A DNA stretch of 64,000 nucleotides, from positions 1 through 64,000 of the forward strand of contig CANSDP010000003.1 of assembly GCA_947645675.1 (NCBI GenBank), given 5' to 3'. Position numbers and translations under genes: made by a program. Positions 1-64,000 of the stretch are shown here, piece after piece. Source of the stretch: an uncultured Bacillota bacterium (GTDB lineage: Bacteria > Bacillota > Clostridia > Oscillospirales > Oscillospiraceae). Every line of letters begins with the position of its first letter. The first letter of the stretch is position 1. Below the pieces are notes generated by a model. The model did no database searches, was not told the DNA's origin, and saw only the letters and a list, made by a program, of their open reading frames with translations.

Positions 1-104
1 CTGCTGTTGGCTGCGGAAACCGTATAGCCGTGGTCCTGCAAATGGGTGGAAAGCAGCTCGGTCAGGATTGGCTCATCATCCACGATCAAAATTCTGTATG
101 CCAT
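1..104 (-). CDS. Response regulator, N-terminal end only (cut by window edge)
   Basis: Reading the minus strand from the ATG at 104 gives a receiver-domain start with the acidic pair after the first beta strand (MAYRILIVDDEPILTELL). A GAGGTG ribosome binding site lies just upstream of the ATG. Only about 34 residues are inside the window, so the output domain is unknown; OmpR-type regulators commonly begin like this. A TTGATA-17-TATAAT promoter at 184-212 points at it. It would act as the cytoplasmic half of a two-component system whose kinase, if adjacent, lies off the left edge. Confidence 0.8.
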   Translation of the reverse strand, partial: MAYRILIVDDEPILTELLSTHLQDHGYTVSAANS

Positions 105-183
105 GGGAACACCTCCAGTCCTTTTCATCATACGGGGAGAAAGTCAAAATTTGGTCAAGGATAAAGCTCAACGGCATGCTTCA

Positions 184-212
184 ATTATATACCGTGCAGC
201 GTCAAGTATCAA
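184..212 (-). promoter_or_regulatory. SigA-type promoter for the response regulator at the left edge
   Basis: On the minus strand, TTGATA (212-207) and TATAAT (189-184) are separated by 17 bp, about 80 bp upstream of the regulator's ATG. Spacing and -10 box are canonical. Confidence 0.6.
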
Positions 213-407
213 TTGTACAAATATGGCCCCTTAAAATTATATATCAGCCGCCAGAAATGGCGGCTGGTTCTGCCATGCCGTCCGCGTTCCGGCTGTATTT
301 GCCAGCGGTATCCTGTTAATGGAGTTTTGTAAATGGAAAAACCTTGAAAAAGATATGTGGGATTGATTTGCACGGGGGAGAAAACGCTCGAGTTTTTCAA
401 AATAGTA
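213..407. other. Intergenic stretch with nothing recognised
   Basis: Between the two divergent regulatory genes lies AT-rich sequence without a credible coding frame. A short imperfect inverted repeat around 245-275 (GCCGCCA / TGGCGGC type) is visible. I see no RNA gene here. Confidence 0.4.
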
Positions 408-437
408 TTGAAATAAGGTGGATAAAAATGATATAAT
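408..437 (+). promoter_or_regulatory. Probable promoter of the LytTR regulator / kinase operon
   Basis: TTGAAA (408-413) and TATAAT (432-437) are separated by 18 bp, ending 60 bp before the ATG at 498. The surrounding sequence is AT-rich compared with the genes. Confidence 0.5.
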
Positions 438-497
438 TTTGAAAATATTTTGCTGCTAGCTTCTGTTTTTAAAACTTTCAGAAAAGAGGGCAGACGC

Positions 498-1208
498 ATG
501 ATCCGTGTTTTGATTGCAGAGGATGATCCCCGGTGCGCCAGACAGCTGCGGCAGTTTTTGGACAGCTACAGCCAGGAGACCGGCCGGACTTTCCGGATCA
601 CCCATTATGACAACGGCGAGGACCTGGTGGAGCGCTATCAGCCGGAGTTCGACCTGCTGCTGCTCGACGTGGACATGCCTTTCATGGATGGCATGACGGC
701 GGCCGGCCACATCCGGAGGCTGGACCCGGAGGTGGTGATCGTCTTTGTCACCAACCTGGCCCAATACGCCATCCAGGGCTACTCGGTAAACGCGCTTGAC
801 TACATCCTCAAGCCCCTGAACTATTTCTCCTTCTCTCAGCGGCTCACCCGGGCCCTGCGCTATGTGAAAAAGCGGGAGGACGCCTATATCACGGTGGCGG
901 TAAAGGGAGGGGCGCTGAAGCTGGAGGTGGGGAACATCCATTACATTGAGCGGCTGGGCCGTCAGCTGATGTTCCACACGCATGACGGTATACATGCCTC
1001 CTCCGCCACCCTCCAGCAGATGGAGGACGCCTTGAGCGGCAAGGGCTTTGCCCGGTGCAACAAGGGCTATCTGGTCAACCTGGCCCATGTCAGCGGGGTG
1101 CGGGACGGCTGCGCTGTGGTCCAGGGGGACAAGCTGCTCATCAGCCGGGGCCGGCGGGGGCCCTTTCTGGACGCCCTGGCCGACTATGTGGGAGGGATCA
1201 GCGGATGA
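498..1208 (+). CDS. LytTR-family response regulator (AgrA/LytR type)
   Basis: This is a 236-residue cytoplasmic transcription regulator. Residues 1-120 form a receiver domain with acidic residues at 8-10, phospho-acceptor Asp57 (LLLLDVDMPFMDG) and the conserved Lys in YILKP. Residues about 135-233 match a LytTR DNA-binding domain, which typically reads tandem 9-bp direct repeats. The ATG at 498 is preferred because an AGAGGG site lies just before it; an in-frame ATG 48 bp upstream has no ribosome binding site. Its stop overlaps the kinase start (ATGA at 1205-1208), so the two are translationally coupled. A matching LytTR-type repeat pair is found at 2590-2619 before the next operon, which suggests that operon is its target. 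The signal is unknown. Confidence 0.93.
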   Translation: MIRVLIAEDDPRCARQLRQFLDSYSQETGRTFRITHYDNGEDLVERYQPEFDLLLLDVDMPFMDGMTAAGHIRRLDPEVVIVFVTNLAQYAIQGYSVNALDYILKPLNYFSFSQRLTRALRYVKKREDAYITVAVKGGALKLEVGNIHYIERLGRQLMFHTHDGIHASSATLQQMEDALSGKGFARCNKGYLVNLAHVSGVRDGCAVVQGDKLLISRGRRGPFLDALADYVGGISG

Positions 1209-2539
1209 GCGTCTATCTCTCTGACATTCCCCGGCTTTTCACCGCCGCCGCCGAGTGGTGCGCCTGCCTGGTATTTATCCTCAACCGGCCCCGGCGCTTC
1301 ACCGGCCCCCGGCTGTGGGGCGTGCTGGGGGCCGGACTGCTGGTCCAGTGCGTGTTTCTCCAGCTGACCGACGGGCTACACATCGCACTGTGGCTGCCCT
1401 GTATGGCCGGGGCGGTGGGACTGATGCTGCTCCTCATCGCCGCCTGCTGCAGCATCCCGCTGCCGGGAGCGGTCTATTTCACCGCCTGCGCCTTTTCCAC
1501 GGCGGAGCTTGCCGCCTCCCTGGAATGGCAGCTGTGGTCCTACGCCCGGCACCTTCTGGGGCTGGAGGCGGGGGCAGAGGGGACCCTTGGGTTGTCTCTG
1601 CTCTTTTTGGCCGTGGTATACGCCGGCGTGTTTGCCCTGATGTACTGTCTCCAGGCCCGGCGGAAGGACCCGGATATCGCCCTGGCGTTTCAGCCCGGAG
1701 ACCTGTGGCCCCCGGTGATTATCAGCGCCGCCTGCTTTTTGATGAGCAATCTGTCCTTTGTCTACTCCGATATCCCCTTTACCAGCTCCGCCATCGAGGG
1801 AATTTACAACATCCGCACCCTGATGGACCTGGCGGGGGTGGCCATGCTGTACGCCTACCACGTCCAGCGCTGTGAGCTCTACGCCCAGCGGGAGCTGGAC
1901 GCCATGCAGAACATCCTGCAAAACCAGTATATCCAATACAAGCAGTCCCGGGAGAGCATCGACGTGGTCAACCGGAAGTACCACGACTTAAAGCACCAGA
2001 TCGCCGTCCTCCGGGCCGAGCCGGACGCCCAGCGGCGGCTGGATTTCCTGGACGGCATGGAGGAGGAGATCCGCACCTACGAGGCCCAGAACAAGACGGG
2101 CAACTCGGTACTGGACACCGTCCTTACGGGAAAGAGCCTGTACTGTGTCCGCCATGGAATTGAGCTGACCTGTGTGGCTGACGGCTCCAGGCTGGACTTT
2201 ATGGATGTGATGGACATCTGCTCCATCTTCGGCAATCTGCTGGACAACGCCATTGAGTGCGAGCTGACCATCCAGGACAAAAAGAAGCGGCTGATCCATC
2301 TGGCGGTATATGCCAAACGGGATTTTCTGGTGATTCAGTGCGGCAACTACTGTGAGGACGCGCCGGAATTTCAGGACGGCCTGCCCGTCTCCACCAAGGG
2401 GGACGGCGCTTATCACGGCTTCGGAGTCAAGTCTATCCGCCGTGCCGCCGAAAAGTACGGGGGAACAATGACGATCCATACCAGAGACAGCTGGTTTGAA
2501 CTGAATATCGTCATCCCCATTAAGGCGCCGATTGTTTGA
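1205..2539 (+). CDS. GHKL sensor histidine kinase (AgrC-like)
   Basis: A 444-residue membrane kinase. About six hydrophobic segments occupy residues 1-220, followed by a dimerisation helix with phospho-acceptor His260 in the YHDLKHQ motif typical of AgrC/ComD-type kinases. The GHKL ATPase follows, with N-box FGNLLDNAIE and glycine-rich GFGVKSI. It should phosphorylate the regulator whose last codon it overlaps. No small peptide precursor or AgrB-type protease is visible nearby, so a peptide pheromone cannot be assumed. A strong terminator hairpin starts inside the last codons. A long in-frame extension upstream runs into the regulator gene and is not used. Confidence 0.92.
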   Translation: MSVYLSDIPRLFTAAAEWCACLVFILNRPRRFTGPRLWGVLGAGLLVQCVFLQLTDGLHIALWLPCMAGAVGLMLLLIAACCSIPLPGAVYFTACAFSTAELAASLEWQLWSYARHLLGLEAGAEGTLGLSLLFLAVVYAGVFALMYCLQARRKDPDIALAFQPGDLWPPVIISAACFLMSNLSFVYSDIPFTSSAIEGIYNIRTLMDLAGVAMLYAYHVQRCELYAQRELDAMQNILQNQYIQYKQSRESIDVVNRKYHDLKHQIAVLRAEPDAQRRLDFLDGMEEEIRTYEAQNKTGNSVLDTVLTGKSLYCVRHGIELTCVADGSRLDFMDVMDICSIFGNLLDNAIECELTIQDKKKRLIHLAVYAKRDFLVIQCGNYCEDAPEFQDGLPVSTKGDGAYHGFGVKSIRRAAEKYGGTMTIHTRDSWFELNIVIPIKAPIV

Positions 2540-2565
2540 AACGTCAAACAGTCGGCGCCTTTTTT
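2523..2565 (+). terminator. Intrinsic terminator after the kinase gene
   Basis: A 17-bp stem (2523-2539 with 2544-2560, one G-U pair) has a 4-nt loop and a run of T at 2561-2565. The left arm contains the stop codon of the kinase. It separates regulator genes from the GH3 operon. Confidence 0.85.
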
Positions 2566-2589
2566 GTGCAGAAGTTATATAAGTCAAAG

Positions 2590-2619
2590 CAGTTTGCGCA
2601 AAAAAACAAGCAGTTTGTG
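2590..2619 (+). promoter_or_regulatory. Tandem LytTR-type binding site
   Basis: Two 9-bp direct repeats, CAGTTTGCG (2590-2598) and CAGTTTGTG (2611-2619), are separated by 12 bp. This is the spacing known for AgrA/LytR-type LytTR activators. The second copy ends about 9 bp before the expected -35 position of the -10 box TATGAT at 2651-2656, and that promoter has no good -35 at 17 bp (GTGTTG). This is what an activator-dependent promoter would look like. The likely binder is the LytTR regulator encoded at 498-1208. Confidence 0.65.
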
Positions 2620-2717
2620 CGGGAAGTGTGTTGAAGAGAATAAAATGTGCTATGATGCGTCTTGTCAAGGTCCGGGGCGGCGGCATGTCCCGGCAAAACG
2701 GAAAAGGAGAGGTAAAT

Positions 2718-5711
2718 ATGTCAAATCTGCTTGCGAATCTGCTGTCACCCATCTACAGCCCGATGGGCGTCAGCACCGCTGATTTTACATCCTATTTAAA
2801 GATGTGCAGCGGCCATATCTATGCCATTCTTGCGGCCCTGGTGATTATGGTCGTGGTCCTGGCTGCTGCCGGGAAGGCCAAAAAGGGCCTGCGGGGCCTG
2901 ATTCGGTGGAACGCCGTGCTGGCCATGATCGCTGTAATAGCCGTCTGCGTCAACCTGATCTGCTTCGGCCCCATGTATACCAACGTGTCTGGCGCCCTCA
3001 ACGCCGCCAAGGTGAACCTGTCCGCCGAGACGGTGGCCGGCAGCAAAGAGGCCATCCGCAAGGTGGGCGAGGAGGGCCTGGTGCTGGTGAAGAACAACGG
3101 GCTGCTTCCCCTGTCCTCCAGCGTCAACAGCCTGAACGTCTTTGGCTGGGGCTCCACCAACCCCATCTTCGGCGGTACCGGCTCCGGCTCCTCCGACGGC
3201 TCCAGCGCCGTGGGCATCCTCCAGTCCCTGAAGGAAGCGGGCTATACCACCAACGAGGAGCTGACCAAGCTTTATACCGACTACCGGCCTGACCGGCCTG
3301 TCATCGACATGCACTCCCAGGACTGGACCCTGCCCGAGCCCACCGCCGACGCCTACACCGACGCCGTGATGAGCCAGGCCAAGGACTTCTCCGACACCGC
3401 CGTGATCGTTATCTCCCGCTCCGGCGGCGAAAACGCCGACCTGCCCACCGATATGTACGCCCTGATTCACGGCACCTATAACATTGAGGAGCAGGTGTCC
3501 TACGCCCCCGGCAATTACGACTACTTCAAGGGCACCTATACCAACAACGGCAGCTATGACGACTTTGAGCAGGGTGAGCACTACCTGGAGCTGTCCGTCA
3601 CCGAGGAGAATATGGTGGAGAAGGTGTGCGCCGAGTTTGACAACGTGGTGGTGGTCATCAACGCCAACAACGCCATGGAGCTGGGCTGGGTGGACGACTA
3701 TCCCCAGATCGGCGCGGTCATCCTGGCCCCCGGCACCGGCAATACCGGCATGGCCCCTCTGGGTCAAATTCTCTCCGGCGCGGTCAATCCCTCCGGCCGC
3801 ACCGCCGACACCTATGTGAAGGACCTGACCCAAACCCCCACCTGGAACAACTTCGGCCACTTCGGCTATGACAACGTGGACGACCTGCGCCGGCAGATGG
3901 TGGAAAACGACGGTGCCTATCAGGGCGTGATCTCCTTCGTCAACTACGTGGAGGGCGTCTATGTGGGCTACAAGTTCTATGAGACCGCCGCCCAGGAGGG
4001 CCTCATCAGCTACGACGACTATGTCCAGTACCCCTTTGGCTACGGCCTGAGCTACACCACCTTCACTCAGAAGATCGAGAACTTCTCCGACAGCGGCGAC
4101 ACCGTCTCCTTCGATGTGAAGGTGACCAACACCGGCTCCACCGCCGGCAAGGAGGTCGTCGAGGTCTACTTTACCCCGCCCTACACCAACGGCGGCATCG
4201 AGAAGGCCAGCGTCAACCTGGTTCAGTTCGGCAAGACCGGACTTCTGGAGCCCAACGCTTCCGAGACGGTCCACTTCGACATCGCCAAAGAGGACTTCGC
4301 CGCCTATGACGACGGCCTGAAGATTTCCGGCGGCGGCTATATTCTGGAGGCCGGGGAGTACACCCTCTCTGTCCGCTCCAGCTCCCACACCGTGCTGGAC
4401 GAGGCCAGCTTCACCGTGGATTCCGACGTCGATTACAGCGCCGGACGGCCCAGTGACAACACCCCCGCCGTCAACGTGTTCCAGGACTACTCCCGGGGCG
4501 GCTTTGTCCAGCTCTCCCGGAAGGACGGCTTCGCCAACTACGCGGAGGCCACCGCCGCTCCCGCCGCCTCCGCCCATGAGATGAGCGCCGAGACCCGGGC
4601 CGCTGTGGAGAAGAACCTCTTTGGCTATTATGACCCCACCGCCCTGGATGACCCCAATGACGTGATGCCCACCCTGGAGGCCAAGAACGGCCTGAAGCTC
4701 ATCGACCTGGTGGGCAAGGACTATGACGATCCCCAGTGGGAGCAGCTTCTGGACCAGCTCTCCTTTGAGGACATGGTCACCATGATTAACATTGGCGGCT
4801 GGCAGACCGCTGCCATCGACTCTGTGGGCAAGGTTGCCACCTCTGACTGCGACGGCCCCGCCGGCCTGTCCAACTTCATCACTGGGGCCTACGGCACCGC
4901 CTATCCCTCCGAGGTTCTCATGGCCCAGACCTGGAATCAGGAGCTGATGTATGAGATGGGCGTAGCCATGGGCCAGGAGTACGCCGAGGCCAACAACTAC
5001 GGCTGGTACGGCCCCGCCATGAACACCCACCGCTCCGCCTTCGCCGGGCGCAACTTCGAGTACTTCTCTGAGGACGGCGTGCTGGCCGGCTATCTGGCCG
5101 CCGCCGAGATCAACGGCGCGTCCACCAAGGGCGTGTACCCCTACATCAAGCACTTCGCGGTGAACGACCAGGAGACCAACCGCTGCGCCGTTCTGCTGAC
5201 CTACGCCTCTGAGCAGGCCATCCGTGAAATTTACCTCAAGCCCTTTGAGCGCTGCGTGAAGGACTACACCGGAAAGAGTCTGGCCGCCATGTCCTCCTTC
5301 AACTTCATCGGCACCGAGCCCTCCTGCTCCAACCCCAACCTGCTGAACACCGTCCTCAGGGACGAGTGGGGCTTTGTGGGTATGGTGGAGTCCGACTACA
5401 ACGGCTCCTACGGATATATGATCTCTGACCACTGCGTCCGCACCGGCAACGACCTGATGCTGGCCTTCGGTCAGGCCGAGTCCAACAAGTTCACCGATGA
5501 GAGCGCCACCGCTGTCATCAACATGCGGGAGTCCTGCAAGAACATCCTGTACACCATTGGAAACAGCGGCTACTACGCCAACGGCGACCCCACCGGCGGT
5601 ATGGACAACATGACCAAGACCTTCCTCATGGCCGACATTGGCGTGGGCGTGGTCCTGGTGGCCGCTGAGGCTCTGCTGATCCTGAACTACCGCAAGCGTA
5701 AGGTCCAGTAA
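2718..5711 (+). CDS. Membrane-anchored, domain-permuted GH3 glycoside hydrolase
   Basis: A 997-residue GH3-family enzyme (beta-glucosidase type) whose domains are in swapped order. Two N-terminal membrane helices (about 35-57 and 65-90) are followed by the GH3 C-terminal alpha/beta domain (GEEGLVLVKNNGLLPL onward), a fibronectin-III-like domain, then the usually N-terminal TIM barrel with GRNFEYFSEDG, KHFAVNDQE and the nucleophile Asp893 in MVESDYNG. The C-terminus has a third membrane helix and ends RKRKVQ. Positive charges in the first loop and at the C-terminus put the catalytic part outside the cell. The start at 2718 has AAGGAGAGG upstream; the longer frame starting at 2628 lacks one. 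Permuted GH3 enzymes are known from rumen bacteria; flanking helices on both ends are less usual. Substrate is unknown. Confidence 0.92.
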   Translation: MSNLLANLLSPIYSPMGVSTADFTSYLKMCSGHIYAILAALVIMVVVLAAAGKAKKGLRGLIRWNAVLAMIAVIAVCVNLICFGPMYTNVSGALNAAKVNLSAETVAGSKEAIRKVGEEGLVLVKNNGLLPLSSSVNSLNVFGWGSTNPIFGGTGSGSSDGSSAVGILQSLKEAGYTTNEELTKLYTDYRPDRPVIDMHSQDWTLPEPTADAYTDAVMSQAKDFSDTAVIVISRSGGENADLPTDMYALIHGTYNIEEQVSYAPGNYDYFKGTYTNNGSYDDFEQGEHYLELSVTEENMVEKVCAEFDNVVVVINANNAMELGWVDDYPQIGAVILAPGTGNTGMAPLGQILSGAVNPSGRTADTYVKDLTQTPTWNNFGHFGYDNVDDLRRQMVENDGAYQGVISFVNYVEGVYVGYKFYETAAQEGLISYDDYVQYPFGYGLSYTTFTQKIENFSDSGDTVSFDVKVTNTGSTAGKEVVEVYFTPPYTNGGIEKASVNLVQFGKTGLLEPNASETVHFDIAKEDFAAYDDGLKISGGGYILEAGEYTLSVRSSSHTVLDEASFTVDSDVDYSAGRPSDNTPAVNVFQDYSRGGFVQLSRKDGFANYAEATAAPAASAHEMSAETRAAVEKNLFGYYDPTALDDPNDVMPTLEAKNGLKLIDLVGKDYDDPQWEQLLDQLSFEDMVTMINIGGWQTAAIDSVGKVATSDCDGPAGLSNFITGAYGTAYPSEVLMAQTWNQELMYEMGVAMGQEYAEANNYGWYGPAMNTHRSAFAGRNFEYFSEDGVLAGYLAAAEINGASTKGVYPYIKHFAVNDQETNRCAVLLTYASEQAIREIYLKPFERCVKDYTGKSLAAMSSFNFIGTEPSCSNPNLLNTVLRDEWGFVGMVESDYNGSYGYMISDHCVRTGNDLMLAFGQAESNKFTDESATAVINMRESCKNILYTIGNSGYYANGDPTGGMDNMTKTFLMADIGVGVVLVAAEALLILNYRKRKVQ

Positions 5712-5732
5712 AAAAATCAGACGATTTCGGGA

Positions 5733-5760
5733 GAGGGCCCGCCTTTGTGGGCGGGCCCTC
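5733..5760 (+). terminator. Intercistronic stem-loop between the two GH3 genes
   Basis: An 11-bp GC-rich stem (5733-5743 with 5750-5760) with a 6-nt loop lies 22 bp after the stop codon. No T-run follows on the plus strand, so it more likely partly attenuates or stabilises the upstream message than ends it. Confidence 0.5.
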
Positions 5761-5784
5761 CCTGTCAGGAAGGAGCGAAACGAG

Positions 5785-8202
5785 ATGAAGCATGAGGACA
5801 TTGTCAAGCAAATGACTCTGGAGGAAAAATGTTTCCTTCTCTCCGGCAAGGATTTTTGGCAGACCCGGAGTGTGGAGCGGCTGGGCGTCCACAATATGAC
5901 CCTGTCAGACGGCCCCCACGGGGTCCGCAAGCAGGCGGGCTCCGGGGATCAGCTGGGGCTGAATCCCTCCCTGCCCGCCACCTGCTTCCCCACCGCCGCC
6001 ACTATCGCCAACTCCTGGGACCCCGCCCTGGGGGAGGAGATCGGCACGTACCTGGGTGAGGAGGCTGCCTCCCAGGGGGTGGGCGTTCTGCTGGGGCCCG
6101 GGCTGAACATCAAGCGCAGTCCGCTGTGCGGCCGCAACTTTGAGTATTTCTCCGAGGACCCCTATCTGGCCGGAAAAATGGCCGCCGGGTACATCCGGGG
6201 CATCCAGAAGAACGGCGTAGCCGCCTGCCCCAAGCACTTCGCCTGCAACTCCCAGGAGCTGCGCCGCATGGCCTCCGATTCGGTTGTAGACGAGCGCACC
6301 CTGCGGGAAATCTATCTCACCGGCTTTGAGATTGCCGTCAAGGAGGGCAGGGCCAAATCCCTTATGTCCTCCTATAACCGGGTCAACGGCACCTACGCCA
6401 ACGAGAACTACCACCTGCTCCAGGAGATTCTCCGGGACGAATGGGGCTTCGACGGCTTTGTGGTCTCCGACTGGGGCGGCTCCAACGAGCACATTGAGGG
6501 TGTCCGGGCTGGCTCCCACCTGGAGATGCCCACCACTGGCGGCGACTCCGATTTGGAGCTGGTCCAGGCCGTCAAGGACGGGAAAATCAGCGAGGAGATC
6601 ATCAATCAGAGGGTGGACGAGATTCTGGATGTGATTCTCCCCGTCACCGAGGCTGTCAAAAAGTATGAGGGCAAGCCCTTTGACATCGAAGCTCACCACA
6701 AAATGGCGGCAAAGGCGTCGGAGCAGTCCATTGTCCTGCTAAAAAATGATGAGAATATCCTGCCGCTGAAAAAAGGCACAAAGGTGGCCGTCATCGGCGA
6801 GTTTGCCCAGAATGCCCGGTACCAGGGAGCGGGTTCCTCGGTGGTCAACGCCACCAGGGTGGACAACGCCATGGATGTCATCGGTAATTTTGACCTGGTC
6901 GTGGCCGGCTTTGAACCAGGCTACCCCCGCAGCGGCAAGGGCGACCCCGCCATGCAGGCCAAAGCGGTGGAGCTGGCAAAAAAGGCGGACATTGTTCTGC
7001 TCTACATCGGCCTGGACGAGATCAGCGAGTCCGAGGGCCTGGACCGTCCCCACATGAAGCTGCCCCAGAGTCAGATTGACCTGCTGGAGGCTGTTGCCGC
7101 CGTCAACCACAACGTGGTGGCGGTGATGTCCGCCGGGTCCGCTGTGGAGATGCCCTGGCTGGGCAGGTGCAAGGCCGTCATCCACGGCTACCTCTGCGGC
7201 CAGGCGGGGGCCTCCGCTGTGCTGAAGGCCCTCATGGGGGAGATCAACCCCTCGGGCAAGCTGGCGGAGAGCTGCCCCGTCAAGTATGAGGACGTGTCCT
7301 CCGACCCCTACTTCCCCGCCAAGCAGCGCACCGCCGAGTACCGGGAAGGGCTCTATGTGGGCTACCGCTACTATGAGACGGCCAATATCCCCGTCCAGTT
7401 CCCCTTTGGTTTTGGATTGAGCTATACCACGTTTGCATACTCCGATTTGAAGGTCTCCGATAAAGAAGCGGCCTTCACCCTCACCAACACCGGCAGTATG
7501 GACGGCGCGGAAGTAGCGCAGCTGTATGTAGGCAAACCGGACGCTAAGGTTTTTCGCCCCGCCAAGGAGCTGAAAGGCTTCGCGAAAGTTTTCCTCAAAG
7601 CAGGAGAAAGCAAAACCGTCACTATCCCCCTGGACGACAAGGCATTCCGGTATTTCAATGTCAAAACCAACCAGTTTGAGGTGGAAGGCGGCGAATATCA
7701 GATTATGGTTGGAGCGTCCGCAGCGGATATCAAGCTTACTGGAACCGTGGCTGCAGCCGGAACCGAAGCTCCCAATCCCTACAACGAAAAAGAATTGGCC
7801 GACTACTACACCGGAAACATCAAGGCCGTCTCCGACCGGCAGTTTGAGACTCTCCTAGGCCATCCCATCCCGGACGGCTCCTGGAGCGGGACCCTCACCA
7901 TGAACGACGCCATCTGCCAGATGTACTACGCCAAGAGCGGTCTTGCCCGTTTTGTCTGCCGGCGGCTGACCAGCATGATCAACAAGAGCATGGAGAAAGG
8001 CAAGCCTAACCTGAACCTGATGTTCAACTACAATATGCCCTTCCGAGGCATCGCCAAGATGACCGGCGGCATGTGTACCATGGAGATGGCCGAGGGTATC
8101 CTCATCATTGTCAACGGCCATTTCTTCAAGGGCCTGGGGCGGATCATCGGCGGCTTCTTCCGGGCAGGAAAGAAGCACAAGGCGGCCGCGGCCATCAAAT
8201 AA
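5785..8202 (+). CDS. GH3 beta-glucosidase-type hydrolase, cytoplasmic
   Basis: An 805-residue GH3 enzyme in the standard order: TIM barrel from residue 1 (MTLEEK, GRNFEYFSEDP, KHFACNSQE, nucleophile Asp229 in VVSDWGG), alpha/beta sandwich with SIVLLKND, GAGSS and AEYREGLYVGYRYYET, then a fibronectin-III-like domain. There is no signal peptide, so it should act in the cytoplasm. After the usual GH3 end a tail of roughly 110 residues follows (from about 695), with a glycine- and hydrophobic-rich stretch (GILIIVNGHFFKGLG) and a basic end; this may associate with membrane. AGGAAGGAGCG precedes the ATG. It is the second gene of the proposed LytTR-controlled operon. Substrate cannot be read from sequence. 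Confidence 0.93.
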   Translation: MKHEDIVKQMTLEEKCFLLSGKDFWQTRSVERLGVHNMTLSDGPHGVRKQAGSGDQLGLNPSLPATCFPTAATIANSWDPALGEEIGTYLGEEAASQGVGVLLGPGLNIKRSPLCGRNFEYFSEDPYLAGKMAAGYIRGIQKNGVAACPKHFACNSQELRRMASDSVVDERTLREIYLTGFEIAVKEGRAKSLMSSYNRVNGTYANENYHLLQEILRDEWGFDGFVVSDWGGSNEHIEGVRAGSHLEMPTTGGDSDLELVQAVKDGKISEEIINQRVDEILDVILPVTEAVKKYEGKPFDIEAHHKMAAKASEQSIVLLKNDENILPLKKGTKVAVIGEFAQNARYQGAGSSVVNATRVDNAMDVIGNFDLVVAGFEPGYPRSGKGDPAMQAKAVELAKKADIVLLYIGLDEISESEGLDRPHMKLPQSQIDLLEAVAAVNHNVVAVMSAGSAVEMPWLGRCKAVIHGYLCGQAGASAVLKALMGEINPSGKLAESCPVKYEDVSSDPYFPAKQRTAEYREGLYVGYRYYETANIPVQFPFGFGLSYTTFAYSDLKVSDKEAAFTLTNTGSMDGAEVAQLYVGKPDAKVFRPAKELKGFAKVFLKAGESKTVTIPLDDKAFRYFNVKTNQFEVEGGEYQIMVGASAADIKLTGTVAAAGTEAPNPYNEKELADYYTGNIKAVSDRQFETLLGHPIPDGSWSGTLTMNDAICQMYYAKSGLARFVCRRLTSMINKSMEKGKPNLNLMFNYNMPFRGIAKMTGGMCTMEMAEGILIIVNGHFFKGLGRIIGGFFRAGKKHKAAAAIK

Positions 8203-8211
8203 GGGGAGATT

Positions 8212-8787
8212 ATGATGAATTTTATGAACGATTTTGCGCAGAAACACCCCAAGGCTGCGGAGTGGGTCCGCAAGGGCGGGCTGTTCCTCATTTTCAGCTG
8301 GGTGGTCACAGCTCTGAAAGCGGTCATGCTTATGTTCCTGCCGGATGTGTTTCGGAGTATGGTGGGGGACGCCGAGTGGCTCTGGCCCAATATCCCTGTG
8401 GCCCTGTTCGGCGTCCAGTTCAACCTGGCCATCATTGGCAACGCCCTGGCCGCCGGCGGGCTGGCCTACACCCTGGCCAACCTGACTGCCATCTTCTTCG
8501 GGGAGTGCATCAACTTCCCCCTGCAAAGAAATGTGACCTTCAAGAGCCACGGTCCGCTGGCCTCTCAGCTTGGGCTGCACTTTCTGGCTACGGTGGCGGT
8601 CTTCCTGGTGATGAATCTGTTTACCTGCGTGTGGAACCCGGTCACCATCGCGCTGATCCCAAACGAGGCTTTGCGCAACACCATCCAGAGCATCGTGACC
8701 ACTGTAGTTACCGGCGGCGTGGCTATGGTCATCATTTTCGCCGTAGACAACAAAATTTTTGCTCCCCAATTTGGGGAGCAAAAATAG
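8212..8787 (+). CDS. GtrA-like small multipass membrane protein
   Basis: A 191-residue protein with about four hydrophobic helices. The middle part has the asparagine-phenylalanine-arginine pattern of GtrA-family proteins (NFPLQRNVTFKS resembles the NFxxNRxxTF signature), a family thought to move polyprenyl-linked sugars across membranes. It lacks the length and motifs of a glycosyltransferase. It starts 9 bp after the GH3 stop with an AGGGGAG site, so it belongs to the same operon. Two adjacent ATG codons (8212, 8215) are possible. The last codons lie within an inverted repeat. The role with the two GH3 enzymes is unknown; assignment to GtrA is by a short motif and topology only. Confidence 0.7.
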   Translation: MMNFMNDFAQKHPKAAEWVRKGGLFLIFSWVVTALKAVMLMFLPDVFRSMVGDAEWLWPNIPVALFGVQFNLAIIGNALAAGGLAYTLANLTAIFFGECINFPLQRNVTFKSHGPLASQLGLHFLATVAVFLVMNLFTCVWNPVTIALIPNEALRNTIQSIVTTVVTGGVAMVIIFAVDNKIFAPQFGEQK

Positions 8788-8854
8788 GGACGCATTGACC
8801 CGGCAGCTACAAAGCTGCTGCGGTATCAGGCTTGGAGGAAGGAGGGCATCTTAG

Positions 8855-9154
8855 TACGTACTGCAGCGCTGTATCGTCCATCAGATCCGCGCCTCCATCC
8901 GCTTTGTCAGCTGGAAGGATATCAAGAAAGTAGTGGCTGGCCTGAAAAAAATCTACTCCGCTGTGACCCTGAAGGAAGCGGAGGGCGCCCTGCTCCAGTT
9001 TGGGGAAACGCAGAGCAATGGCATTTTGAAAATGCTGGCCCTGCCGGATGGTGTACGCATGGTTTGGGCGATCCGCAGCGTCGTCCTTGTGCTGGCGGGC
9101 TTCCTGTTCTCTGTGGTCTGCGTAAAGAGCGGGGAGCCGTCACGCCCGCTCTAA
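8855..9154 (+). pseudogene. Remnant of an IS256-family (Mutator) transposase
   Basis: A frame open from 8855 (after a TAG at 8852) encodes LQRCIVHQIRAS and SWKDIKKVVAGLKKIYSA, matching the HQIRNS...KDLK...LKxIYxA core of IS256-type transposases, followed by the leucine-rich stretch that normally leads into FEEKW. After FGETQ the similarity ends and the frame continues into a hydrophobic segment of unknown origin up to the TAA at 9152. There is no catalytic domain and no terminal repeats that I can see. It is a scar of an insertion sequence, not an active element, and marks a rearrangement between the GH3 operon and the next gene. Confidence 0.75.
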
Positions 9155-9961
9155 ATACTCCTCCAGGCAGAGCCCCAGTCTATGGAGCTCCTCCGCGTAT
9201 TCACGTCCCACATAGCGGTAGTGCCAGGGCTCATAGATAATACCGGTGATCTCGCTTTTGTCATTGGGATAGCGGAGAATAAATCCATATTCCCAGCTGT
9301 GCTCCATAAGCCATTTCTGCACGGCGGTATTTTCCTGGGACTCGTTCAAGTGCTGGTTGCTGATATCCACAATATCCACCGCCAGGCCCAGCTGGTGCTC
9401 GCTGGTCCCGGGCACCGCGACGGATTTTCCCGCCTCCGCCTCGGCGTTGGCCCGGGAATAGCCCCGGGCCAGCCAGCGTTCAGTCTCGGCGCGATATAAC
9501 CGCTCCTGATACTCCCGTGTCCGGTAGGCGGAGCAGATAACAGGGGACAGCCCCTCCGCCCGGCAGTCGTCCATCATAGCCTGGAGGTCCGGATAACACC
9601 GCTCGTCCACCTGAAAGCCGTTTCGAAGCTCCACCAGCTGGACGGAATAATCCTCGGGAAGCGAATTCCAGCGGTTTACCAGAAGCAGCTGCCAGCTGTC
9701 CTCAAGGTCAGGCTCCCTCGGAAGGGGCTCCCCCCAGTCCGCCGGGAGCGGGGGCTCCGGCCAGCTGGCATCGGTGTCCTGTTCCGGCCAGCTGGTTTTG
9801 GTATCCTGTCCGGCTGAATACGCGCTGCCCTCCTCCCAGGGGGCCAGAACCGTGATGAGAAGGGCCGCTGAGCACAAAAGAATCGTTATGGACAACAGGT
9901 CCTCAAGAATTCTATGCCGCCTGTGCCGCCGGCCTGGAGCGAATTTTCTGTATCTGTTCAT
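9140..9961 (-). CDS. D-alanyl-D-alanine carboxypeptidase, peptidase M15B (VanY/LdcB type)
   Basis: A 273-residue secreted or membrane-anchored zinc peptidase that trims the terminal D-Ala of peptidoglycan stem peptides. Residues 21-41 form a single membrane helix after a very basic N-terminus; a Pro/Trp-rich linker follows. The M15B domain has SAYRTREYQ, zinc ligands His189 and Asp196 in SEHQLGLAVDIVD, and His247 in EPWHYRYVG. The ATG at 9961 is chosen over one 39 bp upstream because GAGGTG precedes it. Its 3' end overlaps the transposase remnant on the other strand. It is monocistronic. No vanR/S/H/A/X genes are nearby, so this is housekeeping wall trimming rather than a glycopeptide cassette. 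Confidence 0.92.
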   Translation of the reverse strand: MNRYRKFAPGRRHRRHRILEDLLSITILLCSAALLITVLAPWEEGSAYSAGQDTKTSWPEQDTDASWPEPPLPADWGEPLPREPDLEDSWQLLLVNRWNSLPEDYSVQLVELRNGFQVDERCYPDLQAMMDDCRAEGLSPVICSAYRTREYQERLYRAETERWLARGYSRANAEAEAGKSVAVPGTSEHQLGLAVDIVDISNQHLNESQENTAVQKWLMEHSWEYGFILRYPNDKSEITGIIYEPWHYRYVGREYAEELHRLGLCLEEYLERA

Positions 9962-10086
9962 AGTAAAAACACCTCGCTGTGCTGAAAGTAATCCAATCAT
10001 AGCAAGGCGCTTCTTCCAAATATCATCGCTTTACCATCGAATTGGCATCGTCGGTTAAAAAGGGAGTACCCATTCGCAGATTTTAT

Positions 10087-10113
10087 ACAGGGGCGGCCTA
10101 TGGCCGCCCCTGT
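10087..10113. repeat. Palindromic GGGGCGG repeat, single-hairpin form
   Basis: The arms ACAGGGGCGGCC and GGCCGCCCCTGT pair perfectly around TAT. The same arm type recurs near 15444, 32325 and 52008, so this is a member of a dispersed repeat family. Confidence 0.6.
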
Positions 10114-10238
10114 ATTCCTGGACATAACAAAACCCCCAAAGCTGTCAGCCTTGGGGGTTCAAGTCTCAAAAATGCACATTACCCTGAGAATAAACATCAG
10201 AAAACCACTGAAATTTTCAATAGTTTTAGGAGGAGAAA

Positions 10239-10280
10239 ATGGACAAAAAGAGTGTTGGCAGGACTTTCAAGCACTGGTAA
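10239..10280 (+). CDS. Possible 13-residue leader peptide
   Basis: A very good Shine-Dalgarno (AGGAGGAG) sits 5 bp before an ATG that opens only 13 codons (MDKKSVGRTFKHW) before TAA. It lies 90 bp upstream of the ATPase gene. It could be a leader peptide or the leftover start of a deleted gene. Nothing else supports translation. Confidence 0.25.
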   Translation: MDKKSVGRTFKHW

Positions 10281-10370
10281 GCGGGATATTTTTCTCCCTC
10301 GACGAATTTCCCCCGGAAAATGGACAGGCTCTCGCTATACTGGATAAAAATGGAAGGGAGAGGTTGGAGT

Positions 10371-13016
10371 ATGGCGGACTGGCACAGCCGGAGCGTATCA
10401 CAAATCATGAAGGAGCTGGAGGCCCGGCCCCAGGGCCTGACGGGCCGGGAGGCGGCGGGGCGGCTGGAGCGGCATGGTCCCAACCAGCTGGCCCAGCCGG
10501 ACCCGCCCAGCCTTTTGGCCCGCGTTCTGGGCCAGCTGAAGGACCCCATGATCCTGGTCCTTCTGGCGGCGGCGGGGCTGTCCCTGGCGGCCAGCGGCGG
10601 GCGGGACTGGCTGGACGGGGTCATTATCCTGGTGATCGTGGTGGTCAACGGAGTCATCTCCATCACCCAGGAGGACCACGCCCAGCAGGCCCTGGAGGAG
10701 CTGCGCCGTATGTCCTCCCCCCAGGCCAGCGCCCTCCGGGACGGCGAGCCCCGCCGGGTTGCCGCCGCCGCCCTGGTACCGGGGGACATCATCCTTCTGG
10801 AGGCTGGGGACCAGGTCCCCGCCGACGCCCGGATTTTGGAGTGCAGCCGCCTCCAAGCCGACGAATCGGCTATGACGGGGGAGTCCGTCCCGGTAGAGAA
10901 ATCGGCCAGGGATGCCCTCCCCCCGGACACACCCCTGGGGGACCGGGTGAACATGCTCATCTCCGGCACCCTCATCACCGCCGGACGGGGGTCCGCCCTG
11001 GTAGTATCCACCGGGATGGACACCCAGATGGGCCAGATCGCCGGCCTCCTTCTGGAGAGCCAATCGGGGGACACCCCCCTGCAAAAACGGATGGCTGAGA
11101 TTTCAAAATCCCTGTCCTTCCTGTGCCTGTCGGTGTGCGCGGTCATGTTCGGGGTGGGACTGTTTCAGGGAAAGGGGCTTCTGGATATGTTCCTCACCGC
11201 CGTCTCTCTGGCGGTGGCCGCCATCCCGGAGGGCCTGCCCGCCATCGTAACCATCGTCCTGGCCCTGGGGGTCCAGCGGCTGGCGGACAAAAACGCCATT
11301 GTGAAAAAGCTCCCCGCGGTGGAAACCCTGGGCTGCGCCGGCGTGATCTGCTCCGACAAGACGGGCACGCTCACCCAGAACAGAATGACGGTACAACAGA
11401 TCTGGCTTACTCCTGGGGCTCAGCGGCGGGACGCCCTGCTGGCCGGAGCTCTGTGCTCTGACGCCCGGCTCACCTGGCGGTCCGGGGCCCCCTCCGCCTC
11501 CGGCGACCCCACCGAGGGGGCGCTGGTGACCGCCGCCGCCCGGGACGGGGTGGATCAGCTCCGGGAGCTGGAGCGCTTCCCCCGGGAGGCGGACATCCCC
11601 TTTGACTCGAACCGCAAGCTGATGACCACCATACACAGCCGGGAGGAGGGGGGCTGGACCGCCTTTGTGAAGGGAGCCCCCGACGTACTCCTGGAGCGGT
11701 GCTCCGCCACCCCCAGAGGGCCCATGACCCAGGCTGACCGGGCCCGGGCGCTGTCCGCCAATGAGGAGATGGCGGGCAAAGCCCTGCGCGTAATCGCCGT
11801 GGCCCGCAGGGAGCTGGACCGCCTGCCCCGAAGCCCGGAGCCGGGTCAGGTGGAACGGGAGCTCACCTTCTTGGGCCTCTTCGGCCTGATGGACCCGCCC
11901 CGGCCCGAGGTGCGGGCGGCGGTAGCCAAGTGCCACCTGGCGGGGGTGCGCCCGGTGATGATTACCGGCGATCACCGGGCCACCGCCCTGGCCGTGGCGC
12001 AGGCGCTGGACATCGCCCGCCCCGGCGACTGGACAGTGACGGGGGCGGAGCTGGACTTCATGCCCCAGGAGCTGCTGGAGGCCGACATTGAAAAGTTCGC
12101 CGTCTTCGCCCGGGTATCCCCGGAGCACAAAATGCGCATCGTCCAGGCCTGGCAGAACCGGGGCCGGGTGGTGGCTATGACCGGGGACGGGGTCAACGAC
12201 GCCCCCGCCCTGAAAGCCGCCGACATCGGCTGCGCCATGGGGGTGGTGGGCACCGACGTAGCCAAGGGCGCCGCCGATATGATCCTCACCGACGACAACT
12301 TTTCCACCATTGTCTCCGCCATTGAGGAGGGCCGGGGCATCTATTCCAACATCCGCAAGGCTATCCACTATCTCCTCTCCTGCAACATCGGGGAAATTTT
12401 CACGATCTTTGCCGCCACACTGCTGGGCTTCGGCCAAATGCCCCTGGTACCGGTACAGCTGCTGTGGCTCAACTTAGTGACCGACTCCCTCCCCGCCCTG
12501 GCCCTGGGGGTGGAGCCGGTGGAGGAGGGGGTCATGGAGGAGGAGCCCCGAGACGCCTCCGCCGGGCTCTTTGACAAACGGTTCTCCTTCCGGCTGGCCT
12601 GGCAGGGCCTGATGGTGGGAGGGCTTACCCTGGCGGCTTATTTCCTGGGCTTCACCCGGCTGGGGGCCCCAGGGATGGAGGGGGCGGCGGCAAACACCAT
12701 GGCCTTCGCCACTCTGACCCTGTGTCAGCTGTTCCACGCCTTCAACATCCGCAGCGAGGACCGTTCCCTCTTCGTCCAGGGGGCGCTGTCCAACCCGGCG
12801 ATGAACCGGGCCTTTCTGGCGGGGCTGGTTATGCAGCTCTCCGTACTGCTGGTCCCTCCCCTTCAGGGGGTATTCTCCGTTACCCCCATGAACGCCCCCC
12901 AGTGGTGTACCGTTCTGGCTCTGGCAATGGCCCCCATCCCCATCTGCGAGGCGGCCAAGGCGATGTCCCTCCCGCGAAACGCGCCGGAGGAAGCGGTTAC
13001 GGCAAAGCGTAGATGA
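10371..13016 (+). CDS. P-type Ca2+-transporting ATPase (type IIA, SERCA-like)
   Basis: An 881-residue cation pump. In order: N-terminal cation-ATPase domain (TGREAAGRLERHGPNQL), first helix pair, actuator domain with TGES, PEGLPAIV in helix 4, phosphorylation site Asp329 in CSDKTGTLTQNRMT, nucleotide-binding domain with KGAPDVLL, hinge TGDGVNDAPAL, then helices 5-10 with LLWLNLVTDSLPALALG in helix 6, which carries the Ca2+-binding pattern NLVTDxxPA. Length and motifs fit the bacterial PacL/YloB group, which exports Ca2+ at ATP cost. The ATG at 10371 follows GGAGAGGTTGGAG; upstream in-frame ATGs lack sites. It converges with araD on a shared hairpin terminator. Confidence 0.93.
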   Translation: MADWHSRSVSQIMKELEARPQGLTGREAAGRLERHGPNQLAQPDPPSLLARVLGQLKDPMILVLLAAAGLSLAASGGRDWLDGVIILVIVVVNGVISITQEDHAQQALEELRRMSSPQASALRDGEPRRVAAAALVPGDIILLEAGDQVPADARILECSRLQADESAMTGESVPVEKSARDALPPDTPLGDRVNMLISGTLITAGRGSALVVSTGMDTQMGQIAGLLLESQSGDTPLQKRMAEISKSLSFLCLSVCAVMFGVGLFQGKGLLDMFLTAVSLAVAAIPEGLPAIVTIVLALGVQRLADKNAIVKKLPAVETLGCAGVICSDKTGTLTQNRMTVQQIWLTPGAQRRDALLAGALCSDARLTWRSGAPSASGDPTEGALVTAAARDGVDQLRELERFPREADIPFDSNRKLMTTIHSREEGGWTAFVKGAPDVLLERCSATPRGPMTQADRARALSANEEMAGKALRVIAVARRELDRLPRSPEPGQVERELTFLGLFGLMDPPRPEVRAAVAKCHLAGVRPVMITGDHRATALAVAQALDIARPGDWTVTGAELDFMPQELLEADIEKFAVFARVSPEHKMRIVQAWQNRGRVVAMTGDGVNDAPALKAADIGCAMGVVGTDVAKGAADMILTDDNFSTIVSAIEEGRGIYSNIRKAIHYLLSCNIGEIFTIFAATLLGFGQMPLVPVQLLWLNLVTDSLPALALGVEPVEEGVMEEEPRDASAGLFDKRFSFRLAWQGLMVGGLTLAAYFLGFTRLGAPGMEGAAANTMAFATLTLCQLFHAFNIRSEDRSLFVQGALSNPAMNRAFLAGLVMQLSVLLVPPLQGVFSVTPMNAPQWCTVLALAMAPIPICEAAKAMSLPRNAPEEAVTAKRR

Positions 13017-13055
13017 AAAAGCTCCCCGGAGGCGGTTTGCCTCCGGGGAGCTTCC
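13016..13055 (-). terminator. Shared terminator between the ATPase gene and araD
   Basis: The 13-bp arms GCTCCCCGGAGGC (13021-13033) and GCCTCCGGGGAGC (13039-13051) pair around 5 nt. On the minus strand TTTTT follows, making a textbook terminator for the arabinose operon. On the plus strand the tail is TTCCCTTT, so it may also stop the ATPase transcript. Confidence 0.8.
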
Positions 13056-13061
13056 CTTTCA

Positions 13062-13760
13062 TCAGCCCTGGCCGTAGTAGGCGCCGGGGCCATGCTTGCG
13101 GAAGTAGTGCTTGTCCTGATAGCGCTGGGGGGCCGCTCCCGCGGAGGGCCGGATCTGTCGGGTGAGGATGGCCATTTTGGCCACCTCCTCCAGTACCACG
13201 GCGTGGTACACCGCCTGGGCGGCGTCCTTGCCCCAGGTGAAGGGGCCGTGGCTGGCGCAGATCACCCCGGGGACGGCGGTGGGCTCGATGCACCGCTCCC
13301 GGAAGGTGTCCACAATGATCTTTCCGGTGTTCCGCTCATAGTCCTCCTCCAGCTCCCCCTGGGTCAGGTGGCGGGCGCAGGGGACGGAGCCGTAGAAGTA
13401 GTCGGCGTGGGTGGTGCCGAAGCAGGGGATATCCTCCCCGGCCTGGGCCCAGGCCACGGCGTGGGGGCTGTGGGTGTGGACGATGCCGCCCACGCCAGGG
13501 AATGCCTTGTACAGCTCCAGGTGGGTCTTGGTGTCGCTGGAGGGCTTCCATTTGCCCTCCGTCACCTGGCCGGTCTCCAGGCTCACCACCACCATATCCT
13601 CGACGGTCATGCCGTCGTACTCCACCCCAGAGGGCTTAATGACCATTAGGCCTTTGTCCCGGTCTATCCCGGACACGTTGCCCCAGGTGAAGGTGACCAG
13701 GCCGTATTTGGGCAGGAGGAGGTTGGCCTCCAAAACCGCTTGCTTAAGCGCTTCTAACAT
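13062..13760 (-). CDS. araD: L-ribulose-5-phosphate 4-epimerase
   Basis: A 232-residue class II aldolase-fold enzyme that turns L-ribulose 5-phosphate into D-xylulose 5-phosphate, the last step of bacterial arabinose entry into the pentose phosphate pathway. The zinc-site residues fall at the same numbers as in E. coli AraD: Asp76, His95 and His97 (HTHSPH) and His171 (ASHGPFTWG). The N-terminal TWGNVSG and IKPSG phosphate-binding motifs are present. Length matches the family (about 231). It is the last gene of the minus-strand arabinose operon, separated from araA by a 134-bp repeat element and closed by the terminator at 13016-13055. Confidence 0.96.
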
Positions 13761-13774
13761 AGTACCTCTCCTCT

Positions 13775-13908
13775 AAAGGCTCCCTCTCCGAGGGAGCTGT
13801 CGAGCGAAGCGAGACTGAGGGAGTTCTCACAAAATTCAACGCAGCCCTTGAAGGACTCCCTCCGTCACGGCTCCGCCGTGCCACCTCCCTCTAAGAGGGA
13901 GGCTTTTT
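13775..13908. repeat. Dispersed cloverleaf-like repeat (full form)
   Basis: This element between araA and araD starts AAAGGCTCCCTC and ends GAGGGAGGCTTTTT. Inside are hairpins GCTCCCTC/GAGGGAGC, CGAGCGAAGCGAG, CACGGCTCCGCCGTG and CCTCCCTC/GAGGGAGG, and ACTGAGGGAGT can pair with ACTCCCTCCGT. Related elements are at 40132-40315 and 61751-61861. It lies inside the transcribed arabinose operon. Confidence 0.75.
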
Positions 13909-15373
13909 ACTTCAGCTTCCAGGCCAGATCAGACAAGAACAGGTCGTGCTCCAGGCTCTCCAGGGTGGTGTCCTTGCCGATGTGGACAAACTCAATGTCC
14001 ATCATGGTACACCAATCCTTCATCTGCTCGGCAGTGACATCGTAGCTGAGGACGGTGTGGTGGGCGCCTCCGGCGGTGATCCAGCACTCTACCCCGGTGG
14101 TCAGGGAGGGCTCGGCCTGCCACATCACCCGGGCCACGGGCAGATTGGGCATGGGCAGGATGGGCTTGACGCAGTGGATGTCCTGGCAGATCAAGCGCAG
14201 GCGTCCCCCCATATCGATGAGGGAGACCACGATGGCGTCCCCCTCCTTGCCCTCAAAGACCAGGCGGGCGGGGTCCTTCTCATTCATGCCGATGCCCAGG
14301 TGGTGGGTCTCAATGCGGGGCTTCCCAGCAGCGCAGCAGGGGCAGACCTCCAGCATGTGGGCCCCCAGGGAGTACTCCTTCCCCGGCTCCAGGTTATAGG
14401 TGTAGTCCTCCATGAACAGGGAACAGCCGTTGCCGTTCTCGCCCATGGCCTTCATAATGGCGGTCATGGCGGACACCTTCCAGTCGCCCTCGCCGCCGTA
14501 GCCGTAGCCCTGGGCCATCAGGTGCTGGGAAGCCAGTCCGGGGAGCTGCTCCATGCCGTACAGGTCCTGGAAGGTGTTGGAGAAGGCCTTGCAGCCCTCA
14601 GCGTCCAGCATCTTCTTCATGGCGATCTCTTCCCGGGCCTGATAGCGGATGTGGTCGATTTTGTCGGTGGCGATGTCATAGCTGGCCTTATAGGTCTCCA
14701 TCAGGGCGTCGATCTCTTCCTCAGTGACGGCGTTCATCACCTTCACCAGGTCGCCCACCGCCCAGGTGTTCACCTGCCAGCCAAGCTTGGCCTGGACCTC
14801 TACCTTGTCGCCCTCGGTGACAGCCACCTCTCTCATATTATCACCAAAGCGCATAACCTTCAAGCCCCTGGACACCGCCGCGCCCACGGCGGCCTTCATC
14901 CAGCTCCCGATGCACCCCTGAACAGCCTCGTCCTTCCAGTATCCGGCGATGACCTTCCGGGGCGCGCGGAGCCGGGCCCCGATGAAGCCGTGCTCCCGGT
15001 CGCCGTGGGCGGCCTGGTTCAGGTTCATGAAGTCCATGTCGATCTCCTCGTTGGGGATCTCCCGGTTATACTGGGTGGCAAAGTGGCACCAGGGCTTCTG
15101 GAGGCTGGCCAGACCGTTGATCCACATTTTGCTGGGGGAGAAGGTGTGGCACCAGGTGATGATCCCGGCGCAGGAGTCGTCATAGTTGGCCTCCTTCACC
15201 ACGTCGGCGATCTCCTGGTTGGTCTTGGCGGTCACCTTGTAGATCAGGGGGAAGGGCAGGGCCTTGGACAGCTCACCGGCCATCTCCCGGGCCCTGGCGG
15301 CCACCGTCTCCAGCACCTCGGGGCCGTACAGAAACTGACTGCCTACCACGAACCAAAAGGAATATTTGTTCAT
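13907..15373 (-). CDS. araA: L-arabinose isomerase
   Basis: A 488-residue enzyme that isomerises L-arabinose to L-ribulose using a divalent metal. The N-terminus FWFVVGSQFLYG is diagnostic of AraA, as are HTFSPSKMWI, the NREIP loop, GYGYGGEGDWK and the C-terminal ITAGGAHHTV. Length is near the usual 490-500. The ATG at 15373 follows GAGGAGGAA; a longer in-frame reading from 15454 runs through a repeat and is rejected. It lies between the FGGY kinase and araD on the minus strand. A GGGGCGG-type repeat sits in the gap to the kinase. Confidence 0.97.
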   Translation of the reverse strand: MNKYSFWFVVGSQFLYGPEVLETVAARAREMAGELSKALPFPLIYKVTAKTNQEIADVVKEANYDDSCAGIITWCHTFSPSKMWINGLASLQKPWCHFATQYNREIPNEEIDMDFMNLNQAAHGDREHGFIGARLRAPRKVIAGYWKDEAVQGCIGSWMKAAVGAAVSRGLKVMRFGDNMREVAVTEGDKVEVQAKLGWQVNTWAVGDLVKVMNAVTEEEIDALMETYKASYDIATDKIDHIRYQAREEIAMKKMLDAEGCKAFSNTFQDLYGMEQLPGLASQHLMAQGYGYGGEGDWKVSAMTAIMKAMGENGNGCSLFMEDYTYNLEPGKEYSLGAHMLEVCPCCAAGKPRIETHHLGIGMNEKDPARLVFEGKEGDAIVVSLIDMGGRLRLICQDIHCVKPILPMPNLPVARVMWQAEPSLTTGVECWITAGGAHHTVLSYDVTAEQMKDWCTMMDIEFVHIGKDTTLESLEHDLFLSDLAWKLK

Positions 15374-15443
15374 TAGATGTTCCTCCTCATATTTTTGGAA
15401 TCTGGGAGAGCGGACCGCCCCTAAGATCAGGAGCCGGCCCGGC

Positions 15444-15470
15444 GGGCGGATCATATCCGCCCCTACAGGC
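15444..15470. repeat. GGGCGGAT palindrome, member of the GGGGCGG repeat family
   Basis: GGGCGGAT and ATCCGCCC pair around CAT and are followed by CTACAGG, the same end seen at 32398 and 52089. It lies in the araA-kinase gap. Confidence 0.55.
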
Positions 15471-15479
15471 GGCGCCGTT

Positions 15480-17006
15480 TTACAAAACAGACACCGCCGT
15501 CTTCTCCACCTCCAGCAGAGCCCTGTACCGCCGGATATAGGTATTGAACCCCTCCGCGCAGGCGGGGTCGGGCTGGACGGTGGAGCCGGACGCCCCGGCG
15601 AAGACCCGCTTACTCAGGAAGTCCTCCAGGCGTTCCCCTTCCTCCTTGTTCATCAGGAAGGAGGCCAGCAGGGCCATACCGTAGGGCCCGCCCTCCCCGG
15701 CGGTCTCCATACAGGTGACCGGGGCGTTGCAGGCGGCGGCCATATAGCTCTGGCCCACCACAGGGGTTTTGAACAGTCCGCCGTGGCCGGTGAGAGAGTC
15801 GATGGCAACTCCCTCCTCCGCCAGGATATCCATGCCGATTTTCAGGGTGGACATGGTGGCGTAGAGCTGAGCGCGGAAGAGGTTTGCCAGGGTAAATTTG
15901 CTCTCCGGGGTGCGGACCACCATGGGACGGCCCGCGTCCATGTGGGTGACCCCCTCGCCGGCAAGATAGTTGCACACCAGCACCCCGCCGCAGTCCGGGT
16001 CGCCCTCCAGGCTCTTCTCATAGAGCTTGGTGTACAGCTCCCCGGCGGAGGGCTCCGCTCCGAAGAGGCGGGCGGCCTCCCCCAGAACACCGACCCAGGC
16101 GTTGGTGTCGTTGGTGCAGTTGTTGCAGTGGACCATCGCCACCGGGGCCCCGGTGGGGGTTGTCACTAAGTCGATCTCCTCATAGACCCGCTCCAGGGGG
16201 CGCTCCAGCACCACCATGGAGAAGATGGAGGTCCCGGCGGACACGTTGCCCGTCCGGGGGGCCACGGCGTTGGTGGCGGTCATACCGGTGCCCGCGTCCC
16301 CCTCGGCGGGGGCGAAGACTACCCCCAGGGGGAGCAGGCCGTCCAGCATCGCGGCCCCCGCCTCGGTGAGGGCTCCGGCGTCCTGGCCCGCCGCCAGCAC
16401 CTTGGGGAGCAGGTCCTCCAGACGCCAAGGCAGGGCCTGGACGGCTGGCAGGGCATTGAACTTTGCCATCATGGCCGCGTCATAATCCAGTTTACCGCTG
16501 TCGATGGGGAACATGCCCGACGCCTCGCCCACGCCCACGGCGTGGATCCCGGTGAGCTTATAGTGGATGTACCCCGCCAGGGTGGTGATGTGGGCCACCT
16601 GGGGGACGTGCTCCTCCTTATTCAGGATGGCCTGATACAGGTGGGCGATGGACCACCGCTGGGGGATGTTGAAGCCGAAGAGCTTGGTCAGCTCGGCGGC
16701 GGCCTGACCGGTAATGGTGTTCTGCCAGGTGCGGAAGGGGGTGAGCAGGTTCCAATCCTTGTCAAAGGCCAGATAGCCGTGCATCATGGCGGACACCCCG
16801 GCGGCCGCGATGTCCTCCCGGTTCTTCACCTGAAGCAGGGCGGTCTTCAGGCCGATCCACACCTCCTCCAGGGGGTAGGTCCACACGCCGTTCTCATAGC
16901 GGGAGGCCCAGGTGTAGTCCCCGGAGGAGACGGGCCTGAACTGGCCGTCGATGGCGACGGCCTTGACGCGGGTGGAGCCCAGCTCGATGCCTAAACAGGT
17001 TTTCAT
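15480..17006 (-). CDS. FGGY-family pentulose kinase, probable L-ribulokinase
   Basis: A 508-residue two-domain sugar kinase. The N-terminus GIELGSTRVKAVAID is the phosphate-binding strand of the actin-like fold; AAAGVSAMMHGY and FRTWQNTIT form the sugar-side signature region; GNVSAGTSIF and GHGGLFKTP are the C-terminal nucleotide motifs. By position between the sugar importer and araA, the substrate should be L-ribulose, giving the AraA-kinase-AraD pathway. It does not look like classic E. coli-type AraB, resembling instead the kinase type used by many Firmicutes in this role. It starts 12 bp after the permease stop. Xylulose kinase activity remains possible. Confidence 0.85.
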   Translation of the reverse strand: MKTCLGIELGSTRVKAVAIDGQFRPVSSGDYTWASRYENGVWTYPLEEVWIGLKTALLQVKNREDIAAAGVSAMMHGYLAFDKDWNLLTPFRTWQNTITGQAAAELTKLFGFNIPQRWSIAHLYQAILNKEEHVPQVAHITTLAGYIHYKLTGIHAVGVGEASGMFPIDSGKLDYDAAMMAKFNALPAVQALPWRLEDLLPKVLAAGQDAGALTEAGAAMLDGLLPLGVVFAPAEGDAGTGMTATNAVAPRTGNVSAGTSIFSMVVLERPLERVYEEIDLVTTPTGAPVAMVHCNNCTNDTNAWVGVLGEAARLFGAEPSAGELYTKLYEKSLEGDPDCGGVLVCNYLAGEGVTHMDAGRPMVVRTPESKFTLANLFRAQLYATMSTLKIGMDILAEEGVAIDSLTGHGGLFKTPVVGQSYMAAACNAPVTCMETAGEGGPYGMALLASFLMNKEEGERLEDFLSKRVFAGASGSTVQPDPACAEGFNTYIRRYRALLEVEKTAVSVL

Positions 17007-17018
17007 GGCGCGCCCTCC

Positions 17019-18065
17019 TTACTTCTTGTCCTTCCGCAGCAGCACGATGCTCTGAACCACCAGGAACAGGCAGAGCATTCCGGCCACGGTGATGTTGGAC
17101 CACCATGCCTCGTCAAAGCCCAGAGAGGAGACGATGCGCTTGATGGTGTTCAGGCTCAGCACGCCGAAGAAGGTGCCGATCACGTTGCCTACGCCGCCGG
17201 TGAGCAGAGTGCCGCCGATGATGGAGGAGGCGATGGCGTTCATCTCATCCCCCGCGCCGTTGGCCACGTCGCCGCTGCCCACATGGAGGAAATAGAGGAT
17301 GCCGCCCAGACCGGCCAGCACGCTGCACAGCACATGGGCCAGGAACTTGGTCCGGCGCACGTTGATGCCCAGCATGTTGGCGCTCTGGTTGTTGCCGCCC
17401 ACGGCGTAGAAGGCGCGGCCCAGGCCGGTCCAGCGCAGCAGGCAGAACAGGAGGATCACCACCAGCAGGGCGATCACCACGCCCACCTCCACGTAGGCCG
17501 GGATGTAGACGCCCAGCTTGTTGGGGGCGCCCAGGCCGGGGACGTTGATGCGCATATCCTTTACCGCCAAAAAGCCCTCGTTTGTCACGCGGACTGGCTC
17601 CTTGCTGACGATGGTGGTCATGCCCTTGGCGAAGAACATGCCCGCCAGAGACACGATGAAGGGTTGGATACCCAGATGGGCCACCAGGAAGCCCTGGATC
17701 ACGCCGAAGGCCAGGCCGATGCCCAGACCAATCAGGATGACAGTCAGCATATTGCCGCCCTGCCGCTCCAGATTCACCGCGCAGGTCATACACACCAGGC
17801 AGGTGACGCCGCCCACGCTGATGTCGATGCCGCCGGTAATCATGACAATGCTCATACCGCAGGAGAGAACGATGAGGGAGGCATTGTTGTTCAAAATGTT
17901 GAGGAAGTTCTGAGGCTTGGTGAAGCTGCCGCCCAGGAAGAGGATGGCGGCCAGATAGAGAATGAAGAACACCACCACCGTGATGGTGAGCAGCAGAGTG
18001 GTGTCGCTCATGGCGGCCCGCTCCTTCAGCCGTCCCTGTTTATCAACCGCGATTCCGTTCGGCAT
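17019..18065 (-). CDS. Sugar ABC transporter permease (RbsC family, YjfF-like)
   Basis: A 348-residue inner-membrane permease with 8-10 hydrophobic helices. The stretches MSIVMITGGIDISVGG, SLAGMFFAKGM and AIASSIIGGTLLTGGVG are characteristic of RbsC-type permeases, and the end of the protein most resembles YjfF of the galactofuranose importer. The ATG at 18065 is chosen because AGGAGGTG lies 9 bp upstream within the end of the preceding permease gene; the next in-frame ATG at 18011 is a weaker choice. With the second permease it forms the channel of a heterodimeric importer. Its place in the arabinose operon suggests L-arabinose, possibly in furanose form. Confidence 0.92.
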   Translation of the reverse strand: MPNGIAVDKQGRLKERAAMSDTTLLLTITVVVFFILYLAAILFLGGSFTKPQNFLNILNNNASLIVLSCGMSIVMITGGIDISVGGVTCLVCMTCAVNLERQGGNMLTVILIGLGIGLAFGVIQGFLVAHLGIQPFIVSLAGMFFAKGMTTIVSKEPVRVTNEGFLAVKDMRINVPGLGAPNKLGVYIPAYVEVGVVIALLVVILLFCLLRWTGLGRAFYAVGGNNQSANMLGINVRRTKFLAHVLCSVLAGLGGILYFLHVGSGDVANGAGDEMNAIASSIIGGTLLTGGVGNVIGTFFGVLSLNTIKRIVSSLGFDEAWWSNITVAGMLCLFLVVQSIVLLRKDKK

Positions 18066-18066
18066 G

Positions 18067-19176
18067 TCAGGACACCTCCTTTGCCGTCTTGGCCGGCGCT
18101 TTCTTCAGGCTGGCCAGCTTCTCCCGCACCACCGGAGCGCTGAGCACCACCAGCAGTATGACCACCACCGCTTTATAGGCGGGCAGAGCCGTAGAGGGCA
18201 CGTCGTACTTGTAGAGGGTGGTGGTGAGGAATTGAATCACATAGGCCCCCAGGATGGAGCCGTAGATGTTGAATCTGCCGCCGGACAGGGCGTTGCCGCC
18301 CAGGGCCACCGCCAGGATGGCGTCCATCTCGATGTTTTCCGCTATACGGGAGTAGTTGATGGAGCCGCTGCGGCTGACCCGGATGAAGCCGGCCACCGCC
18401 ACGCACACCCCCAGAATTACATAGGTGAGCAGCTTAATCATCTTGGGGTCCAGGCCGTTGAGGCGGGAGGAGTTGGCGTTAATGCCCACCGACTGGGTAT
18501 ACAGCCCCAGATTGGTCCGCTTCAGCACCAGCCAGAAGATCAGAATCACAGCGGCGGTGATGAAAATAGGAGTGGGGACGGGAATGCCGGGGAGGAAGGT
18601 CCCCGCGTACTTGAAGGCAATGTCGTTGATAATGGGCAGCTGGTTGTTGTTGATCCAGGCCGCGATGGAGCGGCCGGCGGTGAACATAATCAGGGTGGCA
18701 ACCATGGGCTGGATCTTGAAATAAGCCACCAGAGCGCCGTTGAACGCGCCGAACAGGGCGGTCACGGCGATGCCGATCAGGACGGCCAGAATCAGGTTCA
18801 TCTGCATGGTGTCGGCGGTGACCTGACCGCCGCAGACCATCCGGAGGATGACGCTGCCGGCGATAGCCATGGTGGCGCCCACGCTGATGTCCTGCCCGCC
18901 GGAGGAGGCGGTGACCAGCGTCATGCCAATGGCCAGGATGACCAGCTCAGAGGCGTTGTCCAGCACCGAGATGATATTGCCGCTGAGCACCGGGTTGCCC
19001 AAGCTGTTCTCCTTCACCGAAACCGCAAAGAAGGAGGCGTCAGCGATCAGGTTAAACAGAACCAGCAGGACCAATGCCGCCACGGGGATAAACATCTGGT
19101 GCCGGGTGAGCCGCTTGAAGAGGGGCTCGTCGGGCCGCTTTACCTGGGTCTCAGGGTTCTTCACTGGGGTCGTCAT
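18067..19176 (-). CDS. Sugar ABC transporter permease (RbsC family, YtfT-like)
   Basis: A 369-residue membrane permease with a soluble basic N-terminus (about 45 residues) and repeated hydrophobic helices. GMTLVTASSGGQDISVGA and MDAILAVALGGNALSGGRF are the family's conserved cytoplasmic loops; the C-terminal half most resembles YtfT. Its start overlaps the ATPase stop by 4 bp (ATGA), and GGAGGTGATGAGGC precedes the ATG. Together with the neighbouring YjfF-like permease, double ATPase and lipoprotein, it makes a four-gene importer. Confidence 0.92.
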   Translation of the reverse strand: MTTPVKNPETQVKRPDEPLFKRLTRHQMFIPVAALVLLVLFNLIADASFFAVSVKENSLGNPVLSGNIISVLDNASELVILAIGMTLVTASSGGQDISVGATMAIAGSVILRMVCGGQVTADTMQMNLILAVLIGIAVTALFGAFNGALVAYFKIQPMVATLIMFTAGRSIAAWINNNQLPIINDIAFKYAGTFLPGIPVPTPIFITAAVILIFWLVLKRTNLGLYTQSVGINANSSRLNGLDPKMIKLLTYVILGVCVAVAGFIRVSRSGSINYSRIAENIEMDAILAVALGGNALSGGRFNIYGSILGAYVIQFLTTTLYKYDVPSTALPAYKAVVVILLVVLSAPVVREKLASLKKAPAKTAKEVS

Positions 19177-20690
19177 GCCTCATCACCTCCTGCAATAGTC
19201 GCCATGATCTTGCTCTGGGTCAGGTCCTCGCCGTTGAGCTCGCCCACGGCCTTCCGGTCCCGCATGACGATGAGCCGGGAGCAGGTGCGCAGCATCTCGT
19301 CGATCTCCGAGGAGATGAAGGTGACGCTCTTGCCCTCCGCGGCCAGCTTGAGGACCAGCTTTTGAATCTCGATCTTGGTGCCGATGTCGATGCCCCGGGT
19401 GGGCTCGTCCAGGATCAGGTATTTGGGATCGGTGAGCAGCCAGCGGGCCAGGATGCACTTTTGCTGGTTGCCGCCGGACAGGGATTTGATGGGGGTATCC
19501 GCCGAGGCGGTCTTGATCTCCAGAAGCTTGATGTACTCGTCGGCAAACGCCTCCGCCTGGGCCCTGGAGAAGGGGCGGAAGAAGCCCTTCATCACCTGGA
19601 GGGCCAGAATGATGTTCTCCCGGACCGACAGGTCGCCTACGATACCGTCCCCCTTCCGGTCCTCGGGGAGATAGCCGATGCCGCACTTCATGGCGTCGAT
19701 GGGCTTATGGATCTTAACCTCTTTGCCGTCCACCTTAACGGTCCCGGCGGTCACGTGGTCGGCCCCGAAGATGGCCCGGACGCACTCGCTGCGGCCGGAA
19801 CCCAGCAGGCCGGTAAAGCCGTTGACCTCCCCCTTGCGGATGGAGAAGTCAAAGGGCTTGATGCCCGCGCTGCTGCACAGGCCCTGGGCCTCCAGCACGG
19901 GGGCGCCCTCCATGCTGACGGGCGCGCCGCCGGACTCGCCCTTGATGTCGGCCATATCGTCCAGCTCCTTGCCCAGCATTTTGCTGACCAGCTGGACCCT
20001 GGGCAGGTCCTCAATGACGTATTCGCCCACCAGCTGGCCGTCCCGGAGGACGGTAATCCGGTCGCAGACCTCATAAACCTGTTCCAGGAAGTGGGTGACA
20101 AATATGATGCCCACCCCCTTGGCCCGCAGGTCCCGCATCAGGCCGAAGAGCTTGATGACCTCTTGCTCGTCCAGAGAGGAGGTGGGCTCATCCAGGATGA
20201 GCACCTTGCACTCCATGTCCACCGCCCGGGCAATGGCAACCATCTGCTGAACCGCGATGGAGCAGGAGCCCAGCTGCTGCTTTGGGCTGGCGGGGATGCC
20301 CAGAGACTTCAGAATTTTGCCCGCGCCGCTGTTCATAGCCCTCCAGTTGGTCACGGCCCCCTTGGTGCGGCCGATGTACATATTCTCCGCCACCGTCAGG
20401 TTGGGGCACAGGGTGATCTCCTGATACACGGTGCTGATGCCGGCGTTCTGGGCATCCTGGGGGGAGCGGATGACCGCCGCGCCCTCAACCCCCTTGATGC
20501 GGACCTCGCCCCCGTCCTTGGGGTGTACGCCGGTAAGCACCTTAATCAAGGTGGACTTGCCCGCGCCGTTCTCCCCCATCAGGGCGTGGATTTCCCCTTC
20601 CCGCAGTGTAAAGTCCACATCCTGAAGGGCGCGCACGCCCGGGAAGTACTTGCAGATGCCGCGCATTTCCAATACCGCGCCTTCCTGCAT
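19173..20690 (-). CDS. Sugar ABC transporter ATPase with two ABC domains (RbsA/YtfR type)
   Basis: A 505-residue cytoplasmic ATPase with two fused nucleotide-binding domains. The first has Walker A GENGAGKST, a degenerate signature (SIAVQQMVAIARA) and Walker B VLILDEPTSSLD. The second has a changed Walker A (GLLGSGRSE), intact signature LSGGNQQK and Walker B LILDEPTRGID. That asymmetry is normal for RbsA-type ATPases. It powers the adjacent pair of permeases. The ATG at 20690 follows GGAGGCG at a good distance; the frame starting 51 bp upstream runs into the intercistronic hairpin and is rejected. A hairpin (20722-20755) separates it from the more highly expressed binding-protein gene. Confidence 0.94.
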   Translation of the reverse strand: MQEGAVLEMRGICKYFPGVRALQDVDFTLREGEIHALMGENGAGKSTLIKVLTGVHPKDGGEVRIKGVEGAAVIRSPQDAQNAGISTVYQEITLCPNLTVAENMYIGRTKGAVTNWRAMNSGAGKILKSLGIPASPKQQLGSCSIAVQQMVAIARAVDMECKVLILDEPTSSLDEQEVIKLFGLMRDLRAKGVGIIFVTHFLEQVYEVCDRITVLRDGQLVGEYVIEDLPRVQLVSKMLGKELDDMADIKGESGGAPVSMEGAPVLEAQGLCSSAGIKPFDFSIRKGEVNGFTGLLGSGRSECVRAIFGADHVTAGTVKVDGKEVKIHKPIDAMKCGIGYLPEDRKGDGIVGDLSVRENIILALQVMKGFFRPFSRAQAEAFADEYIKLLEIKTASADTPIKSLSGGNQQKCILARWLLTDPKYLILDEPTRGIDIGTKIEIQKLVLKLAAEGKSVTFISSEIDEMLRTCSRLIVMRDRKAVGELNGEDLTQSKIMATIAGGDEA

Positions 20691-20721
20691 AGGGATACGC
20701 CTCCATTCTCTCACAAAATTA

Positions 20722-20755
20722 ACACGCGGCGCGGCTGACATGCCGTGCCGCGTGT
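20722..20755 (-). terminator. Intercistronic hairpin after the arabinose binding-protein gene
   Basis: The 14-bp arms ACACGCGGCGCGGC and GCCGTGCCGCGTGT pair with one mismatch around 6 nt. On the minus strand a weak T-rich tail follows (TTAATTTTG). It probably lets the binding protein be made in excess over the membrane parts. Confidence 0.6.
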
Positions 20756-20794
20756 CGGGTCACGTAATACCTGCTGTTTACTTACACGCTGAAA

Positions 20795-21859
20795 TCAGGT
20801 GCCGTAGGTGTCCACGTCGTCCTGGGTGATGGTGGCGGCGTCAAAGCCCTGCTCGGGGGTGTAGATGATCTTCTGAGCGGGCGCCTTGCCGGCCATCAGG
20901 TCCTTGATGATGCCGTCAACGGTCTCAGCCTGCATGGGGTTGCACAGGCCCATGTAGTTCCAGCTGCCGCTCAGAACCGCTTCCATGGCCCACTTGTCGC
21001 TGTCGAAGCCCATGACGATCACATCGCCGCCCTTGCCGTGGGTGATGCCGGCGGCGTCCAGAGCGGCCACAGCGCCCCGGGCCATGCCGTTGTTCTCAGC
21101 ATAGATCACGTTGAAGGGCTTGCCGGAGTCGATGACAGACTGAACGATGTTGCGGGCGGTGGCCTCGTCCCAGTCGGCGGTCTGCTGGGTGACATAGTTC
21201 CAGTTGGACTCGGCGTTCACCTTCTCGTCCAGAGCGCCGGTGCGGCCCAGCTGGGCGTCAGAGCCCATGTGGCCCTGGATGTGGATGATGTTGTACTCAT
21301 CCAGGCCCTGAGCGGCCAGCCAGTCCACGGCGGTCGTGCCCTCGGCGGGCATGTCGGACACCACGGCAGCGGCGTACATGCTCTCGTCAGCCTCCAGCAT
21401 GCGGTCAAAGAGGATGATCTGGGTGCCGGCGGCCTGGGCGTCCTGGAGGACGGTGTCCCAGCCGGTGGTGGAGGCGGGGGAGAGGAGGAGGAAGTCCACC
21501 TCGTCCTGGATCATCTGCTGAGCGGTGGCGATCTGCTGGGCCGCATCGTTGTTGTTGTAGAAGGTGGCCTTATAGCCGTTTTCCTCGGTAAAGGTGGCGC
21601 GCATAGCCGCGTCGTTGGCGGTGCGGTAGCCGGACTCATTGGGGTCGTTGTTGATGACGCCCACGGTGATGGGCTCGCCGCTGGCGGCGGGCTGGCTGCT
21701 GGCGGCGGGCTGGCTGCTGGCGGCGGGCGTGCTCCCGGCGGGCGTGCTGCCCGCGGGGGTGCTGCCAGCGGGTTTGCTGGAGGAGGAGCCGCCTCCGCCG
21801 CAGGCGGCCAGACTCAGAGACATGGCCGCAGCCAGAGCAAGACTAAGTAGCTTTTTCAT
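20795..21859 (-). CDS. Sugar-binding lipoprotein of the arabinose importer (YtfQ-like)
   Basis: A 354-residue periplasmic-binding-protein type I lipoprotein. A signal peptide ends in the lipobox LSLAAC, followed by a Ser/Pro/Ala linker with repeated AGSTP and ASSQPA units, then the sugar-binding domain starting ITVGVINNDPNESGYR and including FLLLSPASTTGWD, QIILFDR and VIYAENNGMARGA. This resembles YtfQ (galactofuranose) more than ribose-binding proteins. The ATG at 21859 is used, with GAGGAAA upstream. It is the first gene of the operon; a TTGACG-17-TATACT promoter and AraR half-sites lie upstream. Arabinose or arabinofuranose is the inferred ligand. Confidence 0.93.
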   Translation of the reverse strand: MKKLLSLALAAAMSLSLAACGGGGSSSSKPAGSTPAGSTPAGSTPAASSQPAASSQPAASGEPITVGVINNDPNESGYRTANDAAMRATFTEENGYKATFYNNNDAAQQIATAQQMIQDEVDFLLLSPASTTGWDTVLQDAQAAGTQIILFDRMLEADESMYAAAVVSDMPAEGTTAVDWLAAQGLDEYNIIHIQGHMGSDAQLGRTGALDEKVNAESNWNYVTQQTADWDEATARNIVQSVIDSGKPFNVIYAENNGMARGAVAALDAAGITHGKGGDVIVMGFDSDKWAMEAVLSGSWNYMGLCNPMQAETVDGIIKDLMAGKAPAQKIIYTPEQGFDAATITQDDVDTYGT

Positions 21860-21909
21860 TTTATTTCCTCGCTTTCTGAAATTTTGTACTTGGGTGTGAA
21901 GCTGAGTCA

Positions 21910-21938
21910 AGTATAGCAGTTGTATTTCTTTTCGTCAA
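21910..21938 (-). promoter_or_regulatory. Promoter of the arabinose operon
   Basis: On the minus strand TTGACG (21938-21933) and TATACT (21915-21910) are 17 bp apart. GTACAAAT half-sites sit directly upstream of the -35 (21941-21948) and just downstream (21881-21889), so AraR could block it. Confidence 0.7.
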
Positions 21939-21940
21939 TA

Positions 21941-21948
21941 ATTTGTAC
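21941..21948. promoter_or_regulatory. AraR-type operator half-site, one of several
   Basis: ATTTGTAC matches half of the Bacillus subtilis AraR palindrome (ATTTGTAC-GTACAAAT). Further copies or near-copies in the divergent region are at 21881-21889 (ATTTTGTAC), 21979-21986 (ATACAAAT), 21991-21999 (GGTACATTT) and 22172-22179 (GTACAAAT). No complete 16-bp palindrome is present. Confidence 0.55.
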
Positions 21949-22169
21949 CTTATTATTTGGATTTCTGGGATTTAAACAATACAAATTTATGGTACATTTC
22001 GTTTTTACCAGGAACAAATTATTGCCCTTCTTTTAAAATGTGATGATTTTTCCCTATTTGCGTATGATTATCATAATAATTCTTTCAGGTTGTTTTGCCA
22101 TTTTTCCGCCGCTTTGGGCCAAAGCTTCCCGTCAAACTGCATAAGCCGTGCTGGAGAATCAATTTATTG

Positions 22170-22198
22170 TTGTACAAATTTCCATGTTGTGCTATAAT
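22170..22198 (+). promoter_or_regulatory. araR promoter with embedded half-site
   Basis: TTGTAC (22170-22175) and TATAAT (22193-22198) are 17 bp apart. The half-site GTACAAAT overlaps the -35 box, which suggests autoregulation of araR. Confidence 0.7.
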
Positions 22199-22237
22199 CA
22201 CTGATAAAATGACTTGTTCCTCAAGGAGGTGCGGCCT

Positions 22238-23305
22238 ATGGCTCCAAAATACCAATTTATTGCCGATTCCCTCCGCTCGGAGATTGAAAACGGCCAGTAT
22301 AGCAGCAAACGGCTGCTCCCCACCGAGCAGCTGCTCTGCCAGCGATTTCAAATCAGCCGCCAGACCATCCGCCGGGCCCTGTCCGTGCTGGAGGAGGAGG
22401 GACTGATTACCCGCCGTCAGGGCAGCGGCTCCCATCTGCGGGAGCGGACGGAGGAAACCGCCCCCCTCAACTGCACCGTGGCGGTGGTGACTACCTACAT
22501 CAACGACTACATTTTCCCCAACATTCTCCAGGGCATGGAGTCCGTCCTCACCGCCAACAGCAGCGCCCCGCTCCTCTTCGCCACCCAGAATCAGATTTCC
22601 ACCGAGCGGAAGATTCTCCAGACCCTCCTCACCATGAAGCCCCTGGACGGCGTTCTGGTGGAGGGGAGCAAGACCGCCCTGCCCTGTCCCAACCTGGACC
22701 TGTACCGGAAGCTTCTGGACCGGGGGGTCCGGCTGGTGTTCATCAACGGCTGTTATCCGGAGCTGTCCTCCATTCCCTCCGTTCTGGCGGACAACTACGG
22801 AGGCGGGCGGATGCTGGTGGAGTATTTGAGGCAAAAGGGGCACCAGCACATCGCCGGCATCTTTAAAAATGACGACATGCAGGGCCCGCTGCGCTGCTCC
22901 GGCTACATGGAGGCCATCCGGGACCTGGGCTTGCCCTTTGAGGACGAACAGGTCCTGTGGTACAACACGGAGGGCCGGAAGTCCTTCCGCTCGGAGGCCT
23001 TTGTGGACTCTGTGCTGGATGGGTTCCGAGACTGCTCGGCCATTGTGTGCTACAACGACGAGGTAGCCATCCGCGTTGTCTCCCAGCTGAAAAAGCGGGG
23101 GACCCGTATCCCGGAGGAAATGGCGGTGGTCAGCTTCGACAACAGCCCCTACAGTGAGCTGTCCCCGGTGCGCATCACCTCTCTGTCCCACGGCTCCCAG
23201 AATTTGGGGGAGCTGTCCGCAAACCTGATGCTCCGTCTGCTCCGAGGGGAGGCCCACCAGTCGGAGGTCGTCCCCTGGCAGCTGGTGGAGAAGGAGAGCG
23301 GCTAG
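22238..23305 (+). CDS. araR: Arabinose operon repressor, GntR DNA-binding / LacI ligand-binding fusion
   Basis: A 355-residue regulator. Residues 1-75 form a GntR winged helix (LLPTEQLLCQRFQISRQTIRRAL, shown here as the helix region near 27-50); residues 85-350 form a LacI/periplasmic-binding type effector domain with CTVAVVTTYINDYIFPNI, IAGIFKND, CYNDEVAIRV and VVSFDNSPYS. This GntR-LacI fusion is the hallmark of AraR, which in Bacillus releases DNA when L-arabinose binds. It is divergent from the arabinose operon and AraR half-sites lie in the shared control region. The ATG at 22238 has a perfect AAGGAGGTG; an ATG 24 bp upstream lacks one. Confidence 0.93.
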   Translation: MAPKYQFIADSLRSEIENGQYSSKRLLPTEQLLCQRFQISRQTIRRALSVLEEEGLITRRQGSGSHLRERTEETAPLNCTVAVVTTYINDYIFPNILQGMESVLTANSSAPLLFATQNQISTERKILQTLLTMKPLDGVLVEGSKTALPCPNLDLYRKLLDRGVRLVFINGCYPELSSIPSVLADNYGGGRMLVEYLRQKGHQHIAGIFKNDDMQGPLRCSGYMEAIRDLGLPFEDEQVLWYNTEGRKSFRSEAFVDSVLDGFRDCSAIVCYNDEVAIRVVSQLKKRGTRIPEEMAVVSFDNSPYSELSPVRITSLSHGSQNLGELSANLMLRLLRGEAHQSEVVPWQLVEKESG

Positions 23306-23315
23306 TCAAAACGGT

Positions 23316-23355
23316 AAAACCCCCGCTGGAACCGGTTGGTTCCAGCGGGGGTTTT
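23316..23355. terminator. Bidirectional terminator between araR and the sialate lyase gene
   Basis: The 14-bp arms CCCCCGCTGGAACC and GGTTCCAGCGGGGG pair perfectly around GGTT, with AAAA before and TTTT after. It serves both converging genes. Confidence 0.88.
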
Positions 23356-23365
23356 CAGCTTTGAT

Positions 23366-24277
23366 TCAGCCGCAGTATTTGGACAGAGCGGCCTTAATCA
23401 TCTCATGGGCCTCGACGATTACGGGCTGGTCGCTATCGGCCAGCTCCAGCAGGGGCGCGCGGACGCTTCCAATGTCCGGCCCGCCCTGGAGACGGATGAT
23501 CTCCTTGATGACGGCGTACATGTTGCCCTGAGCGGAGCACATCTTGTAAATGATGCGGCAGCACTCATTCTGGACCTCCCGGCCCTTCTCCAGCTCGCCG
23601 GTCTGGAAGCAGCGGAGGATCTCCAGATACAGCTCAGGCATGGCGGCGTAGGTGCCGCCGATGCCGCCAATGGCCCCGGCGGCCAGGCCGGAGAGAAGCT
23701 GCTCGTCGGGACCGTTGAATACCACGGCCCCCTCGTCACGCCACATCTGGATATCCTGAACGGGCATGGAGGAGTTCTTGACCCCGATCACCTTGGGATT
23801 TTTCAGCATTTCCTGGAGCAGGGGGACAGACAAGGCCACCCCGGCCAGCTGAGGGATGTTGTAGATGATGAAGTCGGTGTTGGGGGCGGCGGCGGAGATG
23901 TCGTTCCAGTACTTGGCAATGCCCTTGGGGGGCAGGTGGAAGTAGATGGGGGGGATGGAGGCGATGGCGTCCACGCCCAGGCTCTCGGCGTGAGCGGCCA
24001 GCTCCCGGCTGTCGGCGGTGTTGTTGCAGGCCACATGGGCGATGACGGTCAGCTTGCCGCCCACCTCGGCCATGACATGCTCCAGGGTCTCCTTCCGCTC
24101 GGCCACGCTCTGATAGATGCACTCGCCGGAGGAGCCGCCCACATACAGGCCCTTGACTCCCTTGTCCAGCAGATACCTCGCCAAGGCCCGGACGGCCTGG
24201 CCGTCCACCTTGCCGTCCTTGTCATAGCAGGCGTAAAACGCGGGGATGATCCCCTGGTATTTGGAAAAATCTTTCAT
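23366..24277 (-). CDS. nanA: N-acetylneuraminate lyase (DapA superfamily)
   Basis: A 303-residue class I aldolase-type TIM barrel. The Schiff-base Lys167 (VIGVKNSS), Tyr139 and the GGSSGE loop (47-52) are present. The stretch YNIPQLAG after the active Tyr follows the N-acetylneuraminate lyase pattern (YNIPxLSG), not the YNVPxRT pattern of dihydrodipicolinate synthase, and SVAERKETLE after the GSSGE loop agrees. It would split sialic acid into N-acetylmannosamine and pyruvate in the cytoplasm. It is the last gene of the importer operon; an epimerase and a kinase able to continue the pathway are encoded at 31-34 kb. Other 2-keto acid lyase activities cannot be excluded. Confidence 0.87.
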   Translation of the reverse strand: MKDFSKYQGIIPAFYACYDKDGKVDGQAVRALARYLLDKGVKGLYVGGSSGECIYQSVAERKETLEHVMAEVGGKLTVIAHVACNNTADSRELAAHAESLGVDAIASIPPIYFHLPPKGIAKYWNDISAAAPNTDFIIYNIPQLAGVALSVPLLQEMLKNPKVIGVKNSSMPVQDIQMWRDEGAVVFNGPDEQLLSGLAAGAIGGIGGTYAAMPELYLEILRCFQTGELEKGREVQNECCRIIYKMCSAQGNMYAVIKEIIRLQGGPDIGSVRAPLLELADSDQPVIVEAHEMIKAALSKYCG

Positions 24278-24316
24278 GGTTTTTACTCCTTTTCCCGTCC
24301 GTCAGCGGACAGGTTT

Positions 24317-25252
24317 TTATCCCTTGACCGCGCCCATGGTAATGCCCTGGGTGAAGTACTTCTGGAAGATCAGGAATACGATGATAATGGGCACAGCGGC
24401 CAGAGCGGCGCCCGCCATCAGCAGGCCCATATTGACCGTGGTGTCGTTTTGCAGGGTGGAGATGCCCAGGGAGATGGTGCTGTTGCTTCCGCTGGGCAGC
24501 ATGACCAGCTGCATGAAGTAGTCGTTCCAGGCGTTGATGAAGGTGAAGATAGCCAGCGCGCCGATGCCTGGCTTGACCATGGGAATCACGATGGTGGAGA
24601 AGGTCCGGAACTCGCTTGAGCCGTCCACCCGGGCGGCCTCCAGAATTTCTCCCGGAATGCTCTCGGAGAACTGCTTCATCAGGAACACGCCGAAGGGCCA
24701 GCCCACCGTGGGCAGGATGACCGCCCAGAGGGTGTCATACATATGCAGGCCGGCCATCTCCTTCAGCAGCGGGATGAGAATGACCTGCTTGGGCAAAGCC
24801 ATCGCGCACACGATGAGGGAGAAGACGATCGCCCGGCCGCGGAAGCGCTTCTTGGCCAGGGCGTAGCCGGCCATCGCGGCGGTGACGCAGGTGAGGAGCA
24901 TCGCCGCCACCGACATGAACACGGTGTTAATCAGCCAGCGGAAGGCGGCGGGGAGCACCGGACCTGTGGACCAGATCAGCGGCTTGTGGCTGTCGGTAAA
25001 GAACTGGCTGAAGGGTACCGCCAGCTCCCACAGGGGGGCGGTGCGCTTGTTGAACAGGTCGTTAAAGTTGGTCTTGACCCACTCCGTGGGCCACCACACC
25101 GGCTTGGGGTTGTAGATATCCACAGAGGGCTTGAACGCGCCGGTGATAATCCAGTACAGTGGGAAGAGGAACAGGAAGGCCAGAATGACCAGCACAATAA
25201 CGGAAATAACTTTATACGCTTTTTTACGCGCGGCTTCGTTTGCTGTCAGCAT
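24317..25252 (-). CDS. Carbohydrate ABC transporter permease (MalG family)
   Basis: A 311-residue inner-membrane permease with six helices. The cytoplasmic EAA loop is clear (EAARVDGSSEFRTFSTIVIPMVKPG), which docks a cytoplasmic ATPase. FLFPLYWIITGAFKP at the N-terminus and a GITMGAVKG C-terminus are typical of MalG-type proteins. TAAGGGGGGAG precedes the ATG. With the following MalF-type permease and the SBP it forms an importer; no ATPase gene is in the operon, so a shared MsmK-like ATPase elsewhere is expected. Neighbourhood with nanA suggests sialic acid or a sialoside. Confidence 0.93.
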   Translation of the reverse strand: MLTANEAARKKAYKVISVIVLVILAFLFLFPLYWIITGAFKPSVDIYNPKPVWWPTEWVKTNFNDLFNKRTAPLWELAVPFSQFFTDSHKPLIWSTGPVLPAAFRWLINTVFMSVAAMLLTCVTAAMAGYALAKKRFRGRAIVFSLIVCAMALPKQVILIPLLKEMAGLHMYDTLWAVILPTVGWPFGVFLMKQFSESIPGEILEAARVDGSSEFRTFSTIVIPMVKPGIGALAIFTFINAWNDYFMQLVMLPSGSNSTISLGISTLQNDTTVNMGLLMAGAALAAVPIIIVFLIFQKYFTQGITMGAVKG

Positions 25253-25264
25253 GTTTCTCCCCCC

Positions 25265-26194
25265 TTACTTTTCTTTCGCCAGACGGAACTGGATGGCGGA
25301 CATGATTCCAATGAAGATGGCCAGTACCACGCCCATGGCGTTGGCGTAGCCGAAGTGGCCGGCCTGCTCGGTGAGCTTGAACGCGGTGTAGTAGATGTAG
25401 TACATCACCGTGTCCGTGGAGTGGTTGGGTCCGCCCTGGGTCAGCAGCTGGATCAGGGCGAAGCACTGGAAGGAGTTGATGGTGGTGATGACCAGGATGT
25501 ACAGGGTGGTGGGCATCATCTGGGGCCACTTCACCTGCCAGAAAACCTGCATATCGGTGGCGCCGTCTACCTCGGCGGCCTCGATGAGGGTAGTGTCCAC
25601 GTTGCCCAGGGCGGAGACGTAGAGCACGATGGGCTGGCCCACGGAGGTGGTGAACAGGATCACAATGATACAGCCCAGGGCCGTCTTGGGGTCGCCCAGC
25701 CAGTTGATATTCTGCTCGATCAGCCCCGCGCCCTTCAGGGCCGTGTTCAGGATACCGGTGTAGTTGTCATACATCCAGCGCCACACCACGGTGACCGCCA
25801 CGGAGCCGGTGACCACGGGCAGATAGAAGATGCACCGGAAGGCGGACAGGGCGACGTTGTTCAGCTTATAGATAGCGGAGCCCACCCACAGGGAGAAGGC
25901 GCAGACGGTGGGCACGCTGACAATCACGATGATGAAGGTGTTCACCAGTCCCTTCTGAAACACCTTGTCCTCAAAGAGCTTGGCAAAGTTTTTCAGTCCC
26001 ACGAACTGACCGAACATGGTGGTGTCGTTCATGTTGCTGGCCGTCAGACTGGTAAAGATACAGATGAACATGGGGATAATGACGAACCCCACAAAGAAGA
26101 TCAGGCTGGGAAGCATGAACAGGTAACCCGCCACGTCCTCCCGCCGCTGGAGCGCCCGGCTCATAGGCGCCGACGATTTTGCCAAGGTAGACAC
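25265..26194 (-). CDS. Carbohydrate ABC transporter permease (MalF/UgpA family)
   Basis: A 309-residue six-helix permease with FMLPSLIFFVGFVIIPM in helix 1 and an EAA loop (EAAEVDGATDMQVFWQVKWPQM). It pairs with the MalG-type permease 12 bp downstream. Start choice is uncertain: a GTG at 26194 lies almost on AAAGGG, while a TTG at 26185 has AAGGGGTG at a better distance; the real protein may be 3 residues shorter. A hairpin (26245-26280) separates it from the binding-protein gene upstream. Confidence 0.92.
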   Translation of the reverse strand: MSTLAKSSAPMSRALQRREDVAGYLFMLPSLIFFVGFVIIPMFICIFTSLTASNMNDTTMFGQFVGLKNFAKLFEDKVFQKGLVNTFIIVIVSVPTVCAFSLWVGSAIYKLNNVALSAFRCIFYLPVVTGSVAVTVVWRWMYDNYTGILNTALKGAGLIEQNINWLGDPKTALGCIIVILFTTSVGQPIVLYVSALGNVDTTLIEAAEVDGATDMQVFWQVKWPQMMPTTLYILVITTINSFQCFALIQLLTQGGPNHSTDTVMYYIYYTAFKLTEQAGHFGYANAMGVVLAIFIGIMSAIQFRLAKEK

Positions 26195-26244
26195 CCCTTT
26201 CTCTCAAATCTCTCAAATCTCTCAAGCTTACTGGAAAACTAGAC

Positions 26245-26280
26245 GCGCCCCCTCCCCGCGCAGAAGCGGAGAGGGGGCGC
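26245..26280 (-). terminator. Intercistronic hairpin after the sialate-type SBP gene
   Basis: The 15-bp arms GCGCCCCCTCCCCGC and GCGGAGAGGGGGCGC pair with one mismatch around 6 nt. No T-run follows on the minus strand. As at 20722, it sits between a binding protein and its permeases, suggesting mRNA protection or partial attenuation. Confidence 0.55.
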
Positions 26281-26304
26281 GCGAAGCCCTGTTATGTTCT
26301 GAAA

Positions 26305-27699
26305 TCAGCCCGCGGCGGAGTTGGCTACGGCCTCATGGGCGGCCAGCACGGTGGCCACGTCAGCGCCGGTGCCAACCTCCTGGAGCATGTTCCACCACTC
26401 GGTACGAGCGGCGGCCCAGCCGGTGGTGACCTGGTAGTAGTCGCCCAGGTAAGGCATCAGCTTGGTGTACTCAGCCATGATGGGGTTGTCGGCCCAGATG
26501 CCGGACAGGTCGGTGCCCTCGGCGGCGGTGCGGACGGCGAAGTAGTTGGCGGTCTTCACGGCGTCCACAGTATGGGCGGAGTCGCACATGAACTTGATGA
26601 ACTGCTTGGAGGCGTCGATGCGGGCCTGGTCGCCATTGTCGAAGATGCCGAAGCCCCAGATGCCGCCGCACAGCTGAGACTCGCCGGTCTCAGAGGGGAA
26701 GCTCATGAACACGATGTCGTCGCCGGTGATGGTCTTCTCAGCGCCGGTGCCGGCGCTGTTGGGGTCCAGCTGCTGGGCGATGTTCCAGCAGAAGGCCATC
26801 TTCAGGATGCCCTGATAGAAAGCGGTGATCTCCTTGCCGCCGTCCAGGGAGGGATCAAAGGCGATGCCCTTCATGCCCTTCAGCTGCTCCAGAGCCTTGA
26901 CGTTGTTGGGGTCGTTCCAGAGGTACTGGGTATGCTCGGCGTTGGTGAAGGTGCCGCCGTAGAGGTTGTTGACGAGGGCGCGGGTGCCCTGGTCGCCGCC
27001 CTGGCCGGCGCAGAAGACAGCGCCCACGGTGCCGTCGAACTTGCCGGACAGAGCCTCAACGGCCTTGATGAAGTTCTCGGTGGTCCAGGTATGGTTCTCC
27101 AGATCCACATACTGGAGAGCGCCGGCCTCCTCAAAGGCGTTCTTGTTGATGGCCATGCAGTGAGCGGTCATAACCAGAGGATACTCATACACAGCGCCGT
27201 TGGTGTGGGTGCAGGCCTTCATAACGCCCTCGTTGACGCCGTTGATCTCGGCCAGGTCGGTCTCGTCAAACATGTCCTTCAGGTCCACCATGTGGCCGTT
27301 GGCGCCCCAGTTGGCGACCAGGCGCTCGGGACCCTCCATAATCAGGTCGGGGGTACCCTTGGCGGTGATGGCGGTGTTCACGCGGTCGTCGCCGGCGGTG
27401 TAGTCCAGATACTCCACCTTGACGGCCACGCCGGTCTCGGCGGTGAATGCGTCGGTCAGCTTCTTGACCTCGTTCTCATCCTTCCAGTTGCCGATGGGGT
27501 AGGTCCACAGGGTGATCTCCGACGCGCCGGAGGGGGCGGGGTTGCTGGCGGCGGGCTGGCTGCTGGCGGCGGGGGTGCTACCAGCGGGCTGACTGCCAGA
27601 GGAAGGCTTGCTGGAGGCGGCTCCGCCGCCTCCACAGGCAGCTAAGGCCAGGGTCATGGACATGGCCAGGGCGGCCGCGATCAGTTTTTTCATCTTCAT
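26305..27699 (-). CDS. Extracellular solute-binding lipoprotein, family 1, probable sialic acid SBP
   Basis: A 464-residue lipoprotein. The signal peptide ends in the lipobox LALAAC, followed by a Ser/Pro/Ala linker very like that of the arabinose SBP, then a type 1 (maltose-binding-like) domain starting ITLWTYPIGNWKDENEVKKL and including TPDLIMEGPERL and GGIWGFGIF. It would deliver substrate to the MalF/MalG-type permeases. AAGGAGGAACC precedes the ATG. A consensus promoter (27759-27787) makes it the first and probably most expressed gene of the operon ending with nanA. The ligand is inferred from the lyase; a 2,7-anhydro or sialoside ligand is possible. Confidence 0.9.
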   Translation of the reverse strand: MKMKKLIAAALAMSMTLALAACGGGGAASSKPSSGSQPAGSTPAASSQPAASNPAPSGASEITLWTYPIGNWKDENEVKKLTDAFTAETGVAVKVEYLDYTAGDDRVNTAITAKGTPDLIMEGPERLVANWGANGHMVDLKDMFDETDLAEINGVNEGVMKACTHTNGAVYEYPLVMTAHCMAINKNAFEEAGALQYVDLENHTWTTENFIKAVEALSGKFDGTVGAVFCAGQGGDQGTRALVNNLYGGTFTNAEHTQYLWNDPNNVKALEQLKGMKGIAFDPSLDGGKEITAFYQGILKMAFCWNIAQQLDPNSAGTGAEKTITGDDIVFMSFPSETGESQLCGGIWGFGIFDNGDQARIDASKQFIKFMCDSAHTVDAVKTANYFAVRTAAEGTDLSGIWADNPIMAEYTKLMPYLGDYYQVTTGWAAARTEWWNMLQEVGTGADVATVLAAHEAVANSAAG

Positions 27700-27758
27700 T
27701 GCGGTTCCTCCTTCAATTTCACAAAAAATTTAGATGCAAGGCTGGGGTCAATGTGTAA

Positions 27759-27787
27759 ATTATACAAGTATCTTGCCGCTCTGTCAA
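27759..27787 (-). promoter_or_regulatory. Consensus promoter of the importer / nanA operon
   Basis: On the minus strand TTGACA (27787-27782) and TATAAT (27764-27759) are exactly 17 bp apart, 60 bp before the SBP start. Both boxes are perfect. Confidence 0.85.
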
Positions 27788-27853
27788 TCAAAATCGAAAA
27801 AATTTTTGTAAAAAACCGTAATTCATGGGATATTACAAAAATAATTTCGATTT

Positions 27854-27869
27854 TTGTGCAACCTGCATT
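27854..27869. promoter_or_regulatory. Candidate operator, copy 1 of the shared 16-bp motif
   Basis: TTGTGCAACCTGCATT matches 14 of 16 bases of the motif at 33847-33862. It lies between the SBP promoter and the GDSL hydrolase gene, in a position to affect either. The RpiR-family protein at 30228-31076 is the nearest candidate binder. Confidence 0.5.
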
Positions 27870-27972
27870 ATGAATATAAAAAATCGTTCTCTTTCTCTTG
27901 ACAAACAGAAAAAAAATGCTAGCCTTATGATATCAGAACTATATGCGTTCCGTTCAGAAAGGATGACAGCTT

Positions 27973-28626
27973 ATGAAAAAACACATTCTCTGCCTGGGCG
28001 ATTCCAACACGCACGGCTACTGCGCCGACCCCGCCGACTGCGCCGACGGCGGCATCCGCTTCAACGAGGACGAGCGGTGGACCTGCCTGCTGCAAAAGGC
28101 CCTGGGCCCGGACTTTCTGGTGACGGAGGAGGGCCTGTCCGGCCGGACCACCGTCTTCCCCGACCCCCTTCATGAGACCATGGACGCCCTGACGGTGCTC
28201 TACTCCCTGCTGAAAAGCCATGAGGTGATCGACCTGCTGGTCATCATGCTGGGCACCAACGACACCAAGGAGCGGCTGGGAGCCAACGCCGCCTGCATTG
28301 GCATCGGCATGGAGCGGCTGGTCCGCAAGGCTCAGAGCGTGGACTGCTGGGGGCCTCACGCCCCCAATATTCTCATTATCTGTCCACCCCCCATTCGCCC
28401 GGAGATGGAGTCCAACGAGTGCGGCGTGCCAATGGGGAAGGGCTGTCTGGAAAAATCCTGGGAGCTGCCCCAGTACTATCAAAAGACCGCCCAGCTGGTG
28501 GGGGCCCACTACATGGACGCCAAGGACTGCGAGTTCAACCCTGTTGACGGGATGCACCTGACCAAAAGAGGCCACGCCCAGCTGGCCGCGCTTCTGGCGG
28601 AGCTGGTCCCGGGGCTGCTGCCCTGA
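27973..28626 (+). CDS. SGNH/GDSL-family esterase
   Basis: A 217-residue alpha/beta hydrolase of the SGNH fold, cytoplasmic (no signal peptide). Block I LGDSNTHG carries the nucleophile Ser11, block III GTNDTK the oxyanion Asn, and block V DGMHLT the catalytic Asp-His pair. It most resembles small arylesterase/acyl-CoA-thioesterase-like GDSL proteins. Because it is divergent from the sialic acid importer, a sialate O-acetylesterase role is attractive: such enzymes remove acetyl groups that would block the lyase. This is inference from position. GAAAGGATG precedes the ATG. Confidence 0.85.
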   Translation: MKKHILCLGDSNTHGYCADPADCADGGIRFNEDERWTCLLQKALGPDFLVTEEGLSGRTTVFPDPLHETMDALTVLYSLLKSHEVIDLLVIMLGTNDTKERLGANAACIGIGMERLVRKAQSVDCWGPHAPNILIICPPPIRPEMESNECGVPMGKGCLEKSWELPQYYQKTAQLVGAHYMDAKDCEFNPVDGMHLTKRGHAQLAALLAELVPGLLP

Positions 28627-28647
28627 CCGGCGTCTGGAGGGATTTTG

Positions 28648-29490
28648 ATGGGATTTCTTGACCGCTTCAAACGCAAAAAGGAGCCGGCCACCGCCCCGGA
28701 GGCCCCGGCGGGACCCGGCTCCGCTCCAGAGCCCGACACCGCCGCCGTAATCCTGCTGGGGGAGGACGTGGGGTGGGCCGCCGTGACTAAGGCGGTGGAG
28801 GAGCGGTTCGGCGCTCAGGCCCTGGTCTCCACGGACAACAGCGCCCCCAACGCTCCCGCCATGACAATCCGGCTGGAGGGTGTGGAGTTCTTTTGCAGCT
28901 ATCTGGCTATGCCTCACCCGGCGGAGGTCTACGACCTCTCCTCCCTCCAGGAGGGGCTGTTCTCCCCCCAGGAACGGGAGGAGCTTCTGTCCCACAGGGC
29001 CTTCCTGGTGCTGGCCCAGAAGGGCGGCGGGACCTCGCTGGCGGAAAAGCGCCGGGTCTGCCGCCTGTTCACCCGGCTGGCCGGGGCACTGGCCGGACTG
29101 GACGGGGCCGCGGGCGTCTTTCTCACCAGCGCCGAGCTGCTTATCAGCCGGAGGGTCTATCTCTACCACGCCGCCATTTTGGAGAAAAACTGGGAGGACC
29201 CGGAGTATTTCCCCGTCCCCCTGTGGATCAGCATCCGCAGCGGCCAGAAGGGGGAGGTCCCCATGGTGGGCACCTGGGGTCTGAGACAATTCGGTTTTCT
29301 GGAGCTGTGGTTCCTGGACGCCAAATCCCCCTGGCCGGAGCTCCACGAGAAGCTGTATCTTATGTCCATGTTCCAGATCACCGGGCGGGAGCTCTATCAG
29401 GATACGGATACCATCGAGTTTACACTGGGGAATCCGTCGGTGTTCAAGGAGCTGAAGGGCGCGCTGTTCATTGTGGGCGGCGGCGTTTGA
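28648..29490 (+). CDS. DUF4261-type protein of unknown function
   Basis: A 280-residue soluble protein. The first 35 residues are basic then Pro/Ala-rich, probably disordered; the rest is a mixed alpha/beta domain containing VTKAVEERFG, EVYDLSSLQEGLF, ISIRSGQKGEVPMVGTWGLRQFGFLE... and the C-terminal ITGRELYQDTDTIEF. The GREL-x-DGDTI-like end is what I recall from DUF4261 proteins, some of which are linked to suppressor-of-fused-like immunity domains. The ATG at 28648 follows CTGGAGGG. It is 21 bp after the GDSL gene and is probably cotranscribed. Function is unknown. Confidence 0.75.
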   Translation: MGFLDRFKRKKEPATAPEAPAGPGSAPEPDTAAVILLGEDVGWAAVTKAVEERFGAQALVSTDNSAPNAPAMTIRLEGVEFFCSYLAMPHPAEVYDLSSLQEGLFSPQEREELLSHRAFLVLAQKGGGTSLAEKRRVCRLFTRLAGALAGLDGAAGVFLTSAELLISRRVYLYHAAILEKNWEDPEYFPVPLWISIRSGQKGEVPMVGTWGLRQFGFLELWFLDAKSPWPELHEKLYLMSMFQITGRELYQDTDTIEFTLGNPSVFKELKGALFIVGGGV

Positions 29491-29502
29491 CTGGGCTAAA
29501 AG

Positions 29503-29536
29503 ATAAGCCTGCCTGTGGGGCAGGCTTATTTTATTC
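29503..29536. terminator. Bidirectional terminator between the DUF4261 and DUF624 genes
   Basis: The 11-bp arms ATAAGCCTGCC and GGCAGGCTTAT pair around 5 nt, followed by TTTATT on the plus strand; the minus-strand tail is TTTTAGCC. It separates converging genes. Confidence 0.75.
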
Positions 29537-30169
29537 CTCCGTGTCCTCCTCAGGGGCCAGCTCCGGGGAGTATTTCGCAAAAATCCGCTCGGTGAACAGG
29601 GAAACCAGCAGCATGGCCACCGAGGGCATAAACAGCACCGGCCACCAGCGCTCAAGGCAGAATACGGCGGTCTGGGCGGTGAGGAGCACCACCACCACCG
29701 TGCTGGGCAGGTGGACGATGGACAGCTGAAAGGCGGTGCGGAACAGATCCTTCAGGCTGTATTCAAACCGCCCCAGAAGGGGGAACAGCCAGCACAGCAC
29801 CCCCCCGGGGACGATCAGGGCAAAGTAGTAGGCCACGTAGAGGATATAGGCCGCCCCGCCCAGGTTTGTTCCATACCAGCGCACCACGTCGTGTCCCATC
29901 CACAGCAGCAGAGCCGCCGGAAGGACGGCCAGGGTCGCCAGGAGGCCGGTCTTGAAACCGCCCAGAAAGGAGCGGAAATAGTACCCAAATGCCCCGCTCT
30001 CCCGGCCCCGGACGCACTTGACCACGGTGTAATACAGCGCCGCCGTGGCCGGGCCGATGGTCACCACCGGCAGGCACAGAAAAATCCACACAATGGACAG
30101 CCCGCAGACATCCACCATGGTGCTGAGCCAGGCCCATATTCCCTTTTCCGGGTTAAAGAATCCGCCCAA
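29531..30169 (-). CDS. DUF624 (YesL-like) membrane protein
   Basis: A 212-residue membrane protein with five hydrophobic helices. The beginning GIWAWLSTMVDVCGLSIVWI and the following CLPVVTIGPATAALYY are the conserved opening of DUF624/YesL proteins, found in many Firmicute sugar-uptake operons; the function is unproven but it may assist ABC sugar importers. The start is a TTG (30169) with AAGGAAGCG upstream; no ATG is available nearby. It is the last gene of the kinase-epimerase-regulator operon. Confidence 0.85.
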   Translation of the reverse strand: MGGFFNPEKGIWAWLSTMVDVCGLSIVWIFLCLPVVTIGPATAALYYTVVKCVRGRESGAFGYYFRSFLGGFKTGLLATLAVLPAALLLWMGHDVVRWYGTNLGGAAYILYVAYYFALIVPGGVLCWLFPLLGRFEYSLKDLFRTAFQLSIVHLPSTVVVVLLTAQTAVFCLERWWPVLFMPSVAMLLVSLFTERIFAKYSPELAPEEDTEE

Positions 30170-30227
30170 AATCGCGCTTCCTTTCTATCAAGCAGTTCCC
30201 CCTGAGAGCAGGCCGTCAGCCCCGGGC

Positions 30228-31076
30228 TTATACGCACTTCTGGGTCAGCGCCTTGCCCACCGACTGGCGGTTGGCCTCCGCCCGCTCCGGGTCCCGGCGG
30301 ACGAACTCGCTGAGGAGAACCTCCACCACATAGAGCTGCGCGACCAGCGCGGCGGAGGAGCCGAACTGGAAGGGCAGCTCGTTGGGTCCGCACAGCAGAA
30401 CCACGTCGGCGTAGGCGCTGGCCGGGGAGTTGAGGTACCGGGTCACCAGGATCAGTCTGGCCCCCCGGTTCCGGATAACCTCCGCCGCCGACAGCAACTC
30501 ATGGGTGGCCCCGGAGTAGGAGAAGTAGAGGACCACATCCGTGCTGGACAGGGTGGACAGAGTCACCATCTGCATGTGGGAGTCCTGAATGGTCTTGAAT
30601 TTGGAGGAGGTCGTGGAGAACTGCGCCCAGGCCGCCAGGGCCACCACCGAATGGTTCCCCTGGCCCAGACAGATCACCTGGCCCGCGTCCCGCAGCAGGT
30701 CGGCCGCCCGGGCCACCTCCCGCTCGGCCAGCATATGGTAGGCGTTGGTCAGGGCGTCCTGGGCCTCCTGGAGTACCTTATCCTTCACGGCGGTGGGGGT
30801 GGAGGCCCCCCGGCCTCCCGGCCCGATCCCCGCCGCGCCGGCGGGGGAGGCCGCCCGGGCCAGCTCCAGCTTGAAGTCGTTGAACCCGGCCAGCTTCAGC
30901 TTCCGGCAGAACAGCGACACCGTGGACACCGCCACCTCGCACTGGTTGCTCAGATCAGTGATGCTGATATACTGGGTCTCCTTCTGGTGCTCCAGCACAT
31001 AGTCGGCGATTTTCCGCTCGGAGCGGGTGAAGCTCTCATACTCCTGGAGCATCTGGGCCAGAATATTCTTCTCCAC
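30228..31076 (-). CDS. RpiR-family transcription regulator with SIS domain
   Basis: A 282-residue regulator. Residues 1-77 form the RpiR helix-turn-helix (SERKIADYVLEH, ISITDLSNQCEVAVSTVSLF); a Gly/Pro-rich linker follows; residues 105-260 form a SIS sugar-phosphate-binding domain (VICLGQGNHSVVAL, VVLYFSYSGATHELLSAAEV). RpiR proteins control sialic acid and amino-sugar genes in several bacteria, sensing sugar phosphates such as GlcNAc-6-P or ManNAc-6-P. It starts with GTG after GGAGGC and lies 24 bp after the epimerase stop, so it is encoded in the operon it probably controls. Candidate operators are at 27854 and 33847. Confidence 0.92.
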   Translation of the reverse strand: MEKNILAQMLQEYESFTRSERKIADYVLEHQKETQYISITDLSNQCEVAVSTVSLFCRKLKLAGFNDFKLELARAASPAGAAGIGPGGRGASTPTAVKDKVLQEAQDALTNAYHMLAEREVARAADLLRDAGQVICLGQGNHSVVALAAWAQFSTTSSKFKTIQDSHMQMVTLSTLSSTDVVLYFSYSGATHELLSAAEVIRNRGARLILVTRYLNSPASAYADVVLLCGPNELPFQFGSSAALVAQLYVVEVLLSEFVRRDPERAEANRQSVGKALTQKCV

Positions 31077-31100
31077 GGTGTGCCTCCAATCAGAGGGCCG

Positions 31101-32306
31101 TCAGGCCCGGTCCAGTATCTCGCCGATCATCCCGTCCACCAGGATCATGCTCCGGGGCATATGGAAGGGGCCCTTAAAGGTGCTGCCCTTGGTGCTGGGC
31201 TGTGTGGGCAGGCCGTCCCGGCGGAGGTAGCCGTACCACTCGCCGAACTCGGGGTCGGCGAAGTGCTCCTTGCAGTAGTCCAGGGTCTTATAGAACCAGT
31301 CCAGATACTTCTCCTCCCCGGTGTCCCGGTAGAGCATCATGGAGGCAATCAGAATCTCGTTGTGGGGCCACCACAGCTTCATGTCGTGCTCATAGGCCTC
31401 GGGGGGCTTGCCCAGACAGTCGGTGAAGTAGAGCAGTCCGCCGTATTCGTCATCCCATCCGGCATCGATGGCCCAGTCGAACATCTGAGCCGCTTTTTTC
31501 ACCAGCTCCTTGTCCCCGGTGCGCTGGGCGTGCTCCAGCAGGAACCAGACGCCCTCGATGTCGTGGCCGGGGTTGACGGTACGGCCCTCGGTGTAGTACA
31601 GCCGGGGGGTGCCGTCCATGTCCACGTTCTCCAGGGTGCACTTCAGCTCAGGCTTGACGTGGTATTTAAAGATGTCGTCCACGCACTTCTGGGCCCGCTC
31701 CTCATAGAGGGCCTTCCGCTCAGGGTCGGTGCGCAGCATCACGCCGGTGACGTTGAGGATAATCATGGGCGCGCCGAAGGCCCGGCCGGACCGGGTTTCA
31801 GGGATGGTCTTGGGGCCCATGCCCACCGGGTCGGGCTTGCCCTGGCTCAGGTCCCAGTACAGGTCGTAGCACTGGCGGGCCCGCTCCAGCCGGGCCTTGT
31901 CCCCGGTGACGCCGTAATACTCCGCGTTGGCGATGGCGCAGAAGGCCTCGGAGAAGTAGTACCGCCGCTGGCGCAGGGGCTTGCCGTCCTCCGTGACGGT
32001 GAAGTACATCCGGTCCCCAGCCGCGTGGTTGAAGCAGTAATTCTCCATAAAGTCCAAACAGCTCTTTGAGGCGTCCAGCCACTCCTGGCGCACGCCGTAA
32101 TTGTGGCACAGGAAGGCGTAGATCCAGCCGCACCGGCCCTGCATCCACACGCTCTTGTCGGTGGAGTAGATCTCGCCCTTCCGGTCCAGGCAGGTGTACA
32201 CCCCGCCGTGCTCGCGGTCCATGCCGTGGTCCAGCCAGAACCGGGCGGAGCGCTCCAGCTCGCTCTTCACCCAGGACTGGGCGTTTTGTAATTTTTGACG
32301 ATCCAT
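31101..32306 (-). CDS. N-acylglucosamine 2-epimerase (AGE family)
   Basis: A 401-residue (alpha/alpha)6-barrel epimerase. Family features include KSVWMQGRCGWIYAFL near the N-terminus, RRYYFSEAFCAIANAEYY, NPGHDIEGVWFLLEHA with the active-site His, and KLWWPHNEILIASMMLY with the second His. In this setting it should convert ManNAc, released by the lyase, to GlcNAc without phosphorylation, as the AGE-type epimerase does in Bacteroides fragilis sialate catabolism; the usual Firmicute NanE acts on the 6-phosphate. A GAGGAAT site precedes the ATG. A repeat fills the gap to the kinase gene. Cellobiose 2-epimerases are relatives, so substrate is an inference. Confidence 0.87.
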   Translation of the reverse strand: MDRQKLQNAQSWVKSELERSARFWLDHGMDREHGGVYTCLDRKGEIYSTDKSVWMQGRCGWIYAFLCHNYGVRQEWLDASKSCLDFMENYCFNHAAGDRMYFTVTEDGKPLRQRRYYFSEAFCAIANAEYYGVTGDKARLERARQCYDLYWDLSQGKPDPVGMGPKTIPETRSGRAFGAPMIILNVTGVMLRTDPERKALYEERAQKCVDDIFKYHVKPELKCTLENVDMDGTPRLYYTEGRTVNPGHDIEGVWFLLEHAQRTGDKELVKKAAQMFDWAIDAGWDDEYGGLLYFTDCLGKPPEAYEHDMKLWWPHNEILIASMMLYRDTGEEKYLDWFYKTLDYCKEHFADPEFGEWYGYLRRDGLPTQPSTKGSTFKGPFHMPRSMILVDGMIGEILDRA

Positions 32307-32324
32307 AGTATTCCTCTTTTCTCT

Positions 32325-32398
32325 GCAGGGGCGGATATTATCCGCCCGTTTTTAAACAGGCCGCACACATTTTCATGCGGGTATTACCCGCCCCTACA
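32325..32398. repeat. Hairpin-ended GGGGCGG repeat element
   Basis: It starts GCAGGGGCGGATATTATCCG and ends GGGTATTACCCGCCCCTACA, with a hairpin at each end and an AT-rich middle. It lies between the kinase and epimerase genes, inside the operon. The end shared with 15470 and 52089 is CCGCCCCTACA-like. Confidence 0.65.
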
Positions 32399-33770
32399 CA
32401 ATCTCCGGCAGGCTGGCGGCGGCCATGGACTGGCCTACCCGGCGGAACTTCTCGTCGGGGAGCTCGGGGGTCATCTTGCCGCTCACCTCGGGATATTCCT
32501 CGGCCAGCACCTTCTTGGCGGTGTCCAGAATCAGGTCGCCTCCCTTGCCGCTCATGACACGGCCCAGAAGGAGGACGTGGCGGCAGCCGTAGAGCTCATA
32601 GTAGTAGGCCAGAGTGTGGCCCAGGTAGACGCCGATGGACTCATAGACCTTGGCGGCCCGGGGGTCGTCCTGGGCTATCAGGGCCTGCACCGCCTTCAGC
32701 TTCTCGGCGGGGCTGAGGCTCTCCTCCAGCTCGATGCCCGCCCGGGGGGCCAGCTTGATGACGCCGTCCTGGGAGAAGTATTTCACGCCGCAGCCGATGT
32801 CGCCGGACCACTCGTCCCGCATAGCGTCGGGGTTGGCGTCCACGGGAACGAAAGCCAGCTCGTTGAGCCAGCCGGTGATCCGGCCCTCCTCGTCCACATA
32901 GCCCACCGCTTCGCTGGTGCCCATGGCGATGCCCAGAACATTGTTGTCCTCCAGGCTCATGGCCCCCGCCAGGGCGGACACGTCGCCGTCGTTGACGACG
33001 GCGTATGGCACGTCGCCAAAGGTGTCCCGAATGGCGCGGATGTAGATATCCTTCACCTTGGCGTCGTAGAGGTCGGGGGGGACCTGAAGGAAGAGCGAGG
33101 CCCGCATGGTCCGGTTGTTAATATAGATGCCTGCGGAGGACACGCCCACCGCGTCCACCCGGGGCATATGCTCTGCGGCAGACTTGAGGGCGGCCACGAT
33201 GCCCTCGTAGTGGTAGTCGGGGTCGGCGTTGGTCTTGGGGAACCAGACCACCTCCTCGGAAAAGACGGTTTCCCCGTCGATGACGGCGGACACCTTCCGG
33301 TCGGAACCACCGGCGTCGAAGCCAATGCGGCAGCCGTCCAGATGGCCGCCCATGGCCTTGGGGCAGTTCTTCTCCTCGGGGACCTTATCCACGCAGATAA
33401 TCATAAAGGGGGCCTCAAACACGTTGTGCATAAACTCCACATCGAACCACTGGGGACCATCCACCCCATAGAGCTTGTTCAGTCGAGCGCACAGGTCCTG
33501 GTCGGTAATCTGGACACAGTAGCCGCCATACATCCAAAGCATGGTCTTGATGAGCCGCTCCACATAGTACAGGTCGGCCTCGGCCATCTCAGGGGTGCCG
33601 TGGACAAAGGTATGGCGGACCGCCATCTGGCCGTCGGCCCGCTCCACGGCGATGCCCACAGGCTTTTTGGCGCCCTCCAAAAAGGCATGATTAAACCGCA
33701 TCAGGGGAATAAACTCCGGGTCCAGAGAGGGGACATTCTTCAGCTCCACTTGGATTCCAAATCTGTTCAT
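32394..33770 (-). CDS. ROK-like sugar kinase with N-terminal extension
   Basis: A 458-residue protein. The first 155 residues are not a known kinase part; from about residue 158 an actin-like ROK fold begins with CRIGFDAGGSDRKVSAVIDG (phosphate loop), then VDAVGVSSAGIYINN, PYAVVNDGDVSALAGAM (catalytic Asp region) and GIAMGTSEAVGYVDEEG. The zinc-binding CxCGxxGCxE motif of typical ROK kinases is absent. From its operon it is expected to phosphorylate GlcNAc or ManNAc at O6. The ATG at 33770 has AAGGAGGAACC; a longer reading crosses the promoter. The promoter and an operator motif lie at 33833-33862. The substrate is inferred. Confidence 0.8.
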   Translation of the reverse strand: MNRFGIQVELKNVPSLDPEFIPLMRFNHAFLEGAKKPVGIAVERADGQMAVRHTFVHGTPEMAEADLYYVERLIKTMLWMYGGYCVQITDQDLCARLNKLYGVDGPQWFDVEFMHNVFEAPFMIICVDKVPEEKNCPKAMGGHLDGCRIGFDAGGSDRKVSAVIDGETVFSEEVVWFPKTNADPDYHYEGIVAALKSAAEHMPRVDAVGVSSAGIYINNRTMRASLFLQVPPDLYDAKVKDIYIRAIRDTFGDVPYAVVNDGDVSALAGAMSLEDNNVLGIAMGTSEAVGYVDEEGRITGWLNELAFVPVDANPDAMRDEWSGDIGCGVKYFSQDGVIKLAPRAGIELEESLSPAEKLKAVQALIAQDDPRAAKVYESIGVYLGHTLAYYYELYGCRHVLLLGRVMSGKGGDLILDTAKKVLAEEYPEVSGKMTPELPDEKFRRVGQSMAAASLPEIV

Positions 33771-33832
33771 AAATGGTTCCTCCTTAACGCATATCCAGAA
33801 AAAATTGTACATCCAGGGTACTTTACAGAGGA

Positions 33833-33861
33833 ATTGTATCATAGATTTGTGCAACATGCAA
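33833..33861 (-). promoter_or_regulatory. Promoter of the kinase-epimerase-RpiR operon
   Basis: On the minus strand TTGCAT (33861-33856) and TACAAT (33838-33833) are 17 bp apart, about 63 bp upstream of the kinase ATG. The -35 box lies inside the motif at 33847-33862. Confidence 0.7.
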
Positions 33862-33862
33862 T
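33847..33862. promoter_or_regulatory. Candidate operator, copy 2 of the shared 16-bp motif
   Basis: TTGTGCAACATGCAAT overlaps the -35 box of the kinase promoter; the related copy is at 27854-27869. It has partial dyad symmetry (TTGCA / TGCAA elements). Repression by the RpiR-family regulator is the simplest reading. Confidence 0.55.
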
Positions 33863-33930
33863 CCTAAGCTGATAATTATGGGCATAGAATCCAAAATGCG
33901 GACGATTTTCACCAACCTGCGGAAGAAAGT

Positions 33931-34587
33931 TCAGATTTCTCTGATGATATACCGGTCAAAGCCCTCCGCAGCCAGCCGCTCATATGCGGCCCAGACGTCC
34001 TCCGGGACCTCCACCGGGACCTGAAAGCGCCCGCCGTAGACCCGCAGGCGCTGGAGGTCGCCCACCATCAGCTCCAGAACGGTATTTATGTCCCGCCCCC
34101 GGTCCACATATTCCAAAAGCCCGCACCGGGGCCGGGCCACGCTCCAGCTCACCTCGGGCCACTGCTTCGCCCCCGTGGCCCAGGCCCTCCGGGCCATATA
34201 GGGCTTGCAGGCCACAGTACCGGTCCTGGGGAAAATTTCCCGCCGGGCCAGCAGCTCCCGGGTAAAGCGAAAGTTTTCTCCCGAGTTCGCGGCAGACCGC
34301 TCCAGAATAAGCCGGTCCTCCGGCACCCCCAGCTCCAGACACCGCCGGCCATACAGCACCGCCTCCTCCTCCCGGAAGAGGGCGGAGGTATCCTTGCCGA
34401 AGCCCCCGCTGCAAATGAGCCACTGGGCCTTTTTGTCAAAAAAAGCCGCCGCCGCCGTGTCGGCCACCTCCAAATCCTGACCGCCCATGGCCAGCACGAT
34501 ATCCACACTTTCCAGCCCCTCATCCCCCTCCGAGAGGAAATCAAACAGACGCCGGGCGTCCTCCAGAGTTCTGTTTCCAAGCTTCAT
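33931..34587 (-). CDS. YdcF-like DUF218 protein
   Basis: A 218-residue cytoplasmic protein of the DUF218/YdcF group. It contains VDIVLAMGGQDLEVADTAAAAF, WLICSGGFGKDTSALFREEEA with the conserved SGG, and the following LELGVPEDRLILERSAANSGENFRFT, which is the family's E-x-x-S-x-N-T/S-x-EN signature. Related proteins bind S-adenosylmethionine or act in envelope processes, but no function is settled for this type. AAGGAGCGAAGC precedes the ATG. It appears to be monocistronic and is followed by the kinase promoter region. Confidence 0.82.
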   Translation of the reverse strand: MKLGNRTLEDARRLFDFLSEGDEGLESVDIVLAMGGQDLEVADTAAAAFFDKKAQWLICSGGFGKDTSALFREEEAVLYGRRCLELGVPEDRLILERSAANSGENFRFTRELLARREIFPRTGTVACKPYMARRAWATGAKQWPEVSWSVARPRCGLLEYVDRGRDINTVLELMVGDLQRLRVYGGRFQVPVEVPEDVWAAYERLAAEGFDRYIIREI

Positions 34588-34652
34588 GCTTCGCTCCTTT
34601 CTCCACGCTTTCAGGGGATATTATATCACACTCCAATCCACAGAAAAAAGTA

Positions 34653-34681
34653 TTGTCAAGAGAAATAGAGTAGTGTATAAT
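34653..34681 (+). promoter_or_regulatory. Promoter of the TetR-type gene; fixes its start
   Basis: TTGTCA (34653-34658) and TATAAT (34676-34681) are 17 bp apart. The -10 overlaps the upstream ATG at 34680, so that ATG cannot be the start of the TetR-type protein. Confidence 0.75.
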
Positions 34682-34724
34682 GTGTGTCCGGAACAATATT
34701 GGAAGCGGCGGCGGCTGGAGGGAA

Positions 34725-35348
34725 GTGATTATTCTGGACGACACCAAAACGAGGATCATCATAGCGGCAATCAAGGCCGTGCGCCAATACGGCCTGGAGG
34801 GTGTGCGCATTCAGAATGTCAGTGATCTGGCGGGGATCTCCCCCGGGGCGCTGTACCGCCACTTTGAGAGCAAGGACCAAATGATTGAGGAGTGCTTCAC
34901 CTATGTGGACAAGCAGGCTGCGGCCATCTTCGATCATTTGAAGCTCAACCCCTTTACCATGCTCACCGACCCCATGGGCTCGGTTAAAGGCCTGTGGCTG
35001 CCTTATTTCCGGTTTTGGACCTCCCATCCGGATGAGACTGTCTTTTACCACCGCTTCCGCGACAGCACCTTTTTTCCAAAATACGATAAGACCCGGGATT
35101 TTACCTATTTCAGATCATTTGCCAGAATGGTCCAGCTCTTTATGAGGACGTTTCCCGCGTTGGAGAGGATTAATCAGGATCTGTTGTGGCACCACGTCCT
35201 TACCTCCACCGTGATGTATGCCAAATATGTGGTGGAGGGCGCCCTCCCCAACAACGAGGAGACTGAGGACACCGTATTCCAGCTGCTCTCCACCGGCCTG
35301 AGCGGCTATTTGAAGCCGGAGAAACCGAAAAAAATCGGAGGGGGGTAA
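34725..35348 (+). CDS. TetR-family transcription regulator
   Basis: A 207-residue regulator. Residues 5-50 form the TetR helix-turn-helix (TKTRIIIAAIKAVRQYGLEG, NVSDLAGISPGALYRHFESKDQMI); the rest is a helical ligand-binding domain with many aromatic residues and no clear family. The start is taken as GTG at 34725, directly after GGAGGGAA, because the ATG at 34680 lies inside the promoter. Neighbours are a YdcF gene (divergent) and, after a terminator, a diguanylate cyclase, so its target may be itself or the divergent gene. The effector is unknown. Confidence 0.88.
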   Translation: MIILDDTKTRIIIAAIKAVRQYGLEGVRIQNVSDLAGISPGALYRHFESKDQMIEECFTYVDKQAAAIFDHLKLNPFTMLTDPMGSVKGLWLPYFRFWTSHPDETVFYHRFRDSTFFPKYDKTRDFTYFRSFARMVQLFMRTFPALERINQDLLWHHVLTSTVMYAKYVVEGALPNNEETEDTVFQLLSTGLSGYLKPEKPKKIGGG

Positions 35349-35379
35349 CATACACCAGGAGGTGGTGTGTGTTTTCTTC
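35348..35379 (+). terminator. Terminator after the TetR-type gene
   Basis: The arms 35348-35357 and 35363-35372 pair (ACACCA / TGGTGT core with extension) around GGAGG, followed by TTTCTT. Confidence 0.65.
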
Positions 35380-35551
35380 GGGTAAGTAAATATTTATTTA
35401 TTGAATTTCTTATCGTGTTATCGTGAACTGTAAAAGGCTGCGGAACCCTTTCATCACTGCCCGCCGCCCTTTTGCGCCTGCTTCCAGAATGGTTGAAAGG
35501 AATAGAGCTGGTTCTGTTGGAGCCCGCGGCAAATATTTAGGGGAGTGTATC

Positions 35552-36469
35552 ATGGAAAAAATTTTAATTGTGGACGACAGCGTAGTACAGACAGCCCAGC
35601 TAAAGTCTATTCTGGAGGACGAATACAGCGTAACCACCGCGTATACAGCGGAGGAGGGGCTGCGCCGGGCCAGCAATGAGAACTATTCCCTGATCCTTCT
35701 GGACGTGGTGATGCCGGGGATGGACGGCTTCACCCTGCTGAAAAAATTGCAGGAGGAGATCGTCACCCAGAGCGTCCCGGTCATTCTGATCACCAGCCTG
35801 TCCGACGTGGAGCATGAGCAGTACGGCCTGATTCTGGGGGCGGTGGACTATATCACAAAGCCCTTTAACGCTATGATCGTCAAGGCCAGGGTCAACACCC
35901 ACGTCAAGCTGTACAACTATCGCAGGCAGGTGGAGCATCAGTCCATGACCGACCAGCTGACAGGGATCGCCAACCGCCGGCGGTATGACCGGTACAGCGA
36001 GGTCAAGTGGCAGGAGGCCACCCGGCTCCAGACTCCCTTTTCCGTCTGCATCTTTGACATCGACAATTTTAAGATGTATAACGACACCTTTGGACATCCC
36101 GCCGGAGATAAGGTGATCGCGGCGGTGGCAAAAACCGCCGCCGCCCGCCTCAACCGCAGCACCGACTTCGTGGCCCGCTACGGAGGGGAGGAGTTTGTAT
36201 CCATCATCCTGGGAGACCGGGCGGAAAAGATTTTTGCCCATCTGCAAAAAATACGGCAGGCTGTGGAGGACCTGCACATTCCCCACAGCTCGCTGGTGTC
36301 TGAGTGGGTCACCATCAGCGTGGGGGGCGTCACCGTTGTCCCCACGGCGGAGAACCCCTGCTCCGTCTACTTAAAAATTGCGGACACCATGCTGTATGAC
36401 GCGAAGCGGCATGGCCGGAATCAGGTGGTCTGGGCCGACGAGCAGATGAGACAGCTCTGGGAAAAATAA
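35552..36469 (+). CDS. Diguanylate cyclase response regulator (receiver-GGDEF)
   Basis: A 305-residue WspR-like protein that should make cyclic di-GMP from two GTP when phosphorylated. The receiver domain (1-120) has acidic residues at 8-9, phospho-acceptor Asp51 (LLDVVMPGMDG) and Lys in ITKPF. The GGDEF domain follows, with the active loop GGEEF at 211-215 and an inhibitory I-site R202-S-T-D205 exactly five residues before it, so product feedback is likely. The ATG at 35552 follows AGGGGAG; upstream frame is not used. The next gene, 18 bp after its stop, encodes a PilZ-type protein, the natural receptor for its product. No kinase is nearby. Confidence 0.94.
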   Translation: MEKILIVDDSVVQTAQLKSILEDEYSVTTAYTAEEGLRRASNENYSLILLDVVMPGMDGFTLLKKLQEEIVTQSVPVILITSLSDVEHEQYGLILGAVDYITKPFNAMIVKARVNTHVKLYNYRRQVEHQSMTDQLTGIANRRRYDRYSEVKWQEATRLQTPFSVCIFDIDNFKMYNDTFGHPAGDKVIAAVAKTAAARLNRSTDFVARYGGEEFVSIILGDRAEKIFAHLQKIRQAVEDLHIPHSSLVSEWVTISVGGVTVVPTAENPCSVYLKIADTMLYDAKRHGRNQVVWADEQMRQLWEK

Positions 36470-36487
36470 GCTTGAATGGGGGCATGA

Positions 36488-37180
36488 ATGATGAAGCTGT
36501 TTGATCTATTTGGCAGGCGGCAAAGAGAGCAGCCGCCCCAGAAGGAGCATGACGAAGAAAAGGAGCTTCAAATTTATTCCGGAATGCGGGTGGAGGTGAC
36601 CGCCCCCGACGGACGGCTGCTGTTTGTGGCTCAGCTGCGGAACCTGCGGGAGAACGGGGCGGAGCTGTATCTGTACTCAGAGTCCGCCCTTCCCCCGGAC
36701 AGCGAGCCCCTTCCCGCCTGCATCCGAGGATACAATGACCATAATCGGAAGGCCGTCTATATGGAGGGCGTCATTTCTCCCATGCCCCAGAATATCTGGA
36801 AGGTGGAGGAGCTGGCCGTCCGCCGGGTGGGCAACGACCGGGCTTTCTTCCGCCTTGAGACCAACCTGGACGCCACCGCCACCATGTTCAGCGGCCTGAG
36901 CATGGGGGAGCGGCCTTGTAAGCTGCTGAATATCAGCGTGGGCGGGGCCTGCATTACCTCGGAGACCCCGTACCATGAGGGGGACAAATTCCTGCTGAAG
37001 GTCAAGCTGCTGGCCGACCGGCCGGAATCGGTCATCTACAGCGAGGTCATGCGCATCATTCACAAGGGCAGGGATAAGGTGGAATACGGCTGCCGCTTCC
37101 TGGAGCTGACCGAGGAGGACGAGACCAAGATTACCCAAAATATCTTCACCGTCCAGCGTCAACAGCGCAGCCGCTATTAA
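36488..37180 (+). CDS. PilZ-domain protein (YcgR-like), probable c-di-GMP receptor
   Basis: A 230-residue cytoplasmic protein. Residues 30-125 resemble a YcgR-type N-terminal beta domain (SGMRVEVTAPDGRLLF); residues 130-225 a PilZ domain with LLNISVGGACI (NxSxxG motif) and YGCRFLELTEEDETKI. The preceding arginine motif is weak (ERPCK), so c-di-GMP affinity may be reduced. It follows the diguanylate cyclase closely and ends in a hairpin terminator, which makes a compact signalling operon. Motility, pilus or envelope targets cannot be deduced here. Confidence 0.85.
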   Translation: MMKLFDLFGRRQREQPPQKEHDEEKELQIYSGMRVEVTAPDGRLLFVAQLRNLRENGAELYLYSESALPPDSEPLPACIRGYNDHNRKAVYMEGVISPMPQNIWKVEELAVRRVGNDRAFFRLETNLDATATMFSGLSMGERPCKLLNISVGGACITSETPYHEGDKFLLKVKLLADRPESVIYSEVMRIIHKGRDKVEYGCRFLELTEEDETKITQNIFTVQRQQRSRY

Positions 37181-37200
37181 ATCGGACCGTCCACAGCTTT

Positions 37201-37237
37201 GGACCGGTGTCCTCGGGATGCCGGTCCGCCTTTATTT
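37201..37237 (+). terminator. Terminator after the c-di-GMP operon
   Basis: GGACCGG and CCGGTCC pair, with an inner TCC/GGA pairing around TCG, and the tail GCCTTTATTT follows. Confidence 0.7.
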
Positions 37238-37273
37238 CAGAGGATCTTAGAAAAAGGTTCATGAAAGTTTAAT

Positions 37274-37301
37274 TTGTTTTCTTGGGAAATTGTGCTATAC
37301 T
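37274..37301 (+). promoter_or_regulatory. Promoter of the glf operon
   Basis: TTGTTT (37274-37279) and TATACT (37296-37301) are 16 bp apart, about 46 bp before the TTG start of glf. Confidence 0.5.
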
Positions 37302-37347
37302 ATACCGATAGAAAGGAATATTTTCCTCAGAAAGGGATGTCTGAATT

Positions 37348-38508
37348 TTGGAGAAGCGTTACGACGTCTGGGTGGCGGGCGCGGGCTACGCCGGCGCGGT
37401 AGCCGCCCGGGCTTTGGCGGAAAAAGGGAAAAGGATACTGGTGCTGGAGCGCCGGGACCACATCGGTGGCAACGCCTACGACTGCCTGGACGAAGCGGGG
37501 GTACTCATCCACCAATACGGCCCCCATATTTTCCACACCAACGACAAGAAGGCCTTTGAGTTTCTGTCCCGCTTTACCCAGTGGCGTCGCTACCAGCACC
37601 GGGTCATTGCCAACCTCCCCCGGGATAACCCCGAGGCGGTTCCGGCGGGCAAAAAAACAGACGGCCGTTTCTTCTTCCCGGTGCCCTTTAACCTGGACTC
37701 CCTGAAAAACGCCTTTGGAGAGGCGGAGGGGAAGCGGTTGGGCCAGAAGCTGCTGGACGCCTACCCCGCCCACGGCCAGGTGACCATTCTGGAGCTGCGC
37801 CAGAACCCGGACCCGGAGATTTCCGCCATCGCGGACTACGTGTATGAGCACGTCTTTGTCCACTACACCATGAAGCAGTGGGGCCAGACCCCGGAGGAGA
37901 TCGACCCCGCTACCACCGCCCGGGTGCCGGTGCGCCTGTCCCGGGACGACCGGTACTTTCAGGACGCCTACCAGGGCATGCCGGCGCAGGGCTACACCAA
38001 AATGTTTGAGCGGATGCTGGATCACCCCAACATTGAGGTGCGGCTGAACACCGATGCCCGCCCTGCCCTGAAAGAGTTCCAGGGCCCAATTATCTACACC
38101 GGCCAAGTGGACGAGCTGTTTGATTACCAATACGGCCCCCTGCCCTACCGGACGCTGGACTTCCAATTCGAGACCCTGCCCCAGGATGTTTTCCAGAGCC
38201 ACGGCACGGTGAACTACACCGTGGACCAGGACTACACCCGCATCACCGAGTTTAAGCACCTCACCGGCCAGAAACTGCCCGGGGTGACCACCATCGTGAA
38301 GGAGTACTCCCGCCCCTACACCGGGGCGGAGGGGGAGACCCCCTATTACGCCATCATCAACCCGGAAAACAACGCCCTCTACGCCAAATACAAGGCGGAG
38401 GCGGACAAGAAGCCCCAGCTCCATCTGCTGGGCCGCTTGGCTGAGTACAAGTACTATAACATGGACGCCATCGCCGCCCGGGCATTGGACCTGGCGGAGC
38501 GGCTGTAA
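37348..38508 (+). CDS. glf: UDP-galactopyranose mutase
   Basis: A 386-residue flavoenzyme that converts UDP-galactopyranose to UDP-galactofuranose, precursor of Galf-containing surface glycans. The FAD-binding Rossmann motif is at the N-terminus (VWVAGAGYAGAVAARALAEKG with LERRDHIGGNAYD), followed by GPHIFHT, the active-site arginine region, YTGQVDELFDYQYG, and the C-terminal LGRLAEYKYYNMDAI, all characteristic of Glf. The start is a TTG with AAAGGG about 12 bp upstream; no in-frame ATG is available before the FAD motif. The next gene, 18 bp downstream, encodes a glycosyltransferase that may use the product. Confidence 0.95.
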   Translation: MEKRYDVWVAGAGYAGAVAARALAEKGKRILVLERRDHIGGNAYDCLDEAGVLIHQYGPHIFHTNDKKAFEFLSRFTQWRRYQHRVIANLPRDNPEAVPAGKKTDGRFFFPVPFNLDSLKNAFGEAEGKRLGQKLLDAYPAHGQVTILELRQNPDPEISAIADYVYEHVFVHYTMKQWGQTPEEIDPATTARVPVRLSRDDRYFQDAYQGMPAQGYTKMFERMLDHPNIEVRLNTDARPALKEFQGPIIYTGQVDELFDYQYGPLPYRTLDFQFETLPQDVFQSHGTVNYTVDQDYTRITEFKHLTGQKLPGVTTIVKEYSRPYTGAEGETPYYAIINPENNALYAKYKAEADKKPQLHLLGRLAEYKYYNMDAIAARALDLAERL

Positions 38509-38526
38509 AAAAGGAGCGCGATACCA

Positions 38527-39555
38527 ATGGACAAGCTGATTACCTTTGCCGTCCCCTGCTACAACTCGGCAGCCTATATGGAGCACTGTGTGGACACCCT
38601 GCTCCAGGGGGGGGACGACATTGAGATTATCCTGGTGGACGACGGCTCCGCCAAGGACGACACCCCCGCCATCTGCGACCGGTACGCCGAGCAGTACCCC
38701 AACATCGTCCGGGCCATCCACCAGGAGAACGGCGGCCACGGCGAGGGGGTGAACCAGGGCATCCGGAACGCCCGGGGCATCTACTACAAGGTGGTGGACT
38801 CCGACGACTGGGTGGATGTGGACGCCCTCCATCAGGTTTTGGACAAGCTGCGCCAGTTCACCCGGGACGGCAAGCCCATCGACCTGATGATCGCCAACTA
38901 CGTCTATGAGCACGTGGAGGACAACACCCAGCGGGCGGTGAACTACCGCAACGTGTTCCCCGTGGGCCGGGTGTTCAACTGGAAGCACATCGGCCGCTTC
39001 AAGCCGGGGCAGTACCTGCTGATGCACAGCGTCATTTACCGCACCCAGATTCTGCGGGACTGTCAGCTGGAGCTGCCCAAGCACACCTTCTATGTGGACA
39101 ATATCTTTGTGTATGAGCCCCTGCCCCTGGTGCGCAATATCTACTATATGGACGTGGACCTGTACCGCTACTTCATCGGCCGGGCGGACCAGTCCGTCAA
39201 CGAGAGCGTGATGATGGGCCGGGTGGACCAGCAGCTGCGGGTGAACTACCACATGATCGACTGCTGGAACCTGCGTGAGGTGGCGAAGAAGGACAAAAAG
39301 CTGGCCCGGTATATGTACAACTATCTGGCCATTATGATGACCATCTCCTCTATCTTCCTCACCATGGAGGGCAGTCCGGAATCCCTGGGCAAGCGGACGG
39401 CGCTGTGGGAGTATCTGCGCACGGTGGACAAGGGGCTCTATACCCGGATGCGCTATTTCGCCATCCCCGCCGCCACCAACCTGCCCACCCTTCCGGGACG
39501 GAAGCTGTCAGTGGGCCTGTACCGGCTGGCCCGGAAGATTTACAAGTTCAACTAA
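38527..39555 (+). CDS. Family 2 glycosyltransferase
   Basis: A 342-residue GT2 enzyme. The GT-A fold begins ITFAVPCYNSAAYMEHCVDTLL, with nucleotide-binding IILVDDGSAKDD, then GGHGEGVNQGIRNARGIYYKVVDSDD carrying the metal-binding SDD motif. The C-terminal 120 residues are helical with an amphipathic end, no clear membrane helix. AAAAGGAGCG precedes the ATG and the gene is cotranscribed with glf, so transfer of galactofuranose (or of another sugar onto the same glycan) is plausible but unproven. Its end overlaps the stop of the opposite small gene by 3 bp. Confidence 0.92.
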   Translation: MDKLITFAVPCYNSAAYMEHCVDTLLQGGDDIEIILVDDGSAKDDTPAICDRYAEQYPNIVRAIHQENGGHGEGVNQGIRNARGIYYKVVDSDDWVDVDALHQVLDKLRQFTRDGKPIDLMIANYVYEHVEDNTQRAVNYRNVFPVGRVFNWKHIGRFKPGQYLLMHSVIYRTQILRDCQLELPKHTFYVDNIFVYEPLPLVRNIYYMDVDLYRYFIGRADQSVNESVMMGRVDQQLRVNYHMIDCWNLREVAKKDKKLARYMYNYLAIMMTISSIFLTMEGSPESLGKRTALWEYLRTVDKGLYTRMRYFAIPAATNLPTLPGRKLSVGLYRLARKIYKFN

Positions 39556-39809
39556 AGCCGCCCCAGCTCCAGGCCGATAGAGATACCGGACAGGAGGAAC
39601 GCCCGTTCCCGGCAGATGGAGACTGTGTCCCATTCAAAGGTCAGCCGCTTGACATAGCCCTCCGCCTCGGAACTGATCGCCTTTAGCTGGGCGGTCAGCT
39701 CCTCCACCCGGACCTCTGCCTCCAAAAATTGAGGCCCGGTCTCCAGCAAAAGGCGGGAGACCAAATTTTCTTCCGCGTATTGCGCCAGGACATCCATTAA
39801 GGTTGTCAT
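39552..39809 (-). CDS. Small coiled-coil protein of unknown function
   Basis: An 85-residue acidic, mainly helical protein (VRVEELTAQLKAISSEAEGYVKRL region near the middle is a likely coiled coil; VSICRERAFLLSGISIGLELGR ends it). I do not recognise the family beyond small helical proteins common in Clostridia. The ATG at 39809 has GGAGGAAT upstream; the longer reading crosses the operators and is rejected. A strong promoter (39855-39883) with an operator in its spacer controls it, and the divergent XRE gene is the likely repressor. Confidence 0.75.
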   Translation of the reverse strand: MTTLMDVLAQYAEENLVSRLLLETGPQFLEAEVRVEELTAQLKAISSEAEGYVKRLTFEWDTVSICRERAFLLSGISIGLELGRL

Positions 39810-39826
39810 TGTGATTCCTCCGTTTT

Positions 39827-39842
39827 TTGCACGGTCGTGCAA
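39827..39842. promoter_or_regulatory. Operator 1 of the XRE regulator
   Basis: TTGCACGGTCGTGCAA is a palindrome with 7-bp arms. Its centre is 35 bp from that of operator 2. It lies between the minus-strand promoter and its gene, in a position to block elongation. Confidence 0.7.
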
Positions 39843-39854
39843 TTCTTTGGTGTT

Positions 39855-39883
39855 ATTATAATTGCACAACCGTGCAAAGTCAA
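39855..39883 (-). promoter_or_regulatory. Promoter of the small coiled-coil gene, with operator in spacer
   Basis: On the minus strand TTGACT (39883-39878) and TATAAT (39860-39855) are exactly 17 bp apart. The 17-bp spacer is almost entirely operator 2, a classic repressor position. A plus-strand TATAAT (39857-39862) may serve the XRE gene. Confidence 0.78.
39862..39877. promoter_or_regulatory. Operator 2 of the XRE regulator
   Basis: TTGCACAACCGTGCAA matches operator 1 in 14 of 16 positions and has the same palindromic arms. It fills the spacer of the minus-strand promoter. Confidence 0.7.
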
Positions 39884-39899
39884 GAGGAGCGGGGTAATT

Positions 39900-40109
39900 T
39901 TGTCCTATTTTTCTGAAAGGCTTCTCCTTTTAAGGCAGGAAAACAGTCTGTCGCAAAAAGCATGTGCCCAAAAACTCCAAATCAGTCCCCGCGCATACGC
40001 TTACTATGAGGCCGGCGAGCGGGAGCCACAGCTGTCAACTCTGATTCGCATGGCGGATTTTTACGGCGTCTCCATCGACTACCTGGCCGGGCGGACGGAT
40101 ACGCCATAA
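39900..40109 (+). CDS. Small XRE/Cro-type regulator
   Basis: A 69-residue single-domain helix-turn-helix protein (LRQENSLSQKACAQKLQIS, AYAYYEAGEREPQLSTL, FYGVSIDYLAGRTD), the Xre/Cro fold with the typical end SIDYLLGRTD. The start is taken as TTG at 39900 after GAGGAGCGGGG, because upstream in-frame codons lie in the operator. It is divergent from the coiled-coil gene and two palindromic operators lie between them, so it likely represses both itself and the divergent gene. Confidence 0.85.
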   Translation: MSYFSERLLLLRQENSLSQKACAQKLQISPRAYAYYEAGEREPQLSTLIRMADFYGVSIDYLAGRTDTP

Positions 40110-40131
40110 CCCCCGTCCCGCCCGCAGGCGA

Positions 40132-40315
40132 CAAGGCTCCTTTTGAAAGGAGCTGTCAGCGAAGCTGACTGAGGATTGCGTTTTGCGAAGCAAAACATAC
40201 GAAGTAAACAAGATTAGTACAGACCTTGTTTGCTTCGCATATTTTGGCTTCGCCAAAATGCAATCCTCCGCCCCAGTTTGCGAACTGGGGCACCTCCTTT
40301 CAAAAGGAGGCTGGC
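40132..40315. repeat. Dispersed cloverleaf-like repeat, diverged long form
   Basis: It begins AAGGCTCCTTTTGAAAGGAG and ends CTCCTTTCAAAAGGAGGCT, with internal hairpins CAGCGAAGCTG, GCCCCAGTTTGCGAACTGGGGC and an insert bounded by GGATTGC / GCAATCC. Its layout parallels the element at 13775-13908. It lies outside any gene. Confidence 0.7.
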
Positions 40316-40451
40316 CCGCTGCGGCGGGGACGCAGGGCGCGACAACCCCGGCGCGCCGTTCTCGAGGCCGCCCGTTCTCCGTGGACGGCGGGCCGGGTCG
40401 TCCCGCCCTACGGACGCAAAATTGATTTCCCTGATTCCCTGTCTCATCGTC

Positions 40452-40480
40452 TTGACAAGACAGGGGCGGGCAGGTATAAT
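40452..40480 (+). promoter_or_regulatory. Perfect SigA promoter of a putative small RNA
   Basis: TTGACA (40452-40457) and TATAAT (40475-40480) are exactly 17 bp apart. Both boxes are perfect consensus. Confidence 0.85.
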
Positions 40481-40486
40481 ACAAAC

Positions 40487-40574
40487 AGAAGGGCGCTTGC
40501 TGCTTTTGCGGTCAGCCCACCTTAACGCCAACAAAAATCGTTAGCCGCTCGGGTAGGGACCGGGCGGCTTTTTT
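40487..40574 (+). ncRNA. Putative small RNA of about 88 nt, family not recognised
   Basis: A transcript starting about 7 nt after the perfect promoter would end at the T-run of an intrinsic terminator after some 88 nt, without room for a normal gene. It can fold as a 5' hairpin closed by GGGC/GCCC with an inner CTGC-TTTT-GCGG, a middle pairing TAACG/CGTTA, and the terminator stem. I looked for signal-recognition-particle, 6S, tmRNA and RNase P features and saw none. The next gene has its own promoter, so a riboswitch-like leader is less likely but not excluded. Confidence 0.6.
40544..40574 (+). terminator. Terminator of the putative small RNA
   Basis: GCCGCTCGG (40544-40552) and CCGGGCGGC (40560-40568) pair with one G-U around 7 nt, followed by TTTTTT. 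Confidence 0.85.
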
Positions 40575-40598
40575 GCATTTTGATAGGGCAAGAAGGTA

Positions 40599-40627
40599 TT
40601 GATTTGGCGGGCCTGTAGTGCTAAACT
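40599..40627 (+). promoter_or_regulatory. Promoter of the membrane protein / Sel1 operon
   Basis: TTGATT (40599-40604) and TAAACT (40622-40627) are 17 bp apart, 50 bp before the ATG at 40677. It lies after the small RNA terminator. Confidence 0.5.
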
Positions 40628-40676
40628 ATGGATGAAAACGGCTGGACGTACGGCCGAAAAAAGGAGTGTGCGAGGA

Positions 40677-41642
40677 ATGGACCGGGGAAACGGCGGCTTT
40701 CGTCTGAAATGGCCTTGGAACTGGGTGGTGTGCGGCTTATTTGTGGCGGCCGCATGGTATTTTATCGGAATATTCAGCCTCCTGCTGGTGGCGCTGTTCC
40801 TGTGGTGGCAGAAAAAACGCCACCCGGACGCGGTGCCCCAGGGGGGCTACTGCCTGGACCGGACCCGGAAGCGGCTGGCCCGGCTGCTGTGGTCGGTGCT
40901 GTATCTGTTCCTGGCCGCCGGCGGCGGTGTGGTCTTTTTCATGGGCTTTGGAGAAGAAAAAACCGAAATTTCCGACTGGGCTGTCTGGATTGTCAGCGGC
41001 GGCGCGTTTCTTCTCTTTGCCGGCTGCTTCCTGTATGAGACCTATACCGACCTGCGGGACGCTTTCTGCCCCGCCAAGAGCCGGCTGGCCAGGTCCATCC
41101 GCTCCCAGCTGCCCTACCCCGACGAGGCCCCCCCGGTAGGGGAGCTCTTCGCCATGGTGGACAAGGACATCGAGGCCAACGGCCAGTGGTTCGACCGGGT
41201 GGCCATCGGGAAGGAGTGGGTCCTGGGCGACGACGTGAGCGCCATCCCCCGGATTCGGGGGGTGTTCTCCCGGGACGAGATCAAGGTCCACTACAGCAAT
41301 GGCCGGCGGCAGTCCGCCCGGATCATCGAGCTGTACATTGTGGACGACCGCAGGCAGGTCCAGACCACCGGCATGCGCAAGCCCGCCGAGCTCCAGGCGG
41401 CGGTGACCTGCCTGCGCCTCCGGGTCCCGGAGGCCCGCTTCGGCGGATATGAGAGCATGTCCGCCTTTACCGGTCAGACCGAGGAGGAGTGGCAGGCTAT
41501 GGAACGGGACTTCCGCCGCCGCCGGGACCAGCGGCTGGCTCAGGCCGAGGGACAGACCAGGGGCGGCTACACCCCTGAACCGCCGCCGGCGAGCGTCCCC
41601 CGCCAGGATATCGCGATGATTTGGAAAAATTCTAAGAAATAA
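40677..41642 (+). CDS. Membrane protein of unknown function
   Basis: A 321-residue protein. Four hydrophobic helices occupy residues 12-125 (WNWVVCGLFVAAAWYFIGIF, then SVLYLFLAAGGGVVFFMGF, then WIVSGGAFLLFAGCFLYE); the rest is a cytoplasmic domain with IPRIRGVFSRDEIKVHYSNGRRQSARIIELYIVDDRR and a basic C-terminus. I do not recognise the family; the soluble part looks like the small beta-rich domains that follow membrane helices in hypothetical Clostridial proteins. AAAAAGGAG precedes the ATG at 40677. It is followed by the Sel1-repeat gene 15 bp after its stop. Confidence 0.8.
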   Translation: MDRGNGGFRLKWPWNWVVCGLFVAAAWYFIGIFSLLLVALFLWWQKKRHPDAVPQGGYCLDRTRKRLARLLWSVLYLFLAAGGGVVFFMGFGEEKTEISDWAVWIVSGGAFLLFAGCFLYETYTDLRDAFCPAKSRLARSIRSQLPYPDEAPPVGELFAMVDKDIEANGQWFDRVAIGKEWVLGDDVSAIPRIRGVFSRDEIKVHYSNGRRQSARIIELYIVDDRRQVQTTGMRKPAELQAAVTCLRLRVPEARFGGYESMSAFTGQTEEEWQAMERDFRRRRDQRLAQAEGQTRGGYTPEPPPASVPRQDIAMIWKNSKK

Positions 41643-41657
41643 AAGGAGTGGATCATC

Positions 41658-42908
41658 ATGGGCAAGTATTTCAGCGACGTGGTAGATAATGCCATCGAGG
41701 CCATCTATTACACCTATGACCAGGAACGGGCCGCCTCCGTGCTTCAGCCCCTGGCGGACGCGGCCAACGCGGGGGACGGAGACGCCGCCTATATCCTGTC
41801 CCGCTGTACCTCCGGGCCCCAGTACAGCTGGGACTACCACCCCTTCCAGCCTGACGACGACACCACCGAGCAGCTGATCCGTCAGAGCATTATCAACGGC
41901 AGCGCCATGGGGGTACTGGGGGCGATGCGGTGCGGGATGCTCACCCCTGAGATGGAGCAGGCCATGAAGGCCCACTATCCCAGCCTCCGGGAGGTCTGGA
42001 ACGCGGTATATGAAAAGGCCCAGGCGGGCTGTCTGTTCGCTATGAATATGATCGGCAATACCTATTTCTGGCTGGACATCGTCCGCATTGAGAACCGGAG
42101 CCCCGAGGACTTCCCCAGCAAGGCGGCCTTTGGCCAGTGGCTGCGGGAAAACGAGCTCAAGTGCCTGCCCTGGTTTGAAAAGGCCTTTGAGGGAGGCATG
42201 GGCTTCGCCGGGCGGAATATGTACAACCTGTACTACGACGGGGAGGAGGGGGTCATGGCCGCCGACAAGTCCAAGGCGGAGGCCATCGCCCGCAGGGGCG
42301 CCGAGCTGGGCTACCCCGACTGGCAGGAACGGTACGCCGGCTTCCTCCTGAACCGGGAGGGCCGGGCCCAGGAGGCCCTGGACCTGTATACCGCCGCCGC
42401 CAAGCAGGGCCAGCTGTCCAGCTGGTATTACATCGGCAAGACCCATCAGGAGGGCAAGCTGGTCGCCAAGGACTGCGTGAAGGCCATGCGGTGCTATGAG
42501 CTGGGCCTCCAGGACCCGGGGCAGATTGGCTGCGCCAACAAGGCCGGCGAGCTGTTCTTCCAGGGCAAAGACGGGATTTCCCAGGACTACGCCCGGGCGG
42601 TCCAGCTCTTCGAGCGGGCCCACAGCCTCAAAAACACCTGGGGCAACGATATGCTGGGCATCTGCTACCTATTCGGCCACGGCTGTCAGAAGGACCCCCA
42701 GAGGGCCCTGATGCTCTTCCAGGAGGTGGACTACAGCACCGACCTCTTAAATTACGGCCTGGGCACCATCTACAGCGAGGGCCTGGGGGTACCCCAGGAC
42801 ATTAAAAAGGGCGTGGAATATTTTCAAAAGTGCAAAAATTACGCCCCCGCTCAGGAGGCAATGCTGAAATTCAAAAAGACCCTCTTTGGCAAGTGGGTCC
42901 GCAGATAG
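41658..42908 (+). CDS. Sel1-like / tetratricopeptide repeat protein
   Basis: A 416-residue cytoplasmic helical-repeat protein. Sel1-type units are recognisable by A-x-x-G-x-x-x-A-x-x-x-L-G patterns, for example LLADAANAGDGDAAYILSR-like, AMRCYELGLQDPGQIGCANK, AVQLFERAHSLKNTWGNDML, GHGCQKDPQRALMLFQEV and GLGVPQDIKKGVEYFQKC. Such repeats form scaffolds for protein contacts. It is cotranscribed with the membrane protein gene just upstream, so it may dock to that protein's cytoplasmic domain. It has no signal peptide. AAAAGGAG precedes the ATG. Confidence 0.85.
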   Translation: MGKYFSDVVDNAIEAIYYTYDQERAASVLQPLADAANAGDGDAAYILSRCTSGPQYSWDYHPFQPDDDTTEQLIRQSIINGSAMGVLGAMRCGMLTPEMEQAMKAHYPSLREVWNAVYEKAQAGCLFAMNMIGNTYFWLDIVRIENRSPEDFPSKAAFGQWLRENELKCLPWFEKAFEGGMGFAGRNMYNLYYDGEEGVMAADKSKAEAIARRGAELGYPDWQERYAGFLLNREGRAQEALDLYTAAAKQGQLSSWYYIGKTHQEGKLVAKDCVKAMRCYELGLQDPGQIGCANKAGELFFQGKDGISQDYARAVQLFERAHSLKNTWGNDMLGICYLFGHGCQKDPQRALMLFQEVDYSTDLLNYGLGTIYSEGLGVPQDIKKGVEYFQKCKNYAPAQEAMLKFKKTLFGKWVRR

Positions 42909-42917
42909 ATCAAAACA

Positions 42918-42950
42918 CGGCCCGCTCTCAGGAGCGGGCCGCTAATTTTT
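42918..42950. terminator. Terminator between the Sel1 gene and the pseudouridine synthase gene
   Basis: CGGCCCGCTC (42918-42927) and GAGCGGGCCG (42932-42941) pair perfectly around TCAG, followed by TTTTT at 42946-42950; on the minus strand TGTTTTGATC follows. The stop of the converging gene lies in the loop. Confidence 0.85.
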
Positions 42951-43836
42951 CCAAAACTGCTTGAAACCATGGGGGCAGGGGACACTCCAGCTCCACCGGT
43001 TTGCCCGTGGAGGGGTGGACAAATTTCAGCCGCCGGGCGTGGAGGCACTGGCCCGCCAGGCCAGGAACAGGCTTTTTCGCCCCGTATACCGTGTCTCCCA
43101 GCAGGGGGTGTCCGATAGAGGCCAGATGGACCCGGATCTGATGGGTTCGCCCTGTCTCCAGACGGCACTCCACATGGGTACAGCCGGGGTACCGGGCCAG
43201 GACGGACCAGTGGGTCACCGCCTCCCGGCCATTTTTGGGGTCGACAGCCATCCTTTTCCGGTCCACCGGATGCCGTCCAATGGGGGCGCTGACCGTGCCG
43301 CCGTCCTCCCTGAGGCTCCCCACCGCCACCGCCTCATAGGTCCGGGCAAGGGAGTGGTCCTGGAGCTGAGCGGCCAGAGCCAGGTGGGCCCTGTCATGCT
43401 TGGCGGCGATAATCAGGCCGGAGGTGTCCCGGTCGATGCGGTGAACAATGCCGGGGCGCAGCTGGCCGTTGATTCCAGACAGTGAAGTCCCGCAGTGATA
43501 TAACAGAGCGTTGACCAGCGTCCCGTCCGGATGCCCCGGGGCGGGGTGGACCACCAGGCCCACCGGCTTGTTGACCACGATTACGTCCCCATCCTCATAT
43601 ATCACGTCCAGAGGAATGTCCTGGGGCCGCGCGTCAACGGGCTCCGGGTCGGGGAGGGTAAGGCTCAGCTCAGCGCCAGGGGAGAGGCGGTCGTTTTTTT
43701 TGACCGCCCTCCCGTCCAGAAGGACCGCTCCCTGTTCCAGCAGCCTCTGGGCGGCGGACCGGGTCAGCTCGGGGACCGACCGAGATAGAAAGACGTCCGC
43801 CCGCTCGCCATCCCGGTCAGCGGTCAGCGTCGTCAT
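42928..43836 (-). CDS. RluA-family pseudouridine synthase (RluD type)
   Basis: A 302-residue RNA-modifying enzyme. An S4 RNA-binding domain occupies about 13-70; the catalytic domain has VVNKPVGLVVHP, the catalytic Asp135 in GIVHRIDRDTSG, and RLETGRTHQIRVHLASIGHPLLGDTVYG. The combination is typical of RluD-like proteins that make pseudouridines in 23S rRNA, often found after lspA in Firmicutes (the ylyB arrangement). It overlaps the end of lspA by 20 bp and is translated from the same transcript. Specific target uridines cannot be read. Confidence 0.94.
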   Translation of the reverse strand: MTTLTADRDGERADVFLSRSVPELTRSAAQRLLEQGAVLLDGRAVKKNDRLSPGAELSLTLPDPEPVDARPQDIPLDVIYEDGDVIVVNKPVGLVVHPAPGHPDGTLVNALLYHCGTSLSGINGQLRPGIVHRIDRDTSGLIIAAKHDRAHLALAAQLQDHSLARTYEAVAVGSLREDGGTVSAPIGRHPVDRKRMAVDPKNGREAVTHWSVLARYPGCTHVECRLETGRTHQIRVHLASIGHPLLGDTVYGAKKPVPGLAGQCLHARRLKFVHPSTGKPVELECPLPPWFQAVLEKLAARS

Positions 43837-44302
43837 CGGCCTTCTCCCCGCCCTTTTCCAGCTTGTCCATCAGGAACAGATAGTAGATCCCGGCGGCGAT
43901 GCCCCCTACCACCACGCAGATGTCCGCCACGTTGAACACGGCGAAGTTCATGAACAGCACGTTGAACATATCCACCACGAATTTTCGGAATACACGGTCG
44001 ATCAGGTTGCCCACCGCTCCCGCCAGCAGCAGAGTGAGAGCCAGCTTGCCGAAGGGGTGCTTAAACAGCCCCTTCCACAGGGCCAGGGCCAGCAGGACCG
44101 ACATGACCAGCGACACCAGGGCCAGCGCCCAGGTGTGCCCCGAGAAGCTGGAGAAGGCCGCCCCGGTGTTGGTCACATAGGTCAGGTCCAGAATATAAGG
44201 GATGAAGGGGACATGCTCCCCAAAAGGGATGTTGGTCATAACCAGGTATTTTACCAGCTGGTCCACAGCCACCAGGGCCGCGGCGATGATTGCGTAGATC
44301 AT
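43817..44302 (-). CDS. lspA: Lipoprotein signal peptidase (signal peptidase II)
   Basis: A 161-residue integral-membrane aspartic peptidase that cuts prolipoprotein signal peptides before the lipid-modified cysteine. It has four membrane helices, the VTNTGAAFS motif and catalytic Asp102 (AGAVGNLIDRV) and Asp127 (FNVADI). The window itself encodes at least three lipoprotein substrates (at 20795, 26305 and 58049). The ATG at 44302 follows CGGAGGAAT; a start 21 bp further up lacks a site. A 12-residue charged tail (GGEKADDDADR) is extra. It is transcribed with the RluA-type gene. Confidence 0.96.
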   Translation of the reverse strand: MIYAIIAAALVAVDQLVKYLVMTNIPFGEHVPFIPYILDLTYVTNTGAAFSSFSGHTWALALVSLVMSVLLALALWKGLFKHPFGKLALTLLLAGAVGNLIDRVFRKFVVDMFNVLFMNFAVFNVADICVVVGGIAAGIYYLFLMDKLEKGGEKADDDADR

Positions 44303-44380
44303 GGAAATTCCTCCGTTAGTCAAGAGCGTTAATGGATGAGGGCTCCCGCGTTTATCTAAAAAATAACAAAATCAGCTTCC

Positions 44381-45385
44381 TCACAGCCGGTTCTTTTTCA
44401 TCAGACGGATATCATCGCCGAAGAAGGGGAGGACGTGGTATTCTCCGTCCAGGCGGGAGGCGATTTGAGGGGCGTAGCGGCGGGCCACATCCTCCATGGA
44501 CAGGTTGGAGGAGATGACGGTGTGCCGGCCCGCCACCAGGCGGGTGTTAATCAGGTCGTAGAGGGCGGACTGGGTGAACTGAGTGGTCAGCTCGCTGCCC
44601 AGGTCGTCCAGAATGAGCAGGTCGCAGTGGAGATAGCGGCGGGTCTCGTCCCGGGCGTCCAGGCCGTCGGGGCTGTCCCGAAGAAACTTTCGGGCCTCAA
44701 ACTGGGAGAATACAGTTCCGGCGGTGTCGTAGACCACGGAAAAGCCCCCCTCCGACACCGTGCGGGCGATGCAGGCGGACAGGAAGGTCTTTCCCAGCCC
44801 CGGCGGCCCGGAGAGAAACAGATTTTTGATGCCGAACCGGCCAAATTTGGTGGCGTAGTTCAGGCATACGTCATAAATCAGCTCCATATTCCCTCTGGGG
44901 GAGGTCCCCCAGCCGGGGTAGGGGGTCTGGCTGTAGTAGTCCATGCGGAAGGTGTCGAAGGACTGGCTCCCCAAGTCCAGCAGCTTGGACAGCTCCTTGA
45001 TCTGCTCCTGGGTACACAGATCCCGGAGACAGCGGCACATTTTGGCCCCCTGCCAGCCGGTGTCTCCGCAGAGGGGACAGGCGGGGCGGTCGTCCAGAGC
45101 GTCCTCGGGCAGGCCCAGACCGCCCAGAAGGACGGCCCGCTCCCGCTGGAGCTCCTGATTCTCCTCCCGGACCGACCGGACGGCCTTCACCGGGTCGGTC
45201 CCCTGGCGCAGGGCGGCGGCCACCAGCCCGGCCATAGTGCCCTGAATCCGCCGGTCCAGACGCTCCAGTCGGGGCTCCCGCTCATAGGCCTCCAGCCGCA
45301 GGCGCTCGGTCCGCTCCCGGCGCCCCCGGCGCTCCCGTTCCAGCCGTTCCGCGGCCCGCCGCTGTACATTGGCGTCGTATGCCAT
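44381..45385 (-). CDS. DnaC/DnaI-type helicase loader ATPase
   Basis: A 334-residue AAA+ protein. The N-terminal 100 residues are an Arg/Glu-rich coiled coil; then a zinc-binding CPLCGDTGWQGAKMCRC; then the ATPase domain with Walker A SGPPGLGKTF (near 190-200), Walker B CDLLILDDLG, and the arginine-containing QIASRLDGEY. This is the layout of Bacillus DnaI, which loads the replicative helicase at the origin. It starts immediately after the DnaD-like gene stop (AGGAGGAAGAG is inside that gene's end), and the pair lies about 1 kb from dnaA, a fitting neighbourhood for initiation functions. Confidence 0.9.
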   Translation of the reverse strand: MAYDANVQRRAAERLERERRGRRERTERLRLEAYEREPRLERLDRRIQGTMAGLVAAALRQGTDPVKAVRSVREENQELQRERAVLLGGLGLPEDALDDRPACPLCGDTGWQGAKMCRCLRDLCTQEQIKELSKLLDLGSQSFDTFRMDYYSQTPYPGWGTSPRGNMELIYDVCLNYATKFGRFGIKNLFLSGPPGLGKTFLSACIARTVSEGGFSVVYDTAGTVFSQFEARKFLRDSPDGLDARDETRRYLHCDLLILDDLGSELTTQFTQSALYDLINTRLVAGRHTVISSNLSMEDVARRYAPQIASRLDGEYHVLPFFGDDIRLMKKNRL

Positions 45386-46336
45386 TTACTCTTCCTCCTG
45401 TTTCATCTGCTCCATCAGGCGGCGCATCCGCTCCAGGTCCTCCCGGCCCCGCTGCCCCTGGGCGGCGGGAGGGGCCGGCGGTCTCCGCCCTCCACCCGCC
45501 TGAATGGGCCGGGGGTCCCGGTCACCCGCCTGAACGGCGGCGGCGGTGTGCAGCCCCTTCTCATGCCAGCGGCGGAGGATACCGTTCATATAGCCCCAGT
45601 CCATGGACTGCTTCTTCAAAACGGTCCGCTCATAGGCCAGCCGGAGGGCGTCGTTGTCAAATCCCATGTCGTCCCAGGCGGCAATATAGGTCTTTTCCCG
45701 CTCTACCAGGGGGCGGGGACTGATATCCAGCAGGCGGAGCACCTCAGTCTCCCGGCCGCGCAGGCGGGTAAGCTTTTTTACATGCTCCTCCGCCCGCTCC
45801 ATGGTGTCCACGCCCCGGCGGGCCCAGGCGAAGCCCTCCCGCTTGATCTGAGACAGAAAGGGCCGGCGGCCTGAGCCATATTTCCGCTCCGTCTCCTCGC
45901 TGCACCAGCCCACCAGCATGAGGATCACCTCGGCGGGAAGGGCCAGATGGTCATACAGGGTATAGAGGGATTTCAAGTCGGAGACCGACAGCCGCTTGCC
46001 CAGCCGCCGCTCCACCTCGCCCACCAGAACGGGGAAGGTGGAGGCGCCGTCCGCCAGGGCCTGGGTGATGTCTTCGGTGGAATACTCGGGGGGCGGGGCC
46101 TCCTGGACCGGGGGCTCGGGGGCGGTCAGAGGCTGACTGGGGGCCAGTCCCTGACTGCGCAGCTGCTCCAGCGCCCCCTGAAGCCGGTCCTCCGGCCACC
46201 TCAGCCCGGTCACACCGTCGTGGCGCAGCAGCTGGAGATAGAGCAGAGCCGCGTCGCCGCTGTCCAGCTTGATCAGCCGGTCAGCCGTCTGTGCCGTCAT
46301 GGCCAGCACCTGACCGGGCAGAAATCCCTGCGCCAT
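45386..46336 (-). CDS. DnaD-domain protein, replication initiation
   Basis: A 316-residue protein with an N-terminal winged-helix-like part (VLAMTAQTADRLIKLDSGDAALLYLQLLRH), a proline-rich linker, and two DnaB/DnaD C-terminal domains; the second has YIAAWDDMGFDNDALRLAYERTV and MDWGYMNGILRRWHEKGLHT, the YxxxIxxxW signature of DnaD. It ends in a Gly/Pro-Arg tail. In Bacillus, DnaD remodels origin DNA and recruits the DnaI-helicase complex; here it directly precedes the DnaI-like gene on the same transcript. GGAGAGGGGAA precedes the ATG. Confidence 0.9.
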   Translation of the reverse strand: MAQGFLPGQVLAMTAQTADRLIKLDSGDAALLYLQLLRHDGVTGLRWPEDRLQGALEQLRSQGLAPSQPLTAPEPPVQEAPPPEYSTEDITQALADGASTFPVLVGEVERRLGKRLSVSDLKSLYTLYDHLALPAEVILMLVGWCSEETERKYGSGRRPFLSQIKREGFAWARRGVDTMERAEEHVKKLTRLRGRETEVLRLLDISPRPLVEREKTYIAAWDDMGFDNDALRLAYERTVLKKQSMDWGYMNGILRRWHEKGLHTAAAVQAGDRDPRPIQAGGGRRPPAPPAAQGQRGREDLERMRRLMEQMKQEEE

Positions 46337-46449
46337 CCGTTCTTTCCCCTCTCCTGAAAATTGTGTATCCCCTATTCTACAACAAAATCGGCCCCGCGTC
46401 CATCCTTTTTGCTCAGACCGAAGAATACCTATAGATCTTTAATAAAAAA

Positions 46450-46458
46450 TGTGGAAAA
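46450..46458. promoter_or_regulatory. DnaA-box-like site upstream of dnaA
   Basis: TGTGGAAAA differs at one base from TGTGGATAA and sits 4 bp before the -35 of the dnaA promoter, where DnaA could repress its own gene. Confidence 0.5.
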
Positions 46459-46461
46459 ACC

Positions 46462-46490
46462 TTGCCCTTTAACCTATTTTTTGGTATAAT
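46462..46490 (+). promoter_or_regulatory. dnaA promoter
   Basis: TTGCCC (46462-46467) and TATAAT (46485-46490) are 17 bp apart, about 62 bp before the dnaA start. Confidence 0.7.
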
Positions 46491-46552
46491 AAAATGCTAT
46501 GAAAATAACGTTTTACACGTTTTGACGTTTTGTCACCGTGAGGAGGACTTTT

Positions 46553-47869
46553 ATGAATCCCGCTGCGGAAGTATGGGAAAAAGTGAAGGCTCTGATGGGA
46601 GCTGAAATGACTGCGACCACCCTGAACACCTGGTTTGACGACGCTGAGGCGGTGGTCTTGGAGGAGAGCCGCTTTGTGCTCTACACGCCCACCCGTTTCA
46701 AGCGGGATATCATCGCCGCCCGCTATCTCACCCCAATTCAGAACGCCCTTCATGAGCTGTTTTCCGCCGACTTTCAGGTAACCGTTCTGACGGAGGACGA
46801 GAAGAGCGGATTCCAGGAGGCAGCCAAGCAGGGGGTATTCCTCCCGGGGACGGAGGAGTATACCTTCGACCGCTTTGTGGTGGGCTCCTCCAACAAGTTT
46901 GCCCACGCCGCCGCCCGTAAGGTGGCCGACAACCCCGGGGAGAGCTATAACCCCCTGTTCATCTTTGGAAACTCCGGCCTGGGCAAAACCCATCTGCTCT
47001 ACTCCATCGCCCACACCATCCACGCCAACCATCCGAATTACAAGGTGATCTATGTCAAGGGAGACGCCTTCACCAACGAGCTGATCTCCGCCATCCGGGA
47101 AGGGCGCAATCAGGAATTCCGGGACAAATACCGGGGGGCCGACGTGTTCCTTATGGACGACGTGCAGTTTATTGCCGGCCGGGACTCCACCCAGGAGGAG
47201 ATGTTCCACACCTTCAATACCCTCTATGAGCTGAAAAAACAGATCGTCTTTACCTCCGACCGTCCCCCCAAGGAGATGCTCCGGCTGGAGGACCGGCTAA
47301 AGACCCGCTTCGAGTGGGGCCTGCTGGCCGACATTATCCCCCCGGACTATGAGACCCGAATGGCCATCATCCGCAACAAGTCCATCCGTATGGGAATGGA
47401 GCTGCCCGACTTCCTGATCCAGCTCATCGCCGAGAACATCACCGCCAACGTGCGGCAGATCGAGGGCACCGTCAACAAGATCATGGCCTATCAGGACCTG
47501 ATTGGGGATACTGTAGATAAAAACACGGTCATCCGGGCGGTGAAGGACATCTTTAAGGAAAAATCCGACATTCTGCCCACCGCCGACGTTATCATCGAAG
47601 AGGTCTGCAAATTCTACAATATTGAGCCGGACATTCTCCGGGGACAGGGCCGCTCTAAGGACATCTCTCTGGCCCGTCAGATTGCCATCTATCAGATCCG
47701 CCGCATGACTAACCTGTCCCTGAAGGAGATCGGACAGGAATTTGGCGGACGGGACCACAGCACCGTCCTCAACGCCCTGAACCGCATTGAAAATCTGGTG
47801 AAAACCGACCCGGAAAAGGCGGAGATTGTCAAGGACATCACTACCAATATCAACGCCCGGTATGAGTAA
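46553..47869 (+). CDS. dnaA: Chromosomal replication initiator protein DnaA
   Basis: A 438-residue initiator ATPase. Domain I (1-80) has VWEKVKALMGAEMTATTLNTWF; domain III starts FDRFVVGSSNKFAHAAA, with Walker A GNSGLGKTHL (139-146), Walker B VFLMDDVQF and the ISM region; domain IV has the helix-turn-helix and signature GGRDHSTVLNALNRIE (DHSTV contacts DnaA boxes). Domain II is short. The ATG at 46553 follows GTGAGGAGG. The long arrangement dnaA-dnaN-yaaA-recF with the origin in the first gap is standard for Bacillota. Confidence 0.99.
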   Translation: MNPAAEVWEKVKALMGAEMTATTLNTWFDDAEAVVLEESRFVLYTPTRFKRDIIAARYLTPIQNALHELFSADFQVTVLTEDEKSGFQEAAKQGVFLPGTEEYTFDRFVVGSSNKFAHAAARKVADNPGESYNPLFIFGNSGLGKTHLLYSIAHTIHANHPNYKVIYVKGDAFTNELISAIREGRNQEFRDKYRGADVFLMDDVQFIAGRDSTQEEMFHTFNTLYELKKQIVFTSDRPPKEMLRLEDRLKTRFEWGLLADIIPPDYETRMAIIRNKSIRMGMELPDFLIQLIAENITANVRQIEGTVNKIMAYQDLIGDTVDKNTVIRAVKDIFKEKSDILPTADVIIEEVCKFYNIEPDILRGQGRSKDISLARQIAIYQIRRMTNLSLKEIGQEFGGRDHSTVLNALNRIENLVKTDPEKAEIVKDITTNINARYE

Positions 47870-48092
47870 ATCTCCACACTTAAATGTGTAATGTTTGTGG
47901 AGGAATGTGGGGAAAAACCGGCCCTGTGGAAAACGCCCATTTTCGCTCCACACCCCCTGTTGATGAACTTTCCTTAGAGCCTCAAGGCTTTCCCCCTGTT
48001 TTCCACATTATTTTTGCCTACGGACTACTGTTACTAAAATTTTCATCCTCTCCTCCTATGGCGGAGAGAGAACGAGATTGGAGGAACCTGTT
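47870..48092. other. Probable replication origin (dnaA-dnaN intergenic region)
   Basis: The 223-bp gap has near-consensus DnaA boxes TGTGGGGAA (47906-47914), TGTGGAAAA (47925-47933) and TTTTCCACA (47999-48007), each one or two bases off TTATCCACA or its complement. About 17 bp after the last box is CTACTGTTACTA (48025-48036), whose complement reads 3'-GAT GAC AAT GAT, three of four fitting the DnaA-trio pattern described for B. subtilis, followed by AT-rich AAAATTTTC. The order box - spacer - trio - AT-rich matches a basal unwinding site. No perfect 9-mer box is present. The box before dnaA (46450) could belong to a second sub-origin. Confidence 0.65.
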
Positions 48093-49199
48093 ATGAAGTT
48101 CTCCTGTGAGAAGGCCTTGCTGTCCGCGGCGGTATCCGTCACCTCTCGGGCTGTAGCCGCCAAGAGCTCCATCCCCGCTATGGAGGGCATCCTCATTGAG
48201 GCGGGGAACACCTTGCGCCTCACTGGCTATAACCTGGAGACGGGAATTCAGGCCACCGTTCCCGCCGAGATTGGAGAGGGGGGGTCTCTGGTCCTCTCTG
48301 CCCGGCTCTTTGGGGAGATTGTCCGAAAAATGCCCGACGACGTGGTGGTTTTCTCCGCTCAGGGGTATACCGTCAACATCAAGTGCGGACTGTCCGAGTT
48401 TAACATACTGGGTACCGACCCGGAGGAGTTCCCCGAGCTGCCCAGCGTGGACCAGCAGAACGCCCTGACTATGAAGCAACCTGTCCTGCGCTCCATGATC
48501 GCGCAGACCCTCTTCGCCGTCAGCGACAATGAGAGCCGCCCTATCCACACCGGCTCCCTATTCGAGGTGGACGACACCGGACTCACCGTGGTGTCGGTAG
48601 ACGGCTACCGCCTGGCCCTGCGCCATGAGGCGGTGGAGAAAAAAAGGGGGGCGGACGCCTTTTCCTTTGTGGTGCCCGGCTCGGCGCTGAACGAGGTGGA
48701 GAAGATCTGCTCCGGGGAGGAGGAGGTCATCGTCACTCAGGGCGCCCGCCACGTCATGTTCCAGACGGGGGACACCGTCCTGGTCTGCCGCCGGCTGGAG
48801 GGCGACTTTTTGGCCTACCGCAACGCCATTCCCCGGAACAACACCATCAAGGTGGAGGTGGAGGCCCGGGCCCTGCTCTCCTCCATCGACCGGGTGTCCC
48901 TTATTATCAGCGAAAAGCTGAAGTCCCCTCTGCGCTGTGTCTTTGGGGACGGGATGGTGGATATTACCACCAAGACCGCCATCGGCGACGCCGCGGACCA
49001 ATGTGTCATCAACGGCGACGGCGGCGGGCTGGAAATCGGTTTTAACAATAAATATCTCATGGACGCCCTGAAGGCCGCCCCCGCCGATAAGCTGCGCATG
49101 GAGTTTACCTCCGGCGTGGCCCCCTGCGTCATTCTCCCAGCTGATGGGGAAGAGAACTTCACCTATATGGTCCTGCCCGTGCGGTTGAAGGCCAACTGA
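48093..49199 (+). CDS. dnaN: DNA polymerase III beta subunit (sliding clamp)
   Basis: A 368-residue ring-forming clamp made of three similar domains; residues include MKFSCEKALLSAAVSVTSRAV at the start, IPAMEGILIEA, and the C-terminal ILPADGEENFTYMVLPVRL, with the terminal LPVRL being the clamp end that contributes to its peptide-binding pocket. GGAGGAACC precedes the ATG at 48093. Its position after dnaA and the origin is standard. Normally the S4-domain gene and recF follow; here a SUKH-like gene is inserted. Confidence 0.98.
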   Translation: MKFSCEKALLSAAVSVTSRAVAAKSSIPAMEGILIEAGNTLRLTGYNLETGIQATVPAEIGEGGSLVLSARLFGEIVRKMPDDVVVFSAQGYTVNIKCGLSEFNILGTDPEEFPELPSVDQQNALTMKQPVLRSMIAQTLFAVSDNESRPIHTGSLFEVDDTGLTVVSVDGYRLALRHEAVEKKRGADAFSFVVPGSALNEVEKICSGEEEVIVTQGARHVMFQTGDTVLVCRRLEGDFLAYRNAIPRNNTIKVEVEARALLSSIDRVSLIISEKLKSPLRCVFGDGMVDITTKTAIGDAADQCVINGDGGGLEIGFNNKYLMDALKAAPADKLRMEFTSGVAPCVILPADGEENFTYMVLPVRLKAN

Positions 49200-49211
49200 G
49201 GGAGGTTTCAC

Positions 49212-49973
49212 GTGGAACAAATGGAAAAGCGTCCGAACTGGATGAACTATCCCCCTATGCTCCAGTTTTATCAGCAGGTCCAGGAGACCGGATGCGGCTT
49301 GGAGCCTGACCCTGATCTTCTAGCAGACCCCAGACTGGGGCGGTATCGGGAATACCAGCTGAAAAAATTTGAGATTCCCCAGAGTATCAAGGATTTTTTG
49401 ATGCAGGTAGGCTTACCAGACCAATTTCGTCCCTTTCGTTTACCCAGCGAGGAGCATGAAGACCGATACCGTGTCTACCTTGGAACCCTGTTCTGGGCCA
49501 GTTGTCTGCGGAATGAGACCATCAACAAGAAAAAATACTTGGTGATTGGAGAAAGCCGGGAATTTCTCGCCAGCTCTTCCAGCACGTGCTATAAGAGGCC
49601 GGACGGAACAGAGGAGCACATCTGGCGTCACAATAAGGAGGATAGCGTTTCCTATGAAGTGGTGGAGTTGAAAACCGGTTCAATCTGGACCTGGTATCAC
49701 GACTCCTTTGGGGATGAGTTAACTTTTGTAAACAGCAGTTTGGAACAATATCTGCTCTCTATGGCCTATTGGCAGAGCTTTTATCGGGACTTTTCCAAAA
49801 AAATTGAGAGCTATTTGAAGCGGAACAAGGATAAGCACGAATGGGAGTATGTAGATCGAAATAGGAAGACGCTCTACGCCCCGTTTTTGAACTACATGAA
49901 GACTTTGGACCCGCCCGCCCTGCGAAAGCGTATGGCCTTTTGGAAGCGGATGACTGATATTTCTCTGATTTGA
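49212..49973 (+). CDS. SUKH-4-like protein, probable orphan immunity-type gene
   Basis: A 253-residue soluble protein. The central part follows the SUKH (SMI1/KNR4) immunity-protein pattern, subgroup 4: FEIPQSIKDFLMQVGLPD, then KKKYLVIGESREFLASS, EVVELKTGSIWTWYHD and FVNSSLEQYLLSMAYW. SUKH proteins neutralise polymorphic toxins in many bacteria, but no toxin gene is visible here. It starts with GTG after GGAGG. Its base composition is visibly lower in GC than dnaN and recF, and it interrupts the otherwise conserved dnaN-S4-recF order, so acquisition by transfer is likely. The family call is from memory of motifs. Confidence 0.75.
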   Translation: MEQMEKRPNWMNYPPMLQFYQQVQETGCGLEPDPDLLADPRLGRYREYQLKKFEIPQSIKDFLMQVGLPDQFRPFRLPSEEHEDRYRVYLGTLFWASCLRNETINKKKYLVIGESREFLASSSSTCYKRPDGTEEHIWRHNKEDSVSYEVVELKTGSIWTWYHDSFGDELTFVNSSLEQYLLSMAYWQSFYRDFSKKIESYLKRNKDKHEWEYVDRNRKTLYAPFLNYMKTLDPPALRKRMAFWKRMTDISLI

Positions 49974-49982
49974 GGTTATGCA

Positions 49983-50198
49983 ATGGAAACACACGATATC
50001 AAGATTCACACCGAATTTATCAAGCTCCAGGACCTGCTCAAGTTCGCCGGGGCGGTGGAGACGGGCGGGGACGCCAAGCTTATCATCCAGGAGGGCCGGG
50101 TATCTGTCAACGGCGAGGCCTGCACCATGCGGGGCAGGAAGCTGCGCCCCGGGGATAAGGCAGTCATAGACGGCGAGACGGAGCTGGTCGTCACGTGA
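49983..50198 (+). CDS. rlbA: S4-domain RNA-binding protein (YaaA/RlbA type)
   Basis: A 71-residue protein that is nearly all S4 domain ([44 protein letters not shown]). This small gene lies between dnaN and recF in most Bacillota and its protein associates with ribosomal large-subunit assembly in Bacillus. Here it is 9 bp after the SUKH-like gene. Its stop overlaps the GTG start of recF. The start at 49983 has the weak site GAGGTTATGC. Confidence 0.93.
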
Positions 50199-51298
50199 TC
50201 GTCAGGGGGCTTGAACTGGACTTCTTCCGCAATTACCCCCACCTGGAGGCGGAATTTGACCCCCGGGTCAACCTGATCTACGGCGACAACGCCCAGGGCA
50301 AGACCAATCTGCTGGAGGCCGTCGCCTATCTGTCCGCCGCCCGGTCCCACCGGGCCAGATGGGACCGGGAGATGATCATGCTGGACATCGACTCCGCCTT
50401 TGTGAAGGGGAGAGTGTTCAGCCGGGACCGGGATTTCGTCCTGGAGGCCAAGCTGTTCCGAGGGCGAGGCCGGCAGCTGTTCTCCAACGGGGTGAAGCTG
50501 AAAACCGCCGGGGAGCTGGCGGGGATTTTAAATACCGTCCTTTTTTGTCCCGAGGATCTGTCTTTGATCCGGGCGGGAGGGGCGGAGCGTCGGAGATTTC
50601 TGGACGGGGCCATCTGCCAGTTGCGGCCCCGGTACACCCAGGCCCTGGCCGAGTACAACCGGCTCTATGAGCATAAGACCCGCATCCTCCGGGACTGGCC
50701 GGAGCGGCCCTCCCTGCTGGACACCCTGGACGACTTCAACCTCCGTATGGCCCAGACCGGGGCGATTCTCATCCACTACAGGGCCCACTTTATCAAGCGG
50801 CTGCGGGAGCGGGCCCCCGCCATTCACGCCGACTTCTCCGGAGGCCGGGAGGGGCTGGAGCTGAGGTATGAGACGGTGTCCAATATCGACGACCCCCAGG
50901 CTCAGCCGCGGGAATTGCTCCCCCTCCTGCTGGAGCATCAGGAGAAGCGCCGCCAGGCGGAGATCGACAGCCGTCAGTGCCTGTCCGGACCCCACAAGGA
51001 TGACCTGACCGTTTCCATTGGCGGGCAGTCCGCCAAGATCTACGCCTCCCAGGGCCAGACCCGCACTGCCGCCCTGTCTTTGAAGCTGGCCCAGCGGGAG
51101 ATTTTTCAGGAGGAGACCGGGGAGTGGCCTGTCCTCCTGCTGGACGATGTCCTCTCCGAGCTGGACCCCAAGCGGCAGTCCTTCGTCCTCAACCGCATCC
51201 GGGGGGGACAGGTATTCATCACCTGCTGCGAGGAGGAGAAGCTGGAAGGCCTGGAGGGCGGCAGGGCGTTCCATATCCGTGACGGAAAGCTGGTATAG
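50195..51298 (+). CDS. recF: DNA replication and repair protein RecF
   Basis: A 367-residue SMC-like ATPase that helps load RecA at gaps. Walker [10 protein letters not shown] (30-37), signature LSGPHKDDL, and Walker [12 protein letters not shown] are all present; [11 protein letters not shown] at the start is typical. It starts with GTG overlapping the previous stop by 4 bp (GTGA), so translation is coupled. The remB-like gene follows after 2 bp. Confidence 0.97.
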
Positions 51299-51300
51299 CT

Positions 51301-51564
51301 GTGTATCTGCATTTAGGTCAATCCGTAGTTATCCCTGACCGGGATATTTTAGGTATCTTCGACTTGGACAACGCCAGCTGGGCCTTCAAAACCCGGGAAT
51401 TTCTGGAGCGTGCGGAGACAGAGGGCCGCGCTGTCTGGCTGACCGAGGACCTGCCCCGGTCCTTTATTCTGGCCGACAGCCGCTGGGGGGAATCAATCGT
51501 ATATCTCTCTCCTCTCTCCTCCGCCACTCTGTCCGCCCATGCGGAACGGGGCGGACTGGAATAG
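51301..51564 (+). CDS. remB: Extracellular matrix regulator RemB (DUF370)
   Basis: An 87-residue protein with the DUF370 layout: LHLGQSVVIPDRDILGIFDLDNAS, then the variable KTREFLERAE and SFILAD near the end. In Bacillus this gene (yaaB/remB) lies between recF and gyrB and affects biofilm matrix expression. The start is GTG at 51301, two bases after recF's stop. It is slightly longer than usual at the C-terminus (SAHAERGGLE). Confidence 0.9.
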   Translation: MYLHLGQSVVIPDRDILGIFDLDNASWAFKTREFLERAETEGRAVWLTEDLPRSFILADSRWGESIVYLSPLSSATLSAHAERGGLE

Positions 51565-51592
51565 AAGTCTTTCAAACAAGGAGGTCAAATAT

Positions 51593-52003
51593 ATGGAATC
51601 CATCGAGTATCTGTGGAAGGACCGCAAGCGTCATTTGGGACTGCCCCTGTCCTTTACCCGCTACCGCCTCAGCGAGGACCGGCTGTTTTGTGAGACAGGC
51701 TTTCTCAACATCAAATCTGACGAGGTACTGCTCTACCGGGTACGGGACTTGCAGCTGAATATGTCTCTGGGTCAGCGGATCTTCGGCGTGGGGACGGTGT
51801 GCGTGGTGTCCTCGGACAAGAGCATTCCTCATCTTGATCTGAAGAATGTCAAGAGCCCCAGAGAGGTCAAGGAGTTGATCCATAAGCATGTGGAGGAGGC
51901 CAAGGACAAGCGCCGGATGCGCACCACAGAGCTGGTGGGCAGCGAGGGCGGCGAGGACGACTACCACGACACCGCCGGCCTGGAGGACGAGGAGCTGGAT
52001 TGA
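51593..52003 (+). CDS. PH-domain (bacterial pleckstrin homology) protein
   Basis: A 136-residue cytoplasmic protein. The first 100 residues form a bPH2/YdbS-like domain (LPLSFTRYRLSEDRLFCETGFLNIKSDEVLLYRVRDLQL, i.e. the pattern Y-x-L-T-x-x-R-x-x-x-x-G and the following I-P-Y-x-x-I-x-x-V segment with SLGQRIFGVGTVCV). The C-terminus is an acidic tail. The role is unknown. AAGGAGGTC precedes the ATG at 51593; upstream frame overlaps the remB end. It is probably cotranscribed with remB. A repeat element follows. Confidence 0.85.
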   Translation: MESIEYLWKDRKRHLGLPLSFTRYRLSEDRLFCETGFLNIKSDEVLLYRVRDLQLNMSLGQRIFGVGTVCVVSSDKSIPHLDLKNVKSPREVKELIHKHVEEAKDKRRMRTTELVGSEGGEDDYHDTAGLEDEELD

Positions 52004-52007
52004 CGTT

Positions 52008-52089
52008 GCAGGGGCGGCCTTTGGCCGCCCGCCGCCGGATAAAAAGGGCGGGAAATCGAATCACAGGCGGCCAAAGGCCGCCCCTACAG
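52008..52089. repeat. Hairpin-ended GGGGCGG repeat element, upstream of gyrB
   Basis: It starts TGCAGGGGCGGCCTTTGGCC and ends GGCCAAAGGCCGCCCCTACA: a hairpin at each end, whose outer bases GGGGCGGCC...GGCCGCCCC also form a terminal inverted repeat. The middle is unrelated (AAAAAGGGCGGGAAATCG). It fills nearly the whole gap to gyrB. Confidence 0.7.
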
Positions 52090-52114
52090 AATTTCACCAT
52101 CGCGGAGGAAGATT

Positions 52115-54070
52115 ATGTCTGAAGAACTGAATCAACTGAACGAGCTGAGCACCACCCAGACCGACCATGAGTATGGCGGGTCGGAGATTCAGGTCCTGGA
52201 GGGCCTGGAGGCGGTGCGCAAGCGCCCCGGCATGTATATCGGCTCCACCTCGGAGTCCGGCCTGCACCATCTGGTGTATGAGATTGTGGACAACTCCATC
52301 GACGAGGCCCTGGCCGGCCACTGCACCGACATCACTGTGACCATCAATCCGGGAAACACCATTACCGTAACCGACAACGGCCGGGGCATCCCGGTTGACA
52401 TTCAGCCCCAGACCGGTAAACCCGCTCTGGAGGTGGTGTTTACCATTCTCCACGCCGGCGGCAAATTCGGCGGCGGCGGATACAAGGTCTCCGGCGGTCT
52501 CCACGGGGTGGGCGCGTCTGTTGTCAACGCGTTGTCCGAGTGGCTGGAGGTCCAGGTCCATAAAAACGGGGAAATTTATGAGATGAAGTTTGCCCGGGGC
52601 AAGATTACTCAGGAGATGAAGGTGGTGGGCAAGACCGACCACACCGGCACCACCGTCACCTTCAAGCCAGACCCGGAGATGTTCGACACCCTGGAGTACA
52701 GCTACGACACCCTCCATACCCGTATGCGGGAGGAGGCCTTCCTCAATGCCGGCCTGCGCATCCAGACGGTGGACCTGCGCCCCGGTCAGGAGCAGGAGGA
52801 CGACATGTGCTATGAGGGCGGCATCCGGGAGTTTGTCGCCTTCATCAACAAGAACAAGGACGCCCTGCATCACGATGTGATCTATATGTCCGGGGCCAGG
52901 GAGGACGCTATGGCCGAGGTGGCCATGCAGTACAACGACGGCTACCAGGAGGTTATGGTCTCCTTTGCCAATAACGTCCACACCCCCGAGGGCGGTATGC
53001 ATGAGGAGGGCTTCCGCCGGGCGCTGACCAACGCCCTCAACGCCTACGGCCGGAAAATGAAAATGCTTAAGGACGATGAGAAGGTGTCCGGCGAGGACTG
53101 CCGGGAGGGGCTTACGGTGGTTATCTCGGTGAAGCTTACCGAGGCTCAGTTCGAGGGTCAGACCAAGGCCAAGCTGGGCAACAGTGAGATGCGCACCCTG
53201 GTCAACGCCATCGTGTCCGAGAAGCTGGAGGTCTATCTGGAGGAGAACCCCGCCGTGGGCCGGGCCATCCTGGACAAGGCCCTGATGGCCAACCGGGCCC
53301 GGGAGGCCGCCCGAAAGGCCCGGGAGTCCATCCGCCGGAAAACCGCCCTGGGCGGGGCCGCCATGCCCGACAAGCTGCGGGACTGCAACGAGGCCAACCC
53401 GGAGCTGACCGAAATTTATATCGTCGAGGGCGACTCCGCCGGAGGCTCCGCCACCCAGGGCCGGGACAGCCGCTTTCAGGCTATCCTCCCCCTGTGGGGC
53501 AAGATGCTCAACGTGGAGAAGGCCCGGGCCGACAAGGTCTACGGCAACGACAAGCTTACCCCCGTGATCACCGCCCTGGGGGCGGGCATCGGAGACGACT
53601 TCGACCTGAATAAGCTGCGGTATCACAAAGTGATTATTATGGCCGACGCCGACGTGGACGGCGCCCACATCCGTACCCTGCTGCTCACCTTCTTCTTCCG
53701 ATTCATGCGGCCCCTCATCGAAAACGGCTATGTCTACTCCGCCGTCCCCCCCCTGTTCAAGCTGACAAGGGGCAAACAGGTACGGCTGGCCTTCTCTGAG
53801 GAGGAGCGGGACGCTATTTCCGCCGAAATGCGGGGGGACAACCCCAACGCCAAGGTGGAGATTAACCGCTTCAAGGGCCTGGGCGAGATGAACCCCCATG
53901 AGCTGTGGGAGACCACCATGGACCCGGAAAAGCGCACCCTGCGCCGCATTGAGCTGGACGACGCCGTCCGGGCGGACGAAACCTTCACCGTCCTTATGGG
54001 CGAGAAGGTGGAGCCCCGGAAGGAGTTCATCGAGCGTAACGCCAAATACGCGGTGAATCTGGATTACTGA
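52115..54070 (+). CDS. gyrB: DNA gyrase subunit B
   Basis: A 651-residue type IIA topoisomerase ATPase subunit. It has the GHKL ATPase ([37 protein letters not shown]), transducer domain, and the Toprim motifs EGDSAGGSA and [19 protein letters not shown], plus the C-terminal [10 protein letters not shown]. Length is normal for Firmicutes. GGAGGAAG precedes the ATG. Unlike most relatives, gyrA does not follow directly; a DUF1349 gene separates them. Confidence 0.98.
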
Positions 54071-54092
54071 TATTGTTTGGAGCGTGTAAAGC

Positions 54093-54704
54093 ATGGTGAA
54101 TTGGAGCGGCTTTCAGTGGATGCGGGAGCCTCGCAGCTTTGAAATAGAGGACGGAAAATTGGTTGTGGTTACAAATCCGAATACAGACCTGTGGCAGAGG
54201 ACCTATTATCACTTCCGCAATGATAACGCCCCCGTCTTTCAGATGGAGACGGAAGAGCAGTTTTTCAGCTTTTCTGTAAAGACTGAGTTTCAGGAGAGCG
54301 GGCGCCGGTTTGACCAGTGCGGAATTGTAATGTATCTGGACAGTGAAAACTGGCTGAAGGCCTCTGTTGAGTATGAAAATGAGGAATTTCAGCACCTTGG
54401 AAGCGTGGTTACCAATCATGGATACTCCGACTGGGCTACCACGGTGATTCCTGCTGACGTGAAATCGATGTGGTATCGGCTGAGCCGCCGGGAGAGCGAT
54501 TACTGCCTGGAGTGCTCCACGGATGGGGTGCGCTTCCAGCAGATGCGGGTGTGCCACATGCATGAGGGCGGGAGCAGGATTCGCTTTGGTGTGTATGCCT
54601 GTTCTCCAGAGGATTCCTCTTTCCAGGCTGTATTTACAGATTTAGATTTTACAGAATGTAAATGGAAAGCCCACGATGGGCAGCAGCCAGACAGTGAGGA
54701 CTGA
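54093..54704 (+). CDS. DUF1349 family protein
   Basis: A 203-residue soluble beta-rich protein. The family features are W-x-x-P and TDLWQRTYYHFRNDNAP at the start, FSFSVKTEFQ, FDQCGIVMYLDSENWLKASVEYENEE, SVVTNHGYSDWAT, and FGVYACSPEDSSFQAVFTDLDF at the end. DUF1349 proteins have a concanavalin-like fold and probably bind or act on carbohydrates; activity is unproven. GC is lower than in gyrB and gyrA. It has no strong ribosome binding site (GGAGCGTG lies 12 bp before). It breaks the gyrB-gyrA pair, a possible insertion. Confidence 0.88.
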   Translation: MVNWSGFQWMREPRSFEIEDGKLVVVTNPNTDLWQRTYYHFRNDNAPVFQMETEEQFFSFSVKTEFQESGRRFDQCGIVMYLDSENWLKASVEYENEEFQHLGSVVTNHGYSDWATTVIPADVKSMWYRLSRRESDYCLECSTDGVRFQQMRVCHMHEGGSRIRFGVYACSPEDSSFQAVFTDLDFTECKWKAHDGQQPDSED

Positions 54705-54737
54705 GTGGTATTTATTGAAAAGTGAGGAACACAGTCA

Positions 54738-57251
54738 ATGAGTAAGAAACCCCAATACGATCCCGAGGAGATTCGCTACCCGGACCAGAAAATCGTTACT
54801 TCTTCCCTGGTGCCGGAAATGGAGAACTCCTACATTGAATACGCCATGTCGGTTATCGTGGGCCGGGCCCTGCCCGATGTGCGGGACGGCCTGAAGCCCG
54901 TCCACCGACGTATCCTCTACGCCATGTATGAGGACAATCTCACCAGCGACAAGCCCTTCAAGAAATCGGCCACCTGCGTGGGCGATGTGCTGGGCCGGTA
55001 TCACCCCCACGGTGACGGTTCTGTCTACGACGCTTTGGTCCGCCTGGCCCAGGATTTCTCCATGCGGTATATGCTGGTGGACGGCCACGGCAACTTCGGT
55101 TCCATCGACGGCGATCCCCCGGCCGCCTACCGTTACACCGAGGCGCGCATGTCCAAGCTCTCCGACGAGATGCTCCGGGACATCGAGAAGGACACGGTGG
55201 ACTGGGACCCCAACTTTGATGAGAGCCGGAAGGAGCCCAAGACTCTGCCCTCCCGGTTCCCCAACCTGCTGGTGAACGGCTCCAGCGGCATCGCCGTGGG
55301 TATGGCCACCAACATCCCGCCCCACAACATGCGGGAGGTCATCAACGCGGCCATTTGCGTGCTGGACGACCCGGAAGCCACCCTGGCCGACCTGATGGAG
55401 CACATCCACGGCCCCGATTTCCCCACCCGGGCCATTATTATGGGCCGGTCGGGTATCCGGGCGGCCTACGCCACCGGCCGGGGCCGGGTGACCATCCGGG
55501 CGAGGCACGAATTTGAGGAGTTCGGCAAGGACCGCACCCGCATTGTCATCACCGAGATCCCCTACCAGGTGAACAAGCGGATGCTCATCAAGAACATGGC
55601 CGACCAGGTGGAGGACAAGCGGCTGGAGGGTATCTCCGACATCCGGGACGAGACCGACCGCAACGGTATGCGCATCGTCATCGAGCTGAAGCGGGACGCC
55701 AACCCCCAGGTGGTGCTCAACCGGCTCTTTGCCCAGACCCAGCTGCAAACCACCTTCGCCATCAACATGCTGGCCCTGGTGGAGGTGAACGGCAAGCTCC
55801 AGCCCCGGATTCTGTCTCTGCGGCATATCCTGGATGAGTATATCGCCTATCAGGAGCAGATCATCATCCGGCGGACCAAGTACGACCTGCGCAAGGCTCA
55901 GGAGCGGGCCCATCTGCTGGAGGGCTTACTCATCGCCCAGGACAATATCGACGAGGTTATCCACATTATCCGCAGCAGCTACGACAACGCCAAGGAGCGG
56001 CTGATGGAGCGCTTTGGGCTGGACGACGTTCAGGCCCAAGCCATCTGCGACATGCGGCTCATCGCTCTCCAGGGCCTGAACCGGGAGAAGCTGGAGGCGG
56101 AGTATAAGGAGCTGGAGGAGCGGATTGCCTACTTCAATGAGCTGCTGGCCTCTGAAACTATGCTCCGGGGGGTGCTCAAGGACGAGCTCACCGCCATCCG
56201 GGACAAGTACGGCGACGACCGGGTGACGGAGATCCAGGACGTGGAGGACGAGATCGACATTGAGGACCTGATCGAGGAGGAACAGTGCGTCTTTACCCTC
56301 ACCCAGGCGGGCTATATCAAGCGCACCCCGGTGAGCGAATACGCCGCCCAGTCCAAGGGGGGCATGGGCAAAAAGGGCATCACCACCCGGGATGAGGACT
56401 ATGTGGTGGACGTGTTCACCGCCTCCACCCACGACTATATTTTGTTCTTTACCGACACCGGCAAAGTCTACCGCAAGAAGGGCTATCAAATTCCCGAGAG
56501 CGGAAAGACCGCCAAGGGCACCAACATCATCAATATCCTCCAGGTGGAGCAGGGAGAGCGGGTCCAGGCTATGCTCCACTATCGGGAGCATGAGGGCGAG
56601 GAGCTGTATCTGTTCATGGTCACCCGGAACGGCACGGTGAAGCGCCTGCCTGTCCAGACCCTGAAAAACCTGCGGAACAACGGCATTCGGGCCCTGCGTC
56701 TGGATGAGGGGGACCAGCTGGTGTCCGTTCGGGAGACCGACGGAAGCAAGAAAATTCTCATTGCCACCCACGACGGCATGGCCGTCTGCTTCGACGAGAA
56801 CGACGTGCGGCCCATGGGCCGGGACGCCGTGGGCGTCCGGGGCATCCGCCTCCGGGAGGGGGACTACGTGGTGGGCGCCGCCCGGGCCCTGGAGGGCAAA
56901 ACGGTGCTGTCCATCACCGAGAAGGGTTTTGGCAAGCGGACCCCGGTGGAGGAGTACCGCATCACCAACCGGGGCGGCCTGGGCATCAAGAACTACATGG
57001 TCACCGACAAAACCGGGCCCATTGTGGGCATCAAGGTGGTGGACGGCTCTGAGGACCTGCTCCTGGTCACCCAGGCGGGTATCCTGATCCGTACTCATGT
57101 GGACTCCATCCGCATGGCTGGCCGGTCCACTCAGGGCGTGATCGTCATGCGCTTCAAGGAGGAGGGGGACAAGGTGATCTCCCTGGCCCTGGCTGAGCGG
57201 GAGGAGAACGCGGAGACCATCCAGCCCGAGGAGGCTCCGACAGAGGAATGA
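54738..57251 (+). CDS. gyrA: DNA gyrase subunit A
   Basis: An 837-residue breakage-reunion subunit. N-terminal [26 protein letters not shown], catalytic Tyr133 in [11 protein letters not shown], and the C-terminal beta-pinwheel with the GyrA box-like [10 protein letters not shown] are present. The quinolone-resistance region reads [13 protein letters not shown]: the position equal to E. coli Ser83 is Gly, while Asp87 is kept. AGTGAGGAAC precedes the ATG. Its stop overlaps the start of the next gene by 4 bp. Confidence 0.97.
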
Positions 57252-57721
57252 TCCCTATGTTTTCCATGGAGGCCGCGATTAACCCAGGTGGAGACACGGA
57301 GGTCATGCTCTATGTGATTTTGTCTCTTATTGGTTTGTGTCTGGAACTTGGGGCCTATGGCAAGCTCTATAACGGGACCTTGGCCTGGCTGCGGAAGCGG
57401 ACCGGCGGGAGGCTGGGGAACAGCACCTATCCCCCCAACAGGACACAGGTCATTGTGGGTATGGCGTGGGGCGGTGTATTTACGCTGCTGGGCCTGCTGG
57501 TGCTGATCCCGGTCACTGGCGGATTTGGAATCTTCTGGACGCTGGTGGGCGCGATGTTCACCCTTCTGCAAGGCTGGCAGTATTTGAAAAAGTACCCCGC
57601 GTCCGGGAGAGACCAGAGTACTGCCCGCCGGCTGGAGCAGCTGGAAAGCTTGAAGTCCGGCGGACTGATCAACGACCGGGAGTATCAACAAAAGCGGGAG
57701 GAAATTCTGAGGGGGCTGTGA
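57248..57721 (+). CDS. Membrane protein with C-terminal SHOCT domain
   Basis: A 157-residue protein. Two or three hydrophobic helices ([58 protein letters not shown]) are followed by a short linker and a SHOCT tail, [27 protein letters not shown] is a 30-residue module often at the ends of membrane proteins and thought to be used in oligomerisation. Function unknown. It overlaps gyrA by 4 bp (ATGA) and precedes a shorter relative; the frame's first ATG is used. Confidence 0.8.
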
Positions 57722-57722
57722 T

Positions 57723-58028
57723 ATGGGAAGCATGGTGATGTCCACCTTTGCGATGTTCATGCCTTGGAATGTGCAGTTTACATTTATTTTGCTCCTGTGT
57801 CTGGGCCTTTCCTATTTAGAGAGTAAGAGCCGGGGAAAGGTATGGCCGCCCCTGCGCTGGCTGGACAAAGTGCGGAAAATACCGAAGGATTCCCAGTCTG
57901 TTCAGAGATACCAGAGGGACCCTTCTTCTATCTCCACCCGTCTGGAGCAGCTGGAAAGCCTAAAGTCCGCCGGGCTGATCGACGGCAGGGAGTTTCGGCG
58001 GAAACGGGAAGAAATTTTAAAAAAATAG
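57723..58028 (+). CDS. Small membrane protein with C-terminal SHOCT domain
   Basis: A 101-residue protein with one clear hydrophobic helix (QFTFILLLCLGLSYLES) and a SHOCT tail, [22 protein letters not shown], nearly identical to that of the gene just before it. The upstream parts differ, so the two share only the tail. The start is the ATG at 57723, 1 bp after the preceding stop. A lipoprotein gene follows 20 bp later. Function unknown. Confidence 0.78.
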   Translation: MGSMVMSTFAMFMPWNVQFTFILLLCLGLSYLESKSRGKVWPPLRWLDKVRKIPKDSQSVQRYQRDPSSISTRLEQLESLKSAGLIDGREFRRKREEILKK

Positions 58029-58048
58029 AAAAGAGAAGGTTATGTGTC

Positions 58049-59098
58049 ATGAATCAGAAAAAGCTTTGGACAGGAATGATTTGTTTGGCCTTGAGCGCCG
58101 CACTGCTGCTGACTGGATGCGGCGGAAAGGGCGGCAGTGATAAAAGCGGCAATGACGCGAGCGGCGGCGGGAGTAAAAGTGATGTGAGCTCCTCCGCGTC
58201 CTCCGCGGACAAGAGCGACGGGCCCGTGGACTACAGCAAGTATAACTCCTATCTGGATCTGGCGGAAGAGATCAGCGGGGAGATCGAGCCCATTTTGGAG
58301 GTCTATTTCTCCAACGTGAGCTTCGACCCCAGCTTTACCGTGACCGGAGACTACGCCGCCATCAAGGAGGCGGTGGAGTTCTACACCCCCAACACCTACC
58401 TTGTGGAAAAGGCGCTGGACTATCTGGATGAGGAGCCCGCCTATCCCGAGGCGGACGCCGCTCTCCGGGACCTGGGGGACAGTCCCGTCAAGGTGATGGA
58501 GGCCCTGAACCACCTAGGCTCCTACATGCGCTTTGACGAGTTTGAGGAGGACAACCTGGCGAAGGCCCGGGAGATTCACGCCGAGCTGTGGAGCGCCCTC
58601 CAGGTCTACGACGCCAATTACGAGGCCTTCCTGGCCGCCTTCGATATCCTGGCCAGCCAGGGCGAGGAGGAGAACCTGAACCAGCTGCTGGAGGAGGAGG
58701 AGATGATCCTCTACCACTCCCTGTGCCTGATTCAGACCAGCGAGGATATTCTGGGTGATGTCTGGAGCCAGATTGACGCTGCCAACACCGGAGAGGAGAC
58801 GGTCCTGCCTGAGATTGACATGACCAACCTCTCCCCCCTGTTCGACAGCCTCCAGACCTCCCACGACAGCCTGACCGAGGCCCTGGGGAACGAGTCCGAG
58901 CGGGAAAAGGTGGAAATTTTCACCGGCCGGGTAGGGGACAGCGCGCTGGAGCTGTACACGAATAAAGCGAACTCTCTCTACAGCTATATGGGCGCCCTGG
59001 CCGAGGCCCTTATGGCCGGCACTGACTACGCTGAGGCTCTGCTCAACGCCAGCGACGCCATCAGCAGTATGATTGACAGCTATAATAATATTCTCTGA
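58049..59098 (+). CDS. Lipoprotein with DUF3829-like domain
   Basis: A 349-residue lipoprotein. The signal peptide ends in the lipobox LLLTGC, followed by a Gly/Ser/Asp-rich linker and an all-helical domain (KYNSYLDLAEEISGEIEPIL, YMRFDEFEEDNLAKAREIHAEL, YDANYEAFLAAFDIL, ALLNASDAISSMIDSYNNIL). The Y-N-x-Y-I-x-L beginning and the long helices resemble DUF3829. It is acidic and probably anchored to the outer face of the membrane. The ATG at 58049 has GAGAAGG upstream; the longer frame overlaps the previous gene and is rejected. Function unknown. Confidence 0.82.
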   Translation: MNQKKLWTGMICLALSAALLLTGCGGKGGSDKSGNDASGGGSKSDVSSSASSADKSDGPVDYSKYNSYLDLAEEISGEIEPILEVYFSNVSFDPSFTVTGDYAAIKEAVEFYTPNTYLVEKALDYLDEEPAYPEADAALRDLGDSPVKVMEALNHLGSYMRFDEFEEDNLAKAREIHAELWSALQVYDANYEAFLAAFDILASQGEEENLNQLLEEEEMILYHSLCLIQTSEDILGDVWSQIDAANTGEETVLPEIDMTNLSPLFDSLQTSHDSLTEALGNESEREKVEIFTGRVGDSALELYTNKANSLYSYMGALAEALMAGTDYAEALLNASDAISSMIDSYNNIL

Positions 59099-59120
59099 TT
59101 ATCATAATTGAAGGGGTTGA

Positions 59121-59582
59121 ATGCAAGTGAAATTGGCCAACGCCCTGTCCCAGCGGTCGGAATTACAGACCCGCATCCGTCAGCTGGAGGTCCGGCTGAA
59201 CAACAACGCCCAGGTCCAGGAGGGGGAACAGCCCGCCGAGGACCCTGTGGAGCTGTTGAAGGAGCTGGAGGCGGACTATGCCCGGCTGGAGGAGCTGATC
59301 TCCGCCATCAACCGCACCAACAATTCCACCCGGCTGGAGGACGGGGCCACCTTGTCCGACCTGCTGGCCAGGCGGGACTGCACAAGGGGAAGGCTGTCCG
59401 CCCTGCGCGGTTTCCTCAGCAATGCCAGCGCCCTGGTCCGCCGTCACAGCGCCAGCGAGATCAAAGTAAAGAGCACGGTCAACGTCCGCCAGCTGCAAAA
59501 ACAGGTGGATGTCCTCTCCAAGGACCTGCGGGAGCTGGAGGAGACCATTCAGGAGAAAAACTGGACCACCGAGCTATTATAA
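59121..59582 (+). CDS. DIP1984 family protein
   Basis: A 153-residue cytoplasmic coiled-coil protein. The sequence follows the DIP1984 family closely: KLANALSQRSELQTRIRQLE, NAQVQEGEQPAEDPVELL, ISAINRTNNSTRL, SDLLARRDCTRGRLSALR, SEIKVKSTVNVRQLQKQVD and the ending IQEKNWTTELL. The family is widespread and of unknown function (some members were named septicolysin without clear proof). AAGGGGTTGA precedes the ATG. A UUCG hairpin follows the stop. Confidence 0.92.
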   Translation: MQVKLANALSQRSELQTRIRQLEVRLNNNAQVQEGEQPAEDPVELLKELEADYARLEELISAINRTNNSTRLEDGATLSDLLARRDCTRGRLSALRGFLSNASALVRRHSASEIKVKSTVNVRQLQKQVDVLSKDLRELEETIQEKNWTTELL

Positions 59583-59585
59583 AAT

Positions 59586-59615
59586 GTATTCCGCCCCCTT
59601 CGGGGGGCGGAATAC
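59586..59615 (+). terminator. UUCG hairpin after the DIP1984 gene
   Basis: GTATTCCGCCCCC and GGGGGCGGAATAC form a 13-bp stem closed by CTTCGG, an extra-stable tetraloop. The plus strand continues AAAAAGC without a T-run, so an RNA-end protecting role is as likely as termination; the minus strand has ATTTTATAA. Confidence 0.5.
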
Positions 59616-59816
59616 AAAAAGCATTTGGTTGCGTGAAAGGCGGATGTCAGCTCCGCGCCGGAGCCATCGGCGCCTCATGGAGGCGGCGGGACCTCGCCTG
59701 GGTTCGAATCCCGGCTCTTTATCAGGTCCGTTACCGTTACACCTGTATCGTTATGTCCTTCGGGACGCTTTTTATCACTACCAGACGTCGGTTTCACGCG
59801 GGCGGGTTTGGGGAAC
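59616..59816. other. Non-coding stretch with a tRNA T-loop-like sequence
   Basis: No credible gene. GGGTTCGAATCCC at about 59700 is identical to a tRNA T-arm, but no matching acceptor or anticodon arm is found. Several short GC hairpins occur (CGGATG...CTCCG, GCGCC/GGCGC). It ends at a terminator (59817-59846). It may be a leftover tRNA 3' end or attachment site. Confidence 0.4.
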
Positions 59817-59846
59817 AGCCGGACGCAGTCAATGTGTCCGGCTTTT
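59817..59846 (+). terminator. Terminator before the toxin-antitoxin operon
   Basis: AGCCGGAC (59817-59824) and GTCCGGCT (59836-59843) pair around an 11-nt loop, followed by TTTG. Confidence 0.6.
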
Positions 59847-59859
59847 GTATGGAAATATC

Positions 59860-59888
59860 TTGACAATGTATTGAAAATTATTTATGAT
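59860..59888 (+). promoter_or_regulatory. Promoter of the toxin-antitoxin operon
   Basis: TTGACA (59860-59865) and TATGAT (59883-59888) are 17 bp apart, 31 bp before the antitoxin ATG. Confidence 0.75.
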
Positions 59889-59919
59889 ACATAGTATAAG
59901 ACAGAAAGGGGTGTCTGAT

Positions 59920-60195
59920 ATGGCGCAGACTAATATAAGCATTCGTATGGACGCGGAATTGAAGCGTCAGTTTGAGGAATTTTGCTCGGATATCGGTATG
60001 AGTATGACAACGGCGTTTACTGTATTCGCCAAGAAGGCCGTGCGGGAGAATAAGATACCGTTTGAGGTCGGCGGAGACATTCCAAATGAAGAAACCCGGC
60101 GGGCGTTGGAGGAGGCAAGGATGGGAATCGGCTTGAGTAAAGCCTACACGTCTGTAGACGAGATGATGGAGGATCTCCTCAATGCTGAAGATTAG
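59920..60195 (+). CDS. RelB/DinJ-type antitoxin
   Basis: A 91-residue protein with the DinJ/RelB pattern: N-terminal ribbon-helix-helix (TNISIRMDAELKRQFEEFCSDIGMSMTTAFTVFAKKAVRE), the signature IPFEV, and a C-terminal helix (YTSVDEMMEDLL) that wraps the toxin. It neutralises the following toxin and normally represses the operon by binding a palindrome over its promoter. The ATG at 59920 follows AAAGGGGTGTCTG; the in-frame ATG at 59884 lies in the -10 box. Its stop overlaps the toxin start by 14 bp. Confidence 0.93.
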   Translation: MAQTNISIRMDAELKRQFEEFCSDIGMSMTTAFTVFAKKAVRENKIPFEVGGDIPNEETRRALEEARMGIGLSKAYTSVDEMMEDLLNAED

Positions 60196-60454
60196 AGTTC
60201 ACAGATTATTTAAGAAGGATCTTAAGCGAATTGAAAGGCGGGGCTATAACCTTGATCTGTTGAGGACAACTGTCAGTTTTCTGGCAGAGCAAAAAACTCT
60301 GTCAGAAAAGTATAAAGACCACCGGCTGACAGGCGATTACACAGGCTATCGGGAGTGCCATATCACGCCTGATTGGCTGCTGGTCTATCGGATTGACCGG
60401 GACCAACTGATTTTGGTGCTCACCCGAACGGGTACCCACAGCGATTTATTTTAA
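60182..60454 (+). CDS. YafQ/RelE-type toxin (mRNA interferase)
   Basis: A 90-residue RelE-superfamily ribonuclease expected to cut mRNA on the ribosome. The YafQ signature is clear: [16 protein letters not shown], then [26 protein letters not shown] with the catalytic His region (RECHI..DW) and the final [15 protein letters not shown], where the His near the end is the conserved YafQ residue. It overlaps the antitoxin gene by 14 bp. The rnhA gene follows 13 bp later and may be cotranscribed. Confidence 0.93.
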
Positions 60455-60467
60455 GGAAGAAGAAACC

Positions 60468-60905
60468 ATGAAAATTGTCACCATTTACACCGATGGGGCC
60501 TGCTCCGGCAACCCCGGCCCCGGGGGCTGGGGGGCCATCCTGATGTACAACGGCCACAGGAAAGAGCTGTCCGGGGGCGAGGCCCAGACCACCAACAACC
60601 GCATGGAGCTCACCGGAGTCATCGCCGCCCTGGAGGCCCTGAAGGAGCCCTGCGCGGTGGAGCTGTACTCCGACAGCAAATACGTCATCGACGGCCTGGG
60701 CAAGGGCTGGGCCAAGGGCTGGCGGGCCAGAGGCTGGGTGAAGTCGGACAAAAAGCCCGCCCTGAACCCAGACCTGTGGGGCCGGCTGCTGGATCTGTGC
60801 GAGAAGCACACCGTCAGCCTCCACTGGGTCAAGGGCCACGCCGAGAACGAGTTCAACAACCGCTGTGATCAGCTGGCGGTGGCGGAGAGTCAGAAATATA
60901 GATGA
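60468..60905 (+). CDS. rnhA: Ribonuclease HI
   Basis: A 145-residue enzyme that cuts RNA in RNA-DNA hybrids. Catalytic residues Asp9, Glu47, Asp69 and Asp134 match E. coli Asp10, Glu48, Asp70 and Asp134; [18 protein letters not shown] and [17 protein letters not shown] are diagnostic. The basic handle ([20 protein letters not shown]) is present. AAGGAAGAAG precedes the ATG. It ends at a hairpin terminator shared with the converging small membrane gene. Confidence 0.97.
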
Positions 60906-60942
60906 AAAAAGCACAGGACTTACTTGTCCTGCGCTTTTTTCT
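60905..60942. terminator. Bidirectional terminator after rnhA
   Basis: AAAAAAGC-A-CAGGAC and GTCCTG-C-GCTTTTTT pair around TTACTT, with A-run before and T-run after, so it works in both directions. Confidence 0.85.
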
Positions 60943-61087
60943 TGTTTCGGTAACAAATATCCCGGTTTCCGCAGGTGGCGCAGCCCCGGCCGCACCCCCG
61001 CTTCTTGCCATAATCGTTGAGCAGCAGAATGGCGATGGGGATGCCGATGACGGCTACGGCAAACAGTCCAATGGCGAAGTATTCCAC
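60920..61087 (-). CDS. Small cysteine-rich membrane protein
   Basis: A 55-residue protein: one membrane helix (AIGLFAVAVIGIPIAILLL) followed by a basic, cysteine-rich tail, KKRGCGRGCATCGNRDICYR. The layout is like the FeoB-associated small Cys-rich proteins, although no feo genes are in the window, so a metal role is only a suggestion. The start is GTG at 61087 with GAGGAGG upstream; the longer reading has no site. It lies 14 bp after the XRE gene stop and is likely its operon partner. Confidence 0.75.
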   Translation of the reverse strand: MEYFAIGLFAVAVIGIPIAILLLNDYGKKRGCGRGCATCGNRDICYRNKKKAQDK

Positions 61088-61101
61088 AGGCGGGCCTCCT
61101 C

Positions 61102-61311
61102 TCAATCGAAGTAGAACAACTCCTCGAATTTCTTGTCCAGGGCGATGCACAGGACCAGGGCCAGCTTGGCGGTGGGGTTGAACTGCCCCGTCTCGATGGA
61201 GCTGATGGTCTGGCGGGAGACGCCCACCAGCTTGGCCAGCTCCCCCTGGGACAGGGAGCGCTCCGCCCGGGCCACCTTTAACCGATTTTTCAGGACCAGC
61301 TGATCGTCCAT
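61102..61311 (-). CDS. Small XRE-family regulator
   Basis: A 69-residue single-domain helix-turn-helix protein (LKNRLKVARAERSLSQGELAKLVGVSRQTISSIETGQFNPTAK, abbreviated here as the domain at 7-50; ends KKFEELFYF). This short group commonly pairs with a small membrane protein gene in Clostridia, as it does here with the DUF6442-like gene 4 bp upstream. It probably represses its own operon; the palindrome at 61716-61727 is the candidate operator. Confidence 0.92.
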   Translation of the reverse strand: MDDQLVLKNRLKVARAERSLSQGELAKLVGVSRQTISSIETGQFNPTAKLALVLCIALDKKFEELFYFD

Positions 61312-61315
61312 GCCC

Positions 61316-61627
61316 TCACCTCTGTGAGAAATATTTTACCACATAAAACACCAGAATGACAAGGGAAATAATCATGGTGACCAAATCGGAGGCACTCTTC
61401 CGCTTGGTGAGCCGGTACAGCCGGCTGCTGACGCAGGAGGTCCAGAACATAATCATGACGCTGTCGGAGGACAGGTTGTGAAAGTGATTGTAGGCGACAA
61501 TCGCAAGGCCTGCCATCAGGGTAAAGGCCAGACTGAAGGACTCCCCCTCAATGGTGATGGTCCGCTCCATCTCGTCCCGGTTTTCATTTTCTTTGCGGCT
61601 TTTTTCCAGAATTTTGTCCTTGTCCAT
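61316..61627 (-). CDS. Small two-helix membrane protein (DUF6442-like)
   Basis: A 103-residue protein. The N-terminal 35 residues are charged (KSRKENENRDEMERTITIEGES); two or three membrane helices follow (FSLAFTLMAGLAIVAYNHF, DSVMIMFWTSCVSSRLYRL, SDLVTMIISLVILVFYVVKYF). The beginning KDKILEKSRKENENRDE is what I recall from DUF6442 proteins paired with XRE genes. The function is unknown. AAGGAAG precedes the ATG. It is the first gene of a three-gene operon. Confidence 0.8.
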   Translation of the reverse strand: MDKDKILEKSRKENENRDEMERTITIEGESFSLAFTLMAGLAIVAYNHFHNLSSDSVMIMFWTSCVSSRLYRLTKRKSASDLVTMIISLVILVFYVVKYFSQR

Positions 61628-61689
61628 AAAACTGACTTCCTTTCAAAATTCCCGGCATTGGTCCGGCCGTGACCGTCTCCGTTGAGGGT

Positions 61690-61718
61690 ATCATAGCATA
61701 GAGACTTTGAATTGTCAA
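61690..61718 (-). promoter_or_regulatory. Promoter of the DUF6442-XRE operon
   Basis: On the minus strand TTGACA (61718-61713) and TATGAT (61695-61690) are 17 bp apart, about 63 bp before the first gene. Confidence 0.8.
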
Positions 61719-61727
61719 GTATACTTG
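61716..61727. promoter_or_regulatory. Candidate operator of the XRE regulator
   Basis: CAAGTATACTTG is a perfect 12-bp palindrome touching the -35 box of the operon promoter; flanks TGT..TCA extend it imperfectly. Confidence 0.55.
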
Positions 61728-61750
61728 TCAGAAAAGCAATGAAACTTGGC

Positions 61751-61861
61751 AAACTCCCTTCGTCACGGCTTTGCCGTGCCACCTCCCTCAGAGAGGGAGG
61801 TTTTAGAAAGGCTCCCTCTTTGAGGGAGCTGGCTGGTCGAAGGCCAGACTGAGGGAGTTTT
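61751..61861. repeat. Dispersed cloverleaf-like repeat (module order reversed)
   Basis: AAACTCCCT at the left and AGGGAGTTT at the right close a set of hairpins: CACGGCTTTGCCGTG, CCTCCCTC/GAGGGAGG, GCTCCCTC/GAGGGAGC and CTGGTCGAAGGCCAG. The same modules occur at 13775-13908 in the opposite order. Confidence 0.75.
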
Positions 61862-61931
61862 AAGTCTTGCCTTTTCCTCTCGAACAGGGTACAATCAGGA
61901 GCAAGACTGCAAAGACCAGGAGGAAAATGGA

Positions 61932-62741
61932 ATGAAGGAATTTCGCGGAAGTCAAAACTACGTGGCCTCGGAGGAGCTGCTCCGGGCGGCCAACATCGCT
62001 ATGGTGCTGCAAAAACCCCTGCTCATCAAGGGGGAGCCAGGCACGGGAAAGACTATGCTGGCCGAGGCCATCTCTCAGGCGCTGGGCAAAAAGCTCATTA
62101 TCTGGAATATCAAGTCCACCACCAAGGCCCAGGACGGTCTCTATGTATACGACGTAGTCCAGCGGCTCTACGACAGCCAGTTTGGGGGCCAGGGGGTGGA
62201 CGACATTGAAAAGTATGTCAAGCTGGGCAAGCTGGGAGAGGCCTTTACCAACGATGAACAGGTCATCCTCCTCATCGACGAGATCGACAAGGCCGACCTG
62301 GAGTTCCCCAATGACCTGCTGTGGGAGCTGGACCGGATGGAGTTCCACATCCCGGAGACGGGCCGGACGGTGAAGGCCAACCACCGCCCGGTGGTGATCA
62401 TCACCTCCAACGCGGAGAAGGAGCTGCCCGACGCCTTTTTGCGCCGGTGCGTCTTCCACTATATCGAGTTCCCCAACAAGGAGCTGATGGAGGATATTGT
62501 CCGGGTCCACTTCCCTGACATCAACAAAAGGCTGCTGGACCAGGTGCTGGAGGCCTTCTATAAGATCCGGAACCTGCCCCAGATCAAGAAAAAGCCCTCC
62601 ACCAGCGAGATCATCGACTGGATCCAGGCCCTCCAGCACGGGGGTGTGGACGTGCGCCGGATTGTGAAGGAGGTCCCCTATGTGGGGGTGCTGCTGAAAA
62701 AGAACGAGGACATCGATGTCCTGCGCCGTCAGTGGCGGTGA
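61932..62741 (+). CDS. MoxR-family AAA+ ATPase
   Basis: A 269-residue ATPase. Walker A GEPGTGKT (34-41), Walker B VILLIDEIDKADLEFPNDLL, sensor 1 VVIITSNAEKELPDAFLRRC are clear. MoxR ATPases act as chaperones that help fold or activate a partner with a VWA metal-binding domain, and such a partner is encoded immediately downstream. GGAGGAAAATGGA precedes the ATG. A cloverleaf repeat lies just upstream. The client enzyme, if any, is not in the window. Confidence 0.95.
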   Translation: MKEFRGSQNYVASEELLRAANIAMVLQKPLLIKGEPGTGKTMLAEAISQALGKKLIIWNIKSTTKAQDGLYVYDVVQRLYDSQFGGQGVDDIEKYVKLGKLGEAFTNDEQVILLIDEIDKADLEFPNDLLWELDRMEFHIPETGRTVKANHRPVVIITSNAEKELPDAFLRRCVFHYIEFPNKELMEDIVRVHFPDINKRLLDQVLEAFYKIRNLPQIKKKPSTSEIIDWIQALQHGGVDVRRIVKEVPYVGVLLKKNEDIDVLRRQWR

Positions 62742-62745
62742 GGCC

Positions 62746-63945
62746 ATGTTTACCGATTTTCTGTATCTGCTCCGGCGAAATGGCTTGAAGGTGTCCCTCA
62801 CCGAGTGGATGGCCCTGGTGGAGGGCCTGCACAAAAATCTCCACAACGCCAGCTTCACCGGCTTTTACCACCTGTGCCGCTGTCTGCTGGTGAAGAGTGA
62901 GGCCGACTTCGACACCTTCGACCGCGCTTTTTTGGAGTATTTTAAGGACGTCCCCTTTCAACAGGAGGTATCCCAAGAGTTATTGGACTGGCTAAATAAA
63001 CCAGAAGTATTATCCGACTACGCCAACTGGGACGAGGTCCAGGCCCTGAAAAACATGGGCTTCTCTGAGGAGGAGATTGAGCGGATGCTCCAGGAGCGGA
63101 TGCTGGAGCAGACCGAGGAGCACAACGGGGGCAATTACTGGGTGGGCACCCACGGCATGTCCATGTTCGGCAACTCCGGTCTTTCCCCCAAGGGCATCCG
63201 GGTGGGGGGACAGAGTATGTACCGCCGGGCCTTCCGGGTGGCGGGGGAGCGGAAATTCCGGGACTTCCGCCGGGACAACACCCTGGACACCCGCCAGTTT
63301 CAGGTGGCTCTGCGGCACCTGCGCCAGTACTCCGGCCTGGTGGACCTGCCGCCCACCGAGTTCGACGTGGACAGGACCATCAAGGACACAGCGGACAACG
63401 GCGGCGTGCTCAAGGTGCGGTATAAGCGGCCCCGGGAGAACACAGTAAAAGTACTGCTGCTCATGGACTCCGGCGGCTCTATGGACTACTACGCCCAGAT
63501 GTGCTCCGCCCTGTTCCAGGCGGTGAGCAAGTCGGGGCACTTTAAGGATTTGAAGGTCTACTACTTTCACAACTGTGTTTACAGCCGTCTCTATCAGGAC
63601 CCCACCCTCATGTCCCGGAACAGCATCCCTACGGACTGGGTGCTGTCCAATCTCCCGGGGGACTACAAGCTGATTTTGGTGGGGGACGCTCAGATGGCCC
63701 CCTATGAGCTGATGGGGGGCTACTACGGCAGGGGAGAGCGGTCGGACGGTCCTCAGTGCGGGATGGACTGGCTGCGGCTTTTAAAGGGCCGTTTCCGGCA
63801 CACCGTCTGGCTCAACCCCAGCCCCCGCCCCGACTGGGGCCCCTACTGGTCCCAGACCTACGACGCCATCGCCAAGGAATTTTCCATGTTTCCCCTCACC
63901 GTAGACGGCCTGGAGGAGGGCATGAAAAAGCTGCTGACGCGCTAG
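62746..63945 (+). CDS. VWA-domain protein (CoxE-like), MoxR partner
   Basis: A 399-residue cytoplasmic protein. The N-terminal 220 residues are helical (MFTDFLYLLRRNGLKVSLTEW, FYHLCRCLLVKSEADFDTFD); the C-terminal VWA domain starts VKVLLLMDSGGSMDYY with a metal-site motif D241-S-G-G-S, that is, DxGxS instead of the usual DxSxS, a change I have seen in this family. It includes VYYFHNCVYSRLYQDP and LILVGDAQMAPYELMGGYYG. The ATG at 62746 follows GGTGAGG; an upstream start overlaps the ATPase gene. It is 4 bp after that gene. It should work with the MoxR protein on an unidentified client. Confidence 0.93.
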   Translation: MFTDFLYLLRRNGLKVSLTEWMALVEGLHKNLHNASFTGFYHLCRCLLVKSEADFDTFDRAFLEYFKDVPFQQEVSQELLDWLNKPEVLSDYANWDEVQALKNMGFSEEEIERMLQERMLEQTEEHNGGNYWVGTHGMSMFGNSGLSPKGIRVGGQSMYRRAFRVAGERKFRDFRRDNTLDTRQFQVALRHLRQYSGLVDLPPTEFDVDRTIKDTADNGGVLKVRYKRPRENTVKVLLLMDSGGSMDYYAQMCSALFQAVSKSGHFKDLKVYYFHNCVYSRLYQDPTLMSRNSIPTDWVLSNLPGDYKLILVGDAQMAPYELMGGYYGRGERSDGPQCGMDWLRLLKGRFRHTVWLNPSPRPDWGPYWSQTYDAIAKEFSMFPLTVDGLEEGMKKLLTR

Positions 63946-64000
63946 CCCGCCCGGCTCCGCCGCTCCCTGAACAGAACACCGCCCCTTCTTTCCAGAGAAG

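Follow-up and report, generated by a model that had tools for sequence, protein, structure and literature searches.

Near the start of the window, by which we mean the whole 64,000-nucleotide stretch analysed here (contig CANSDP010000003.1, Oscillospiraceae), we find a LytTR response regulator (RR) and a GHKL sensor kinase (HK), followed by a predicted intrinsic terminator, two 9-bp repeats, and a GH3p-GH3c-GtrA-like operon (Table 1). This arrangement confirms each element of the gene layout that a preliminary description had read from the same DNA. The window is contig 3 of a 2.46-Mb genome that is 82% complete. No repeat pair was seen at the predicted promoter of the regulator genes themselves.

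Table 1. Features of the locus and of one neighbouring region, with positions in the window.
Feature	Position	Strand	Details
Predicted sigma-70 promoter of the regulator pair	408..437	+	TTGAAA, 18 bp, TATAAT; 11/12 matches; TG before the -10
LytTR response regulator	498..1208	+	Receiver PF00072 and LytTR DNA-binding domain PF04397 (Pfam)
GHKL sensor kinase with multi-TM N-terminal part	1205..2539	+	PF14501; four hydropathy windows before residue 147
Predicted intrinsic terminator between the regulator genes and the operon	2522..2561	+	18-pair stem, T-run
Predicted distal LytTR half-site, CAGTTTGCG	2590..2598	+	9-bp repeat; pair upstream of GH3p in 27/27 loci with adjacent RR/HK
Predicted proximal LytTR half-site, CAGTTTGTG	2611..2619	+	9-bp repeat; 21 bp start to start
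Extended -10 (TGC TATGAT)	2648..2656	+	31 bp past the second half-site; no clear -35
GH3p, domain-permuted GH3, predicted TM-anchored ecto-enzyme	2718..5711	+	TM helices at residues 34-52, 66-84, and 965-983
GH3c, canonical-order GH3, predicted cytoplasmic	5785..8202	+	No TM helix by hydropathy
C-terminal tail of GH3c, approximately residues 668-805	7786..8199	+	Helical from residue 710 (model); no Pfam family
GtrA-like membrane protein	8212..8787	+	PF04138 at 22.3 bits, under cut-off; model shows four long membrane helices
L-arabinose operon and monosaccharide ABC transporter	13062-21910		

Both GH3 proteins carry the catalytic Asp and Glu of the family, and in GH3p these were placed by alignment to 2x40 as D893 and E238, which, from the roles in that structure, we take to be the nucleophile and the acid/base, respectively. 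The nearest solved relatives of both enzymes are beta-glucosidases, and GH3c reaches 744.9 bits against the 1300-bit equivalog cut-off of NF041610 (GH3 exo-alpha-(1->6)-L-arabinopyranosidase). For GH3p, we read the domain order as that of the permuted structures 5k6l and 5wug, where the N-type GH3 domain comes late in the chain (from residue 531 and 565), although GH3p differs in having TM helices at both ends and in pairing with a second GH3. Judged from Pfam and hydropathy, GH3p is predicted to be a membrane-anchored ecto-enzyme and GH3c to be cytoplasmic, and the earlier suggestion of one outer and one inner glycosidase is likely right. The last helix of the GH3c tail is basic in the model; no solved structure is related to the tail in sequence (E up to 10), and in the structural comparison made with the complete GH3c model only residues 1-663 were covered, with the tail outside. 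As for the GtrA-like protein, its PF04138 match stays under the curated cut-off of 26.1 bits (a relative in locus L123 reaches 29.3), and its model comes closest to the membrane domain of DPMS, which suggests a DPMS-type membrane fold. In the 82%-complete genome, it is the sole PF04138-type match.

When 200 genomes of the family were searched with the GtrA-like protein, 13 gave a match, one of them the genome of the window itself. Each of the 12 other loci, all of which were fetched, also has a GH3p- or GH3c-type gene within its stretch, and all five genes are present in three of them. A scan of named genomes with the GH3p alignment supplied the best 80 loci of 487 relatives, the closest, by best segment, being those of Pseudoflavonifractor sp. 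60 (89%) and Flintibacter muris (88% identical). Pooled from both sets, 88 rows minus eight left 80 usable loci. The rows dropped were repeats (L118, on the contig of L025; L117, on the contig of L033; and L037, an own degraded copy), loci with less than 120 bp upstream (L103, L111, and L081), a frameshifted GH3p (L085), and L108, a near copy of L107 and L112 whose start was set wrongly because its ORF runs on into the HK gene. This last row was dropped after showing no promoter site, as defined below, and in the tree test was counted as having neither site nor regulator pair. Near copies are also found among the rows kept (L089/L090/L092 and L107/L112). The RR/HK pair lies within 600 bp of GH3p in 27 of the 80 rows and is missing within 8 kb in 47, with six rows falling in between. 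Here, the full five-gene set is present in 21 of the 27 loci with an adjacent pair, the window included, where L099 is scored among the 21 although its regulator pair is divergent. Co-occurrence of regulator and GH3 genes, chosen beforehand as a test that could overturn the original proposal, thus holds, and the five-gene set is a conserved module.

The repeats and the -10 element occupy matching places in the window, L025, L027, and L029, and from these four promoters we built a half-site score that includes the -10 and allows a gap of 30-33 bp, taking a score of 18 or more as a site. By this measure, a site stands upstream of GH3p in 27/27 loci with RR/HK within 600 bp, compared with 7/47 loci lacking the pair within 8 kb (Fisher p 5e-14, with loci that are related to one another), and in 23/23 adjacent-pair loci when the four score-defining promoters are excluded. 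Because the loci are related, a comparison along the GH3p tree is the fairer test. On this tree of 81 rows (a quick tree without bootstrap), the pair is gained or lost 15 times, and tree-aware comparisons of site against pair gave eight independent changes that agree, none that oppose, and five with no difference (median p 0.008). The other preset test, that the repeats be conserved upstream of orthologous GH3 operons, is in this way passed as well. Scored on the repeats without the -10, the 30 rows with the pair average 15.8 against 12.8 for the 57 rows without it, and 58 kb of further stretches, read on both strands as background, contain no site. Among the in-between rows, L068 and L091 have sites, and L100, L101, L105, and L115 do not, the pair being in the neighbourhood of L115. 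One of the seven sites without a pair, that of L058, is probably false, since it lacks the TGn and is far from the start.

The half-sites of the 36 sites share the consensus CA(A/G)TTT(G/A)TG, with the repeats spaced by 21 bp in 26 sites, by 20 in nine, and by 22 in one, and with 30-32 bp between the repeat pair and the -10, a range that is partly built in because the score was derived on the initial four promoters with the -10 as one of its terms. The arrangement is that of a LytTR promoter, in which two direct repeats about 21 bp apart lie just upstream of the core promoter. A TGn precedes the -10 in 35/36 sites, though it was not scored. The -35 match never exceeds 4/6 in any of the 36 sites, yet 4/6 matches occur in 12 of them (12% expected), mostly in related loci with TGCACA or TGTACA, and a weak -35 may therefore exist in some lineages. 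Given that the site tracks the pair, also across the independent changes on the tree, and that the unscored TGn is retained, control of the GH3 operon by the LytTR/GHKL pair via the repeats is strongly supported by these sequence comparisons. The earlier proposal that the pair belongs with the GH3 operon is thus supported, with the 9-bp repeats as its likely operator.

At six loci, a good site including the TGn stands without any pair within 8 kb. Five of these six genomes encode a full-length HK relative (394-485 bits) that lies outside the 8 kb upstream, as compared with five of 19 site-less genomes (p 0.02); the best HK relative in the sixth (L078) reaches only 185 bits. Moreover, an HK-seeded search returned 12 loci, in five of which a site with TGn comes directly after HK; GH3c is the next gene in three of these five. 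Two of these three HK-site-GH3c loci come from genomes whose GH3p (L096 and L113) has no site. Outside the module, HK has its nearest relatives (69-70% identical) in the genomes of L100, L101, and L105, isolated among ORFs such as groEL- and tex-like ones, with neither GH3 nor site near them in the fetched stretches of 8-14 kb; the GH3p genes of L100, L101, and L105 are likewise without a site. In L193, the pair stands beside a different permuted GH3, again with no site. Because of these lone HK relatives and L193, the association of pair and site is strong but not obligate.

For the downstream genes, a GH3c-seeded search gave matches at 1e-180 in 56 of 391 class genomes, and in the best 30 places GtrA was sought within approximately 1.5 kb downstream of GH3c (L176 has only 343 bp there). 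GtrA follows the fully tailed GH3c in 9/9 loci, the window included, as against 0/21 for other GH3, counts that do not amount to 30 independent trials because the tailed GH3c genes are one group. A search seeded with the tail matched in 13 of 295 genomes of the order. Among the 13 loci returned with a tail match, GtrA follows in four of the five with a strong tail (L120, L122, L123, and L124, though weakly in L123) and in none of the eight with a weak one (<55 bits). In terms of gene neighbourhood, then, tailed GH3c is tied to GtrA. The fifth strong-tail locus, L121 (tail 230 bits), has neither GtrA nor symporter within 1.5 kb, a convergent helicase-like ORF being next, and its genome carries GtrA on another contig (L026). 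In the GH3p-seeded set, five tailed GH3c genes are truly without GtrA, each followed by a GPH-type gene for an MFS_2-type sugar symporter (identity by Pfam for L044 and L070). These loci (L044, L045, L049, L070, and L072) form one clade nested among the GtrA rows, and the symporter swap is by this topology one event, as read from a quick tree that has no bootstrap, an outgroup that is not one clade, and long branches that meet. GtrA and symporter occur together in no fetched stretch. Since the tailed GH3c persists beside the symporter and in L121 beside neither, the tail needs no adjacent GtrA. A LysR gene lies near GH3p or GH3c in three of the five symporter loci, so that regulator and transporter changed together. 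A search for L044-type symporters in the 391 class genomes at E 1e-150 returned none, a cut-off so strict that the empty answer is uninformative.

On balance, we consider it probable, if only by a little, that this is a sensor-switched GH3p-GH3c-GtrA-like operon for the regulated uptake and hydrolysis of a beta-glucoside, which fits better than surface-glycan remodelling. We infer the binding, topology, transport direction, and substrate in this working model. Accordingly phrased, a cue sensed by the GHKL kinase would lead the LytTR regulator, transcribed with its kinase from their own predicted promoter, to bind the two half-sites and recruit RNA polymerase to the extended -10 without a clear -35. 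Outside the cell, GH3p would cleave or trim the substrate, the GtrA-like protein would move it or a partly trimmed glycoside inward, and GH3c, which its helical tail may tether to the membrane or to GtrA, would finish the hydrolysis inside. A more far-reaching version, which we regard as doubtful, makes the GtrA/DPMS-fold permease a new sugar carrier that feeds a glycoside, which might be an amphiphilic plant or lipid glucoside, to a tail-docked GH3c, with the whole unit switched by a LytTR system turned from peptide signalling to glycoside sensing. To our knowledge, no GtrA-fold protein imports free glycosides. The neighbouring araA, presumed araB (no family hit), araD, and binding-protein genes have no relatives in the 93 loci searched, and we accordingly left them aside when considering the substrate.

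The proposal first made for this locus, that a GtrA flippase serves the remodelling or scavenging of a surface glycan, divides on this evidence, as scavenging fits and remodelling is not supported. In its fuller form, in which GtrA flips polyprenyl-phosphate-glucose outward and the GH3 pair trims or recycles glucose decorations of the cell's own surface, we find it unlikely. GtcA and GtrA are described as polyprenyl-phosphate-sugar flippases in the part of PMC7389260 that treats them, and the GtrA-like protein shares with them a predicted four-helix GtrA/DPMS-type membrane fold; its closeness to the DPMS membrane domain speaks for such a role. Likewise, F102-x3-R106 resembles F91-x3-R95 of GtcA, whose R95 is essential according to the same part of that paper, an equivalence drawn by reading rather than by alignment, and the 10 GT2 matches in the genome could make a lipid sugar. 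Against this, the operon holds no GtrB-type partner glycosyltransferase, and no glycosyltransferase was recognised in it or among the recurring neighbours, where 30 clusters reach at least three loci and 28 were judged by eye, with Pfam run on members of three (LysR, secreted GH3, and alpha-amylase). Moreover, a protein that scores below the Pfam cut-off and is the only one of its type in the genome is linked to GH3 enzymes in every one of the 12 GtrA-search loci, follows fully tailed GH3c genes and none of the other GH3 genes compared, and can have its slot taken by a sugar symporter in one clade. The consistent partner of this GtrA-type protein is a hydrolase and not a glycosyltransferase, and one can now ask whether proteins of the GtrA fold may carry free glycosides.

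Alternatively, GH3p and GH3c might form a regulated pair that degrades glycosides, with the sugar entering via transporters encoded elsewhere and the GtrA-like protein assisting rather than carrying, for instance by docking the GH3c tail at the membrane. The joint occurrence of tail and GtrA, the helical tail with its basic last helix, and the unlinked monosaccharide ABC transporter in the window are all in keeping with this, but a tailed GH3c that persists beside a symporter without GtrA, and in L121 without either, is not, and we hold it to be about as improbable as the surface-glycan reading. LytTR/GHKL pairs commonly serve peptide circuits, and this background, together with the multi-TM sensor part of HK, could point to an agr-like peptide quorum sensor that makes the glycosidases answer to cell density and not to sugar. 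This seems very improbable to us, as no AgrB-like gene was recognised among recurring neighbour ORFs of at least 90 aa, mostly judged by eye, an inspection that would miss a small peptide gene. The beta-glucoside reading would also give the locus a wider bearing: gut beta-glucosidases help decide the fate of dietary plant glucosides, and control of the GH3 genes would for that reason matter for host exposure.

A Gram-positive polysaccharide utilisation locus (gpPUL) is defined as holding a recognised carbohydrate transporter within the cluster. Our locus has the hydrolases and the clustered regulator of such an operon, with no ABC, PTS, or GPH transporter gene between positions 498 and 8787, and so works like a gpPUL but is not filed as one. 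The gpPULs of Roseburia and Eubacterium rectale, in the portion of PMC5320581 consulted, similarly combine glycosidases with an adjacent regulator but have ABC, MFS, or GPH transporters in place of a GtrA-like protein; there, Ros-7 lists RR[LytTR], HK, and a GPH transporter, with GH25, GH43, and GH51 and not GH3. In Butyrivibrio proteoclasticus B316, each of the three LytTR regulators has as a near neighbour a secreted GH3 that carries a TM helix at its C terminus (PUL7, 21, and 33; PMC2914790, 2010), and the authors infer carbohydrate sensing. The pairing of LytTR with GH3 is therefore not new, and the earlier statement that no such set had been described has to be corrected to that extent. 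In contrast to our locus, the passage in PMC2914790 says nothing of an operator, a domain permutation, GtrA, or a tailed GH3c. In our literature search, which covered few subscription papers, no account of the repeat pair or of the extended -10 came up, nor any of the GtrA partner or the tail; in the part of PMC11418510 seen, GtrA and GH3 are both present but in separate gene lists. As for the promoter, the section of PMC4227749 on AgrA-type promoters of Staphylococcus aureus has a dimer on direct repeats upstream of a suboptimal promoter, much as proposed here, though the Agr promoters have a -35 with 18- and 20-nt spacers, whereas here there is no clear -35, the TGn is kept, and the targets are glycosidases. 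Two CARTTTGYG-like repeats, 30-32 bp, and TGnTATAAT would make up a testable promoter code for a LytTR regulon serving glycosidases in gut Clostridia, with Flintibacter muris and Schaedlerella arabinosiphila among the named isolates.

In five loci from related genomes that lack the repeat site (the predicted LytTR operator), we observed a LysR-family gene oriented away from either GH3p, the domain-permuted enzyme, or GH3c, the canonical-order one, at the position where the LytTR regulator and GHKL kinase pair sits in others, and the regulator therefore seems to have been exchanged (LytTR pair versus LysR) within this GH3p/GH3c enzyme family. Solitary regulator/kinase pairs also occur, and in these (L189, L190, and L191) the kinase is 69-70% identical to that of the window, with both the GH3 operon and the repeat site absent from the stretches fetched around them. 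A second GH3p-GH3c pair in the window's own genome (L037) is disrupted by a frameshift and internal deletions and has neither the regulator/kinase pair nor the repeat site beside it; a paralogue that has decayed, or an error in the assembly, may account for this.

Coordinates of features within the window and the fetched loci (L-numbers)
Feature	Position	Orientation	Remark
LysR-family gene	L041:270-1298		Pfam
LysR-family gene	L044:8902-9729		Pfam
LysR-family gene	L048:8816-9709		Pfam
LysR-family gene	L049:1990-2961		Pfam
LysR-family gene	L072:4414-5424		Pfam
Solitary regulator/kinase pair	L189:5867-7938
Solitary regulator/kinase pair	L190:8342-10407
Solitary regulator/kinase pair	L191:517-2573
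Second GH3p-GH3c pair together with the LysR-like ORF	L037:3573-8324		Contig 28
LysR-like ORF	L037:3573-4463	Divergent, upstream of second pair	Assigned by reading its sequence
Further GH3-type protein, secreted-looking	L097:6834-9632
VanY-like D-Ala-D-Ala carboxypeptidase homologue	Window 9140-10000	Minus
L-arabinose genes (araD, araA) and YtfQR/YjfF-like monosaccharide ABC transporter	Window 13062-21910	Minus

A further GH3-type protein, secreted by appearance, is found in L097 and 16 other loci, its gene often lying directly 5' of GH3p on the same strand. Pfam GH3_N matched in both of the members scanned, and the L097 protein carries DNPYANPY repeats close to its N-terminus.

Past the GtrA-like gene in the window, the next large ORF, on the opposite strand, encodes the VanY-like homologue, which scores 204 bits, below the family cut-off of 400. 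The L-arabinose and transporter genes were not seen beside the GH3 module in the other loci searched. Elsewhere in this genome, six GT2 glycosyltransferase matches fall within 10 kb of contig 29 (14591-24216), probably a surface polysaccharide locus.
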